The notes below the pieces were generated by a model. That model was not told the origin of the DNA. It made no database searches and was given only the letters and a program-made list of their open reading frames with translations. Position numbers and translations under genes: made by a program. This document shows, piece by piece, positions 1-48,526 of a stretch of 48,526 nt of DNA. Origin of the DNA: Pseudorhodobacter aquimaris. Lineage in GTDB: Bacteria > Pseudomonadota > Alphaproteobacteria > Rhodobacterales > Rhodobacteraceae. The DNA lies in NCBI RefSeq assembly GCF_001202025.1, contig NZ_LGHS01000047.1, forward strand, positions 1 to 48,526. Reading direction: 5' to 3'. Position 1 is the first letter of the stretch; each line of letters starts with the position of its first letter.

Positions 1-110
1 GAGTAGGTCACCGCCAAACCTAGTAAGAAACGTAACTCTCATAACGATGACAAAATAAACCCCAAATCAATAAAATGGGGCAAATAGGGCCCAAATCTGC
101 GCCCAACCGT

Positions 111-187
<77 letters not shown>

Positions 188-252
188 AAAATCCTAACCT
201 TTCCAAATGGTTAGAATCCGACAAAAACACTTGTGTATGGCCCGTGCAAAAA

Positions 253-273
253 CGAGTCAACGCTGAGTCAACG
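253..273 (+). repeat. Left arm-type integrase site (tandem GAGTCAACG)
   Basis: Contains GAGTCAACG twice with an 11-bp period. The same 21-bp sequence recurs at 48178-48198 in the same orientation, just inside the other end of the element. Position and tandem structure fit arm-type binding sites for the N-terminal domain of a P4-like integrase. The functional role is inference. Confidence 0.6.
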
Positions 274-280
274 TTTTAGA

Positions 281-307
281 AGTCCCCCTGAAAAGTGGGG
301 GCTTTTT
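281..307 (+). terminator. Rho-independent terminator downstream of tRNA-fMet
   Basis: CCCCC and GGGGG arms around a short A-rich loop, followed by CTTTTTG. It separates the tRNA and its arm site from the cargo genes. Confidence 0.6.
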
Positions 308-430
308 GCGTTTTGGGCGGTTGACCAAAACCCGCTGGGTGACCGGACTGCATGCGCGAAAACGGTATCGTGTATTGCGGATGTTATGCAGAAGCTCTAG
401 ATTTGCGTCATCTTGCTACTGACGGATCCG

Positions 431-775
431 ATGACGCGTTATCTCTTTTCTTTCCTGCTGCTGGTTGCCGTCGCATTGTTCGGCGTCGTGCCGCATGCGG
501 TAATGGCTGAGGAAGCGCCAACTGCATCGATCCCGTGTAGTAATGAGCAAGGCGTCATGAGGGAGCATGTCGAAGCTATCGCGTATTGCGGCACTGCAGA
601 TCATTCGATGTCTGCTGCCTGTGGCGTCGCTTGTCTCGGTTCAATTGCGACCTGGTTTCCACCTCCGGACCCGGCCCTAATGGTATTTCGACCAGTTGCG
701 CACCAAATGGCTATGTCCTTGGTATTACACGGGCGTCTGATCGAAACCGCTGACCGCCCTCCTAAATCCATCTGA
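431..775 (+). CDS. Small secreted protein, probably copper-associated
   Basis: A 114-aa protein from ATG 431; an in-frame TTG at 413 is possible but would add residues before the signal peptide. The N-terminus is a clear Sec signal (MTRYLFSFLLLVAVALFG then HAVMA-EE). The mature part has scattered Cys, His and Met, and the C-terminal half (residues about 65-110) is hydrophobic and ends in DRPPKSI, a Pro-rich tail seen in small DUF2946/CopL-like proteins near copper genes. I cannot assign a family firmly. It lies 76 bp upstream of the multicopper oxidase on the same strand and is probably co-transcribed, which suggests a role in periplasmic copper handling (inference). No strong ribosome binding site precedes either start. 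Confidence 0.6.
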   Translation: MTRYLFSFLLLVAVALFGVVPHAVMAEEAPTASIPCSNEQGVMREHVEAIAYCGTADHSMSAACGVACLGSIATWFPPPDPALMVFRPVAHQMAMSLVLHGRLIETADRPPKSI

Positions 776-851
776 ACTGTTGAAGAGCGGAACCGCAAGG
801 AGGTTCCAGACCGATACAATCCCCTTCCGGGGAGAGATGGATTTATTCAAA

Positions 852-2390
852 ATGAAACATGATCTGACACGCCGCGGCTTTCTGGCCGCATCCGCAGCTA
901 TGGCTGCAACCACCGTTTTGCCGCGCGGCGCTTACGCGCAGGCCACACCACTTACCCTGACCGCTGCGACGCGGGTGATTGAGGTGGGTGGTCGTGCCGC
1001 GACTGTCATGGGGCTGGCCAATGGAACGGGTAAACAAGGCTTGATCCTTGATCCCGGTCAGCGGTTCCGGGTGGACCTGACCAATGCGCTGGATGAGGAA
1101 ACCATCATCCACTGGCATGGCCAGATCCCGCCCAATGTGCAGGACGGTGTGCCTGATCTGCCGATGCCGCTTTTGAAACCGGGTGAGACGCGCAGCTATG
1201 ACTATGCGGCGATGCCCGGCACGTTCTGGATGCACAGTCATGTGCCGGTGCAGGAAATGAGCTTGCTTGCCGCGCCGCTGATCGTGCGACGGCCCGAGGA
1301 TCTGACATCTGACCGCCAAGAGGTTGTTATGTTCCTGCATGATTTCTCATTCCGACCCGCCGCCGATGTGTTGGCTGAGATCACCGAAGGTGCGGCGCAT
1401 CACGACGTGGGCAACATGGGTGCCACGATGCAAGGTCCGGGTGGTATGTTGGGCATGGATCATTCTGGCATCGCGATGGGTGGCATGATGTCGGGCGGAA
1501 GCGGCCATATGAACATGGCAGGCGGCATGAACATGGGTGGCATGGGTGCCGGCGGGATGGAGATGGATCTAAACGACTTCGACTTCGATGCCTATCTCGT
1601 CAATGATCGCAGCCTGGCCGACCCGGAGGTAATCACGGTTGAACGCAAAGGTCGCATTCTGCTGCGGGTGATCAATGCCGCGGCGGCGACGTCGTTCTGG
1701 ATTGATACCGGCGGTATTCCTGCACGTCTGGTGGCAGTAGACGGCCACGCCGTGGAGCCGATGGCAGGCACGCGCTTTGGCCTCGCCATGGCGCAGCGCC
1801 TCGATCTGGAAATCGACCTGCCGGGCGCAGGAGCGTTTCCGATCATTGCCCTGCGCGAAGGCGCGCGCGAGCGCACGGGACTCATCCTCGCAACCTCAGG
1901 CGCAGAGATACGCCGGATGGATGACCTGAGCGAAACTGAAAGTGGCGCCTTTGATATTGATCTTTCGCAAGAGGCTGCGTTGCGAGCTGCAAGACCGGAA
2001 GGTGCGCCCGCCCTTCCGCCGCGCGCAGTAGACCGGTCTCACCAAATTATGCTGGGTGGCGCGATGCAGCCTTACCTCTGGACCATCAATGGGCAGGTCT
2101 GGGGCAACCACACCCCGATCACCGCCAAGACTGGTGAGCGGGTGCATCTGACGTTCCACAACATGTCGATGATGGGGCATCCGATGCATTTGCACGGGCA
2201 TGTCTTCCAGGTGGTGAATATCAATGGGCGCGACATCGACGGCGCGGTCCGCGATACCGTCTATGTGCCCCCGATGACGATGGTGACGATTGCGCTGGAT
2301 GCGGGCGAGGCCGCGCGCTGGATGCTGCATTGTCATCACATGCCGCACCTGTCCACGGGCATGATGACCGAGTTTGCTGTATCAGCGTGA
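852..2390 (+). CDS. Multicopper oxidase, Tat-exported, Met-rich
   Basis: A 512-aa periplasmic multicopper oxidase of the PcoA/CopA-CueO kind, expected to oxidise Cu(I). The N-terminus has a twin-arginine signal (LTRRGFLAAS ... AYAQ). All four copper motifs are visible: HWHG at about residue 87, HSH after FWM, HPMHLHGH, and HCHHMPH near the C-terminus, so type 1 and trinuclear centres look intact. A Met/Gly/His-rich insert in the middle (roughly residues 180-235) resembles the Cu(I)-binding insert of copper-resistance oxidases. The start is uncertain: ATG 837 has GGAG only 2 nt upstream and ATG 852 has it 17 nt upstream; 852 gives the more typical Tat signal length. Neighbours are cytochromes c and copper export genes, consistent with copper detoxification. 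Confidence 0.92.
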   Translation: MKHDLTRRGFLAASAAMAATTVLPRGAYAQATPLTLTAATRVIEVGGRAATVMGLANGTGKQGLILDPGQRFRVDLTNALDEETIIHWHGQIPPNVQDGVPDLPMPLLKPGETRSYDYAAMPGTFWMHSHVPVQEMSLLAAPLIVRRPEDLTSDRQEVVMFLHDFSFRPAADVLAEITEGAAHHDVGNMGATMQGPGGMLGMDHSGIAMGGMMSGGSGHMNMAGGMNMGGMGAGGMEMDLNDFDFDAYLVNDRSLADPEVITVERKGRILLRVINAAAATSFWIDTGGIPARLVAVDGHAVEPMAGTRFGLAMAQRLDLEIDLPGAGAFPIIALREGARERTGLILATSGAEIRRMDDLSETESGAFDIDLSQEAALRAARPEGAPALPPRAVDRSHQIMLGGAMQPYLWTINGQVWGNHTPITAKTGERVHLTFHNMSMMGHPMHLHGHVFQVVNINGRDIDGAVRDTVYVPPMTMVTIALDAGEAARWMLHCHHMPHLSTGMMTEFAVSA

Positions 2391-2396
2391 TATCCC

Positions 2397-2423
2397 TGCC
2401 ACCGGGTACCACACCCGGTGGCA
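2397..2423 (+). terminator. Stem-loop after multicopper oxidase
   Basis: TGCCACCGGGT pairs perfectly with ACCCGGTGGCA, 7 bp after the oxidase stop. There is no U-tract, only AAATAAATT, so it may be an mRNA-stabilising or partial attenuating hairpin rather than a full terminator. Confidence 0.4.
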
Positions 2424-2520
2424 AAATAAATTCACCGCACCTCATTCGGTTGGCATAGCTGACGGCAAGAGGAATACGCGCACGCCGCATGGACGGCGAA
2501 GATAAATTGGAGATTGTATC

Positions 2521-2976
2521 ATGAAAAAGAGACTCATTGGCGCGTTGGGTGTTGCCGTCATCGCCCTAGCGGGTTGGTATTGGACCCAAGTTCAGCCCTC
2601 AAAAAACCCGGTTTCGGCATCTGCCGCGGGCACCTCATCGGTGGTGTCGGCGGCACCAATGGTGGAGGTGATGGTTCCAGCAGAGTTTTCGACACAGGCT
2701 GGTCAGGGTGAAACATATTACAATGCGGTCTGCGCTTCTTGCCATGGCGCAAATGCGGCCGGGCAGGATGGCATCGCGCCACCGCTTGTCCACCGCATTT
2801 ATGAGCCGTCGCATCACGGCGATGCGGCTTTCTTTCTGGCAGCGCGGAACGGTGTGCGGGCACATCACTGGAAATTTGGCAACATGCCCGCGGTTGAACA
2901 ACCCCTGACCGATTCAGAACTGGGTGCGATCGTTGCTTATGTGCGCGAGTTGCAGCGTGCCAACGGGATCAACTGA
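2521..2976 (+). CDS. Membrane-anchored monohaem cytochrome c
   Basis: A 151-aa class I cytochrome c. It begins with an uncleaved-looking membrane anchor (MKKRLIGALGVAVIALAGWYW), then a linker rich in Ala, Ser and Val. The haem motif is CASCH near residue 74, and the likely distal Met ligand is in FGNMP. A good ribosome binding site (TTGGAG) precedes ATG 2521. The long loop between haem site and Met ligand contains SHHGD and HHW, giving extra His that could bind copper. It follows the multicopper oxidase in the same direction and probably accepts or delivers electrons in the periplasm for copper oxidation (inference from position). Confidence 0.85.
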   Translation: MKKRLIGALGVAVIALAGWYWTQVQPSKNPVSASAAGTSSVVSAAPMVEVMVPAEFSTQAGQGETYYNAVCASCHGANAAGQDGIAPPLVHRIYEPSHHGDAAFFLAARNGVRAHHWKFGNMPAVEQPLTDSELGAIVAYVRELQRANGIN

Positions 2977-3025
2977 TGGCACGTAATCCAAGCGAAGTGG
3001 GTGGTTGCACTCACGGCGATCAAGC

Positions 3026-3469
3026 ATGAGGCCGGTCCCACTCATTTTCGGAGCAGCGGCCCTCATTGGAACCATCGGGGCCGCCGTCTATCTGTTTGCG
3101 CCTGAGGATGCCGCCGTGTCGCGCGGCCATGTCCTTTACGATACAAACTGCGCCTCCTGTCACGGGAGAAATTTGGAAGGTCAACCCGACTGGCAAAGCC
3201 CCGACGAGGACGGACGCTATCCTGCGCCACCCCACGATGCCAGTGGCCACACGTGGCATCATTCTGACGCCGACCTGATTGCCTACATTACCCTGGGCGG
3301 CGAGGAAGCACTGGCACAAATGGGCGTGCGGTTTGACAGTGGCATGCCGGGGTTTGGCGAGATGCTGACGCCAACACAGATCGAAGACATCCTTGCGTAT
3401 ATCAGATCGCGTTGGCCTGAACGTGAGCGTGGCGTGCACGCCGAGCGGAGCCTTGCAGATACTCAATGA
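3026..3469 (+). CDS. Membrane-anchored monohaem cytochrome c
   Basis: A 147-aa second class I cytochrome c directly downstream of the first. ATG 3026 gives a clean N-terminal anchor (MRPVPLIFGAAALIGTIGAAVYLF); an in-frame TTG at 3005 is an alternative. The haem motif is CASCH near residue 43, and the likely Met ligand is in SGMPGF. The Asp/His-rich middle (HDASGHTWHHSDAD) is similar to other small cytochromes found beside copper oxidases. It is probably in one operon with the preceding cytochrome (49 bp gap). It converges on the copZ/copA pair, 18 bp from the end of copZ. Confidence 0.82.
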   Translation: MRPVPLIFGAAALIGTIGAAVYLFAPEDAAVSRGHVLYDTNCASCHGRNLEGQPDWQSPDEDGRYPAPPHDASGHTWHHSDADLIAYITLGGEEALAQMGVRFDSGMPGFGEMLTPTQIEDILAYIRSRWPERERGVHAERSLADTQ

Positions 3470-3487
3470 CCCACAGGCGAACAGTCG

Positions 3488-3685
3488 TCAGGCTGGCGAG
3501 GCAGGATATCCGGCCTCTGCCAGCGCTGCCGTCATATGTGCGGCGTCAGTGCCGCTCTGAACTGTGATCTGCCGTGCGGCCATGTCAAACTCGATTTGCG
3601 CCGCAGGATCGAGGGCATGGATCGTTTTTTCAACAGTTGTCTTGCAGTGGCCACAGCTCATATCGGGAATATGGAAGGTTGTCAT
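3488..3685 (-). CDS. copZ: CopZ-like copper chaperone (HMA domain)
   Basis: A 65-aa single HMA domain protein starting MTTFHIPDMSCGHC: the metal-binding motif is MSCGHC (Cys-x-x-Cys with the usual Met and Gly). Ferredoxin-like beta-alpha-beta length matches the family. It has AAGGAG eight bases before ATG 3685. The gene lies 23 bp after the CopA-type ATPase on the same strand, so the two are almost certainly co-transcribed; it would deliver Cu(I) to that pump. The C-terminus is complete (AEAGYPASPA). Confidence 0.93.
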   Translation of the reverse strand: MTTFHIPDMSCGHCKTTVEKTIHALDPAAQIEFDMAARQITVQSGTDAAHMTAALAEAGYPASPA

Positions 3686-3708
3686 TGAGTTCTCCTTTTT
3701 TGGTTTGC

Positions 3709-6041
3709 CTATAGATCCACCCGCCGCAGGCGCAGCGCGTTCGTGATGACCGAAACAGAGGACAGGCTCATCGCCGCTGCCGCGATCATTGGCGAGAGTA
3801 GAAGGCCAGTGACAGGATAAAGCAGCCCCGCCGCGATCGGGACACCGACCGCATTATAGGCAAAGGCAAAGAACAGGTTTTGCTTGATATTGCGCAACGT
3901 CGCGCGCGCGAGATTGCGCGCCCGCACGATTCCCATCAGATCGCCGCCCAGTAAGGTGATGCCTGCACTTTCCATCGCCACATCCGCGCCGGTGCCCATG
4001 GCGATGCCGACATCGGCGGCGGCGAGGGCCGGAGCGTCGTTCACCCCGTCACCTGCCATGGCAATCTTGTGGCCCTTGCTTCGCAACTCGTCGATCAGCG
4101 TCTTCTTATCCTCGGGCAAGACGCCCGCGCGCACCTCGTCGATGCCCAGTTTGCTGGCCACCGCCTCCGCCGTGCGCTCATTGTCGCCGGTCGCCATGAT
4201 GATACGCAGCCCCTGCGCGTGGAGTTCGTCGATCGCCTGCGCGGTGCTGTCCTTGATCGGGTCGGCCACCGCCACGATGCCGACAAGTGCGTCATCGACA
4301 GCGATGAACATCGCCGTCTTTCCCATGGCGCGTAGGGTGTCCGCCTCGGCTTCGGCATGCGTCGTGTCCAGCCCCATCTCCTGCATCATCGCGCCATTGC
4401 CAAGTGCCACGGAACGCCCGCCGACCGTGCCGCGCACGCCCTTGCCGGTGATGGCCTCAAAGTGGTGGCGTCCTGCCGCGCAACCCCTTGCGCCTCTGCC
4501 CCCTCAACAATCGCCTCGGCCAGCGGGTGTTCCGAGCCACGTTCCAGCGCTGCGGCCAACGACAAAAGGTCGGACTCGGCCAGATCCCCCAGCACAACCG
4601 TATCGGTTAGCTTCGGCTTGCCCATTGTCAGTGTGCCAGTCTTGTCAACGATCAGCGTATCGACGCCCGCCATGCGCTCCAGCGCCTCGGCATCCTTGAT
4701 CAAGACACCTGCCTGCGCGCCGCGCCCCGCTGCTGTGGTGATCGAGATCGGGGTGGCCAGCCCAAGCGCGCACGGGCAGGCGATGATCAGTACCGAGACC
4801 GCCGAGGCGATGGCGAAGACCAGCGCCGGTTCCGGCCCGAAGATCAGCCAGACAATGAACGCGATAATCGCGACGGCTACCACGGTCGGCACGAAGATAG
4901 CCGAGACCCGGTCGGCCATCCCCTGAATCGGCGCGCGGGACCGCCGCGCATTCGACACCATCGCCACGATTTGCGCCAGCACCGTATCGGCCCCGACCTT
5001 GCCCGCCTCAATCACGAGGCTGCCGTTATGGTTGATCGTGGCCCCGGTCACCGCATCGCCGGGCTCCTTCTCCACCGGCATGGATTCGCCCGTCAGCATG
5101 CTTTCGTCCAGGCTGGATCGCCCGTCGATCACCATGCCATCCACCGGCACGGCCTCGCCGGGCCGCACCCGCAGGCGGTCGCCCTCCATGATGTTTTCCA
5201 GCGGTGCATCGTATTCCGTGCCATCGGGCAGGATGCGCCGGGCAGTCTTGGGCGCGAGGTCCAGAAGCGCGCGGATCGCGTCGCCGGTGCGTTCGCGCGC
5301 CCGCAATTCCAACACCTGCCCCACAAAGACCAAGGTCACGATCACCACAGCTGCCTCGAAATAATTGCCGACCGCTTCGCCCGTCCGATACTGTTCCGGA
5401 AACACCCCGGGAAGGAAGGTGGCGACCAGTGAATAAAGATAAGCCGCCGCCACACCAAGGCTGATCAGCGTCCACATGTTGGGCGAACGGTTCAGAACCG
5501 ACTCCCAGCCGCGCTTGAAGAACGGCCAGGCCGCCCAGAGCACGATCGGCGTTGCCAGCACAAACTCCAGATAGCTGGCGGTCTGGTGCCCGATCCAGTC
5601 GCGCACCGGCAGGGCGACCATTTCGCCCATCGCCAGAATGATCAGCGGCACCGCCGCAACCGACGAGATCCACATCCGGCGGGTGAAATCGGTCAGTTCC
5701 TCGCTGGGCTCATCCGAGGGCAACATCGGCTCCAACGCCATGCCGCAGATCGGACAGTCTCCGGGTTCATCGCGCACGATCTCCGGGTGCATCGGGCAGG
5801 TATATTGGGCATCTGTAGGAGCCGCCTTCTTTTGCCCGGCGGCGCGACCGGAAGCATAGAACCACGGATCGGCCTTGAATCTGGTCTGGCAACCCTCTGA
5901 ACAGAAATGAAACTTCTCGTCCTGAAACGCCGCGTGACGCGTCTCGGGCCCGATCTCGACCGTCATGCCGCAAACAGGATCCTTTGCGGTATCGGCTCCC
6001 GCCGGGATGTCGGACTTCGCGTGGTGATGATCGTGGTCCAT
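3709..6041 (-). pseudogene. copA: CopA-type Cu(+) exporting P1B ATPase, frameshifted
   Basis: The gene would encode about 777 aa but is split into two frames. The N-terminal part (start 6041) has a His-rich start, a YHS domain (VCGMTVEI ... FHFCSEGC), a [14 protein letters not shown] heavy-metal-binding segment, transmembrane helices, TGES, the CPC metal site ([11 protein letters not shown]) and DKTGTLT. The C-terminal part carries [23 protein letters not shown] and the last helices. One base appears missing at about 4461-4470 (plus strand AAAGTGGTGGCG): just before it the protein reads RQDAT, and the lost frame resumes as [12 protein letters not shown]. The break is inside the nucleotide-binding domain, so a truncated product would not transport. 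It could be a true mutation or a base-calling error. The promoter at 6070-6100 looks intact and copZ follows. Confidence 0.88.
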
Positions 6042-6069
6042 GTCTTGCCAACTTTCTGTTGATTTACTC

Positions 6070-6100
6070 TGCCTAAGGCATCCAGTGGCTGGAAGGTCAA
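6070..6100 (-). promoter_or_regulatory. CueR-type (MerR family) copper-responsive promoter of copA
   Basis: On the minus strand: TTGACC (-35), a 19-bp spacer with CCAG-CCA-CTGG dyad, then TAGGCA (-10). The over-long 19-bp spacer around a dyad is diagnostic of MerR-family activators such as CueR. It lies about 30-60 bp upstream of the copA start at 6041. No MerR/CueR gene was seen in the window, so the regulator would be encoded elsewhere. Confidence 0.65.
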
Positions 6101-6429
6101 GCCCTATTAGTGTTGATCGTGATCGCCCTCGTCCTGGGATGTCATCATCAGCCTTGGGCTCTTTGAAGTAACGCGATCAGTTCGTTAAACTTTTCACGCT
6201 GCTATGGCGGGCATGGGCCTGTGGATGCTTGGAGCTTGGGTTGCGGCCTGAGTGTCATGCGCCACGGTTTAAATCGAAGTAGAAGATCAAACGAAACACG
6301 CTCGCCATGACAGTGAAATGCCAGTGGTTTTTTGACCGGGGGAGCACCTTGACTTGATCGATTTTCGACCGCAGGATAGTTAACCTCCACTGTCGAGCCG
6401 CCCAAAGTGAACAATCCCCGGTCCGTCTT
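6101..6429. other. Intergenic stretch, no gene recognised
   Basis: About 330 bases between the copA promoter and the lysis remnants. Open frames here are short, disagree with each other and match nothing I recognise. It is probably decayed sequence at the junction between copper cargo and phage remnant. Confidence 0.5.
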
Positions 6430-6570
6430 TCACCTGCACGCCCGCACTTGCTCGCGCAGGACGGCATAATCGCTCAGAATCCGCACCACCATAGATGCTT
6501 CTGATAGCTTTTCGACTTCATCCGCAGCTTGGGCTTGATCTGTTGGTCTGGCAAGCCTGTCCCCGTTCAT
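6430..6570 (-). CDS. Short phage lysis-cassette ORF (possible spanin-like partner)
   Basis: A 46-aa ORF beginning MNGDRLARPTDQ and ending DYAVLREQVRACR. It starts one base inside the stop codon of the preceding holin-like gene (TGATG), the usual coupling in phage lysis modules. The sequence is charged and helix-forming. The function is not established, and it may be a fragment of a longer protein. It was kept because of the coupling and because its end resembles small proteins found after phage holins. Confidence 0.35.
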   Translation of the reverse strand: MNGDRLARPTDQAQAADEVEKLSEASMVVRILSDYAVLREQVRACR

Positions 6571-6823
6571 CAGAACCGCCCATCGCGCAAGCGCTGAGCC
6601 AGATCATCGCGATCAGCTGGGCGGCGACTGGCGGCGTCCAGCATCTGCGTTGGGTTTCATGGGCTTTCTCCGATGTTGAAAGACGCTCGGCCAACCGTCC
6701 CGTGCGCTCCCCGGCACGGCGCAGGTTCAACAGGAACAGTGCGACGGTGGTGATGGCCAAGAACAAGCCCAGCGCTTTGCGCGCAGGGCCGCTTTTGAGT
6801 ATTGTGACAATCCAGCCAATCAT
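6570..6823 (-). pseudogene. Phage holin-like small membrane protein, frameshifted
   Basis: It starts MIGWIVTILKSGPARKALGL followed by a hydrophobic segment (FLAITTVALFLLNL) and a charged helix (RAGERTGRLAERL). After the segment KAHETQRR the frame is lost near 6643; the adjacent frame then continues MLDAASRRPADRDDLAQRL to the stop at 6570-6572, which restores the familiar C-terminal end of this small protein. One base is missing. Its start overlaps the stop of the upstream endolysin fragment (ATGA). I recognise this as the small membrane protein that follows the muramidase in Rhodobacterales prophages; the holin role is inferred from position and topology. Confidence 0.6.
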
Positions 6824-7119
6824 CTCTGGCTCCGCTTCCAGTCGTCGATCCGGGCGTGGATGGCAATGGCGATGCCGATCAGCGCCACGGCGATGAAGAC
6901 TCAGCGTAGGGTTTCGAGGTAGGGCACCAGGGGCAGGATCGCGGATTGGGTTTCTGCCAGGATATCTTGCGCCACCTCGACACCCGCAGCGCCGCCGCCC
7001 TTCAAAGTGCGGCTTTCGGCCAAGACCTCGCGGGCAGGGGTCACCTCTGGCACGAAGGGCGTCGCGCGGGACGGGAAGAGATTGCTCCAAGACCGCGCGG
7101 GACCGGGATCGATGTGCAT
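6820..7119 (-). pseudogene. C-terminal fragment of phage endolysin (muramidase), with nonsense codon
   Basis: The open part reads from residue MHIDPGPARSWSNLF through DILAETQSAILPLVPYLETLR, then an in-frame TGA at 6901-6903 replaces an expected Trp codon. The same frame continues VFIAVALIGIAIAIHARIDDW to a stop overlapping the holin start. This is the C-terminal membrane-tethering tail typical of phage N-acetylmuramidases. The catalytic N-terminal domain is missing: sequence to the right of 7119 belongs to a plus-strand gene, so the fragment ends at a rearrangement junction. It is doubly inactivated (truncation and nonsense). Confidence 0.55.
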
Positions 7120-7477
7120 GAAGCCGGAGACGGGCTATTTTCAGGGGCGCGCCCTGTTCGGCGGTGCCGAGGCCCACGCGGCCGTCGATAATGCCGTGGG
7201 TTTTGTGCTGTGGTTCAACTTTCTGGCCGGGTTTGCCTATGTGCTGGCTGGCGTCGGGCTGTTCTTGCAGAACCGTCTCGCCGTGTGGATCTCCCTCGGC
7301 ATTCTGACCAGCACAGCGCTGGTCGGGATCGCTTTCGGTGTTCATATGCTGCAAGGCGACGCGTTCGAGTCGCGCATCGCCGGCGCAATGATCCTGCGCA
7401 CGGCAGTCTGGGCCGTCATTGCGGTCGTAGCGTTTCGCTATATAGCCACGCCAGCTGCGACCAACGAAGTGAAGTGA
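7112..7477 (+). CDS. Small integral membrane protein, unknown function
   Basis: A 121-aa protein from ATG 7112 (or 7118) with about three hydrophobic segments: GFVLWFNFLAGFAYVLAGV, VWISLGILTSTALVGIAFGV and AVWAVIAVVAFRYI. A short amphipathic part around HMLQGDAFESRIAGAM lies between the last two. No metal or redox motif is evident. Its start abuts the broken phage endolysin, so the original N-terminus may have been lost and replaced. It precedes the P1B-4 ATPase by about 370 bp on the same strand and may be linked with metal transport, but I do not recognise the family. Confidence 0.55.
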   Translation: MCMKPETGYFQGRALFGGAEAHAAVDNAVGFVLWFNFLAGFAYVLAGVGLFLQNRLAVWISLGILTSTALVGIAFGVHMLQGDAFESRIAGAMILRTAVWAVIAVVAFRYIATPAATNEVK

Positions 7478-7851
7478 TCATGACCGCAGGCCAGCAAAAG
7501 ACAATTCAAACCATCTTGATGGGCACCACCGTCCCCACTCCGCGCTCAACGGCGCAGAGCTTCCGCTGATCGTCGCCAGCTTGTGCAAAAGGACACGGGC
7601 GCGGGCGATGGGTGGTTAAGATCCGATGGTACTGACCCGGGCTGATCCGGCACCTTGTGAAGCATCCCGGTTTCGGCGACCATGCAAGCCATGCGTCAAA
7701 ATCGCCAATGCCCAAGGCGGCCTGAGGCGCTATCGTGGGAAAATCAGAGGGCAAAGCGAAATTTTATGAATGCGATCGTAGATATGATGGCGCTTGCGCT
7801 GGCACCGTTCGACTCTGGTGATCAGAATATGGTCATCTGCGGGGTGCAGAT
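7478..7851. other. Intergenic stretch, no intact gene
   Basis: A 374-base gap before the P1B-4 ATPase. A 29-codon ORF starts at 7480 and an 82-codon minus-strand frame covers 7506-7754, but neither resembles a known protein. Probably decayed sequence plus the ATPase promoter region. Confidence 0.4.
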
Positions 7852-9810
7852 GTGACCGAGCTGGCCAAACGAATCCCCACCAAACCGCTGCAGCGCGACC
7901 CCGCTTTCATTCTCTCGTTGCTGACGGTTATGGGCATGCTTTTGGGTATGGCGGGGGCGTGGCTGCCGGTTGACGGGCTGGGAATTGTCACCCTTCCTTC
8001 GCTGGCAACTGTTTATCTTGCGGGAGGGCTTCCTGCGGCATCGCGGGCACTCTCGGCGCTTTGGAATGAACATGTTTTGGATATTGACCTGCTGATGGTG
8101 GTTGCCGCGGTGGCAGCTGCGGCTGTCGGCGCACCGCTGGAAGGCGCGGTTTTGTTGACGCTGTTCAGCGTGGCGGACACGCTGGAGGAGCGCGCGCTTG
8201 GCCGTGCGCGCAGCGCGATCGAGGCGCTGATGGCGCTGCGTCCTGAAACCGCATTGCGCAAAACCGCGTCCGGCGGGGTTGAGGAGGTCGCGGCAGCGAC
8301 GCTGGAGGTTGGTGATGTTGTGGTGCTGCGTCCCGGTGCGCGGGTGCCGAGTGATGGCACGATCAGCCTCGGGCGCGGCGGGCTTGATGAGGCCAATATC
8401 ACCGGCGAGTCTATGCCCGTCTCCAAGGCCGTAGGCCAGCCGGTGTTTGAAGCGACAGTGAACCTTGACGGGGTGCTGGAGGTCACTGTGACGCGCACGG
8501 TGGGGGAAAGCACCATTGCCCGCATGATCCGGCTGGTGACCGAGGCGCACGCCTCAAAGGCCCCGTCAGAGCGGTTCAGCGTCTGGTTTGGCCAGCGCTA
8601 TACCATTGCTGTCCTGATTGGGGCGGTGCTTGCCTTTGGCTGTTTTTACTGGCTGGACGGCAATTGGAAGCCTGCACTTTACAAGGCGGCGACACTGCTG
8701 GTTGCGGCCAGCCCTTGCGCGATTGTCATCTCGGTCCCTGCCGCGATTTTGTCGGCGCTGTCGGCCGCCGCGCGCATGGGCGTTCTGTTCAAAGGCGGCG
8801 CCGCGCTGGAAACCCTTGCCGCCGTCGATAGTTTTGCTTTTGACAAGACCGGCACGCTGACCAAAGGGCAGGCGGCTGTTACGCAAATCGTGGCGCTGAA
8901 CGGCGACGAGGCGGGGTTTTTGTCGCTTCTCGCCGGGCTGGAGGCGCATTCCGAACACCATGTCGCCGCTGCAATCCGGCGTGCCGCTTCTGAGCGCGGG
9001 CTTGACCCGGGCGAGGTGCGCGAGGTCAGCGCCCAACCGGGGATCGGGATTACAGGGCAGGATGATCTGGGTCCGGTCTGGGCCGGAAACTCCTATCTGG
9101 CGGAAAATATGGGTGCGCCCATTGACGCCCCGCGCCTGCGGTCACTGGCGGAGGGTGCGGATTCGGTTATCTATCTGGGGCGGGGAGCAGAGGTGCTGGG
9201 CGCGGTCAGTGTGGCGGATGAGGCACGGCCCAGCTCTGCCCCCGCGATTGCCGCGCTGCGGGCCAGCGGTGTGCGCCGGATCGTGATGATGACAGGTGAC
9301 AGACGGCCAGTGGCGCTGCGGATCGGGGCGGAACTCGGCCTTAACGAGGGGGAGATCCATGCCGAAATGCTGCCTGAGGATAAGGTAAAGGCCGTGGCCA
9401 GACTGGCCGAACGCGGCAAGGTGGCCTTTGTCGGCGATGGGGTGAATGATGCCGCAGCCCTTGCGCGCGCTGATATCGGCATTGCGATGGGGGCCGCGGG
9501 GTCCGAGGTGGCCTTGCAAGCCGCCGATGTGGCGCTCTTGTCGGAGGATATGCGCCAGCTTGCCGATGCCCACCGCCTTGCCCGCCGCGCCGCACGGATC
9601 ATCCGCCAGAACCTGATCTTTGCCATCGGAGTCATGGTGATTTTGGTCATCGCCGGGCTGTTCTTTGACCTGCCGTTGCCGATTGCGGTCGTCGGTCATG
9701 AAGGCGGCACGGTGCTTGTGGTGCTGAACGGGTTGCGACTGCTGTCGAACCCCGCGCGCAGGGCAAAGCGGAATGCGCCAATCCGCGGGCCGAAAGAGGC
9801 TGCTGCATGA
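7852..9810 (+). CDS. P1B-4 type metal-exporting ATPase (SPC/HEGGT; Co/Fe/Zn class)
   Basis: A 652-aa P-type ATPase starting with GTG 7852. It has no N-terminal HMA domain. Key motifs: TGES near 184, the SPC metal site at residues 287-289 in the sixth helix, DKTGTLT at 331, GDGVND near 530 and HEGGT at 616-620 in the last helix. SPC together with HEGGT is the signature of the P1B-4 subgroup (CoaT/CtpD/PfeT-like), known for Co(II), Fe(II) or Zn(II) export. The length fits the subgroup, and all catalytic motifs are intact. An iron role would fit the neighbouring ferric-reductase locus, but substrate cannot be told from sequence. Only a weak ribosome binding site is seen. Confidence 0.9.
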   Translation: MTELAKRIPTKPLQRDPAFILSLLTVMGMLLGMAGAWLPVDGLGIVTLPSLATVYLAGGLPAASRALSALWNEHVLDIDLLMVVAAVAAAAVGAPLEGAVLLTLFSVADTLEERALGRARSAIEALMALRPETALRKTASGGVEEVAAATLEVGDVVVLRPGARVPSDGTISLGRGGLDEANITGESMPVSKAVGQPVFEATVNLDGVLEVTVTRTVGESTIARMIRLVTEAHASKAPSERFSVWFGQRYTIAVLIGAVLAFGCFYWLDGNWKPALYKAATLLVAASPCAIVISVPAAILSALSAAARMGVLFKGGAALETLAAVDSFAFDKTGTLTKGQAAVTQIVALNGDEAGFLSLLAGLEAHSEHHVAAAIRRAASERGLDPGEVREVSAQPGIGITGQDDLGPVWAGNSYLAENMGAPIDAPRLRSLAEGADSVIYLGRGAEVLGAVSVADEARPSSAPAIAALRASGVRRIVMMTGDRRPVALRIGAELGLNEGEIHAEMLPEDKVKAVARLAERGKVAFVGDGVNDAAALARADIGIAMGAAGSEVALQAADVALLSEDMRQLADAHRLARRAARIIRQNLIFAIGVMVILVIAGLFFDLPLPIAVVGHEGGTVLVVLNGLRLLSNPARRAKRNAPIRGPKEAAA

Positions 9811-9850
9811 GGGTGGTGGCCCTTGCCCGCTTTGCGAAGGGAGCTTTGTT

Positions 9851-10498
9851 ATGATGGCTGAAAAGCCCCGTGAGGACTGGGACGAGGTTCTCGATTTCTG
9901 GTTTCCTGAAGGGCGCGCTTTGGATGTGGACCCACAGGCGCACCATGCGCATTGGCGCTGGCGGATGCAGGGCGGTGCGGATGCTGAAATCATGGCGCGG
10001 TTTGCGGATCTTACCGAAAGCGCGGCACAGGGGCGGCTTGACGCTTGGGCGCAGGACCCACATGGCAGGCTGGCGCTGATCACCGTGCTGGATCAGTTTT
10101 CCCGCTCGGTCTGGCGCGATGATGCCCGCGCCTTTGCGCAAGATCCTTACGCGCTATCGCTGTCAATGAGCGGAATATCAAACGGTGATTATGCCCGGCT
10201 GGAAACGCCGTGGTCCCAGATCGTCTTTGGCCTGCCCTTGGGCCATTGCGAGGGGCCGGACCATTTGCAGCGTCTCGACCAGTTGATCACCCTACGCGAA
10301 GGGATTGCCATCACAGCCCCGGCCCCTTTGCAGCCAATCTATTCCGGCTTGGTCAGTCAAGCCCGCGACGTTCGAAAAATCATCGCGGCCTTTGGTCGGC
10401 ATCCGCATCGTAATGGCGTGCTGAACCGCAAATCGACTGCCGTGGAGGAGGCCTATCTCGCTAAAGGCCAGTTCCCCCATATGAAAGCGTTTCGGTAA
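9851..10498 (+). CDS. DUF924 family protein
   Basis: A 215-aa soluble protein. ATG 9851 is chosen because GAAGGGAG sits about 10 bases upstream; the frame is open further upstream but without a good signal. Family hallmarks are DEVLDFWFPE near the start, WAQDPHGRLALITVLDQFSR in the middle and a C-terminal FPHRNGVLNR-type motif (here GRHPHRNGVLNR). DUF924 proteins are TPR-like by structure and lack a settled function. It overlaps no neighbour and starts 40 bp after the metal ATPase, so it may be co-transcribed. It is a chromosomal housekeeping type of gene, perhaps carried along with the ATPase. Confidence 0.85.
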   Translation: MMAEKPREDWDEVLDFWFPEGRALDVDPQAHHAHWRWRMQGGADAEIMARFADLTESAAQGRLDAWAQDPHGRLALITVLDQFSRSVWRDDARAFAQDPYALSLSMSGISNGDYARLETPWSQIVFGLPLGHCEGPDHLQRLDQLITLREGIAITAPAPLQPIYSGLVSQARDVRKIIAAFGRHPHRNGVLNRKSTAVEEAYLAKGQFPHMKAFR

Positions 10499-10600
10499 AA
10501 TACCGATAAACGCCGCCAGATGTCAGGGCTTTGATGTGCTGCTTTGCAGCCCAGCTAAACAGATCGTCAGTTCCCAATTGCGATCAGCCTTTGACCCCGT

Positions 10601-10623
10601 GGCCCGCCCGGCAAGAGCGGGCC
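10601..10623. terminator. Hairpin between convergent genes
   Basis: GGCCCGC and GCGGGCC arms between the stops of the DUF924 gene (plus) and the dehydrogenase gene (minus). No strong T-run on either strand; possibly a bidirectional terminator. Confidence 0.4.
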
Positions 10624-10630
10624 CGCTAGG

Positions 10631-11386
10631 TTAGCGCGCCGTATAGCCACCATCGACCAAGTGATACGACCCGGTTATAAAGCTTGCACGATCCGACAGC
10701 AAAAACACGATCAGCGCCGCGACCTCTTCGGGCGTGCCAAGCCGGTTCAGGGCGTGCTCACCTTCGAGGTGCTTCAGCGTTGCGGCGTCCAGCGCGCTGC
10801 TTACCAGCGGCGTCATAATAAACCCCGGCCCCACGGAATTGACCCGCACGCCGGTCGCTGCATGCTCAAGCGCCGCATTTTTTGTCGCCCCCAGAACGCC
10901 ATGCTTGGCGCTGACATAGGGCGAGGACCCGGCAAAACCGACCGAACCAAGGATCGAGGCCACATTGACCACCGCACCCCCACCCGCCTTTTCAATCTCG
11001 GGGATGGCAAAACGCATCCCATAGAAAACGCCGGACAGGTTGATGTCGATCACCTTTTGCCACGCCTCGACATCATAGCTGCCAGTCGGCGCCGAGGGGC
11101 CACCGATGCCCGCGTTATTGACAATCCCGTGCAACGCGCCGGTCGTCTTGACCGCAAATTTCACCATCGCTTCGACCTCAGCGGCCTTCGCCACATCCAC
11201 GGTACAGGCATGGGCCTTGCCGCCCTTGCTCGCGATGTTTTTGACAATGCTGTCGGCATTGGCCCGGTCAAGGTCCGCGACAATCACGGTGGCACCACTC
11301 GTCGCGAGTTCCTCGGCGGTGGCAGCACCAATGCCCGACCCCCCACCTGTTACAATAATCGTTTTGCCGTCAAAACGCAGATCCAT
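10631..11386 (-). CDS. Short-chain dehydrogenase/reductase (SDR)
   Basis: A 251-aa classical SDR. The Rossmann motif is TGGGSGIG (residues 13-20), followed by the acidic D after VIVAD that suggests preference for NAD(H), NNAG near 90, the catalytic Tyr-Lys in YVSAK with an upstream Ser (SILGS), and a PG-FI-TPL segment after it. The C-terminus FITGSYHLVDGGYTAR is standard for the family. AAGGAG lies eight bases before ATG 11386. Substrate cannot be assigned; relatives are annotated as glucose 1-dehydrogenase or 3-oxoacyl-ACP reductase-like. It is convergent with the DUF924 gene and seems to be transcribed alone. Confidence 0.9.
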   Translation of the reverse strand: MDLRFDGKTIIVTGGGSGIGAATAEELATSGATVIVADLDRANADSIVKNIASKGGKAHACTVDVAKAAEVEAMVKFAVKTTGALHGIVNNAGIGGPSAPTGSYDVEAWQKVIDINLSGVFYGMRFAIPEIEKAGGGAVVNVASILGSVGFAGSSPYVSAKHGVLGATKNAALEHAATGVRVNSVGPGFIMTPLVSSALDAATLKHLEGEHALNRLGTPEEVAALIVFLLSDRASFITGSYHLVDGGYTAR

Positions 11387-11557
11387 GGCTTTTCTCCTTT
11401 GAGAACTGTGAATTACCGTATCAACATAGGGATGCGAGAGCCGATTTTCATCGCTGGCATCGTTTTATTTGTCAAATGAGATGCAGGCGCGGGTGTAATG
11501 TGGATCAGCGTCAGTGAGGCAATCCCAAAGCCGGGCGGAGTGATTTTGACGCAGAGC

Positions 11558-12883
11558 CTAAACCGATAGTTTCAGACGAGCTTCAAAACCCGATGCTTGG
11601 CCGGTGCGGGGTGATTTCAGGATCAACTCGCTTCCCAACCGGTCCGCAATCGCTGCGACAATCGCAAGGCCAAGACCGCTTCCCTCGGCACTTGTCCCCG
11701 CGCGCTCAAACCGGGCAGTAAGGCGGGCCAGCGTTTGCGCAGGAACAACCGGCCCCGCGTTTGCAATGATCAAAGTGCCGTCTGCCGTCAACTCAACCTC
11801 GACCGCGCTGCCTTCCAGTCCGTGACGCAGGGCATTTTCAATCAGGTTCCGGTAAAGGATGCCGAATGCATCGGGATCGAGGTCTGACATCACGGGCTGT
11901 TCCGGCAGCGTCAGCTTGATGCGATCAGGCGCAACCGTGCGGCCAATATCCGCAACTATGATACGCGCCACCGGGCGCAGGTCCGACGCGTGATCCAACC
12001 GGAGCTGCCCGCCTTCAGCACGGGCCAATTGCATCAGCCGCTCGGCCACGCGTGTCAGCCGCTTCAGTGTGGCCTCAATGTCAGTGGCCCTTTGCACGGT
12101 GCCAGGCTCACTGGTTTCGGACCGAAGGCGTTGTGCCTGTGCGATGGCCCCCGCAAGCGGGGTGCGCAATTCATGCGCGGCATTGGCGGCAAAGCTGCGC
12201 TCGGCATCAAAACTGGCTTTCAAGCGCTCAAAGACGTCGTTCAGTGTGGCCGCTACCGGGGCGATTTCCCAAGGCAGGCCTTTGGTCGGGACCGGCGACA
12301 GGTCACGCGCATCGCGTCCGCCAAGAGTTTTGCGGAACTCTCTCAGCGGGCGCAGGCTTGTCCGAACCGCCAGAAGAATGGCGAGCAGGGCTGCGGGAAT
12401 TACGACAAGCAGCGGCAGTGCAAGACCGATCTGGATGTTGCGTGCAACTGTGCTGCGGTGCTCCACGGGCTCCGCCACGGTAATCCGGATGCTGCCTTGC
12501 AGGGCGGCCTCGGTATAGAGCCTGTGGGTTGCAGTCTGGTGATACCCCACCCCGTCATAAGGGGGAAACACCGCAGCCTCTGCCGCGTGGGATTGCAACA
12601 GCATCCTGCCCTGTGCGTCACGGACGATATAGGTGAAGAATTCATCGTGGTCGCGGATAGTGGCCAGACGTTGCGGGGTATCATCCTCGTCGCGCCCAAG
12701 CACGTCCAGAACCGCAAGCGGCAGCAGGCGTTGTGCGGTTTCTTGCAGGGCGGAATCGAAGACCTCATCCATTTCATGCCGAAGCGCGACACTGGTCCCC
12801 CAAGCCGCTGCCACCCACAAAAGCGTCAGTAGAACGCCCAGCGACAGGGCCAGACGCGATTGCAGGCTGCGCGGCCACCTCAT
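11558..12883 (-). CDS. Two-component sensor histidine kinase
   Basis: A 441-aa membrane kinase of the QseC/TctE style. The N-terminal helix (LALSLGVLLTLLWVAAAWG) and a second helix (IGLALPLLVVIPAALLAILLA) flank a periplasmic sensor of about 125 residues. The phospho-acceptor His is in AANAAHELRTPLAG; the N box is NLIENALRHG and the G box GSGLGLAIV. The start overlaps the stop of the response regulator (ATGA at 12880-12883), so the two are translated together. The signal is unknown. The neighbouring ferric-reductase, PepSY and DUF2271 genes and the repeated operator boxes suggest it controls that redox locus (inference). Confidence 0.92.
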   Translation of the reverse strand: MRWPRSLQSRLALSLGVLLTLLWVAAAWGTSVALRHEMDEVFDSALQETAQRLLPLAVLDVLGRDEDDTPQRLATIRDHDEFFTYIVRDAQGRMLLQSHAAEAAVFPPYDGVGYHQTATHRLYTEAALQGSIRITVAEPVEHRSTVARNIQIGLALPLLVVIPAALLAILLAVRTSLRPLREFRKTLGGRDARDLSPVPTKGLPWEIAPVAATLNDVFERLKASFDAERSFAANAAHELRTPLAGAIAQAQRLRSETSEPGTVQRATDIEATLKRLTRVAERLMQLARAEGGQLRLDHASDLRPVARIIVADIGRTVAPDRIKLTLPEQPVMSDLDPDAFGILYRNLIENALRHGLEGSAVEVELTADGTLIIANAGPVVPAQTLARLTARFERAGTSAEGSGLGLAIVAAIADRLGSELILKSPRTGQASGFEARLKLSV

Positions 12884-13539
12884 GGAGTGCCCAGACGGTA
12901 GCCCATGCCGCGCTCGGTCTCAATCACGCTTGCGCCCAGCTTTTTGCGCAGGCGGCTGACATGAACTTCGATGGTGTTGCTTTCCACTTCTGCGTCAAAA
13001 GTATAAAGCTTTTCTTCAAGCTGCGGTTTGGACAACAATTGACCGGGGCGGGCCAGAAACGCCTCAAACAACGCCCATTCGCGGGCGGTCAGCAGGATCT
13101 GCTTGCCTTCGCTGCGGATGGTGCGCGACGCGATGTCGATGGTCAGCGCGCCGTGGCTGATGATCGGGTTGGGGTTGCCGGAATAGCGGCGCGCGACGGA
13201 CCCGATCCGTGCGGACAGCTCCGACAGATCAAAGGGTTTCACAAGGTAGTCATCCGCACCCGCATTCAGCCCCTCAATCCGGTCGGAAATCTGGTCCAGC
13301 GCGGTCAGGATAATCACCGGCGTCACATCGCCCCGCGCGCGCAAGGTTTTCAAAAACCCAATGCCGCGCCCATCCGGAAGCATCAGGTCCAGCAAAAGCA
13401 GATCATATGCCGCCGCTGCAACCGCATCGCCCGCCGCATCAAGCCGCGTGACCCAATCCACAGACTGGCCGTCGCCAGCGATCTGGTCGCGTACGGCAGA
13501 GCCCAAGACGGTGTCGTCCTCAATCAGCAGGATGCGCAT
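12880..13539 (-). CDS. OmpR-family response regulator
   Basis: A 219-aa response regulator. The receiver domain has acidic EDD at residues 7-9, phospho-acceptor Asp in LLLLDLMLPDG, Thr in ILTA and Lys in VKPFD. The C-terminal winged helix ends with the recognition segment VHVSRLRKKLG and GYRLG. It is divergent from the ferric-reductase gene. A direct-repeat box at 13583-13602 lies only 44 bp upstream of its start, with two further copies at 15241 and 16017; these are the best candidates for its own binding sites. Translationally coupled to the kinase downstream. Confidence 0.93.
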   Translation of the reverse strand: MRILLIEDDTVLGSAVRDQIAGDGQSVDWVTRLDAAGDAVAAAAYDLLLLDLMLPDGRGIGFLKTLRARGDVTPVIILTALDQISDRIEGLNAGADDYLVKPFDLSELSARIGSVARRYSGNPNPIISHGALTIDIASRTIRSEGKQILLTAREWALFEAFLARPGQLLSKPQLEEKLYTFDAEVESNTIEVHVSRLRKKLGASVIETERGMGYRLGTP

Positions 13540-13582
13540 GGTGGATGTTTCCTTTCACTATGACCCTTCATGATCCGTCTAC

Positions 13583-13602
13583 CTGACGCAACGCTGATGC
13601 TG
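13583..13602 (+). promoter_or_regulatory. Direct-repeat operator, copy 1
   Basis: CTGACGCAACGCTGATGCTG: CTGA occurs twice with an 11-bp period, one helical turn, as in OmpR/PhoB-type regulator sites. Related to 15241-15260 and 16017-16036. It lies between the divergent response regulator and the ferric-reductase side. Confidence 0.55.
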
Positions 13603-13682
13603 CCGAGACAAACGCTTCAGGATCTTGTCAGTTTCGCGGCGCATGAGTTGCAGCACAATGAACCCTGAGAGGAGTTTGACCC

Positions 13683-13772
13683 ATGAAGAAGACATTGACA
13701 ATTCTCGATCTTATGACGGTCTTTCCTGGTGGGGTGGGGTGGGGTGGCTTTGAGGCATCGGCCCCCGCGTGA
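13683..13772 (+). pseudogene. Remnant of a PepSY-type signal peptide ORF
   Basis: A 29-codon ORF with a good ribosome binding site (GAGGAG) and a start MKKTLTILDLMTVFPGG. This matches the first residues of the PepSY protein at 16110 (MKKTLTVLALLAALPAG). After residue 15 it runs into a tandem GGGGT repeat and stops. An operator box lies 100 bp upstream of its ATG, as for the two intact genes. It is probably a decayed paralogue whose promoter now serves the ferric-reductase gene; it could also be a leader peptide. Confidence 0.45.
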
Positions 13773-13807
13773 GGCCGATGCGCGGCAGGACAGGGAGTAG
13801 CGAGGCA

Positions 13808-15163
13808 ATGTCGGATGTAGTAGAACGCGCCAGCAATACCCGCGTGGCGTCAAACCTTCGATCCATCCCCGGGGTTCCTGCCGCCAGCAGCGCCGTGAAT
13901 GTGACCGGGCTCTTGCTGGTCGGACTGTCGTGCATTCTGGCGGGCGTTCTTGGCTTCGTCTCTTACGCGCCCTATGGTTTTGATGTGGCCATCGGAATCG
14001 CTGTTGGGGCCGCTGCCGTCGTCGCCATGAGCCTGACCCTGATCCTTGCGGCGCGCCCGCGCCTGCTGGAGCCTGCCTTTGGCGGGCTCGACCGCATGTA
14101 CCGGGTTCACAAATGGCTTGGCATATCGGCGCTGGTCCTGATGATCCTGCATGACCAGTTTGAACCCGACTTTGAGCGCACGGTCCGGGAGACCGGGTTG
14201 GGCGATTTCGCCAGCGACGCAGGCGAGTTCGCTTTCAATGCGCTGCTTGCGTTGATCGCGATCAGTTGGTTCCGACGGCTTCCGTTTGTCAGGCTGGAGA
14301 TTCCTTATCAGCTCTGGCGTTTCAGCCATCGCTTCATGGGCGTTCTTTTCGCTATCGTCGTATTTCACCAATTTTTCGTCGACCTGCCAACCGGGGTTGA
14401 TCCGTCGCTGTCAGTGCTTCTGAACGGGTTTGGAATCGCCGGACTGATCGCCTGGGTCCATACCGAGTTCATAGCCCCGCATCTGCGTCGCCGGGCGTTC
14501 ACAGTCAGTCGGGTCAGCCGACAGGGGGAGATTACAGCACTGACCCTGACACCCAAGGGGCGGGCCATGCGCTGGCGGCCGGGGCAGTTTGCCTTTGTCC
14601 GCGCGCCTGAGGCTGGGTTGTCAGAGCCGCACCCTTTCACAATTGCCAGCGCCGCGCGCCCTGATGGTACGCTGACACTGTATATACGGGCGCTCGGCGG
14701 CTGGACAAGGAGACTGCCCGACGCCCTGCGCGCGGGCATGAGCGTGCAGGTCGAAGGCCCCTACGGACGCTTCAATTTTCGCAAGGGCGGCACGCGGCAG
14801 ATCTGGCTGGCTGGCGGTATTGGCATCACGCCGTTTCTCGCTTGGGCAGAGAGCCTCGCGGAGACGGAGCGGCGCGAAATCCACCTCATTTACTGTGTCC
14901 GCACGCCGGAAGACGCAATCGGTCTGGAAACCCTGCAGGCTGCGGTCGGGCGCAATCCGCGCTTCAGCTATGAGGTGGTTGCGACTGCGCACGATGGGCG
15001 CTTGACAGGGGACCATGTGATCGGGTCGGTCCGCTTCCCGGTTGGGGAGGCCGAACTTTGGTTCTGCGGGCCGAAGGGCTTGAAGGATGGAGTCCTCAAG
15101 GATCTGAAAACCCGCGGCCAGACGCCGCGACGGGTGCGGTTTGAGCATTTTGAATTCGCATGA
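13808..15163 (+). CDS. Ferric-reductase-like transmembrane flavocytochrome
   Basis: A 451-aa membrane oxidoreductase from ATG 13808. The N-terminal half has about six helices with His residues positioned for haem binding (RVHKWLG, ILHDQF, FSHRFMG, VFHQFF), typical of the ferric-reductase-like domain. The C-terminal half is an FAD/NAD(P)H reductase: FAD motif HPFTIAS, then GGIGITPFLA for the nucleotide and FCGPKG near the end. It should pass electrons from cytoplasmic NAD(P)H through haem to an acceptor on the periplasmic side, such as Fe(III), Cu(II) or a partner protein. Upstream in-frame extension to 13769 exists but is unlikely. A strong terminator follows at 15206. Confidence 0.9.
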   Translation: MSDVVERASNTRVASNLRSIPGVPAASSAVNVTGLLLVGLSCILAGVLGFVSYAPYGFDVAIGIAVGAAAVVAMSLTLILAARPRLLEPAFGGLDRMYRVHKWLGISALVLMILHDQFEPDFERTVRETGLGDFASDAGEFAFNALLALIAISWFRRLPFVRLEIPYQLWRFSHRFMGVLFAIVVFHQFFVDLPTGVDPSLSVLLNGFGIAGLIAWVHTEFIAPHLRRRAFTVSRVSRQGEITALTLTPKGRAMRWRPGQFAFVRAPEAGLSEPHPFTIASAARPDGTLTLYIRALGGWTRRLPDALRAGMSVQVEGPYGRFNFRKGGTRQIWLAGGIGITPFLAWAESLAETERREIHLIYCVRTPEDAIGLETLQAAVGRNPRFSYEVVATAHDGRLTGDHVIGSVRFPVGEAELWFCGPKGLKDGVLKDLKTRGQTPRRVRFEHFEFA

Positions 15164-15205
15164 GATGCAGTTCATCAGATCGATAGGCCGCAAAACAGTG
15201 CCCGT

Positions 15206-15236
15206 AAGCCCCGCAGGTTCCCGGCGGGGCTTTGTC
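15206..15236 (+). terminator. Rho-independent terminator after ferric-reductase gene
   Basis: AAGCCCCGC and GGCGGGGCTT arms around CAGGTTCC-type loop, then TTTGT. It separates the reductase gene from the next operator at 15241. Confidence 0.7.
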
Positions 15237-15240
15237 ATTT

Positions 15241-15260
15241 CTGACAGCAAGCTGAAGCAA
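15241..15260 (+). promoter_or_regulatory. Direct-repeat operator, copy 2
   Basis: CTGACAGCAAGCTGAAGCAA: CTGA at 15241 and 15252, 11-bp period. Located 92 bp upstream of the ATG at 15333. Shares AAGCTGAAGCAA with copy 3. Confidence 0.6.
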
Positions 15261-15332
15261 TAATTGCGGCTTCGTCAGGTGCGGATCAGTTGGTGAGCGC
15301 AGATTGAGTACATCAGATGAAAGGAGAATATC

Positions 15333-15899
15333 ATGCATACGAACCTTGTTGTATCCGCAGTCCTGTCCGCACTGGCCACGACAGCAATGGCCGCACCCTT
15401 TGAGACGCCATATTCCCTGAGCGCCGTTCACGCGGATTTCCGGTCACAGCTTGAACAGGTCGCGAGCAAGTCCGGCGCGGTTGGCAGCACAGCTCGCGTC
15501 GCGGCCGACCTTATGGGGCCGCATAACGCAGCGCAGGAAAAGCTGATCTTGCCGATCCTTGGCTTTGCCGATGTCGCCGCCGGTGGGCAGATGCGGACGG
15601 ACCCGCAAATGCCTGAACGGTTGCAGGTGCTGGAGGCAGAGCTGGCGCAGATACACGACAGCGATGTGGATCTCGTTATCGCCCTTGTTGATCTCTACGC
15701 GACAGCGGATGAGGCCGGGCAACCCGAAACCGTGCGTCTTGCCGAGCGGATGATCTGGCATGAGGTAAACGATGTTCAGGTGCTTTACCCGGCGGCACTG
15801 CTTGTCGGCGCGTCGTTGCAAGCGCAGCTGGGCATCCCAAGCCCCGCCGGATTTCAAATAGATCCCGGCCCGCTTGATGGCCCAACCCCTTCCCGATGA
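15333..15899 (+). CDS. Secreted protein, possibly hemerythrin-like
   Basis: A 188-aa protein with a Sec signal (MHTNLVVSAVLSALATTAMA-AP) and a strong ribosome binding site (AAAGGAG). The mature part is all-helical by pattern. Spaced His and Glu residues (VHADFRSQL, GPHNAAQEKLILPILG, IHDSD, IWHEVNDVQVLYPAAL) resemble the metal ligands of hemerythrin HHE domains, particularly H-x-x-x-x-E in PHNAAQE followed by LILP. I do not recognise it with certainty; a diiron or metal-binding four-helix bundle is a hypothesis. It has its own operator-bearing promoter and its own strong terminator, and sits between two electron-transfer genes. Confidence 0.7.
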   Translation: MHTNLVVSAVLSALATTAMAAPFETPYSLSAVHADFRSQLEQVASKSGAVGSTARVAADLMGPHNAAQEKLILPILGFADVAAGGQMRTDPQMPERLQVLEAELAQIHDSDVDLVIALVDLYATADEAGQPETVRLAERMIWHEVNDVQVLYPAALLVGASLQAQLGIPSPAGFQIDPGPLDGPTPSR

Positions 15900-15975
15900 T
15901 GGGCGTTGGCAATCCGCATGAAACCGACAAGCGGAACTGAACCAGGGGTCCCGCCACATGGGCACACTTCAATGA

Positions 15976-16008
15976 AAGGCCGACTGTCGCAGTCGGCCTT
16001 CTTTTTTG
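15976..16008 (+). terminator. Strong rho-independent terminator
   Basis: AAGGCCGACTG and CAGTCGGCCTT form a perfect stem around a 3-base loop, followed by CTTTTTTG. Confidence 0.88.
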
Positions 16009-16016
16009 TCGCGTTC

Positions 16017-16036
16017 CTGACGCCAAGCTGAAGCAA
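16017..16036 (+). promoter_or_regulatory. Direct-repeat operator, copy 3
   Basis: CTGACGCCAAGCTGAAGCAA: CTGA at 16017 and 16028, 11-bp period. Located 93 bp upstream of the ATG at 16110, almost the same distance as copy 2 from its gene. Confidence 0.6.
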
Positions 16037-16109
16037 AAACCGCGTGGCTGTCAGCCCCCCCTCAGGTGGCCCCCCTAGGGTGATCTTATCAGGTGGAAGG
16101 AGATCCCCA

Positions 16110-16529
16110 ATGAAAAAGACTCTGACAGTCCTCGCTTTGCTTGCCGCACTTCCGGCGGGCATGGCGTTTGCCGATGATGATTGCTCTGTGCCGCTGGCCA
16201 ATTGGCAGCCGCGCGAGGCGGTAGAGCGCTTGGCCCAAGACAACGGCTGGACCCTGCGCCGCATCAAGATCGATGATGGCTGCTATGAGGTGAAGGGCCG
16301 CGATGCCACGGGGCGGGAAATAAAGGCCAAGATCGACCCGGCGACGCTGCGGGTGATCAAGTTGAAATACAAGAATGATGACCGGGATGACGATGATGAT
16401 GATGACGACGATGACAAGGATCGTGCGCGTCGTGACCGCAAGGACGGCGTAAGCCCTGCCGCACCAAGCACGGCCCCGCGCAACCCTTTGTTTGGCAACG
16501 GCGCGCCACCAACGGTTTTGGTGAAATAA
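16110..16529 (+). CDS. Secreted PepSY-domain protein with poly-Asp tract
   Basis: A 139-aa protein. The signal peptide MKKTLTVLALLAALPAGMAFA is followed by one PepSY-like domain: WQPREAVERLAQDNGW, then KIDDGCYEVKGRDATGREIKAKIDPATLRVI. Next is a highly acidic stretch containing ten consecutive Asp, then a basic and Pro-rich tail. AAGGAG precedes ATG 16110. Poly-Asp could bind Fe, Cu or Ca (inference). It is the first gene of a tight run (gaps 42 and 13 bp, then an overlap) with DUF2271, the PepSY-TM reductase and ApbE, and has an operator box upstream. It is probably a periplasmic electron-transfer accessory. Confidence 0.85.
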   Translation: MKKTLTVLALLAALPAGMAFADDDCSVPLANWQPREAVERLAQDNGWTLRRIKIDDGCYEVKGRDATGREIKAKIDPATLRVIKLKYKNDDRDDDDDDDDDDKDRARRDRKDGVSPAAPSTAPRNPLFGNGAPPTVLVK

Positions 16530-16571
16530 CCCCGCAGCCCGCCCCATCCCGGACCAAAAAGGAAAATCCCG

Positions 16572-17042
16572 ATGAAATCCCTACTTACAACGCTGGCGCT
16601 GACAACGGCGCTGACGCTTCCCGGCCTTGCTATGGCGCGGCCGGTCACGCTGACCACGCAACTGAGCAATTACGGCGGCGATGGTGCCTATCTTGCGCTT
16701 TACGTCACCGATTCATCGGGGGCCTATGCAGGCACGCTGTGGATGGCGGGTGGCAAGTCGAAATACTACGATAGCCTGAGCGACTGGTATCGTGCCACCG
16801 GCGGCGACCCGGCCCAGATCAACGGCATCACCGGGGCAAGTGTTGGCGCAGGCAGAACGCTGGAGATCACGCTGGATCTGGCCGACGCACTGTTTGACGC
16901 GGGCTATACCCTGCATATCGACGCCGCAGTCGAGGAGATGCGCAACAGCCCGAACGAGGTTGCGGTGCCGTTGACCACGGCCGGTGCCGGAACCGCCGTG
17001 AAAGGGCGTCGCTACGTCGCCAGCTTCACCTACGACATGTAA
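16572..17042 (+). CDS. DUF2271 periplasmic protein, probable flavinylated carrier
   Basis: A 156-aa protein with signal peptide MKSLLTTLALTTALTLPGLAMA. The mature domain has the DUF2271 features: YLALYVTDSSGAYAGTLWM, then KYYDSLSDWYRATGG. At residues 84-90 it reads NGITGAS, which matches the [ST]GA[ST] attachment motif that ApbE modifies with FMN in NqrC/RnfG-type domains; Ser90 would be the attachment residue. DUF2271 proteins are known to cluster with ApbE and PepSY-TM proteins in extracytosolic flavin-based electron-transfer loci, exactly as here. Actual flavinylation is inferred from motif and context. Confidence 0.85.
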   Translation: MKSLLTTLALTTALTLPGLAMARPVTLTTQLSNYGGDGAYLALYVTDSSGAYAGTLWMAGGKSKYYDSLSDWYRATGGDPAQINGITGASVGAGRTLEITLDLADALFDAGYTLHIDAAVEEMRNSPNEVAVPLTTAGAGTAVKGRRYVASFTYDM

Positions 17043-17055
17043 GAAAGGCAGGGCC

Positions 17056-19260
17056 ATGATCCGCATGTTTCACCGTTGGCCGGGTCTGTTGGCCCTTGCC
17101 CTGATAACCGTTCTGGCGCTGAGCGGCGCTGTGCTGTCGGTGTTTCCAGCTGCCGAGCGTTTGACTGCGCCGCAGGTCGAGGCCGGACTGACCGTGGCCG
17201 ACCTCGCGGCGCGCATCCAGACTGCCTATCCGGGGGTTGAACAAATCCGGCGCGCGCCGTCGGGCCGGATCACTGTCTATTGGTTCGAGGGCGGCACACC
17301 GGGGGCGGCGGTCGTCGACCCCGCCACCGGCCAAGGTGTCAAATCGGCGGATCCCAATCGGTTTGAACGCTGGATGACCAACTTGCACCGTTCGTTGTTC
17401 CTGGGCGATGGTGGACGTATCGCCATGGCAGCAGGGGCGGCGGCAATGCTGGTGCTGGCGCTGTCTGGCGCGGTGCTTGTGGTGCGGCGTGCCGGCGGCT
17501 GGCGGCGCTGGTTCGCGCCCTTGCGCGGGCCGCTTTCGGGGCGGCTGCATGTGGAAATTGCCCGTATCGCCATTGTCGGCCTTGTGCTGTCCTCGCTTAC
17601 GGCGCTGTGGATGGCCGCCTCCACTTTTGGTTTTCTTCCCGATGGCGGCAGCGCGCTGAGCTATGCAGCGCCAAGTGGTCAGACGGGCATGATGCCGGGT
17701 GCAATTGATCTGCTCGGGCAGACCCCGGCGTCAACGCTGCGCGAGCTGAGCTTTCCCTATCCGGATGATGCCACCGATGTCTTTACGCTCAAGACCGACA
17801 GCGGCACCGGATATCTCGACCAAGGTACCGGCGCAGTGCTTGGCTGGGCCGATCTGACCGGGTGGGAGAGCGCGTCGGAGACCATCGTGATGCTGCATAC
17901 GGGACAGGGCGCTGCCGTTCTTGGGCTGGTGCTGGGGCTGATGGCGCTTGGCGTGCCGGTGATGGGGGTAACGGGTGTAGTGATTTGGCTGGCGGCGCGA
18001 CGCGGCAGGCCGCAGATCCGGGGCAATCAACCCGCCGGGCAGGCGCAGACGATCCTGCTGGTCGGCAGCGAGGGCGGCAGCACCTGGGGCTTTGCGGCAA
18101 CGCTGCACCGCGCGCTGACCGAGGCCGGGCAAACTGTTCATGCCGCACCGATGTCGGCTTTTGATCCAAAACGCTATGCGCGTGCGGACCGTATTATTGT
18201 GCTTGCCGCGACCTATGGCGATGGGGCTGCACCTGCCTCGGCCAGAGGTTTTCTTGACCGGCTTGCGCAGGGTGACGCCGCCCCCGCAATCCCGCTCGCG
18301 GTGCTTGGCTTTGGCGATCGCAGTTTTCCGCAATATTGCACCTTTGCAAAAGCGGTAACTGCTGTCGCCGAGGCCAAAGGCTGGCAACAGCTTCTTGCCT
18401 TCGACACCGTCGACCGCCAATCGCCGCAGGATTTTGCCCGCTGGGGCCAGGCGCTTGGGGCCGCTATGGGGATCAATCTCGATCTCACCCACCAACCGGT
18501 GGTGCCGCAATCGCAGCCTTTGACGCTGATTTCTCGCCGCGTTTACGGGGCCGAGGTGCAGGCCCCGACTGCAATCCTGCGCTTTGCGCTGCCAAAGGCG
18601 TCGCTGTGGCAGCGCCTGACGGGCCGTGGCTTTGGTCGGTTTCAGGCGGGCGATCTTCTGGGCATCCTGCCCGAGGGTTCAACGCTGCCCCGGTTCTATT
18701 CGCTGGCCTCGGGGCGGCGCGACGGCTTTGTTGAGGTTGTGGTCAGAAAGCTGCACGGCGGCCTTTGCTCCGGCCAGCTCATGGCGCTTGAACCCGGCGA
18801 CAGCGTGGCCGCCTTCCTGCACCCCAATCCCAGTTTCCACGCGGACCGCAGCGCTGCACCGCTAATTCTGATCGGGGCGGGCACCGGCATTGGCCCGCTT
18901 GCAGGCTTCACCCGTGCCAATGCCCGCAAGCGCCCCATCCACCTGTTCTTTGGCATGCGACACCCCGACAGCGACTTCCTTTATGACGCGGAGTTCGGGG
19001 TCTGGCAGGCGCAGGGTCACCTGACCCGACTGATCACAGCCATATCACGCGGGGCCAGGCCGCATTATGTTCAGGACGCGTTGCGCGCCGAGGGGGCGGA
19101 GGTTGCCCGACTGATCCAGAGCGGCGCGCGCGTGATGGTTTGCGGCGGACGAGAGATGGCCGTCGGGGTCGCTGACGCGCTGGCGGATATCCTCGCCCCC
19201 GTTGGGCTGACGCCAATCGCATTGAAAGCAGAGGGGCGTTATGTCGAAGATGTCTACTGA
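17056..19260 (+). CDS. PepSY-TM / flavodoxin / FNR fusion reductase
   Basis: A 734-aa fusion. Residues 1 to about 330 are a PepSY-associated transmembrane domain with roughly four helices and conserved His (MFHRWPGLL, LHRSLFLGDGGR, LHVEIAR, MLHTGQG), probably haem ligands. Residues about 335-480 are a flavodoxin-like FMN domain (ILLVGSEGGSTWGFA, AATYGDGAAP, LGFGDRSFPQYC). Residues about 500-734 are a CysJ/FNR-like FAD-NADPH module (PRFYSLAS, GAGTGIGPLAGF, MVCGG, aromatic C-terminal Tyr). It should carry electrons from NADPH through FAD and FMN to membrane haem and then to the periplasm, with the DUF2271 protein as likely acceptor. Its 3' end overlaps apbE by 20 bases. Confidence 0.9.
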   Translation: MIRMFHRWPGLLALALITVLALSGAVLSVFPAAERLTAPQVEAGLTVADLAARIQTAYPGVEQIRRAPSGRITVYWFEGGTPGAAVVDPATGQGVKSADPNRFERWMTNLHRSLFLGDGGRIAMAAGAAAMLVLALSGAVLVVRRAGGWRRWFAPLRGPLSGRLHVEIARIAIVGLVLSSLTALWMAASTFGFLPDGGSALSYAAPSGQTGMMPGAIDLLGQTPASTLRELSFPYPDDATDVFTLKTDSGTGYLDQGTGAVLGWADLTGWESASETIVMLHTGQGAAVLGLVLGLMALGVPVMGVTGVVIWLAARRGRPQIRGNQPAGQAQTILLVGSEGGSTWGFAATLHRALTEAGQTVHAAPMSAFDPKRYARADRIIVLAATYGDGAAPASARGFLDRLAQGDAAPAIPLAVLGFGDRSFPQYCTFAKAVTAVAEAKGWQQLLAFDTVDRQSPQDFARWGQALGAAMGINLDLTHQPVVPQSQPLTLISRRVYGAEVQAPTAILRFALPKASLWQRLTGRGFGRFQAGDLLGILPEGSTLPRFYSLASGRRDGFVEVVVRKLHGGLCSGQLMALEPGDSVAAFLHPNPSFHADRSAAPLILIGAGTGIGPLAGFTRANARKRPIHLFFGMRHPDSDFLYDAEFGVWQAQGHLTRLITAISRGARPHYVQDALRAEGAEVARLIQSGARVMVCGGREMAVGVADALADILAPVGLTPIALKAEGRYVEDVY

Positions 19261-20224
19261 CCTTATGCGCCATGCGCTGAACGGCCCCACCATGGGCACG
19301 CGCTGGTCGGCGTTGTTTCATGCAGCCACAGGATTTGATCCTGCGTCCGTGCAGGCGGACCTTCAGGCGGCGGTGGCGGAGGTGGATGCGCAAATGTCCA
19401 CCTGGAATCCCGCCAGCGATCTGATGCGTCTGAACGCGGCACCTGTCGATGAATGGGTGGCAGTTCCGGCGCGGCTGATGACGGTTTTGCGCCTTGGCTT
19501 GAAAATCGGGCGGGCGACTGATGGGGCGTTTGATATTGGCATGGGCGACGCCGTGGCAGCGTGGGGCTTTGGTCCGCAATGCGCAACACCCGAAGACATC
19601 CGCGCCGCGATGAGCGCGCCGCGCTTGCCTGCGCATGCGGTGTTGGACCTTGATGCAGCGGGGCGGGCGCGCAAGCGTGCCCCGATCACGCTGGACCTGA
19701 ACGGGATTGCAAAGGGGTATGGTGTCGACCGACTTAATGAGGTGCTGACCGGTTTCGGCATCACCTCTGCCCTTGTCGGCATTGATGGTGAGATGCGGGC
19801 GCTTGGGTTCAGGCCAGACGGCACCCCCTGGACGATCGCGGTAGAGGCCCCCGACATGGCGCGCCGCACGCCGCATTCCATCTTGGCGCTGCAAGACGCC
19901 GCCGTGGCGACGTCGGGTGATTACCGTCACTGGGTCAATGTGCAGGGACGCCGCCTGTCGCATACCATGCACCCAACCAAAGGCGCGCCATTGGTGGCCC
20001 CGCCTGCCTCGGTCACCGTCATTGCCCAGACCTGTGCCGAGGCCGATGCCTGGGCGACCGCGCTGATGGTTATGGGCTTGGACGATGGTGCGACGCTTGC
20101 CCGACAATTTAGGCTCGACGCGTTGTTTTTGCTGCGTGACAATACGGATAGCATTCGAAGTATGGCTGTTGGGCGCATGTTTGGCCAAGCGGTGGATGGC
20201 TTGGCAAAAGAGGGTGACTGGTGA
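19241..20224 (+). CDS. apbE: FAD:protein FMN transferase (ApbE)
   Basis: A 327-aa flavin transferase that splits FAD and attaches FMN to a Thr or Ser of a target protein. Family motifs: PTMGTRWS (17-23), AFDIGMGDAVAAWGFG, DLNGIAKGYGVDR (152-164), ALVGIDGEMRALG, ATSGDYRHW and HTMHPTKGAP. The last Mg-binding and catalytic region (CAEADAWATALMVMG) is complete. ATG 19241 lies inside the end of the upstream reductase gene; a second ATG at 19250 is possible. Unlike most periplasmic ApbE proteins it shows no signal peptide or lipobox. The likely substrate is the DUF2271 protein two genes upstream. Confidence 0.93.
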   Translation: MSKMSTDLMRHALNGPTMGTRWSALFHAATGFDPASVQADLQAAVAEVDAQMSTWNPASDLMRLNAAPVDEWVAVPARLMTVLRLGLKIGRATDGAFDIGMGDAVAAWGFGPQCATPEDIRAAMSAPRLPAHAVLDLDAAGRARKRAPITLDLNGIAKGYGVDRLNEVLTGFGITSALVGIDGEMRALGFRPDGTPWTIAVEAPDMARRTPHSILALQDAAVATSGDYRHWVNVQGRRLSHTMHPTKGAPLVAPPASVTVIAQTCAEADAWATALMVMGLDDGATLARQFRLDALFLLRDNTDSIRSMAVGRMFGQAVDGLAKEGDW

Positions 20225-20265
20225 GAAGCTGGCGAACACGGACGGTTGTAAGGCGCTGAAAACCC

Positions 20266-20296
20266 CCGCCCCGGTCAGATAAGTAAACCGGGGCGG
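20266..20296. terminator. Hairpin between convergent apbE and pentahaem cytochrome
   Basis: CGCCCCGGT and ACCGGGGCG form a 9-bp stem at 20267-20295. No clear T-run; possibly a shared terminator for the convergent genes. Confidence 0.4.
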
Positions 20297-20336
20297 CGAT
20301 TGGCAGCCTTGCCGCAAGCATCAACGGTAGCGCAGG

Positions 20337-21446
20337 TTACGGTCTGACCATCCCGGCCATATCAACCTGTACCGCCTTGCCCAGATCGGCCAAGCTGTCT
20401 TGCAACAGTTGGATCGCGTAATGCGGGTTATGGGTATAGGCGCCGGGGTCTTTGGCGATGAACTGATAGTTATAGGCCGCTTTCAGCAGGCGCGGTGTCC
20501 AGCTTTGATAGCGGTTCGGAAAGATCGCCTCGCCGGGGGTGATTGCGCCATTTCCATCCGTGTCGATGAAGAAATACGGGAAGGCGTGCGGGTCATAGAC
20601 AACCGGCGTCCCCGCAACTTCGGCGGCGTATTTCTGGATCGCGGCCCCCAGCATGGCGTGCAATGTTGTGATCGAATGGGCAATACCCTGCGCCGTGTCG
20701 CCTGTTCCGGTCACGTCCATTTCTGTGCTGCGAATATCGGAATATTTGGTCGCCCCCTTGTGGCAGGTCACGCAGGTGTCAATCGGTTTTACCTTCAGGC
20801 TGTGCTGGTTGTGGCACGACAGGCAGGTCGATGGTTCCTCTTTCACATGGATGAAAATGCCGGCATAGGTCTGGCCCTCATACTGATAGCCGCCCGCCGC
20901 CACGCTGCCCATCTGGGTTGCCGCCGCCGCTTTGTAATGGACGTTGATGAAGGTCAGATCGCCCGCGACCACATCATCCTCGCGCCCCGCAACCGCTGCC
21001 GTTACATCCGTACCCGAGGCGCGACCCTGATGGCAGGTGGCGCAGATCGCCTCTTTGCCCAGCCCATCAACACGCGCGCCCGAGGGGAACACCACGCTTT
21101 GCAGCGCCATGGATTTCGGGTTGTGGCAGGTCACGCAATCCACGGTCGAGCCCAGCGGCTGCGGCTGCTCGATTACATTCACCGCGCGCAGATCCGTGCC
21201 CAGATAGTCGATGATCCCGCGGCTGGTATGGCAGGTCGAACATTCCTTTGGCACCATGCGGATGTCTTCATCATTCCAGTGCTTGAAGGCTTCGGCGCTG
21301 CGATCGGCATGGGGCGAGGACAGCCACGCCTCAGTGATTTTCCCCAGATCGGGCTTTTTCTTTTCCTGTGCTGTGGCCGAGAAGCCAACTGCGATCAGGC
21401 CGCATAAGATGATGCTAGGCGCGAGTGTTTTGGTTATCCAATGCAT
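20337..21446 (-). CDS. Periplasmic pentahaem cytochrome c with EF-hand-like loop
   Basis: A 369-aa protein. The chosen ATG 21446 has a strong AGGGGGGA ribosome binding site and gives a clean signal peptide (HWITKTLAPSIILCGLIAVG ... ATAQ); the frame is open further upstream without support. Five CxxCH haem motifs are present in order: CSTCH, CVTCH, CATCH, CLSCH, CVTCH, with many additional His as distal ligands. After the haems there is DTDGNGAITPGEAIF, an EF-hand-type calcium loop. It belongs to the broad cytochrome c3/doubled-CXXCH style, but I do not recognise a specific enzyme. It converges on apbE and is a plausible periplasmic electron sink or wire for the flavin system. Confidence 0.85.
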   Translation of the reverse strand: MHWITKTLAPSIILCGLIAVGFSATAQEKKKPDLGKITEAWLSSPHADRSAEAFKHWNDEDIRMVPKECSTCHTSRGIIDYLGTDLRAVNVIEQPQPLGSTVDCVTCHNPKSMALQSVVFPSGARVDGLGKEAICATCHQGRASGTDVTAAVAGREDDVVAGDLTFINVHYKAAAATQMGSVAAGGYQYEGQTYAGIFIHVKEEPSTCLSCHNQHSLKVKPIDTCVTCHKGATKYSDIRSTEMDVTGTGDTAQGIAHSITTLHAMLGAAIQKYAAEVAGTPVVYDPHAFPYFFIDTDGNGAITPGEAIFPNRYQSWTPRLLKAAYNYQFIAKDPGAYTHNPHYAIQLLQDSLADLGKAVQVDMAGMVRP

Positions 21447-21593
21447 ATTGATCCCCCCCTGGGAAAGCCACTTTATGGGCATTTTGTTTTCAAGAAGGTG
21501 GTCGGGATAAATTTCAATGTCATTGCGGCAGATCATTGCAGGCTGGAATATCATCAAACATTTATGGACTGGACACGCCGCGCTACGAGTCGA

Positions 21594-21622
21594 AAAGCCC
21601 GCACCAATCTGGCGCGGGCTTT
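21594..21622 (-). terminator. Terminator of the HMA-ATPase operon
   Basis: On the minus strand AAAGCCCGC pairs with GCGGGCTTT around a loop of about 11 bases, ending in TTTTCG. It lies 22 bp past the ATPase stop. Confidence 0.65.
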
Positions 21623-21643
21623 CGGGTCTTGATGGTGGTGTCG

Positions 21644-23563
21644 CTATGCCACGGCTGTTTTGGCCTTGGCTTCAGCCCTGTGTGCTTTCGTAGCGGCTGG
21701 CACCCGCAGCAGGCGCATGGCGTTGAGGATGACGATCAGCACCGACAGTTGGTGAACCAGCATGCCACCGGCCATGTGGATCGAGCCGGAATAGACCCCA
21801 AACAGCAGCCCCACGACCGTCAGCACCGCGATCACAAGGTTCTGGCGCATGTTGGCCAAGGTGGCGCGGGCGATTTCCATCGCCTCGGCGATCTTGCCCA
21901 GATCGTCGGTCATCAGCGCGATATCCGCCGTCTCGATGGCGATGTCGCTGCCCGACGCACCCATGGCGATGCTGATATCAGCCGCCGCCAGCGCCGGTGC
22001 GTCGTTGATACCGTCGCCGACCATCGCCACGTGCAGGCCTTCGGCGCGCATTGCCTGAATGCGCTCCAGCTTGTCGTCGGGCATCATCCCGGCATGCACT
22101 TCGTCGACGCCGACCGCCGCTGCAATCGCCTCGGCTGCCGGGCGCTGATCGCCGGTCAGCATCACCACGCGGTGCACCCCAAGGGCGTGCAACCGGTCGA
22201 TCATCGGCTTGGCACTGGCGCGCGCCATATCGGCCAGACCAAGCAGACCCACCACTTCGCCATTGCGCGCGACGATCACCACCGTATGTCCCAGCCCGTG
22301 CAGCCGGGCTATGCCATCTTTCGCTTGCGCGTTGAAGGCGATCTTCAGGTGATCGAACAACCGGTGGCTGCCGACGGCGATCTCGTGACCGTCGTGGCGG
22401 GCAATCAGGCCCATGCCAGCGATCTCCTCCAGCGAGGTGGCGGTTGGCAGCGGGCCCTGCTTGCGCGCAGCCTCGATGATCGGACGGCCCAGCGGGTGGT
22501 TCGATCCAGTCTCGGCGATACCTGCCCAGAGCAGCACATCGGCCTTGTTTTGGCCTGCCAGCGCGATGACTTCGGCCAGACGCGGCTGGCCTTCGGTCAG
22601 CGTGCCGGTTTTATCCAGTGCCAGCGCGGTGATGCGCCCGGCGTTCTCCAGATGCTCGCCGCCCTTGATCAAGATACCGGCGCGGGCCGCACGTCCGATC
22701 CCGGCCACGACTGACACCGGGGTCGAGATAACCAGCGCGCCAGGGCAACTGACCACCAGCAGCGTCAACGCCAGCTCGACGTTGCGCGTGACGATATAGC
22801 TGACCACCGCCATCACGAACACGCCCGGCGTATACCAGCGCCCGAAGGTTTCTATCATCCGCTGCGCCGGGGCCTTGGCCTCTTGCGCCTCCTCAACACG
22901 GGTGATGATCCGCGCCAGCGTGGTATCGGCGCCAACGCCGGTGGCACGCAGGTGCAGCAGACCGTTTTCGGCCAGAGTTCCGGCGAAGACCTTTGAGCCG
23001 GGAGATTTTTCGGCCGGGATCGGCTCGCCGGTGATCGAGGCCTCATTGACCGCGGCGGTGCCCTCAACCAGCTCGCCGTCGACCGGCAGGCGCTCACCGG
23101 CCCTGACCAGAACGGTTTCACCAAGTTGCACCTCATGGGCGGCCACTTGAACCGTCTCACCATTGCGCAACACGGTTGCAGTCACAGGCGCAGCATCAAT
23201 CAGCGCCTTCAGCGCGCCGCGTGTGCGGCTCATCGTGCGGGACTCAAGCCAGGCGCCCAGCATGAACAGGAAGGTGACCGCGGCGGATTCCCAGTGGTTG
23301 TTGATGAACAACGCCCCGGTGGCCGCCACGATCACCAGCAATTCGATGCTGAGATGGCGCAGCTTCAGTGACGCCCAGGCCCGCAGGGCAATGTCATACC
23401 CGGCCAGCACGGCAGCAATGGTCATCAGCGACGCCCAAGGGGCGGCCAGTCCAAAGCCATACCAAGCGACCAGTGCCGCAGTGATGAATACGCCGCTGGC
23501 GATGGTCAGCCATTTACGCCGATCGGCGGGATGTCTGTAAATATCCATGAGCCCGGAAAACAT
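21644..23563 (-). CDS. P1B-type heavy-metal ATPase with CPG motif
   Basis: A 639-aa P-type ATPase without an N-terminal HMA domain; that domain is supplied by the separate upstream gene. Motifs: TGEP near 178, the membrane metal site SCPGALVIS with CPG at residues 273-275 instead of the common CPC or SPC, DKTGTLTEG, the HP pair in SNHPLG, and GDGINDAPAL. The last helix has MLVHQLSVLIVILNAMRLL, with His where other groups have Asp or HEGGT. All catalytic motifs are intact. Relatives are usually called Zn/Cd/Pb or unspecified heavy-metal exporters; substrate is uncertain. AAGGAGAG precedes ATG 23563. It is followed by a strong terminator. Confidence 0.9.
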   Translation of the reverse strand: MFSGLMDIYRHPADRRKWLTIASGVFITAALVAWYGFGLAAPWASLMTIAAVLAGYDIALRAWASLKLRHLSIELLVIVAATGALFINNHWESAAVTFLFMLGAWLESRTMSRTRGALKALIDAAPVTATVLRNGETVQVAAHEVQLGETVLVRAGERLPVDGELVEGTAAVNEASITGEPIPAEKSPGSKVFAGTLAENGLLHLRATGVGADTTLARIITRVEEAQEAKAPAQRMIETFGRWYTPGVFVMAVVSYIVTRNVELALTLLVVSCPGALVISTPVSVVAGIGRAARAGILIKGGEHLENAGRITALALDKTGTLTEGQPRLAEVIALAGQNKADVLLWAGIAETGSNHPLGRPIIEAARKQGPLPTATSLEEIAGMGLIARHDGHEIAVGSHRLFDHLKIAFNAQAKDGIARLHGLGHTVVIVARNGEVVGLLGLADMARASAKPMIDRLHALGVHRVVMLTGDQRPAAEAIAAAVGVDEVHAGMMPDDKLERIQAMRAEGLHVAMVGDGINDAPALAAADISIAMGASGSDIAIETADIALMTDDLGKIAEAMEIARATLANMRQNLVIAVLTVVGLLFGVYSGSIHMAGGMLVHQLSVLIVILNAMRLLRVPAATKAHRAEAKAKTAVA

Positions 23564-23627
23564 ATGTTCTCTCCTTTCAAGATAAGCCCCACCGCGTGGA
23601 AAGCGGTGGGGTGGAGTGGTAGAAGGA

Positions 23628-23858
23628 TCAGAACGCCGAAGGTTTGGCTGTGTAGCCGGTCTTGGCGATGGAGTTGACCAAAGCCGCCACGTCGGTGAGC
23701 GCCGGGTCGTGGTCGACCTCGATCCGCCCGCTCGCGAATTTTACCTCGGCATTGGTTACGCCGGGCAACGCCAGCAGCGCCTTTTCGATCTTCGGCACGC
23801 AGGAGGGGCAGGAAAGCTCGTCACTGCGCAGTTTCGTGCGGATTGTCGTATCGGTCAT
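23628..23858 (-). CDS. HMA-domain heavy-metal chaperone
   Basis: A 76-aa HMA domain with metal motif LSCPSC near residue 16 and the family end NSIAKTGYTAKPSAF. It has GAAGGGA before ATG 23858. It is the first gene of a two-gene operon with the CPG-type ATPase (64-bp gap), so it acts as a detached N-terminal metal-binding domain or chaperone for that pump. It is divergent from the LysR gene with only 96 bp between them. Confidence 0.9.
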   Translation of the reverse strand: MTDTTIRTKLRSDELSCPSCVPKIEKALLALPGVTNAEVKFASGRIEVDHDPALTDVAALVNSIAKTGYTAKPSAF

Positions 23859-23954
23859 GGTGAAATCCCTTCAGTGGATTGTGGTTGCGTCTGGATCAGA
23901 TATAGCCTCTCATTTTGCGCACATGGAGTGGCGAAATCGGAAAGGTGTCCTTGC

Positions 23955-24851
23955 ATGAATGCACAGCTTGCCAATTGGGACGATCTGCGGGTGTTTCTGG
24001 CCGTCGCGCGGGCGGGCAGCCTGTCGGGGGCGGCGCGCAGCCTTGGCGTCAACCATTCCACGGTGTTCCGGCGGGTCGCGGGCCTTGAGGAAACGCTGGG
24101 TGTGCGGCTGTTCGACCGGTTGCCGACCGGCTATGCGCTGACCCCAGTGGGCGAGGAAACGCTGGGTATCGTCGAGCGGATCGAGGACGATGTCACCGCG
24201 CTGGACCGCACCGTCACCGGACAGGATTTGCGCCTCAGCGGCACAGTGCGGATCACCGCGATCGACATGCTGGCCTTCTGGTTGCTGCCGGATCACCTTC
24301 GGCGGTTTCGTGAAACACATTCGGGGATCGAGGTGGAAATTGTGGTGGGCAACGAGGCCCTCAACCTGTCGCGCCGGGAAACCGATATAGCCCTGCGGAT
24401 CGGCAACACCCCGCCTGAAACCTTGGTGGGACGAAAAGTCGGACAGCTGGAGTTTGCGATCTACGGCGCACCCGACTATTGCGCGGCGCACCCGGGCGCA
24501 GACCTCGCACAGCAGGACTGGATCGGCTTTGATAGCGCCCATGCACCGCTGACGCGCCAGTTGGAAAAGCTTCTGCCCGGCATGCGCCCGGCGGTGCGAT
24601 CAAACTCGGTGGCCTGCGCAGTGCGCCTGGCCAAGGCCGGGCTTGGTCTTGCACTGCTGCCCTGCGCCATTGCTGAACTCAAACCCGACCTGATCCGCGT
24701 CGCAGAACTGCCTGAGTCCTTCGGCCTTGATCTGTGGCTGCTGACCCACGAAGATCTGCGCCACACCGCCCGAATCCGCGCCGTGCTGGAATTCCTGACA
24801 CCGGCACTGGCGGAAAGCCTAAAAAAATGTACCAAAGGGCCGGAAATCTGA
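23955..24851 (+). CDS. LysR-family transcriptional regulator
   Basis: A 298-aa LysR regulator. ATG 23955 begins MNAQLANWDDLRVFLAVARAG, directly followed by the winged helix (SGAARSLGVNHSTVFRRVAGLE) and the family wing LFDRLPTGYALTPVGEE. The C-terminal substrate-binding domain is complete to about residue 290. AAAGG lies 11 bases before the start. An in-frame upstream extension to 23616 overlaps the divergent operon and is rejected. Divergent arrangement with the HMA/ATPase operon suggests it controls that operon. The effector is unknown; few LysR proteins sense metals, so the link is inference. Confidence 0.9.
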   Translation: MNAQLANWDDLRVFLAVARAGSLSGAARSLGVNHSTVFRRVAGLEETLGVRLFDRLPTGYALTPVGEETLGIVERIEDDVTALDRTVTGQDLRLSGTVRITAIDMLAFWLLPDHLRRFRETHSGIEVEIVVGNEALNLSRRETDIALRIGNTPPETLVGRKVGQLEFAIYGAPDYCAAHPGADLAQQDWIGFDSAHAPLTRQLEKLLPGMRPAVRSNSVACAVRLAKAGLGLALLPCAIAELKPDLIRVAELPESFGLDLWLLTHEDLRHTARIRAVLEFLTPALAESLKKCTKGPEI

Positions 24852-24888
24852 TCCGAACGTTTCATCGGCCCGGATATACGACACTGGG

Positions 24889-24906
24889 CCGCAGCGTACG
24901 CTGCGG
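24889..24906. repeat. Perfect 18-bp palindrome
   Basis: CCGCAGCGTACGCTGCGG between the LysR gene and the convergent kinase gene. A self-complementary site without loop or T-run; could be a protein-binding site or the stem of a transcript end. Confidence 0.4.
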
Positions 24907-24971
24907 ACTGGGAGTGCATCCCTATTCTGGGATCCGCAGTCTCAAAGCCGCAGGAGATGCGTGTAGGGCCC

Positions 24972-26333
24972 TCAGCTCGACAATTTCATCCGGTCGACGA
25001 TAGGCAGAGTAACGATAACGGCAAACGTGCCTTCGCCTGCTCCGCCCTCAAAGTTGACAGTTCCGCCATGCAGTTCGGCAATGCGCAAAACAATCGAAAG
25101 GCCCAGGCCACACCCTTGCTGCCCGCTCCCCGCCACACGGTAAAATCGATCAAACACCCGCTGCTGCAAGTCCGAGGAAATACCCGGCCCGCCGTCGGTG
25201 ATCCGAAGAATGACAGCCTGATTGACGGTTTCGACGGAGGCCGTTACCTCGCCACCCTCAAGGGTATAGCGAACCGCATTATCAAGCAGATTGCGCAGCA
25301 TGATCCGAAGAAGATCAGCGTTCCCGTTCACAACCGCCCGACCACAAAGCATGTCAGCGGCCCCCAGATCGATACCATCGGTTGCGGCTTTCGGCGCTAT
25401 TGATGCAACGCATTCGATCACCAAATCTGATATGTTCACGGTCTCGCAGGGGCCGATGACCGCTTCCTGCTCCAGCCGTGACAGCACAAGCAGCTGTTCC
25501 ACCAGGCGGGTGCCCCGGTCGGCACCTTCGATCACCCCGTCGATCGCCAATGCGCACTTTCCGGGGTCTCGTTCTTGCCGGGCGACCTGAGCATGCGTTT
25601 TGATGGCTGCGAGCGGCGTGCGCAACTCATGCGCCGCATCAGCGGCAAAGCGGCGCTCGCGATCAAGAAGCAGGGCGATACGGCCAAACAGCTGGTTAAG
25701 TGCTTCAAGCAGCGGCCGGATTTCATCGGGCGCGGCACCAACGCCGAGTGGCTGCATGTCATCGGGGCTGCGTCGCTCCACGGCGGAGGTGATGTCCTGC
25801 AACGGGCGCAGTCCCCATCCTACAGACAGCCAGATCAAACCTGCAAGAAGCGGAATCGCAATCCACAGCGGATGCAGGATATGAACGGCCACGAGGTCGG
25901 CGAATTTTCCTTTTACATCTTGGCGCAGCGCCACTTCGATACGTCGCCCCGCACCGTCCGATGTACCGAACACGCGCCACATCTGACCATCATTGGCTGC
26001 ATCGCGAAGCCCTTGTTGCCAACGGCCCGTTGGAAAATTCGATGAACCCACGGTTCCGCCTGTCGTGCCAACTGGGCCATGCTGCACACGAAAGGCAATC
26101 ATCTGATTTGCATCCGCGTCCGGTTGTTGCAGCATAGGTTCCGCAAGATCGCCCTGCGGCAGGCGGTCGAGCAAGATAATAAGCAGATCGGCTGACTGCA
26201 TCAGCTGGGTGTCCAGCATCTCATCAATCAGCTGTCTTGTGTCGAGATATGAGAAAAGTGCTGTGGCCAGCCAGGCCGCGACAATACTGCCGCCAAGAAT
26301 CACCAGCAGCCGTTGGCGCAGCGAGCGGATCAT
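24972..26333 (-). CDS. Two-component sensor histidine kinase
   Basis: A 453-aa membrane kinase of the QseC/PmrB type. First helix LLVILGGSIVAAWLATALFS, periplasmic sensor of roughly 130 residues, second helix ILHPLWIAIPLLAGLIWLSV, then a HAMP-like linker. The phospho-acceptor His is in AADAAHELRTPLAAI, the N box is NLLDNAVRYTL and the G boxes are DGGPGI and GCGLGLSIV. Its start overlaps the stop of the regulator (26330-26333), so the pair is translationally coupled. The signal is unknown; neighbours suggest metal stress. Confidence 0.92.
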   Translation of the reverse strand: MIRSLRQRLLVILGGSIVAAWLATALFSYLDTRQLIDEMLDTQLMQSADLLIILLDRLPQGDLAEPMLQQPDADANQMIAFRVQHGPVGTTGGTVGSSNFPTGRWQQGLRDAANDGQMWRVFGTSDGAGRRIEVALRQDVKGKFADLVAVHILHPLWIAIPLLAGLIWLSVGWGLRPLQDITSAVERRSPDDMQPLGVGAAPDEIRPLLEALNQLFGRIALLLDRERRFAADAAHELRTPLAAIKTHAQVARQERDPGKCALAIDGVIEGADRGTRLVEQLLVLSRLEQEAVIGPCETVNISDLVIECVASIAPKAATDGIDLGAADMLCGRAVVNGNADLLRIMLRNLLDNAVRYTLEGGEVTASVETVNQAVILRITDGGPGISSDLQQRVFDRFYRVAGSGQQGCGLGLSIVLRIAELHGGTVNFEGGAGEGTFAVIVTLPIVDRMKLSS

Positions 26334-26995
26334 TTGTCATCTGCCGCAATGATATAGCCCACACCGCGGACCGTGCGGATGAGGTCGGCATAAAGCTTGC
26401 GCCGCAAGTTGTGGATATAGACTTCGACCGTGTTGCTGCCGATCTCTTCGCCCCAGCCATATAGGCTGTCCTCCAACTGGCTGCGGGTGCGCACCCTTCC
26501 TGCATTCATCATCAGTGCTTGCAGGGTTGCGAATTCGCGTGCTGATACCTCCACCGGTTCGCCATCCAGAAGCACGGCGTGGCTGGCGGGATCAAGCACG
26601 ACCCTGCCGCGCTGCAAAAGCGGGCCTGACGCACCTTTTGACCGGCGCAGAAGTGCGCGCAGCCGGGCCTGCAGTTCGGTCAGCTCGAACGGTTTTACCA
26701 GGTAGTCGTCGCCCCCTGCATCAAGTCCGGCAATGCGATCCGCAAGGGTGTCGCGCGCCGTCAGCACGAGAACCGGGGTGCTGTCCTTCGTCGCACGCAG
26801 CCGTCCGAGCAGGGTGAGCCCGTCGATGCCCGGCAGGCCGAGGTCGAGGACGATACTGTCATAGGAATTGGTGCGCAAAGCCGCTTCGGCATCAAGGCCG
26901 TCGACGACCCAGTCGACTGCCCAGCCAGCCTGGACAAGACCTGCGGCCACGCCCTTGCCCAGAAGGCTGTCGTCTTCAACCAGCAGAATGCGCAT
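26330..26995 (-). CDS. OmpR-family response regulator
   Basis: A 221-aa regulator starting MRILLVEDDSLLGKG at ATG 26995. An upstream in-frame extension to 27298 is rejected because it precedes a canonical receiver-domain start, and AGGAG lies 12 bases upstream of 26995. Receiver residues: EDD near the start, phospho-acceptor Asp in SIVLDLGLPG, Thr in VLTA, Lys in VKPFE. The winged helix ends with VYIHNLRRKL and GVGYII. It is of the PmrA/QseB/TctD type. Coupled to the kinase gene; probable target the adjacent secreted-protein gene or metal pumps (inference). Confidence 0.93.
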   Translation of the reverse strand: MRILLVEDDSLLGKGVAAGLVQAGWAVDWVVDGLDAEAALRTNSYDSIVLDLGLPGIDGLTLLGRLRATKDSTPVLVLTARDTLADRIAGLDAGGDDYLVKPFELTELQARLRALLRRSKGASGPLLQRGRVVLDPASHAVLLDGEPVEVSAREFATLQALMMNAGRVRTRSQLEDSLYGWGEEIGSNTVEVYIHNLRRKLYADLIRTVRGVGYIIAADDK

Positions 26996-27122
26996 GGCCC
27001 GAATGAACTCCTGTTTCCCCGATTTTCTGCCGCCCGAACACTGAACGTCAGAACCGGTGGCGAAGCAAGCACGGGCCACGATCGCTTGCGGCCCGTGCGA
27101 CTTGTGTCTGTGATCGGCTGGA

Positions 27123-27596
27123 TCAGTCCAGCGGCTGCCAGCCTGGATGCTCGAAATGCTCGCCATAGGCATTGAGGGCCTCAACGACCAGCACCGCACC
27201 GGCGCGGGGCTCGCTGCCTGCCTCCATGTCGGATGCACCTTCGATGACCTGACCGAGGACGCTGTGAAGTTGCTCATCAACAGCTGGCTCCAACACACAG
27301 TTCTCGATCATGAAATCTGTCTGCGCCATCACCTCAGCCGCCAGCGTCTTGTAGTCTTCAGCGGGCAGGCGATCTTCGTGAATCGCGTCGAGATTGGCGG
27401 CGAAGGCCGTCCGGATGGCGTCCATGCCCTTGAGCATGTTGTCGTCACCCTGCCATTTGGCGCCAGCGTTCAGTGTCAGGGCGAGCTCGCTTGCGGCATG
27501 CCCGTCATGAGATGTGCTTTGTGCGAAGCCGGACACAGGGGTCAGCGAAAGAGCAATCCCGAATAAGGCGGGGGCAATATATTTTACAGTCAGCAT
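27123..27596 (-). CDS. Small secreted protein of unknown function
   Basis: A 157-aa protein with Sec signal MLTVKYIAPALFGIALSLTPVSGFA and AAGGAG just before ATG 27596. The mature part begins with a His-rich SHDGHAAS segment, followed by a helical domain: NAGAKWQGDDNMLKGMDAIR, MAQTDFMIENCVLEPAVDEQLH and a C-terminal FEHPGWQPLD. It resembles small periplasmic proteins seen beside copper- or heavy-metal-resistance genes, but I cannot name the family with confidence. It lies 127 bp upstream of the second two-component system on the same strand and may be co-regulated with it. Confidence 0.75.
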   Translation of the reverse strand: MLTVKYIAPALFGIALSLTPVSGFAQSTSHDGHAASELALTLNAGAKWQGDDNMLKGMDAIRTAFAANLDAIHEDRLPAEDYKTLAAEVMAQTDFMIENCVLEPAVDEQLHSVLGQVIEGASDMEAGSEPRAGAVLVVEALNAYGEHFEHPGWQPLD

Positions 27597-28058
27597 TTGG
27601 ATCTCCTTCAAGGATCGTTTCGGCATCTCGTTGGACGCGCTGGACCCTGTCTGATCTCCTTCCCTTAAATGCCGCTTAAGAGCATCGCACCTGAGCGCCT
27701 CGAAAGGTGTTTTGCGCAGAATGAGGATGTTCAGGCATTTGCACGGCCTGCCAAGCAGGCGCTGTGGCTCGGGGTACAGCTTTCTGCCATGTCGGGCTAC
27801 AATTGGCATGTACAAAAGTGTCCATTTCCCGCCTGTAACCCCGACCGGTCGCATCGGAGTATGAGTGCCGACCTTCCCGCTATGAAAATCTGCTGCGACA
27901 ATTCGCCGCTGTCGGGCGCAACGCCTGAGGAGGTCAGTCACGCCCGCAACTTTGCCCAGATCGACCTCAAGAATGAGGTGGCGTCTATAAAATTGCGAAG
28001 GCTATCCAGTCGATGTGCTGATCTTATCGTCTTTGGGTTTTCTTACCCCCCCTCATCT
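27597..28058. other. Junction stretch with no recognisable gene
   Basis: About 460 bases between the metal cargo and the phage terminase gene. A frame from 27669 to 28382 on the plus strand is open but runs over the end of the terminase gene and has no protein-like composition. In an ordinary prophage the terminase large subunit would follow here; no trace was recognised. Confidence 0.5.
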
Positions 28059-28646
28059 TCATCCCAGCGAAACCCTGAGATCGGCAAGTGCCTCGAGTTG
28101 CGCTCTGACATGGGTTTCCAGAACCCTTTGCATGATCGCGGCATCGATCATTACCGGCACCCCGGACCGCGTTTCCACCGCTGCTGCAACCTCAGCGGCC
28201 ATAAGCGCCGCCACTCTGCTGGGCCAGGTGACCCAAGTGTTGCGTTCCTGCCGTGCCAGACGGAATACCAGTGCTTCAGCCCGGGCGCGGTCGACCAGCG
28301 TGCCCTTCCGCTTCTGGATCGCCAGTTGCTTTTCCTGCGCCTGGTAAACCGTCAGCGCCGTACGGGCTTTCAGATAGGATGAGCTGTCGGCCGGACCCGA
28401 AAATCCACTGTCGCCGCCGCTGCGACCGGTGCTGCGCCGTTGCTGGTCCGGGTCCGTCATCTCGGCCCGGCGCACGTCAGAGGCCGCCGCGTTGATCGAC
28501 CCATCGTTGTAAACCACCAACCGACTGGCTTTGCGGGCCTTCTGAATCGCCCCGCGCGAGAGGCCGGAATGGGCGGAATACTCGCGCTCGGACATACCTT
28601 CCATAGCCGCAAATTCTCCGATCAACGCAATGATATTGCTTGGCAT
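28059..28646 (-). CDS. Phage terminase small subunit-like protein
   Basis: A 195-aa protein. The N-terminal part (MPSNIIALIGEFAAMEGMSEREYSAHSGLSRGAIQKA, quoted in pieces: EFAAMEGMSEREYSAHSGL and SRGAIQKARK) is a DNA-binding helix-turn-helix with a Nu1-like look. The C-terminal half (RARAEALVFRLARQERNTW, WPSRVAALMAAEVAA, DAAIMQRVLETHVRAQLEAL) is the conserved helical region of phage terminase small subunits of Rhodobacterales-type prophages. The start is ambiguous: ATG 28646 lacks a ribosome binding site but has TATAAT 7 bases upstream; ATG 28604 has GGAG 11 bases upstream. The large subunit is missing downstream. Confidence 0.7.
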   Translation of the reverse strand: MPSNIIALIGEFAAMEGMSEREYSAHSGLSRGAIQKARKASRLVVYNDGSINAAASDVRRAEMTDPDQQRRSTGRSGGDSGFSGPADSSSYLKARTALTVYQAQEKQLAIQKRKGTLVDRARAEALVFRLARQERNTWVTWPSRVAALMAAEVAAAVETRSGVPVMIDAAIMQRVLETHVRAQLEALADLRVSLG

Positions 28647-28720
28647 TAACTTGATTATACTCGGGGATCGAGCGAATCTGATTGCACCAGAACGATGCAA
28701 CTCACCCCGGAGACCAGACC

Positions 28721-28951
28721 ATGACCACCCGCCGCGCCACCACACAGAACGACAAAGCCCTGAACGCATTTATCGCCGCAAAAGCCGACATCGACGCCTT
28801 GCTGGCGCGGCTGACCTCTCTCAGCAACGACCACTTCGAGACCAACCCCGACGAGATCAACTGGGGCGCTGTCGGCACCCTGACCCATTACGCCAGCCTG
28901 CTGCGCCAGATCACCGACAGCGCCTTTGGCGAGGGTGAACACGCCAAGTGA
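28721..28951 (+). CDS. Small island/prophage-associated protein
   Basis: A 76-aa acidic protein starting MTTRRATTQNDKALNAF, with GGAG 9 bases upstream. It is helical, with FETNPDEINWGAVGTLTHYA as the most characteristic segment. I recall near-identical small proteins in Rhodobacterales islands beside DUF3489 genes, but no function is known. It is divergent from the terminase small subunit and 89 bp upstream of the DUF3489 gene on the same strand. Confidence 0.7.
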   Translation: MTTRRATTQNDKALNAFIAAKADIDALLARLTSLSNDHFETNPDEINWGAVGTLTHYASLLRQITDSAFGEGEHAK

Positions 28952-29040
28952 CGGGGGGCCGCATCCCATCAGCCCCGCGATGGCGGGGCTTGGCCGCGTA
29001 GAAGGGCGACACACCGCGCGCCCGAACACCGGAGCCCGCG

Positions 29041-29583
29041 ATGACCAAACTCACCGAAACCCAATCCATCATCCTCAGCGCCGGTGCCCAGCGCCTCGAC
29101 AACATCGCAATGCCGTTGCCGAAGGGGCTGCACGGCGCGGCCGCGAAGATGGTCGTTACGAAGATGATGACCCGCGGCTGGCTGCAGGAGGTCGACGCCA
29201 ACTTGCGCAAGGGCGAGCCGCTCTGGCGAGAAACTGGCGATGGGCATGGCACCACGCTGGTAGTCACTGACGCGGGCCTGCTGGCCATCGGGATTGAGCC
29301 GGTGGTGGTGCAAACGATGGCCGCGATCCGCAAAAACGCGAATATCGCGCCAGCGCCCAAGCCGCCAACCCCTCGTGCAGGGACCAAGCAGGCGCTGCTG
29401 ATCGCGCTGCTGCAAGCTCCCGAGGGGGCCACGATGGAGGCGATCATCGCGGCCACAAATTGGCAGGCGCATACCGCTCGTGGGGTAATTTCCGGGGCGC
29501 TAAAGAAGAAGCTGGGGTTGGTCGTGACCTCGGAGAAGGACCTCAGGCGGGGGCGAGTGTACCGGATCAGTCAGCCGGACTAA
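29041..29583 (+). CDS. DUF3489-domain protein
   Basis: A 180-aa protein. The C-terminal domain (RAGTKQALLIALLQAPEGAT, MEAIIAATNWQAHTARGVIS, GALKKKLGL, RGRVYRI) is the DUF3489 winged-helix-like domain common in alphaproteobacterial phages and islands. The N-terminal half (TQSIILSAGAQR, AKMVVTKMMTRGWLQEV) looks like a second winged helix. It is probably a DNA-binding protein of the phage/island backbone. The role is not known. Confidence 0.8.
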   Translation: MTKLTETQSIILSAGAQRLDNIAMPLPKGLHGAAAKMVVTKMMTRGWLQEVDANLRKGEPLWRETGDGHGTTLVVTDAGLLAIGIEPVVVQTMAAIRKNANIAPAPKPPTPRAGTKQALLIALLQAPEGATMEAIIAATNWQAHTARGVISGALKKKLGLVVTSEKDLRRGRVYRISQPD

Positions 29584-29702
29584 AATCTGCGCAATAGCGG
29601 CAACGATCCTTTATCGGTTACACATGGCTTTGAATGGCGACACCGTTATAATCGCCCCCGAGCTGGCTGCAGAGTTTCGGTCGCTCCGAAAGGGTAGTGA
29701 CC

Positions 29703-30149
29703 ATGCTGAAGTTTCCGCCGCCAATATGGACCCTCCTATTCTTGCTCATCACGACGGGCGCAAGCTACCTGGCCGGGTGGCCCACCGCACCTCTCTTACA
29801 CAGCCCCTCCGTCGGAATCGGACTCATCGTGCTCGGTTTCATTGCTCCGGTTTGGGTCTCGATCCTGTTCCGGCGTGCGGGCACTCAGATCGATCCCACT
29901 TCGGCTACCAACAACAAGCTGGTCACCGATGGACCTTTTCGGTGCTCGCGCAACCCCGTGTATCTTGGCCTCGTTGTCCTCAGCCTCGGAGTAGCTGTGG
30001 CGACCGGCGCTATTCTTATATTCGTCGCGCCCTTCCTGATGTTCGCGACTGCGAATTGGGTCCATATCCCCTTCGAAGAAGCCAAGATGCGCCGCCAGTT
30101 TGGCCCGGCTTTCGACAATTACGCGCGAAAAGTAAGACGGTGGCTTTAG
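29703..30149 (+). CDS. Isoprenylcysteine methyltransferase-like membrane protein
   Basis: A 148-aa membrane protein with about four helices and the ICMT/PEMT-type signature TDGPFRCSRNPVYLGLVVLS followed by FEEAKMRRQFGPAFDNYARKV. In bacteria such proteins methylate unknown small or lipid-like substrates using S-adenosylmethionine. ATG 29703 or GTG 29697 could start it; AAGGG lies upstream. It is not a phage-type gene and sits as an isolated insert between DUF3489 and the truncated methyltransferase, so it was probably acquired separately. Confidence 0.8.
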   Translation: MLKFPPPIWTLLFLLITTGASYLAGWPTAPLLHSPSVGIGLIVLGFIAPVWVSILFRRAGTQIDPTSATNNKLVTDGPFRCSRNPVYLGLVVLSLGVAVATGAILIFVAPFLMFATANWVHIPFEEAKMRRQFGPAFDNYARKVRRWL

Positions 30150-30199
30150 CGCTTCGCTTGTTAGGGCTGCGTGGCAAAATCCGTACCGCGGCCGGGCGT

Positions 30200-31369
30200 C
30201 TAGCATGACCGCTTCACTGGGATATCTGGTCGAGCGCCATTGGCTGAAGAGATAGCTCGCTCCGCGCTCATCCCAGTAGCCAATTCCCACCGCCGCACTG
30301 CCACGTCGCAGTAGACCAGGTCCAGCTCCATCGCGAAACAGCGCCGCCCAGCGCGCTCCGCGGCGACCAGCTGAGTGCCGGAGCCGCAGAACGGCTCATA
30401 GATCAGATCGCCGGAATCGCTGAATGCCGTCAGCACCGCCTCGACCAGAGCCACCGGAAACACTGCCGGGTGCGATCCGGCGTCACCCAGCCCGCCCTTG
30501 TGGCGCATGGTCCGGAACACAGAGTCCGGAATGCGGTGGCTCTGGATCGCGTTGCCGGTTCCGGTTTTGGCGTGGACGGTGCCGTCGGCTCCGCGGAGCC
30601 CACCGCCGCCGAGGGTTTCGCCCGCGTGCTTGGACGGGACGGTCTTGTGGGGTTTGCGGGGCGCGCGGTTGAAGTGGAAAATGAACTCGTGCGACGGCGC
30701 CAGGCGGCCGTTCCAGTCGCCCGGCAGGCCCGGGCCCTGATCCCAGACATACCAGCCAAACCGTCGCCAGCCAGAGGCGCACATCCATTCCACCCATCCT
30801 TCCCAATAGGGTTGCCATTCACTGTCGCGATGCACGAGGCCAAGGTTGACCAGCAGCTGCGCATCAGTGGTGACCGGCGCTGCGGTGAACACACCCTGCA
30901 TCAGCGCATCCCAATTGCCGACCTTCTCTTTCGCCGCCCCGTAATCGCGCTGCTGGGCATAGGGTGGCGAGGTGAACATCAAGGTCGCTTGTTCCCCCTG
31001 CATCAGCTTGGCGACGGCGGCGGGATCGGTCGCATCGCCGCAGCAGAGGCGGTGTTTGCCCAGTACCAAAATGTCGCCCGGGCGGGTGATCGGTTCGGCG
31101 GGCGGGTCCGGGATCGTGTCCGCCGCATTGTCAGAAATCTCCGGTCGGTCATCGGTGTCTGCCAGTAAAGCGTCCAGTTCATCTTCGGGGATCCCGATCA
31201 GCCCGAGGTCAAAATCCTCGGCCAGCAGCGCCTGCAATTCCTGCAGCAGCAGCGCCTCATCCCAGCCGCCCAGTTCTGTCAGCTTGTTGTCCGCGATCCG
31301 GTAGGCCCGGCGTTGGGCTTCGGTCAGATGGCCCAGAATGATGACCGGTACTTCTGTCAGCTTTGTCAA
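30200..31369 (-). pseudogene. ParB-type DNA methyltransferase, N-terminus truncated
   Basis: The open frame gives 389 aa from a TTG at 31369 but has no proper start. Its first residues (KLTEVPVIILGHLTEAQRRAYRIADNKL when read in pieces: LTEVPVII, AYRIADNKLTELGGWD) are the second half of the ParB-like nuclease domain that normally precedes this methylase, so about 90 residues are missing. The methyltransferase part looks intact: TSPPYAQQRDYG as motif IV and EPFCGSGTQLVAAE as motif I, an N4/N6 amino-methylase layout. The break coincides with repeat-rich sequence next to the type III R-M insertion. It may still be translated from a weak start; otherwise it is a relic of the phage backbone. Confidence 0.75.
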
Positions 31370-31749
31370 ACGGAAAACGGAAGTGGATTCAAAGGCTTCT
31401 CCGTGGGTGGCTTCCGCTGTCTGGCTTCTTGTTCAGGTGGCTTCCCTGGATTCCACGGGGTGGATTTTACTGTTTTTGTCAAGAATCCACCTTCAGAGGA
31501 TGATCTGCCCCGTAACCATCTGTTATATAAACGTTTAATTTCAAGTGCATCTCGGGGTGGCTTCCAAGTGGATTCCCCGGTGAAGAAGCCAGTCGCTAGC
31601 GAAATGCCGCGCTGCGCCCCCCCGCATACGTTTGGGTCTGGGTAGGAACCATGCCGAGGGGGGGGGAGCATGCAATCAATATCAATTGGCGGCTGCGCCC
31701 AAAGACTTGTTGCCGAATGCTGCTGCGCGGATCAAGATCACGTGGACAC
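31370..31749. other. Repeat-rich non-coding junction
   Basis: About 380 bases without a gene. GGTGGCTTCC occurs at 31406, 31436 and 31556, and TGGATTCC or GTGGATTC variants near 31392, 31447 and 31568. A G9 run lies near 31660. It separates the truncated methyltransferase from the restriction operon and marks an insertion boundary. Confidence 0.5.
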
Positions 31750-32373
31750 CTATTGGTCGGTACCTTCAAGAAACAAATTGCAGCTAACGTGAGCAACCGC
31801 GAGCGTCTCTCCGCAGGAATGGGCATGGCGTGACAAGAAGGACCACTTAAGCGTGTGGTCTGACGTCGGTCCCTCTTGGTAGTAGGGTAAATCCGCGTCC
31901 ATCATCGCCCTTACCGATTTTACGAGCTGCGCGATGTTTTTTTTCCGAATATAAGAAATTACGATTCCTCTTCCTTCCCTTCCGGTTGTGTACCGGCCAA
32001 GAAGCTGCGATAGGCCGCTGACATGATAAATAGGTCCGTCATAGATTTTTGCTTCAAATAGCTTCTTTCTAATGGGTGTGCAGTGGTCCAAGGAGACAGT
32101 GATGTCTACATGGCCATTCGAGTTTGCCTCTTGAAGCACGGTAACGCCAGGTAGTTTAAGTGGGCCAATAAATGCGCTCGACAAACCTTCCTCGTTCAAA
32201 GGGGCAAAGTTTTTTTTGTTCACCTCTAAATGCTCGACCGCCTTTTCGATGAATGCGTCAAAGGCTTTGTCGAACTCGTCCTCAGTGCTGGCGCAGATGA
32301 GATCGACGTAGTCTGGAGATTTCTTCATTAAGAGTTCCGCAAGAGCCAGAACCGAGTTCGGATTCACAGTCAA
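31750..32373 (-). CDS. PD-(D/E)XK-like protein, third gene of the type III R-M operon
   Basis: A 207-aa protein if started at TTG 32373, which overlaps the stop of the restriction subunit (TTGA) and has GGAAGGG 8 bases upstream; GTG 32367 or GTG 32400 are alternatives. The first half is helical. Residues 87-110 (NGHVDITVSL then FEAKI) give Asp90 and Glu107-x-Lys109, the core of a PD-(D/E)XK nuclease fold, with Glu62 as the possible preceding acid. A conserved-looking block GLSQLLGRYTTGREGRGIVI follows. I do not recognise a named family. Overlap with res implies it functions with the R-M system: an accessory nuclease or specificity partner (inference). Confidence 0.7.
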   Translation of the reverse strand: MTVNPNSVLALAELLMKKSPDYVDLICASTEDEFDKAFDAFIEKAVEHLEVNKKNFAPLNEEGLSSAFIGPLKLPGVTVLQEANSNGHVDITVSLDHCTPIRKKLFEAKIYDGPIYHVSGLSQLLGRYTTGREGRGIVISYIRKKNIAQLVKSVRAMMDADLPYYQEGPTSDHTLKWSFLSRHAHSCGETLAVAHVSCNLFLEGTDQ

Positions 32374-35300
32374 AATACAAGCCCTTCCGTGAACTCCCAC
32401 CTGATTTCGACGCTATTGGCCCAGTTGCGCCATTCCAATTCTGTGATTCTTCCTCGCTTCCACGCGGCCATCATTTTGAATGTCTCGGCGAGGTCACTGG
32501 TTCCGGTTGAGGCGGAACTCGGGAAGAACTTCATTTTCAAAATTGGACGCTCATAGTCTGTCAATGCTGAAACTACAGAAAGGCCTTGGATTGTTTCGGA
32601 CGATGCATCGTGTGCAGCAGCCTCGATGTGCTCGAGCTGAACAAAATTTCGGTTCTCGCGCCTAGCTCGTTCAAATAAATTCTGGCCGATCTTCACCATG
32701 TTCGGCATGCCCTCAAAGTGACGGAGCAGTGTATCCCTGAGTTCGTGTGGGAGTTGACCGCCATTAAACAATGGCAAGTTGGCACTCTGCTGTTCCAAGT
32801 CCCACGGCTGGTTCGTCAAGCCATTAATCGCTAGTCCTACTCTGCCAGGATCATCCAACAATACATAGTGCCAAGTCCCGTGTCCGCTGGTGTGGTTCAC
32901 CGCCTCGACCCAGCGCTCTGCAGCCTTTGCCTTTACATCGGCATCGTCATTGACGCGTCCTTTGATCTCTATGATCACATTCAGGTCTTTGTCGGTAACG
33001 ACAATGAAGTCAGGTATGTATCGTGAGACAACGCCACGGTGACGGTAAGGAACAGCGAAACCGAGCCTATCGTTTTTGACCCACCGTCTCACGCCAGGAT
33101 GGCTGTCCAGAAGAAAAGCGGCGCTCTGCTCCCACTTTTCTGTATCGGCGACCATCGCGTTTAGGTGGCACCGATTGACCGCGTAGATTGGCTTGGTTGT
33201 GTGAAAATCGACGTTCACTGTGCTTCCGCGGCCTGCAGAGCCGGTGGGAATGACCGCGACCTCACGCTCTCCTGTCTTCGAACCTTTCTTGATCGCTTCA
33301 AGCAGGGAGCTGATCGCGGCCTGCATGTACTCACCGACCAACAGCACGTCCCTAGGCAAGCTGTCACCTTTGAGATCAAGCTTCTCGTCGAGGAAACGCT
33401 TCGATGCGAAAGCAACCTTCGGGAAGAGCTGCTGAACTGGGACAGCTTCAGCACCATTGTCTGCTTGCCAGCGAGCGCAGACCTCTCGAGCCAGCCTGAA
33501 TGCGACTTGTTGATCGCGAAATCTCGCCCGCCAGTCTTTCAAGGACAGGACTGGTCGCTCGCCTGGCCCGAAAACTGCCAGTGAGCCATCCGGAGAAGTC
33601 AGCGGCGTGAGTTCGACCATCTGCGGGATCCTCAGCGGATCGATGGTGACCTTGGACACCTTGGACCAGTCGACGTGAACATCGAACTGTCCCGTTTGGT
33701 GGTAGCCAGTCACAACCGGAAAGGTGATCTCGTAGTCAGCTTTCTCGGGGACGGAAAAAATGTGGTTCGGATCGGGCTGAGGTGGCTGCGGACCAACCGG
33801 TTTGACCTTGAAGGGGATCAACTCGAACGGCACCCCAAAGATCTTAGCCGTTTCCTCGGCAAACATCTGGGTTTCTTCATTCAACGCATAGCTTTTGCGG
33901 CGCAGCGCTCTACCGACCACCTGTTCACACAGGAGTTGTGACCCGAATGGCCGCAGGCCTACAATGTGCGTGACGGTGTTTGCATCCCACCCCTCCGCCA
34001 GCATGGCGACGGAAACGATGCATCGTACATCACGACCAGGCGGAATGCGCTCGTCGATCCACTTGAGAGAACCGTCGTTGTCATCGCTTGCGACCTTGTC
34101 ATTGTGCTTGCGGACTAGTTCCGACCAATCTTCGGGGATCCTGCCACCAGGCCAAGCAGCTTTGCCCACAGTGTCGAGGATGAACCGAAGGCGCTTTGTC
34201 TCATCCTTCGAGCCACCTTCCTCAATGTCCGCCATCACCTTCGAGTCGATTCGGACGGTCACTTCCTGTCCAGGTGCGTTCCGGAACCAGCTAGGCGCAA
34301 CGCCGTAGCTGTCCTTGCCATTCGCCAACCAACCGTGGACCTCCTTGGCAACCGCTGTGTCGCGGCAGACGACGATGAACACAGGTGGTACTGGGTGCTT
34401 CTGCTGTTGCTTGGACAGTTGCTCCCATTCCGAGAACCGTTGGTACCATTCTTGTGCCAGCAGGTTAATCGGCGCCGACGCGTAGTTCATCACGATTTCA
34501 GGCGTGATGTTGGTTCCCAGACCATCTTCCTTGGCCTTTGCCTGAACCCACCGCCAGATGTTGAAGTACGCCGCCTCTTCTGCCCCCGATACATCTCGAG
34601 CAGGCAACTGAGGGATCTTCACCAGACCCGATTCAATGGCATCGAGGAGACTGAAGTCTGAAACGATCCAAGGGAATGGTTTACCTACCTCGTTTCCAGA
34701 TCCTTGAATGTAGAAAGGCGTCGCAGAAAGGTCTACACATAGGTTGATCCCTCGCCTGCGGCCACCGCTAGCCAGCTTATTGATCCTGTCCAGCGCTTCA
34801 ACCCAGATGGTCGCCTCACGGGCGTTCTTGATGGCGAGATCCTTGTCCTCATCCAAGTTTTCTTCTGTCGACGCATCACCTCGGCGATAGGCGTGGTGTG
34901 ACTCGTCGTTGAAAACAAGCCAATGGGCGCTCCGCCCTTTGCCGCTGCCCAATTCTCGCTTAATGCGCTTAAACCATGCCTGATCGGACTCGAAGTACTT
35001 CGTCTCGACGCTCTCGTTGGCCTTGCCTGCGTTCTTGACGACCTCGGCCGGGACTCCGGTTTTCACGACCTTGGCGCTATCGCCGTTGACGGTGTTCGTT
35101 TCCTTTTTCGCCAGACGATGCCAGTTGGCGATCATGACTTCGCCGCGGCGAAGCTCTTCCATACGATGAGGCGGGACGAGCTGCCGGGTCCGATACAGGC
35201 TGATATCGCCCAGCGCAGGGTCCAGTTCCTGCAACCGCTCGCGGATCGTCACGTTCGGACAGACGATCAGTACAGTGTCTGAAAACCGGTCGTCGCGCGG

Positions 35301-35915
35301 CGAGGCAACGCGGTTCAGGATCGACCAGGCTGCCAGCATGCCCATGACGGTCGTTTTGCCGCTGCCTGTCGCCATCTTGCAGGCGTAACGGATAAAGGCT
35401 CGGATACCGGCCGCCTTTGCCTCTAACCCGGGCTCGTCGCGGGGGATTTCGGGAACACCTTTGCGGTAGGCGTCCTTTGCCTCAACGAGGAAAATGATCG
35501 TTTCAGCCGCTTCGATCTGCGCGAAGAACAGCCTCTGTATGCGCTGATCACTGCGCCAAAGCTCCAGCAGTTCCCGTGTAACAGGGGAGGCGCCATCATA
35601 GGGCACGCCACCGCTGTGGATGCCCGCCCGCCAATCCTTCACACGACCGCGGATCGCATTGACGATCTCAAGCTCGACCTCTTCGCCTGCTTGGCTTTCG
35701 AACAGTTCCGCTTGATTGCGGTCAAGGCGGCCCCGGCCGGAATGCTCCGGCACGCGGTAGAAGTAGCTCGCGCGCCGACGACCCTCTGCCTTGAAGGGGG
35801 GCTTGGCCTTCTCGATCTTCCAGTGAACCTGCGGTTCGCTAAACGGCGAGTTTATGATGACCGGTTGATCTTCGGGGATCGGTTGGGGTGCGTCTTGTTC
35901 TACTGCCGCGATCAT
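32370..35915 (-). CDS. Type III restriction enzyme, Res subunit (helicase-nuclease)
   Basis: An 1181-aa DEAD/DEAH helicase-nuclease. Walker A is MATGSGKTT (about 181-189), motif II is NDESHH, motif III is LSATPF and motif VI is QVVGRALRR. Near residue 960 the segment YIPDFIVV ... VIIEIKGR gives the PD-(D/E)XK endonuclease core. The protein is somewhat longer than classical EcoP1I-type Res, with an extra C-terminal region of about 150 residues. ATG 35915 overlaps the stop of the mod gene. It should cut DNA after ATP-driven motion when recognition sites are unmethylated, together with Mod. Confidence 0.92.
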   Translation of the reverse strand: MIAAVEQDAPQPIPEDQPVIINSPFSEPQVHWKIEKAKPPFKAEGRRRASYFYRVPEHSGRGRLDRNQAELFESQAGEEVELEIVNAIRGRVKDWRAGIHSGGVPYDGASPVTRELLELWRSDQRIQRLFFAQIEAAETIIFLVEAKDAYRKGVPEIPRDEPGLEAKAAGIRAFIRYACKMATGSGKTTVMGMLAAWSILNRVASPRDDRFSDTVLIVCPNVTIRERLQELDPALGDISLYRTRQLVPPHRMEELRRGEVMIANWHRLAKKETNTVNGDSAKVVKTGVPAEVVKNAGKANESVETKYFESDQAWFKRIKRELGSGKGRSAHWLVFNDESHHAYRRGDASTEENLDEDKDLAIKNAREATIWVEALDRINKLASGGRRRGINLCVDLSATPFYIQGSGNEVGKPFPWIVSDFSLLDAIESGLVKIPQLPARDVSGAEEAAYFNIWRWVQAKAKEDGLGTNITPEIVMNYASAPINLLAQEWYQRFSEWEQLSKQQQKHPVPPVFIVVCRDTAVAKEVHGWLANGKDSYGVAPSWFRNAPGQEVTVRIDSKVMADIEEGGSKDETKRLRFILDTVGKAAWPGGRIPEDWSELVRKHNDKVASDDNDGSLKWIDERIPPGRDVRCIVSVAMLAEGWDANTVTHIVGLRPFGSQLLCEQVVGRALRRKSYALNEETQMFAEETAKIFGVPFELIPFKVKPVGPQPPQPDPNHIFSVPEKADYEITFPVVTGYHQTGQFDVHVDWSKVSKVTIDPLRIPQMVELTPLTSPDGSLAVFGPGERPVLSLKDWRARFRDQQVAFRLAREVCARWQADNGAEAVPVQQLFPKVAFASKRFLDEKLDLKGDSLPRDVLLVGEYMQAAISSLLEAIKKGSKTGEREVAVIPTGSAGRGSTVNVDFHTTKPIYAVNRCHLNAMVADTEKWEQSAAFLLDSHPGVRRWVKNDRLGFAVPYRHRGVVSRYIPDFIVVTDKDLNVIIEIKGRVNDDADVKAKAAERWVEAVNHTSGHGTWHYVLLDDPGRVGLAINGLTNQPWDLEQQSANLPLFNGGQLPHELRDTLLRHFEGMPNMVKIGQNLFERARRENRNFVQLEHIEAAAHDASSETIQGLSVVSALTDYERPILKMKFFPSSASTGTSDLAETFKMMAAWKRGRITELEWRNWANSVEIRWEFTEGLVF

Positions 35916-38860
35916 CAGATGGCATCCTCTTCGCCGCGGGTCGCCATCAGCTCGTTGCCGCGTTCATCGACCACTTTTACGGCGATCCGCTTCTTGTCGC
36001 CCAGCGCGAAGGGTTCGCTGACCGTCCCCGCGAGGTGCGACCATACGCTGTCCTCGAACTGGCCCTTCAGCGATTTCTGCAGATTGTCCCAGGCGCTGGT
36101 CTTGGGGAAGAACACTTGGCTGGCATAGAATGCCATGCCATTGTGATCAGCGTCGAGCATCCAGCAGGGCAGGTTTTCGGCGTCGATGTGTTCCGTGTCC
36201 ATCAGGTGCGGCAGGAAGATGTCGAGTCCGAGGAGCTGCACGCGATAGAGTGGCGTGCCATCGGCTCGCTGTCCTGCCTTCTTCAGACGAACATCCGGAA
36301 GACCGGTGATCGAGAAGATTTCGCTGTTCTTCGACGTCTTCAGCAGGTCCGACATGACCACATCTGGCGTTACCGCAATGTAGGTGGTCGCTATCTTCAT
36401 CTTAGGCAAAATTTCGCGCGCCTTGGCCTGGATCGCGAAGCCGAACAGGAACAGCTGGCCAAAGCCTTGCTGCATCGCCTCGATCGCGGCGTTGAAGACG
36501 TAATCCGATCCAATGGCGCCGTCCTCGGGGCCGAAGGCAATGGCGATAGTTTTTTCGCTGCCGTTCTTCGCCACGGCCTCGGCGTGCAAATACTCCCGGT
36601 CGGCCAGAGGGCGGACGTTGTCGAGTTGCAGCGTCTCGTTGCCGGGCAGGCTGAGCGATTTGCTCTGTCGCAGCACCTCGATCATCCGGTCGAGATAGGC
36701 ACGCGGGCTTGAGGATTGCGGCTGCGCTGAGGCGCCCTCGGTATCCTCTTCCATGCTCATCGCGGCCTGGATCGTCGCCTCGACGGTGAATGGGCCGCAG
36801 ACCCGGGTAATCTTTTTGTTTTCAGAGGGCAGGTCAGAAAGCTGGATGGTCGCAGGGTCGTCGTTGTTCACGATCGATTTGAGAGTGATGCGCGGAACTA
36901 ACCCGCCGATTTCTTCGCCTTTCCTATTCTGCTTCCGTTCGAAGACGAAGCCGCCAGCTGGTCCTCTCTGTGGTTCTTTCAGTCGATACCAAGGGAAGGT
37001 GCTAGTAAGGAGGCGCTGTCGCGCTAACGCAATAGGAACACGAGAAGTGTCTATCGTGATCCACCGACGCCCCCATTGTTCTGCTACTACTGCGGTGGTT
37101 CCAGAGCCGCAGGTCACATCTAGCACCAAGTCACCTGGGTCGGTTGCCATCAATATGCAGCGTCTGACCGCCGACAGAGCAGTTTGCACCACGTAGACCT
37201 TCTTGCCGCCGAACTGGTTTTGCCCGAGGGTGTCCTGCCAAATGTTCCCCAAGGGGAATACGGGGAAATCTGAAAACTTTCGCACATAAGCCAAGGAGTT
37301 CTTGGTCGCGGTGATCCGGCCTTCAGCAAGGAGCTTTTTCATGCCGTTTTCGTCGGTTTTCCAGTATCCAGGCTCGGGTCTGAATATCTTGCCATTGAAT
37401 TCGACATCATACCGTGATCCAGGATTCTGGGATGTGATATTGTCGAAAGCAACGAGTTCAGCTCCCTCTGGAAGTTGCAGTTCGCCATCTTCATCTTCGA
37501 ATTGGCTTGCAGGGGCCGCTGTCCTATCCGCGAGCATGACACGCGTGTAACCTGTGGCACCTTGCTGCCCTCGCACCTTGTGCATGAACAGAGGATTGTA
37601 TTTCAGCTGTGCCTTGTCTCGCGCATACCAGAGAATGGTGTCGTATATGCTGGAAATGAGCGTTGACGTGGAAGAGGTCGTCTTCTGAAAAGCAATTGCC
37701 GACACGAAATTTTCGGCACCGAAAACCTCATCAAGGATTTCGCGAACGTGATGGATGTTGTCATCAGAGATCTGTAGAAAAATTGACCCCGAAGGATTCA
37801 GGACTTCCTTTGCCAGCGTCACCCGATCCCGAAGATAGGTTAGGTACGAGTGCAGCCCCAATTCCCAAGTGTCGCGATAGGCCTTCACCATTTCCGGCTC
37901 GCGGATCATCTGAGGGTCAGAGTTGTGCGCCACACGATTATCCCGCACAAAAGGCTGGAAGTTCGACCCGAACTTCACGCCATAGGGCGGGTCGAAATAG
38001 ATCATCTGAACCTGACCGCCCATTCCCTCGTACTCGGTGAGCGAGTTCATCACCTGCAGTGAGTCGCCAAGGATCAGGCGGTTGGTCCAAGGGCCCTTGT
38101 GCTCGTAGGCGTCCAGCCGGTCGGCGATGTCGAGGTCGAGATCCCCGAACAGGTCCAGCGTCTGCCCTCGCGCCTTGTGCGATTTCAGCGTCTCGAGGAT
38201 CGCCGACGTCGAATGACGCTCGTGGACGAACAAGGGCAGCGTCGGCACGCTGATCTGCTGCCGTTCTGCCTTACCCGCCCAGTTCAGGAATGGCTTCGTC
38301 AGGCTGCGCAGCCGCGCCGCGCATTGTGACAGTGAAGTGAACCGCTCCTCCGTTCCCTTCCAGACCTGCGGCTGGGCAAAAACCGTGGCCTCTCCCTTCT
38401 CGGCCGCATCCGCCACGAGGTTCAGCAGCCATTCCGCAAACGGCCGCTCGCCGTTCTCGTCCCAAGTCAGTTCCGGCGCGAGGCTGGAATCGTAGCGATA
38501 GGTCTTCGGCGGCTTGCGATGCGAAAACTGCGCCTCGACCCCGACATCGGGACGCAGAACTGCCTGGTCGGCATGGGCATAGGCGCCAGACCCGGCCGCC
38601 GATGTGATGGGCGCTACTTTGGGTTTAGCGGGCTGCTGTACCATGGAGGCGTCAATATCCGCCCGCGAGACCGAGCCACCCTGACCGCGCCCTTTGGCAA
38701 GGACACCCTCGGCGACCAACTGATCCCGGATCGCGTGATAGTCTTCGTCCGTCAGATCCGGCTGGTCTTCACGCAGCAAGGCAATCAGGGCGCGATTGCC
38801 GATGGTGGAGCCATCTTGGGGAATAAGGGCAAGGACAAGATCACGCAGGGAATCGGACAT
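35915..38860 (-). CDS. Type III restriction system methyltransferase, Mod subunit
   Basis: A 981-aa DNA adenine methyltransferase. Residues 1-65 look like a winged helix. DPPY is at 290-293 (IYFDPPYGVKF) and the SAM-binding motif DVTCGSGTT near 590, a beta-class order as in type III Mod. A large insert between them forms the target-recognition domain. The C-terminal 330 residues or so have no obvious counterpart in the shorter classical Mod proteins (around 650 aa). GAAGG lies before ATG 38860. It overlaps res by one base and heads the three-gene operon mod-res-PD-(D/E)XK. Confidence 0.92.
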   Translation of the reverse strand: MSDSLRDLVLALIPQDGSTIGNRALIALLREDQPDLTDEDYHAIRDQLVAEGVLAKGRGQGGSVSRADIDASMVQQPAKPKVAPITSAAGSGAYAHADQAVLRPDVGVEAQFSHRKPPKTYRYDSSLAPELTWDENGERPFAEWLLNLVADAAEKGEATVFAQPQVWKGTEERFTSLSQCAARLRSLTKPFLNWAGKAERQQISVPTLPLFVHERHSTSAILETLKSHKARGQTLDLFGDLDLDIADRLDAYEHKGPWTNRLILGDSLQVMNSLTEYEGMGGQVQMIYFDPPYGVKFGSNFQPFVRDNRVAHNSDPQMIREPEMVKAYRDTWELGLHSYLTYLRDRVTLAKEVLNPSGSIFLQISDDNIHHVREILDEVFGAENFVSAIAFQKTTSSTSTLISSIYDTILWYARDKAQLKYNPLFMHKVRGQQGATGYTRVMLADRTAAPASQFEDEDGELQLPEGAELVAFDNITSQNPGSRYDVEFNGKIFRPEPGYWKTDENGMKKLLAEGRITATKNSLAYVRKFSDFPVFPLGNIWQDTLGQNQFGGKKVYVVQTALSAVRRCILMATDPGDLVLDVTCGSGTTAVVAEQWGRRWITIDTSRVPIALARQRLLTSTFPWYRLKEPQRGPAGGFVFERKQNRKGEEIGGLVPRITLKSIVNNDDPATIQLSDLPSENKKITRVCGPFTVEATIQAAMSMEEDTEGASAQPQSSSPRAYLDRMIEVLRQSKSLSLPGNETLQLDNVRPLADREYLHAEAVAKNGSEKTIAIAFGPEDGAIGSDYVFNAAIEAMQQGFGQLFLFGFAIQAKAREILPKMKIATTYIAVTPDVVMSDLLKTSKNSEIFSITGLPDVRLKKAGQRADGTPLYRVQLLGLDIFLPHLMDTEHIDAENLPCWMLDADHNGMAFYASQVFFPKTSAWDNLQKSLKGQFEDSVWSHLAGTVSEPFALGDKKRIAVKVVDERGNELMATRGEEDAI

Positions 38861-38968
38861 ATGGAACCTTCGGAAGGGACGGCTGTTTCGGCCAAGCTAA
38901 AGAGTTTACAATCGAATTGCAGCCCAAAGTTGTTGAATGCGGGCGAATGACGTTGGTTTGCCTTGGGT

Positions 38969-39661
38969 TTACCGCACTTCCATGACCTCGCCAGTGTCGA
39001 GCTTCTTCACATAATCGACGGCACTTCCATTCCAGTGATAGGCAAAATGCGCGCCTTGCGTTGGGATTGGCACCACATCCGGCCAGAACGCGGCGATGCA
39101 GTTGCCGCTCGCAAACCTGACGCTGGGCCAAGCGATGCCGTTGGAGCCTGCTGCGCGGCGCTGTGCACCGAACACCTGCGAGGGGCCATAGTGGTCGGGG
39201 TCCAGCAGGTCTGCCCTCCCTGTGATATCATCCATGTCGGCGTCCACCGAACCGATCAACTCGCGGAACTGCGATGTCCAGCCGGGGGCTTCGTCCGTCG
39301 CCAGCATGGTTTTGGTGTGGTGATGGATGGTCTCGGCGATGGCCACTTCGGTGCTGTCGCCCGCGTAATACAAGCCAAACGTCCCATCGGTGAACCGCCC
39401 GGGGCGCAGCGGTGAGCAATGCACGAAGGGCGCCATGACCCAGCTGGCACCGGGGCCAGTGATGCGCCGGGCCAGCGGTACCTTTGCCAGATCGCCGATG
39501 CTGTCGCGGATGCGTGGGTTGAACTTGGCCTCGGCTGAGGCCAGCGCCTCCCAATCCGCAGGATCAGCGATGTCCTCGAACAGGTCAATCGGCGGATAGA
39601 TCGAGCGGATGATCCGGGCGCTGCGCGGCCAGATCACGCGACGCACCGGCGCTGTCACCAT
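38969..39661 (-). CDS. RES-domain toxin (NAD+-degrading family)
   Basis: A 230-aa RES family protein. The fold signature is PLRPGRFTDGTFGLYYAGDS, followed by TEVAIAETIHHH, giving the Arg, Tyr and Glu of the active site; the closing segment WPSVRFASGNCIAAFWPD is also typical. RES toxins deplete NAD+ by phosphorolysis or hydrolysis. It overlaps the antitoxin gene by 7 bases and is translated after it, the usual order for RES-Xre pairs. The length fits the family. It lies directly upstream of the type III mod gene, on the same strand. Confidence 0.9.
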   Translation of the reverse strand: MVTAPVRRVIWPRSARIIRSIYPPIDLFEDIADPADWEALASAEAKFNPRIRDSIGDLAKVPLARRITGPGASWVMAPFVHCSPLRPGRFTDGTFGLYYAGDSTEVAIAETIHHHTKTMLATDEAPGWTSQFRELIGSVDADMDDITGRADLLDPDHYGPSQVFGAQRRAAGSNGIAWPSVRFASGNCIAAFWPDVVPIPTQGAHFAYHWNGSAVDYVKKLDTGEVMEVR

Positions 39662-40068
39662 GCGCCGCGCTCGGCGTCCAGATAACTGCGCAGATCGATC
39701 AGATCAGTGATCTCGCCGCGCATCATGATGTCGAGCGCGCTTTGGCCGTTGAAGGCCGCGTTTGGCTTTCTGATCCAGTCATATCCTCGGGCAGTATCGC
39801 TGAAGAGATAGCGCAGGCCTTTGTGGATCCCCATAAGGATTGCCATCCTTGCCCGCAGATCACGGTCAATGCGACCGATGCTGCCTTCTTTCCAGCGCGC
39901 CCATGTGCGCTGGGCCATATCGCCAAGAAGGGTTCGAGCCTCGATGTCGCTGAGCTGCCAGACGCGGAACAGGTTCACCGTGGTGCGCGCAAGGGCGGCC
40001 GCCTCCTCGTCCGTGATGGAGGGAAGGTCTGGGCGGGCGGCTGTTGGATGGATCGTGGCAAATTGCAT
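39655..40068 (-). CDS. Xre/MbcA/ParS-type antitoxin
   Basis: A 137-aa antitoxin partner of the RES toxin. The N-terminal half is an Xre-like helix-turn-helix (FRVWQLSDIEARTLLGDMAQ, RTWARWKEG), and the C-terminal half is the MbcA/ParS toxin-binding domain ending in DIMMRGEITDLIDLRSYLDA. AAGGAGAG precedes ATG 40068. A TGCCATTTGGCA palindrome about 36 bp upstream is a likely autoregulatory operator. The pair may stabilise the island in the host. Confidence 0.9.
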   Translation of the reverse strand: MQFATIHPTAARPDLPSITDEEAAALARTTVNLFRVWQLSDIEARTLLGDMAQRTWARWKEGSIGRIDRDLRARMAILMGIHKGLRYLFSDTARGYDWIRKPNAAFNGQSALDIMMRGEITDLIDLRSYLDAERGAW

Positions 40069-40103
40069 GGCTTCTCTCCTTTGACATCAATATAAATATT
40101 AAA

Positions 40104-40115
40104 TGCCATTTGGCA
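40104..40115. promoter_or_regulatory. Palindromic operator upstream of the RES/Xre pair
   Basis: TGCCATTTGGCA (TGCCA-TT-TGGCA) within an AT-rich promoter region (ATATAAATATTAAA) upstream of the antitoxin gene. Consistent with antitoxin autoregulation. Confidence 0.5.
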
Positions 40116-40147
40116 AGATGTGGTTTCTGGTGAGATCGGTTCCGCAA

Positions 40148-40801
40148 TCAGATCCAAGGCCGCACCTTCGGCATCACTGCCGTCACCTCGACCTCCCGCA
40201 GCATCCGCCCCACCATCAGCCCATCCCGCACCCAATCCAGCGCCTGCCACCAATCCTCATAGCCGCGCCGGGCGGATGCGATCTGCTCCGGATGCGGTCG
40301 CCACGTGACCGGGCAGGCCAGAACCTCCACAGTGCGCCATTTGCCGCGTGATAGCACCCGTTCTGTGCCGACGACGATTGTGGTCGCCCGCTCGCCATGC
40401 TGGTTGCTCTTGGTCTCCACCGGCACGCAACGCGGCACGACGCCGGGCATCCAGTCTGGCGTCATCCCGGCACGGGCCATTTCCGCCACGCTGATCGCCA
40501 TGCGAATGCCACCCAGACTGTCGGGCATTCCAGCGACCGTGGCGGCAACGATCTCGGCATCTGCGTGAGTGTAGCTGCCCATCTTGTGCTGGCCACCATC
40601 CACCTTGCAGCCCAGCGCGGCGCGCTGGAGTAGAACGTATTCGAGACCAAAGCCGAAGCCTTCCTCGGACACATCCTTAGGCGGCCGCAATTCCAGCTGT
40701 GCCTTTTCCACTCGGAACGCCCATTCCAGCACTGCCTGCACGCCCAGCGTCCGTTTTGCCTTTGCAGCACGCGCATGTCCGATCCGTCCCAGCATGCTCA
40801 T
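40148..40801 (-). CDS. Phage/island backbone protein of unknown function
   Basis: A 217-aa protein starting MSMLGRIGHARAAKAKRTLG. Notable segments are EWAFRVEKAQLELRPPKD, EEGFGFGLEYVLLQRAALG and YTHADAEIVAATVAGMPDSL. I have seen similar proteins in Rhodobacterales prophages beside cytosine methyltransferases, but know no function and see no catalytic motif. Its ATG overlaps the stop codon of the second reading frame of the adjacent methyltransferase region (ATGA at 40798-40801). Confidence 0.7.
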   Translation of the reverse strand: MSMLGRIGHARAAKAKRTLGVQAVLEWAFRVEKAQLELRPPKDVSEEGFGFGLEYVLLQRAALGCKVDGGQHKMGSYTHADAEIVAATVAGMPDSLGGIRMAISVAEMARAGMTPDWMPGVVPRCVPVETKSNQHGERATTIVVGTERVLSRGKWRTVEVLACPVTWRPHPEQIASARRGYEDWWQALDWVRDGLMVGRMLREVEVTAVMPKVRPWI

Positions 40802-41460
40802 GGCTGCAATCCTTCAAGGAAATCCATCTGCGCCTGGCGGTGATCGCCCTCCGTCGGTCGCCAGATCCACGGGGCCGAGGCCATGGGCAGCTGCGAGAGA
40901 GCGCCACGCATGTGCCGCTGCCAGTGGGTGAACTCCATTGCCGAGCAGGCGCAGAGCGCGTGCCCGATGGGCCAACCCATCAGCCATCCTACGAAGAGCG
41001 GGTTCAGCCGCCGCCGCGCCCGGGCTTTCAGGATGCGCCGCGAGACGACCCGCCCATGCGAGGCAATCATTGAAGCCCAGAGCGGGCGCGAGATCGGGGC
41101 GTGATGTGAGCACCGCTGCCCATCCGGCATGATTTCCGGGGCCGGGCGGGTGAAGCCCTGCTCCGCGCGATAGTGCAGGATATCCATCCGGGACTTGCCA
41201 TCTGCCCGAATGATGCTGCCTTCGCTCGACCCTTTCCAGTTCTGCGCGGCCGGGGTCGGCCATTGCGCTGCCTGCGGTGGCAGCGGTGGCATCCCGCCCG
41301 AGCCATAGCTCTGGCCCGGCCCGCCCTTCGCGCCATCTGTCGCTTTCGGCGTCGACCAGTTGCTGATGCCCAGCGCCAGCGCTTCCGCCTTGCGGGTGAA
41401 GTCGCTGTTGCCCGCCGGGTTGTAGCTGGCCGTTCCGGCATGCAGGCTCATCGGTGTGGG
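40798..41460 (-). other. Second conserved-looking frame overlapping the C5 methyltransferase
   Basis: On the same strand, a different frame is open across the whole methyltransferase gene. From about 41460 it reads like a genuine protein: repeated W-P/S-T-P units (SWPTPMSLHAGT, WSTPKATDGAKGG, WPTPAAQNWKG), then RRRLNPLFVGWLMGWPIGHA and HWQRHMRGALSQL. These segments occur in the C-terminal part of other phage methylases. Its stop overlaps the start of the next gene (ATGA). Either two products overlap, or the true protein shifts frame near 41440-41460. Confidence 0.5.
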
Positions 41461-41971
41461 CCAGGATGAAGATCCGGAGCCGCTGGTGCGGCGCGCCAAC
41501 TTCTGCCGCGCTGAACAGGCCCGCCGCAGGCGTGTAACCCATGTCCCAAAGCTCTCGCAGCACGGTTTCAAGCCCGAGGCTGACGTGCCCGGGGACGTTT
41601 TCAAGGAACACCCATTCGGGGCGGCATTCGCCGATGACCCGGGCAACATCGGGCCAGAGATGGCGGGGATCATCGGCCCCGCCGCGCTTGCCAGCGGCGC
41701 TGAAGGGTTGGCAGGGATATCCGGCGAGGATGATGTCGAAAGCACCTCGGAAGGGTCGGGCATCGAAACTGCGCAGATCATCCCAGATGGGTGCCGGTGC
41801 GAAATATCCTGCGCGCTGGGCTGCGATGAGGACAGTTTGGGGCCAGCCTTCCCACTCGACAAAGGCGCGGGTGTGAAAGCCAGGCTCGGCGAGCACGAGG
41901 CCCATATCCAAGCCTCCGCCGCCTGCGCAGAGGGATAATCCATGCCAGGGACGTGACACCATGCCATTCAC
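40814..41971 (-). CDS. Phage-type C5 cytosine DNA methyltransferase
   Basis: A 385-aa m5C methyltransferase. GTG 41971 is chosen because it overlaps the stop of the upstream gene (GTGA) and has GGGGGA just upstream; ATG 41962 is an alternative. Motif I is GLSLCAGGGGLDMGL, motif IV GYPCQPFS with catalytic Cys87, motif VI FLENVPGH, motif VIII HQRLRIFILAH, and motif X-like RLLGNGVHPLAAAHAW near the end. Between VIII and X the sequence is Gly/Arg-rich and unlike a normal target domain, while the overlapping frame on the same strand looks more conserved there. It probably protects phage/island DNA. Confidence 0.85.
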   Translation of the reverse strand: MNGMVSRPWHGLSLCAGGGGLDMGLVLAEPGFHTRAFVEWEGWPQTVLIAAQRAGYFAPAPIWDDLRSFDARPFRGAFDIILAGYPCQPFSAAGKRGGADDPRHLWPDVARVIGECRPEWVFLENVPGHVSLGLETVLRELWDMGYTPAAGLFSAAEVGAPHQRLRIFILAHTDEPACRNGQLQPGGQQRLHPQGGSAGAGHQQLVDAESDRWREGRAGPELWLGRDATAATAGSAMADPGRAELERVERRQHHSGRWQVPDGYPALSRGAGLHPPGPGNHAGWAAVLTSRPDLAPALGFNDCLAWAGRLAAHPESPGAAAAEPALRRMADGLAHRARALRLLGNGVHPLAAAHAWRSLAAAHGLGPVDLATDGGRSPPGADGFP

Positions 41972-42936
41972 CGGATCCCCCGCATGCGAAGGCGCTCTGG
42001 CGTGACCAGCCCGCGTGCCAGCATCAAGCCGCACATGGCGGCGCTGATCATGTTCTGGGGCAGATAGGCGTCGGAGTTCACCTTGGCGGCGTAGAAGGCT
42101 GCCAGCTCATCCTCGCTCGGTGGTGGGCCAGCATCACGTTTGCGCTGCCGCTTGGCTTTCGCTTTGCTGGCATTGGCCGTGATCGTCTGCGCATCGCGCT
42201 GGGCGGCGCGTTCCATGAACCGATCCAGCGCTTTTGGCCCATCTGGCGGATCGGGATGATCGGCTCGGCTCTCGGTAGCAACCTCGATGATGCGATCTTC
42301 GGACAATCCGAGACCCTCGACCCAGCGGCGCACATGCGTTCGTGCGGGCCAGCCCTGCCACCAGGCGGGCAAGGTGGCGTTGGCTTTGAGGCCCAGCGCC
42401 ATCAGCAGCTCTGCGAAAAACTGATCAAACTCGATTTCGCGCGCAGCCGCGTCCTCCTCCTCCTTTACTGGTTTACTTAAAGGTTCTCTTACAAGGTTAG
42501 TCTCCGGATTCCGGAGATGGCTTTGGGCAAAATCAGGAGATGGGATTGCCGAAAATCCGGAGATGGCTCCATCACCGGATTCCGGAGTTGGTTCGGCACC
42601 TTGTTCTTCCTCCGTTCCGTCAAACCCGTCTCCGGTTTCCGGAGTTGGCTCTTGTGGAAACCCTTTCTCAAACCCCAGGATGTAGCGTGTGGCCTGCCGC
42701 TTGTAGGTGCGCGGATCATGGGTGCGAACCCGGTGGATCAGCCGCAACTCTTCCAGCTTGGCGAGATGGGCGTTAAGTGCCGAGATCGACATTTCCGCAT
42801 CCTCGGCCAGCCGTGCCTGTGTCGGGAAGCAGCCGAAGTCCGGATTGTGCCGGTCGCACAGATGCCAGAGAACGATCTTGGTGGCAGGCTTTAACCCGCG
42901 GCGCTGGATCGCCCAGTTGGTGGCGTCATGGCTCAT
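41968..42936 (-). CDS. Helix-turn-helix (replication-type) island protein
   Basis: A 322-aa protein. The N-terminal 90 residues are a winged helix (LKPATKIVLWHLCDRHNPD, FPTQARLAEDAEMSISALNA, HLAKLEELRLI). A variable linker follows with repeated TPETGD/TPESGD units and SPDFAQSHLRNPETN. The C-terminal third is Ala/Lys-rich then ends AAMCGLMLARGLVTPERLR. Architecture resembles phage replication initiators or O-like proteins. The linker DNA carries five iteron-like repeats at 42508-42651. It is coupled by overlap with the nuclease gene upstream and the methyltransferase downstream. Confidence 0.75.
   Translation of the reverse strand: MSHDATNWAIQRRGLKPATKIVLWHLCDRHNPDFGCFPTQARLAEDAEMSISALNAHLAKLEELRLIHRVRTHDPRTYKRQATRYILGFEKGFPQEPTPETGDGFDGTEEEQGAEPTPESGDGAISGFSAIPSPDFAQSHLRNPETNLVREPLSKPVKEEEDAAAREIEFDQFFAELLMALGLKANATLPAWWQGWPARTHVRRWVEGLGLSEDRIIEVATESRADHPDPPDGPKALDRFMERAAQRDAQTITANASKAKAKRQRKRDAGPPPSEDELAAFYAAKVNSDAYLPQNMISAAMCGLMLARGLVTPERLRMRGIR
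42508..42651. repeat. Five iteron-like repeats inside the HTH gene
   Basis: Degenerate copies of [A/T]TCCGGAG[A/T]TGG at 42508, 42530, 42553, 42579 and 42636. The first four are spaced 22, 23 and 26 bp apart, close to two helical turns. They lie in the linker-coding part of a putative replication gene, a common place for a phage origin (inference). Confidence 0.55.
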
Positions 42937-43325
42937 GGCGCGATCCTCCGGGATGGCTGCACACGGCTGGTGAAACCATGATCGGCCAGTGCGCCCAGCG
43001 CATCGTCGACGGACCGCACCAGTGCCCAGCCAAAGCCCTGCGCCAAGACGGTCTCCCGAAACGCGTCTTGCGCGGGTCGCAAACGGCCTTTGGCGCTTTT
43101 GACCTCCAGAAACAGCACACGGCCTTCGGATATTACGAGCAAATCGGCAAAGCCGGGATGCACGCCCATGCCGGCGAGGATGGCCTGGCGCTTGGCACCG
43201 CGAGGCCCGGCCTCTGTCACCTCATTGGCGCAATGGTGCACGATGGCGTTGCGGGGCAGGGCGATGCGCAGGGCGGAGACAATCGCGCGCTGCGCGTCGG
43301 CCTCTGGCGTTCCCCGGCGCATCAT
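42933..43325 (-). CDS. VRR-NUC domain nuclease-like protein
   Basis: A 130-aa protein from ATG 43325 (GGAG 8 bases upstream). The core GFADLLVISEGRVLFLEVKS followed by KGRLRPAQDAF is the VRR-NUC version of the PD-(D/E)XK fold: Asp, then Glu-x-Lys. Stand-alone VRR-NUC proteins are common in phages and are thought to act as DNA-junction or structure-specific nucleases. It overlaps both neighbours by four bases or fewer, so it belongs to one operon running from the excisionase-like gene to the methyltransferase. Confidence 0.85.
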   Translation of the reverse strand: MMRRGTPEADAQRAIVSALRIALPRNAIVHHCANEVTEAGPRGAKRQAILAGMGVHPGFADLLVISEGRVLFLEVKSAKGRLRPAQDAFRETVLAQGFGWALVRSVDDALGALADHGFTSRVQPSRRIAP

Positions 43326-43588
43326 GACGAGCACTCCGGATCCTGGTCTGAGCGATGGCGATGGCGCAGCGGGCTGCGCGCATCCAGAACCACGAGAAGC
43401 ACGCAGGCGTCCTCGCGCTCCCTGGCCGTTTCGCCATGGCTGGCGATCACGCGGGCTGCGAGCCGGATCAGCCCGTCCTGATGATGGGCCACATCCGCCA
43501 GAACGGCGCGGGCCTCGGCCAGACGTTCCGCACGCCAGACCGGATCCATGGCGGCGCGGTCCCGCGCGAACGGCAAGGGCGCGCTCAT
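43322..43588 (-). CDS. Small hypothetical island protein
   Basis: An 88-aa helical protein beginning MSAPLPFARDRAAMDPVWR. The middle (LAEARAVLADVAHHQDGLIR and REREDACVLLVVLDAR) looks conserved in style. It overlaps the excisionase-like gene stop (ATGA) and the VRR-NUC start by four bases, which supports it as a real gene despite its size. No function can be assigned. Confidence 0.7.
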   Translation of the reverse strand: MSAPLPFARDRAAMDPVWRAERLAEARAVLADVAHHQDGLIRLAARVIASHGETAREREDACVLLVVLDARSPLRHRHRSDQDPECSS

Positions 43589-43833
43589 CGCCGACCCCGC
43601 GCCGGTATCTTGCGCGCCGTTTCCCTGGCCTCAAGCCAACTGCGCACGGCGCTGCGACGGTAATACACCTTGCGTCCGAGCTTGATGCTCTGGGGGCCGG
43701 TCCGCTTTGCATCCCACCGCCACAGCGTATCCTCGGATACTCCGAGACTGATCGCTAGATCATGGCGACTGATCCAATCCTCCAGCAGGTCCATGTCGGG
43801 CCCTGATTTGTCGATCTCCTGCGTATCCAGCAT
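43585..43833 (-). CDS. Excisionase-like helix-turn-helix protein
   Basis: An 82-aa protein from ATG 43833, with AAGGA nine bases upstream; the frame upstream to 43938 is open but lacks a start signal. It contains a MerR/excisionase-type helix-turn-helix: WISRHDLAISLGVSEDTLWR followed by KLGRKVYYRRSAVRSWLEAR, the usual wing and helix of AlpA/Xis-like proteins. It lies close to the integrase on the same strand. A 27-bp sequence upstream of it is repeated upstream of int, so it may regulate both and act in excision. Confidence 0.8.
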   Translation of the reverse strand: MLDTQEIDKSGPDMDLLEDWISRHDLAISLGVSEDTLWRWDAKRTGPQSIKLGRKVYYRRSAVRSWLEARETARKIPARGRR

Positions 43834-43902
43834 CTTTGTGTCCTTCCCCGATTGCGCCCGAATGCGGGCAATTGCGTCTCGGGGTGCAGGGGAGCAGAGG
43901 AC

Positions 43903-43930
43903 GGGGGGTGGCAGGGTGGCATAAACCGGC
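43903..43930. repeat. Upstream element shared with int, copy 1
   Basis: A 27-bp block (GGGGGTGGCAGGGTGGCATA then AACCGGC) 70-97 bp upstream of the excisionase-like start. An identical copy lies at 46084-46110 upstream of int. It contains GGGTGGCA units in tandem, and a further inverted GTGCCACCCC occurs near 43950. Confidence 0.7.
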
Positions 43931-44126
43931 GTATTCAAATCACCCTTCGTGCCACCCCTTGTTTTATTGAGGCTTTATCGAATTTCACAGCTTTCACTCC
44001 GGCGAGTGTTCTTGCCGCATTAACAACCATTAGTTGCAACGACACGGTGCCGCCGGGGTGCCGTCGGCACGTCAGGAATCACCGCCGCGCAGCACCCCTC
44101 ATGAAACCTTTGAAAGGGATGAAGCG

Positions 44127-44726
44127 ATGGCTTTACCGGCACGTGTGTTCTGGACTTTGGAGAAATTGGCGGCGCGTTGGGGATGCGATCCTGCTGAAAT
44201 TGTGGGATGGGCAACTGAGGGGATTATTGAAATCGTCACAAGTGTCGGAATGGTCCAATGCAGCGGCACTGAGCCGCTGATTGGATTGGTGGTGGTCTGC
44301 GCCGAAGACATCATGCCGTTGTTTTGGGGCAATCGCTCGGAAGCCAAGGCTTGTATGATCTGGCGCATCCGGCCGCAGGGCACAGCGACATGGAAGATCA
44401 TCACGGCTCCCGCCCATGGCGTGGCAATCGAACTGCACGATCTGATGGTGACGACAAAATCTGCCCAGCGCTTTGAGGATGAATACGATCCGTTGCACCG
44501 CGTTCACGTCAGCCCGGGGCGGTCGTCGCGGCATGATTGGGAGGGGATGCTTCAAGCCCTGATGATAAGATTGTTCGAGTACGGATTGCCGGAAACGCAG
44601 GCCGACTTTGTGGCGCAAGGCCAGGATTGGTTCGTGGCGAATGCCAAGGATGGGTCTGTTCCGGATGAAAGCCAGATCCGGCGCAAGCTCAGCTCGATTT
44701 GGCGGGCTCTGAAGAAACCGCAGTAA
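44127..44726 (+). CDS. Island protein with N-terminal DNA-binding-like segment
   Basis: A 199-aa protein from ATG 44127 with AAAGGGA upstream; longer in-frame starts at 44034 lack a signal. The N-terminus FWTLEKLAARWGCDPAEIVGW looks like a helix-turn-helix of the excisionase type. The remainder has RFEDEYDPLHRVHVSPGRSS and DESQIRRKLSSIWRALKKP. I have met similar proteins near integrases of Rhodobacterales islands; function unknown. It is on the opposite strand to int and the excisionase-like gene and converges with int. Confidence 0.7.
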   Translation: MALPARVFWTLEKLAARWGCDPAEIVGWATEGIIEIVTSVGMVQCSGTEPLIGLVVVCAEDIMPLFWGNRSEAKACMIWRIRPQGTATWKIITAPAHGVAIELHDLMVTTKSAQRFEDEYDPLHRVHVSPGRSSRHDWEGMLQALMIRLFEYGLPETQADFVAQGQDWFVANAKDGSVPDESQIRRKLSSIWRALKKPQ

Positions 44727-44773
44727 GCACGACCAAGTCTGATCAACGGCGTTGATGCCCGTTCAGGGCGAGT

Positions 44774-46012
44774 TCAACGCCCGCCCTGAACAATGCGCAG
44801 CTGCGGCTTCATCATCTCCGCGACCGCATTGACCCCATCCCGGAGCGGCGAGTCCATCATATGCGCGTAGCGCTGCGTCGTGCGCATCTGAGAATGCCCC
44901 AGAAGCTTTCCGATCATTTCCAACGATGCGCCACCGCTGACCAGCAGCGATGCGAAGGTATGGCGCAGATCATGAATGCGCACACCCGCAATCCCGGCTT
45001 CAGTCTGGATCTGACGCCAGAAGCGGCGGATTTCCTTGACGGGCTGGCCGGGCACATCGCCGGGGAACAGCCACGGGCAGCCCGGATACACGGCGGTTTG
45101 CCTTTGGCGCACGATGGCGGCCACATCCGGTGAAATTGGCAGACGGTGAACTTTGCGCTGCTTGGTGGTGGTGGCGGGTTTGGACCATGTGGCAAATTCC
45201 AGATTGAATTGTTCAAACCGCGCGCAGCGCACTTCGCCAAGGCGGCCGCCGGTCAACATGCACATCCGGATGATATTGGCCGCGCGCTGGTCTTCGGCTT
45301 TGCCCAGCGCCTTGGCCAGACGATCAATCTCATCCATGCTCAGATAGCGTTCGCGCTCGGTCTCAATGCGCCGGTGAAACCCCATCGCGGGGTTATCGGG
45401 GCGCAGTTTCCACTGAACGGCGAGGCTGAACATCTTGCGCAACACCTCGCCGGTGCGATTGGCGCGGATCGGCGTGGGTTTTGCCCCCTGCAGCTTGCGC
45501 GCGCGATTGTTGGGTTTGGTCTTGGAGGGGCGGGCGCGGCCTTTGGCAATGTCGCTCAGCAACCGATCAACATCATCCAGCGTGATGTCCTCGACCAGCT
45601 TGTGCTTCCAGACCGGCTGGACCATTTTGCGCAGCATGGAAATCTGATCGGATCGGTTGGTCGGAGCCAGATTTGGGGTATGGGTTTCGATATAGCGGTC
45701 GATCAGGTCCGGGATGCGGGGGGCCGCTATCCCGGCTTCGCGCTCGCCCAATGGATCACCACCATCGTCAATGACGCGGCGCAGTGCTTTGGCCTGTTCG
45801 CGTGCGGCCGTGACCGTCCATTCCGGCCACCTGCCAATGGTGAAGCGGCGCTGGCGTCCTTTGACGCGGTAATCCAGCGCGAAATGCCGACTGCCGGATG
45901 AAAAGATGCGCAGTGAGAACCCCCGCACATCTTCATCGAAAACCTGGTAAATTCCCGCGCGCGGTTCGGCGGCCCTGACCAGTTTTTCGGTAAGTTTTTC
46001 TCTTTGCGCCAT
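44774..46012 (-). CDS. int: Tyrosine recombinase integrase (P4-like)
   Basis: A 412-aa integrase. ATG 46012 (MAQREKLTEKLVRAAEPRAG) is chosen over upstream frame extension because the start matches DUF4102/arm-binding integrases and AAGGGG precedes it. Domains: N-terminal arm-binding (about 1-90), core-binding (100-200), catalytic (210-400). Catalytic residues seen: Arg257 in GGRLGEVR, His347 and Arg350 in HDLRHTF, His373 in LLGH and Tyr382 in TQRYAHM. All are present, so it should be active. It integrates the element in the tRNA-fMet gene; partial tRNA copy is about 2.3 kb away. Confidence 0.95.
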   Translation of the reverse strand: MAQREKLTEKLVRAAEPRAGIYQVFDEDVRGFSLRIFSSGSRHFALDYRVKGRQRRFTIGRWPEWTVTAAREQAKALRRVIDDGGDPLGEREAGIAAPRIPDLIDRYIETHTPNLAPTNRSDQISMLRKMVQPVWKHKLVEDITLDDVDRLLSDIAKGRARPSKTKPNNRARKLQGAKPTPIRANRTGEVLRKMFSLAVQWKLRPDNPAMGFHRRIETERERYLSMDEIDRLAKALGKAEDQRAANIIRMCMLTGGRLGEVRCARFEQFNLEFATWSKPATTTKQRKVHRLPISPDVAAIVRQRQTAVYPGCPWLFPGDVPGQPVKEIRRFWRQIQTEAGIAGVRIHDLRHTFASLLVSGGASLEMIGKLLGHSQMRTTQRYAHMMDSPLRDGVNAVAEMMKPQLRIVQGGR

Positions 46013-46341
46013 GATCGACCACCCCTTTGCTGACGTGACACAGGCGTGATCCGCGCTGCAGTTCAACTCAAACATCGCCAGAGGGGGTGGCAGGGTGGCA
46101 TAAACCGGCAAATAGAAACGCAGGCTCGTGCCGGTCCCTTTTTGTACTGCAGTGGTGGGGTTCGGCGACAACTATCACGACTGGCCCATTGTTGCCGTTC
46201 GCACAGAGCTGCCCGCCCACGGTCACTGCGTAAGTAAAGCATAGAGTTCAGCCGAGTATTCTCACGAGGTTGCTTCTCAACGACCCGCCACTGCGCTATA
46301 CGAAATTAACTTGGCAGTGTTAACTAAATGGAAGATTCATT
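46013..46341. other. Intergenic region between int and the DUF262 gene
   Basis: About 330 bases with divergent promoters. It holds the shared 27-bp element (46084-46110). From 46240 the sequence becomes AT-richer toward the DUF262 gene, which may reflect foreign origin of that gene. Confidence 0.6.
46084..46110. repeat. Upstream element shared with excisionase-like gene, copy 2
   Basis: 27 bp identical to 43904-43930, lying 72-98 bp upstream of the int start, the same distance as copy 1 from its gene. Similarity continues weakly beyond it (CTCGTGCC, TCCCTT). Confidence 0.7.
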
Positions 46342-48012
46342 ATGCAGCTCAGTCCCTTACATTTGTCGGTCGCAAAGCTCTTAGACGGGCGGCTGTTCCA
46401 AATTCCCGACTATCAACGAGCCTATTCTTGGCAAAAGCGCCAGAGACAGGATCTTTTCGGCGATATTGAGGAAGCGCACCGCTCTGGCCGTGAGCATTTT
46501 ATGGCGACTGTAGTCGCACTTGCTCGCGAGAAGCGGGTAATTGCTGCTGACGAACTCCAGGCGGTGGAACTGGTTGACGGACAGCAGAGAGTTACTACTA
46601 TCGTTATTCTTTTGAAGGCGCTTGAAAAACAACTTTTAGAGACCGGGAATGAGAGTCAAGCACGTGCGAAACGCGATCTCGGCGACCTTCTCGTCAAAGG
46701 CGACGATCACTCGCTCGTTCTTTTGCAGACAAACCATGATAGCAGCAACGTCTTCACCAGCTACCTGCGCAAGGGTGAAATCGATGAGACGTCAATCACG
46801 ACAGCCTCTGATAAGAACGTTGTGGATGCGGTACGAGAGTGTGAGGAGTTCGTCGCAGGCTGGGCCAGCAAGGGCACGCTGATCGAACTTCTTGGCACGA
46901 TACGAAACCGACTGTCGATGATCTATCACGAACTCGCTGACGAAGCGACTGTTTACCGGGTGTTCGAAGTGCTCAACAGCCGTGGTCTTGATGTGAGATG
47001 GATCGACAAAACGAAGAGTCAGTTGATGTCATCGCTCTTCGAGTTCGTTGAAGACGGGTCTCGCACGGATGGCCTGCGTGAGATGCGAAAAATCTGGCAA
47101 GACATTTACCGAATTCTCGGTCTCAAACAAGCTTTAGGCAATGAAGCGTTGCGTTTCGCAGGCACTCTTTCAATCTCTTCACGGCCTAATCGTGTGGTGG
47201 GGGAGGAAGATGCGTCTGTCGCTTTGATCCAGCGCGCTGGAAGAGAACTTAAGACAATTGTCGAATCCGCAGAGTGGTTGTTGAAAGTAGTTCGCCTAGT
47301 GAATGATCTGAATTCCGACGTGCGGCGAGCTGCAGTGACCAAGATCGCGCATGCCAGATTCCTCGCCATTGCGATCATGCTGCGGGGTTTCGAGAAGGAG
47401 GTCCAAGAAGAATTGTTGGGTGCATGGGAAAATGTGACCTTCCGCATCTTTGGGCTTGGTGGTGCCGATACGAGAATGAAAGTGGGCGAGTACGTCAGGT
47501 TGGCCTATGATGTATATAAGAACGAACTATCATCCGCCGAAATTCTCAGTGAGTTGAAGAAACTCGGCAATGACTATGAAATAAATGATTTGCTTGCGGA
47601 CCAAGACTACTGGAACAACTGCTATGAGGGGTGGGCTGAAGAACTGAGGTATCTTCTCTTCCGTTACGATGAGCACCTTGCCAAACAAGCGGGCGAACAG
47701 ATTAATGCGTCTCAGTGGAACAAGATCTGGACAGTCGAGCCTTCAAAATCGATCGAGCATATTGTTCCGCAAAGCGCCGATCCTGAATTTAAACATCACT
47801 TGGGAAATCTTATTATGCTTCCGCCCGGTATGAATTCGTCGCTCCAAGACGATCCCCCGAAAGATAAAGCTGAAGCCTATCTGGGCTGTGGACTGCGGGA
47901 AACCATGGCAGTCGGCAAGCTTGTCAAGAAAACCGGGACTTGGGATGAGACGCAAGTGAAGAAACGTGTAGAGCGCATAGAGCAGTTCGTGAAAACTGAA
48001 TGGGGTGACTGA
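46342..48012 (+). CDS. GmrSD-like DUF262/DUF1524 protein (type IV restriction type)
   Basis: A 556-aa single-chain protein. The N-terminal DUF262 domain (ParB/Srx-like) shows FQIPDYQRAYSW at 19-30 and VDGQQRVTT at 78-86, the nucleotide-binding DGQQR motif. The middle is helical. The C-terminal DUF1524 nuclease domain has SIEHIVPQS (His473), then HHLGNLIML and NSSLQDDPPKDK, the His-Asn-Asn/His core of an HNH nuclease. This layout matches GmrSD/BrxU-type enzymes that cut modified phage DNA using nucleotide energy. GGAAG precedes ATG 46342. It lies alone between int and attR, a common position for anti-phage cargo, and is noticeably less GC-rich than its neighbours. Confidence 0.9.
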   Translation: MQLSPLHLSVAKLLDGRLFQIPDYQRAYSWQKRQRQDLFGDIEEAHRSGREHFMATVVALAREKRVIAADELQAVELVDGQQRVTTIVILLKALEKQLLETGNESQARAKRDLGDLLVKGDDHSLVLLQTNHDSSNVFTSYLRKGEIDETSITTASDKNVVDAVRECEEFVAGWASKGTLIELLGTIRNRLSMIYHELADEATVYRVFEVLNSRGLDVRWIDKTKSQLMSSLFEFVEDGSRTDGLREMRKIWQDIYRILGLKQALGNEALRFAGTLSISSRPNRVVGEEDASVALIQRAGRELKTIVESAEWLLKVVRLVNDLNSDVRRAAVTKIAHARFLAIAIMLRGFEKEVQEELLGAWENVTFRIFGLGGADTRMKVGEYVRLAYDVYKNELSSAEILSELKKLGNDYEINDLLADQDYWNNCYEGWAEELRYLLFRYDEHLAKQAGEQINASQWNKIWTVEPSKSIEHIVPQSADPEFKHHLGNLIMLPPGMNSSLQDDPPKDKAEAYLGCGLRETMAVGKLVKKTGTWDETQVKKRVERIEQFVKTEWGD

Positions 48013-48177
48013 TGGGCAAGATTTCAGTCCGATTGGGCTGACCTGCTGTCTGTCACCGAATTGAGGGGCGTCTCCCGGCAATGACGGCAAATGATTGCTT
48101 TGTCGGCACATCGGTAGCTGTAATTTCGCATTTGTTGCGCGACGAACCGACTGGGATTAATTGTAATCGCGGAGGTT
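48013..48177. other. Non-coding end of the island
   Basis: No convincing ORF between the DUF262 gene and the right arm site. A minus-strand frame at 48024-48230 has no protein-like sequence. Confidence 0.5.
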
Positions 48178-48198
48178 CGAGTCAACGCTGAGTCAACG
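48178..48198 (+). repeat. Right arm-type integrase site (tandem GAGTCAACG)
   Basis: The 21 bp are identical to 253-273 in the same orientation, with GAGTCAACG twice at an 11-bp period, about 140 bp inside the right tRNA copy. Confidence 0.6.
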
Positions 48199-48338
48199 GA
48201 CGTATGCAGTTTTGGGCAAATCCAGAGCAACCCAATGCAGTCGAATGTTGTCGGTTGCCGTGTAACAAAGTGCGTGAGAACAGAGACTTACCGGCTAAGT
48301 CGTTGAGATACATAAGCCATTGGAATCGCTAGGGTTTT

Positions 48339-48385
48339 GGCTCATAACCTGAAGGTCGTAGGTTCAAATCCTACCCCCGCAACCA
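48339..48385 (+). other. attR: displaced 3' half of tRNA-fMet
   Basis: Begins GGCTCATAACCTGAAGGTCG, identical to the anticodon arm of the complete tRNA, and ends CCCGCAACCA. The T-stem is GTAGG/CCTAC rather than GTTGG/CCAAC: two paired changes that keep the stem intact. It has no 5' half, so it is not a gene. The 140 bases beyond it hold nothing I recognise. Confidence 0.85.
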
Positions 48386-48526
48386 AAACTAATTCGTCAA
48401 TGTTATCAATAGCTTGAGATTTAGCGCTCAGGCTCTTTTGCATTTTGGCTCCTAAACTCAGCAAAAGTAGCGACGCCAAAGCACCTTCCAGATGGATTGA
48501 GAGTTTGCCCTCAGGCTCGCTTGGGG

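Follow-up and report, generated by a model that had tools for sequence, protein, structure and literature searches.

The described systems closest to the locus reported here include the PepSY-like flavinylation clusters and the membrane reductase FoxB. According to the excerpted text of Meheust et al. 2021 (eLife, PMC8238504), covalent FMN was shown on another DUF2271 protein, and among 3220 PepSY-like clusters a PF01794 (MsrQ-like) gene occurs in 108, VIT1 in 167, and a DUF4198 gene in 1500, the last being frequent and not obligatory. FoxB has two bis-His haems, as stated in an excerpt of PMC13038864. Searches of the open-licence PMC literature returned nothing that combined (i) PepSY, ApbE, and a two-component system, (ii) a pentaheme cytochrome and nqr, or (iii) PepSY, cytochrome b561, and a response regulator; among the articles listed that combine two of flavinylation, conjugative plasmid, and PepSY, none concerned the present cassette by title.

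We analyzed a stretch of 48,526 nucleotides from Pseudorhodobacter aquimaris (contig NZ_LGHS01000047.1), hereafter the window. Its gene set is a PepSY/DUF2271/ApbE flavinylation cluster of the described kind in a distinct layout: a divergent two-component system, small PepSY proteins, an exchangeable slot for a membrane cytochrome, DUF2271, a PepSY_TM-flavodoxin-FNR fusion, and ApbE. Gene order was compared in 70 loci, which came from the best 80 of 429 relatives and therefore favor close relatives (ten were omitted for their short flanks); PepSY, DUF2271, and ApbE were present in all 70 and both two-component genes in 69. A P-type ATPase and a VIT transporter often belong to the layout (28 and 27, respectively, of the 59 loci whose downstream DNA was long enough), and both lie downstream of this genome's second cassette. 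The Pfam scan of the window's cassette genes found no DUF4198, and no substrate-specific gene was found in this analysis. The samples of 292 genomes were drawn and not complete, and neighbourhoods covered 8-9 kb at most per side; G166, G205, and G243, in which the fusion gave fragmentary matches only, were left out, and the full-length fusion count and the split between strong and weak NqrA matches were judged by eye from match lists.

The DUF2271 protein (16572..17042, + strand; Pfam E 1.5e-34) has a signal-like N-terminus and, as initially annotated, a flavinylation-type motif, TGAS at residues 87-90, which makes S90 the motif residue; [ST]GA[ST] is present in 90 of 90 DUF2271 sequences. The adjoining gene (17056..19260, +) encodes the annotated fusion, in which Pfam recovered PepSY_TM (PF03929, E 3e-32), flavodoxin, and NAD-binding domains. 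Its His residues 6, 111, 165, and 281 are invariant in all 90 sequences aligned, and would provide the four conserved near-membrane haem-ligand positions of a FoxB-type protein. The membrane part has a profile match to FoxB (7abw, E 3.3e-6) with the His residues aligned, and the reductase half matches the diflavin reductases CysJ and P450 reductase. The predicted model of the fusion is moderate (pLDDT 76, pTM 0.48), and its 50 listed fold matches are diflavin reductases and related fusions and do not include FoxB; the link to FoxB thus rests on the sequence profile. The ApbE FMN transferase gene (19241..20224, +; Pfam E 4.5e-77) and the fusion gene have 20 bases in common. By hydropathy alone, no signal peptide was evident in 86 of 86 cassette ApbEs (highest value 1.53, against a threshold of 1.6 over 12 residues within the first 40); as the DUF2271 protein does have such a signal, it is uncertain that flavinylation takes place in the periplasm. 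The cassettes of K. oxytoca and Marinobacter yielded neither a match to ApbE nor a gene annotated as such. The initial proposal of a transmembrane flavin/haem electron-transfer system is well supported, and such systems have been described; across the relatives compared, neither the flavinylation motif nor the haem-ligand residues vary.

The slot gene (13808..15163, +) encodes the ferric-reductase-like flavocytochrome that had been annotated, with Pfam Ferric_reduct, FAD, and NAD domains. PF01794, the FAD and NAD(P) domains, and two spaced His pairs (101/115 and 174/187, invariant in 25 of 25 slot sequences aligned) place it in the NOX/ferric-reductase superfamily, and its best PDB match is 8qt6 (E 3e-39), which we take to be SpNOX. 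Among relatives the slot holds a NOX-like ferric reductase, a cytochrome b561, or nothing recognised. The PepSY_2 protein (16110..16529, +; Pfam E 6.5e-28, query from 16104) has a signal-like N-terminus, an Asp run, and an LFGNGAPP tail; it is the PepSY protein it was said to be, but the label "acidic" fits only that one stretch and not the protein overall (27 D+E versus 25 K+R). A remnant of a first PepSY gene, 29 codons that begin MKKTLTIL and run into a stop (13683..13772, +), lies where relatives have a PepSY gene, and this gene is intact in the C8 copy (L003:8340-8657). The protein encoded at 15333..15899 (+), of unknown family, has a hydrophobic N-terminus and is modelled by AlphaFold as a helical bundle (mean pLDDT 74). 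It had been called hemerythrin-like, a name for which we found no support: there was no match in Pfam (up to E 0.1), in NCBIfam, or in a PDB sequence search, and the model had no PDB match at E <= 0.001. We set that identity aside as unproven. Across six sequences, its residues H33, E69, E103, H143, and D147 do not vary, H64 is kept in five, and H108 in three.

Divergent from the cassette (11558-13539, -) are a QseC/PmrB-like sensor histidine kinase (11558..12883, -; 2CSK_N, HisKA, and HATPase_c domains) and an OmpR-type, PmrA/QseB-like response regulator (12880..13539, -). Both score below the NCBIfam curated cut-offs (QseC, 186.2 bits versus 475; PmrA, 201.5 bits versus 330), a resemblance of type only and short of QseBC/PmrAB equivalogs. 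The shared divergent promoter carries copies of a candidate response-regulator box, CTGAC-N6-CTGAAG, at 13583..13599 (+, one mismatch) and 13615..13631 (-, exact, facing the regulator gene), and internal units carry exact copies at 15241..15257 (+), 92 bases before the helical-protein gene, and at 16017..16033 (+), 93 bases before the PepSY gene. We counted 266 sites within 86 cassettes versus 45 in a ninefold amount of other DNA, and, because the box was built from divergent promoters in the very loci scored, which are related to one another, only the internal sites and the specificity in the own genome are independent. The reversed box, used as a control, occurred 0 times in cassettes and 25 times in other DNA. 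Six of the nine exact sites in the own genome fall in its two cassettes; the other three lie inside ORFs and were set aside as regulon members. Terminator-like hairpins occur at 15215-15232, directly before the box at 15241, and at 15976..16000 (+, 11 pairs), after the helical-protein gene; as the region has nine such hairpins against 7.1 expected, only position and length speak for the latter. An Rfam search of 10500-24000 gave no match. We infer that the regulator binds the box. Control by a two-component system, which the initial annotation had extended to the pentahaem cytochrome, is supported for the cassette but not for the cytochrome gene, which is on the opposite strand, convergent with apbE, and without a box at up to two mismatches in its promoter stretch.

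That cytochrome (20337..21446, -) has the five CXXCH motifs that its annotation required, and they are kept in 43 of 44 relatives (the short L230 is absent from the cytochrome tree, and the fragmentary match of G289 was left out). It is associated with the cassette and not core: none of 48 sampled cassettes of order neighbours has it, and we rejected it as a cassette gene on that count. In the order-wide sample, 41 of 42 other pentahaem loci adjoin another membrane flavin module, either a divergent NQR (32) or a ferric-reductase flavocytochrome (9), and four of four further plasmid copies adjoin NQR; no FMN-attachment motif was found in the matched NqrB segments of the divergent NQR. The cytochrome flanks a PepSY/DUF2271 cassette in four records and two arrangements, the window being joined by L123, L174, and the Defluviimonas plasmid L244; in L174 and L244 it is on the opposite side of the two-component system. 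At C64 the cytochrome gene is intact beside mere traces of a cassette, so it can be kept without one. We rejected C64 as a pre-insertion empty site: a 70%-identical fusion-gene trace and an apbE end remain, and C64 looks like a copy that lost its cassette.

We consider it rather probable that the locus is a mobile, signal-controlled electron-export cassette with routes through the fusion and the slot protein, the pentahaem cytochrome as outlet, and an oxidised periplasmic metal as the most likely acceptor. This model takes domains, conserved His residues, flavinylation motif, gene order, box, and repeats as they stand in the DNA, and proposes how cofactors are loaded, which way electrons flow, that the cytochrome receives them, and what accepts them in the end. 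On the cytosolic side, the fusion would take electrons from NADPH (or NADH) onto FAD and from there onto FMN; its PepSY_TM half would carry them across the membrane on a pair of bis-His haems, and the exported DUF2271 protein would receive them on the FMN covalently bound to S90. The NOX-like flavocytochrome that fills the slot here may form a second, parallel route from NAD(P)H to the periplasm. The pentahaem cytochrome, which would have been recruited in this island from a lineage linked to NQR, would accept electrons from one or both routes and deliver them to a terminal acceptor; Fe(III) is the likeliest, with Cu(II) second. The path originally proposed is supported in outline only, its last step (DUF2271 to pentahaem) just indirectly, by a cytochrome family that lies mostly beside membrane flavin modules, and not as one co-regulated pathway, given the boxless cytochrome promoter and the 48 neighbours. 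Metal reduction by the cassette is plausible. More tentatively, one pentahaem family could be the common periplasmic outlet for three unrelated NAD(P)H-driven membrane modules (the divergent NQR, the NOX-type flavocytochrome, and the PepSY/DUF2271 cassette), the divergent NQR exporting electrons instead of reducing quinone and mobile islands spreading an alternative input; if so, Rhodobacterales would gain a modular, horizontally moving electron-export pathway, to metal or extracellular.

The cassette might instead be a plain iron-uptake reductase that reduces periplasmic Fe(III) or ferric siderophore for Fe(II) uptake, like Caulobacter CCNA_03155-03159, with the cytochrome and ATPases as bystanders. 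In the excerpts available, the Caulobacter operon is under the control of iron and Fur, and mutants in it are less fit with EDTA (PMC3751524, PMC11870441), FoxB, which the fusion's membrane part matches, is a ferrisiderophore reductase (PMC13038864), and Meheust et al. favor iron assimilation and interpret VIT1 likewise (PMC8238504). We nevertheless find iron uptake doubtful: control here resembles a two-component box, DUF4198 is missing from the genes scanned, and metal-export-type ATPases are often downstream. Both VIT and P-type ATPases typically export metal from the cytosol, a poor fit with simple metal uptake. Periplasmic copper, or another oxidised toxic metal, could also be kept reduced for export or oxidase assembly; a multicopper oxidase is encoded in the window, as are three P-type ATPases, of which one carries heavy-metal-binding domains, and CrpH, a PepSY_TM protein, is a proposed copper reductase (excerpt of PMC13038864). 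The oxidase, however, is located outside the cassette, and the partner ATPase recurs with VIT, of the Fe/Mn transporter family. In the C8 copy this ATPase has by eye a TPCPL motif and not the CPC of copper exporters, and we judge the copper explanation improbable.

A further alternative concerns the cytochrome, which may be part of an ATPase-HMA unit and next to the flavin cassette by chance. It shares its strand with a heavy-metal P-type ATPase gene upstream (21644..23563, -) and an HMA metal-binding protein gene (23628..23858, -), and P-type ATPase matches occur in five of the 14 other cytochrome loci examined for them (L101, L102, L105, L107, and L111); the lack of a box, the neighbours' cassettes, and C64 agree with such a unit. 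Against it stand the flavin modules at 41 of 42 loci (a census that did not cover ATPases), the NQR beside every further plasmid copy, and the second arrangement in L174 and L244; chance adjacency seems to us improbable.

The window carries the cassette on an island of about 48.2 kb between two tRNA-Met repeats. An attL-like repeat (141..190, +), comprising the 3' half of a tRNA-Met (111-187, ARAGORN) and three further bases, recurs directly at 48339..48388 (+, attR-like) with 47 of 50 positions identical, the next-best ungapped match within the window being 26 of 50; no complete tRNA was found at 48339-48388. A tyrosine integrase (44774..46171, -; Phage_integrase and Arm-DNA-bind_3) lies inside. 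An integrase and direct repeats, one within a tRNA 3' end, are the marks of a putative tRNA-integrated genomic island and bear out the term "mobile". Cassette relatives were also found on plasmids, many typed conjugative, although 38 of the 97 plasmid records come from one genus, Pseudosulfitobacter.

A described, mostly uncharacterised class of PepSY/DUF2271/ApbE clusters is thereby tied to a candidate control box, membrane-cytochrome exchange, plasmids, an integrative island, and a multihaem cytochrome. These ties make the clusters' signal and acceptor testable, as well as the hand-over from flavinylated modules to multihaem cytochromes, and the box is a direct handle on regulon and signal.

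Like FoxB of Pseudomonas aeruginosa (7abw), the fusion has a PepSY_TM membrane part; unlike the 734-residue fusion, FoxB (382 residues) is without a fused flavodoxin-FNR half. Caulobacter CCNA_03155-03159 shares DUF2271, ApbE, a flavoprotein/haem reductase, and the PepSY family, but is Fur-regulated, has DUF4198, and in the excerpted sources (PMC3751524, PMC11870441) is described with no mention of a two-component system. The RNF of Methanosarcina acetivorans, as excerpted from PMC12174285, similarly joins an RNF/NQR-kind flavin membrane module to a multihaem c cytochrome; that system is archaeal, whereas the partner of the pentahaem cytochrome here is a divergent NQR, a flavocytochrome, or a PepSY cassette. 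With the PepSY-like clusters, as far as the excerpt of PMC8238504 describes them, the locus shares PepSY_TM, DUF2271 with [ST]GA[ST], ApbE, and a NAD-binding domain on the PepSY protein; it differs in its two-component control, shared box, units with their own boxes, b561/NOX slot, extra small PepSY/acidic proteins, ApbE without an evident signal peptide, lack of DUF4198, tRNA island, and plasmid carriage. The core is of a described kind; the signal-controlled plug-in layout, and the neighbouring pentahaem cytochrome whose relatives adjoin other electron-moving systems, look new.

The cassette (11558-20224), as delineated by gene calls and Pfam, comprises a two-component kinase and response regulator on the minus strand (11558-13539) and six genes on the plus strand, encoding a ferric-reductase-like flavocytochrome (13808-15163), a predicted helical protein (15333-15899; "hemerythrin-like" in the initial annotation), a PepSY_2 protein, a DUF2271 protein, a PepSY_TM-flavodoxin-FNR fusion (17056-19260), and ApbE, in that order. 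The window cassette is without the first PepSY gene, of which a 29-codon remnant remains at 13683-13772. Convergent with apbE, on the minus strand, is a pentahaem cytochrome gene (20337-21446), upstream of which lie ATPase and HMA genes, all on the same strand. Small proteins with Asp runs recur in cassettes (e.g., 16110-16529 in the window and 7543-7998 in the relative's locus L060). Among small-protein matches, an LFGxGxPP tail is carried by 20 of 122 PepSY proteins and 12 of 18 non-PepSY proteins; a Pfam scan of the single non-PepSY Asp-run protein examined returned no matches.

The cassette is both conserved and mobile. A fusion match of some kind occurs in 166 of 292 genomes of the order, and a full-length one in 44 (counted by eye from the match list), including this genome. 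DUF2271 and ApbE matches were present in all 48 neighborhoods fetched outside this genome, and both two-component genes in 43 of the 48 order neighborhoods; contig starts truncate two of the remaining neighborhoods (L034 and L039), and the last three (L049, L075, and L081) are without the two-component system. Among the best 80 of 429 relatives, gene order could be scored in 70 loci with enough flank: PepSY, DUF2271, and ApbE genes were found in all 70, the two-component system in 69, and a second PepSY or acidic gene in 61. The membrane-cytochrome position was the exchangeable one in this same set, holding a cytochrome b561 in 29 loci, a NOX-like protein, as in the window, in 17, and nothing recognized in 24. 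One relative, L174, yielded no gene at this position with the corresponding queries, yet its ORF list, read by eye, includes a cytochrome-b-like ORF; the truly empty positions therefore number at most 24 of the 70. Where enough downstream DNA was available (59 loci, again from the best 80 of 429), a partner P-type ATPase gene was present in 28 and a VIT transporter gene in 27. A second cassette in this genome, on contig C8, is likewise followed by the partner ATPase and VIT genes, and ORFs near it resemble, by eye, plasmid partition and replication genes.

Fusion matches at E <= 1e-60 were found in 97 of 72,556 plasmid records, 70 of which were typed as conjugative; 38 of the 97 are from Pseudosulfitobacter, and the remainder include Rhizobium, Shinella, Cupriavidus, and Enterobacterales. 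Stretches from Klebsiella oxytoca and Marinobacter carry the two-component system, ferric reductase, PepSY, DUF2271, and fusion genes in the window order, followed by VIT; ApbE was neither annotated nor matched in them. In L117 and L119, plasmids from Enterobacterales and Marinobacter, nearly the same cassette includes VIT but no annotated or matched ApbE, and so may be served by an ApbE of the host.

The window itself is close to a single integrative island of about 48.2 kb, because the 3' half of tRNA-Met(cat) (111-187; repeated segment 141-190) recurs at 48339-48388, identical at 47 of 50 positions (26 for the runner-up match in the window), and an integrase gene is present (44774-46171). 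The island also carries genes for three P-type ATPases, for a multicopper oxidase, and for DNA modification, along with a RES/Xre pair and a GmrSD gene. For a YHS/HMBD metal P-type ATPase (3709-6041, minus strand), the coding sequence falls into two ORFs that overlap (4386-6041 and 3709-4437), from either a broken gene or a sequencing error. Also on the minus strand are two N6/N4 methylase genes with a ResIII helicase gene (30200-38860) and a RES-domain gene adjoining an Xre/MbcA/ParS-type antitoxin gene (38969-40068); the GmrSD-type gene is at the island end (46342-48012, plus strand).

The divergent promoters of the cassettes share an 11-base direct repeat, CTGAC-N6-CTGAAG, a candidate response-regulator box. 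At no more than one mismatch, the regulator-to-DUF2271 stretches of 86 loci, 161.5 kb in all, contain 266 sites, against 45 in the remaining 1.48 Mb, and 84 of the 86 loci have at least one; a reversed-pattern control over the same DNA gave 0 and 25, respectively. Nine exact sites occur in this genome (reversed control, 0), three in the window cassette, three in the C8 cassette, and three within ORFs elsewhere. In the window, the helical-protein and PepSY genes are each preceded by a box that in turn follows a terminator-like hairpin, although the region's nine hairpins compare with 7.1 expected. The cassette thus seems to be composed of units, each with its own box, which would offer a simple reason why the membrane-cytochrome gene can be exchanged.

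The electron path proposed initially, from NADPH through flavins and membrane haem to a flavinylated DUF2271, is reasonable to that point. His 6, 111, 165, and 281 of the fusion are present in 90 of 90 sequences; a profile of its membrane half matches FoxB (7abw) at E 3.3e-6, and the alignment pairs His 6 and 111 with FoxB His residues. For the reductase half, both sequence and fold comparisons point to CysJ and P450 reductase. FoxB was not among the 50 fold matches listed for the fusion model (pLDDT 76, pTM 0.48). The flavocytochrome matches 8qt6 (E 3e-39) and retains His 101/115 and 174/187 in all 25 aligned sequences. The [ST]GA[ST] motif was found in 90 of 90 DUF2271 sequences. N-terminal hydropathy reached at least 1.6 in 87 of 90 DUF2271 proteins, versus 0 of 86 ApbE proteins (highest 1.53); flavinylation of a DUF2271 has been demonstrated, in the section of PMC8238504 that describes it, with both proteins expressed without signal peptides.

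The pentahaem cytochrome has a wider association of its own. Of the 292 genomes sampled from the order, 43 have a match to it, this one included; in a class-wide sample it was matched in 2 of 289 (this genome and one of the same family). Beyond the window copy, 42 loci were examined: 32 adjoin an nqrA-F-like operon (one of which was scanned for Pfam domains), 31 of these with an ApbE match; nine adjoin a ferric-reductase flavocytochrome; and one, on contig C64 of this genome, adjoins neither. The NQR of the 32 loci (L102-L109, L115, L203, L204, and L210-L230) is divergent; every NqrC (32 of 32) carries the flavin motif, and none of the 31 matched NqrB segments does. NqrA (PF05896) scored above cut-off in 91 of the 292 genomes; when the lists were compared by eye, the 31 weak NqrA matches (E 3e-24 or weaker) adjoined a cytochrome match, and the cytochrome was matched in none of the 60 genomes whose NqrA scored strongly. 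Plasmids of Shinella and Nitratireductor (Hyphomicrobiales) and two Rhodobacterales plasmids likewise carry the cytochrome beside NQR.

The proposed step from DUF2271 to the pentahaem cytochrome gains support from genome context. The cytochrome flanks the cassette in the window and in L123, a close relative (Pseudotabrizicola MAG, DNA 94% identical), and also, on the other side of the two-component system, in L174 and a Defluviimonas plasmid. The helical-protein gene is present in all four records, L123 and L174 being among its matches, and is otherwise rare (5 of the 70 loci from the best 80 of 429); in L123 (7258-7461) it appears broken. Contig C64 shares its flanks with the window cassette, retains the end of apbE and a vestige of the fusion gene, and has a cytochrome gene, 92% identical, whose reading frame is open. 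In a FastTree tree, the cassette-linked cytochromes group with that of C64 in a single clade (support 1.0), with NQR-linked cytochromes as neighbors (0.89); those linked to flavocytochromes make up a separate clade (1.0). The deep branches are weakly supported. Counting against a firm link, however, are P-type ATPase matches in 5 of 14 cytochrome loci examined for ATPases and the missing box: four promoter stretches of the cytochrome were scanned, and none contained it even with two mismatches allowed, giving no sign of the shared regulation that had been suggested. We infer that a metal is the final acceptor. The cassette belongs to the PepSY-like flavinylation clusters, representing a new form that would work as they do.
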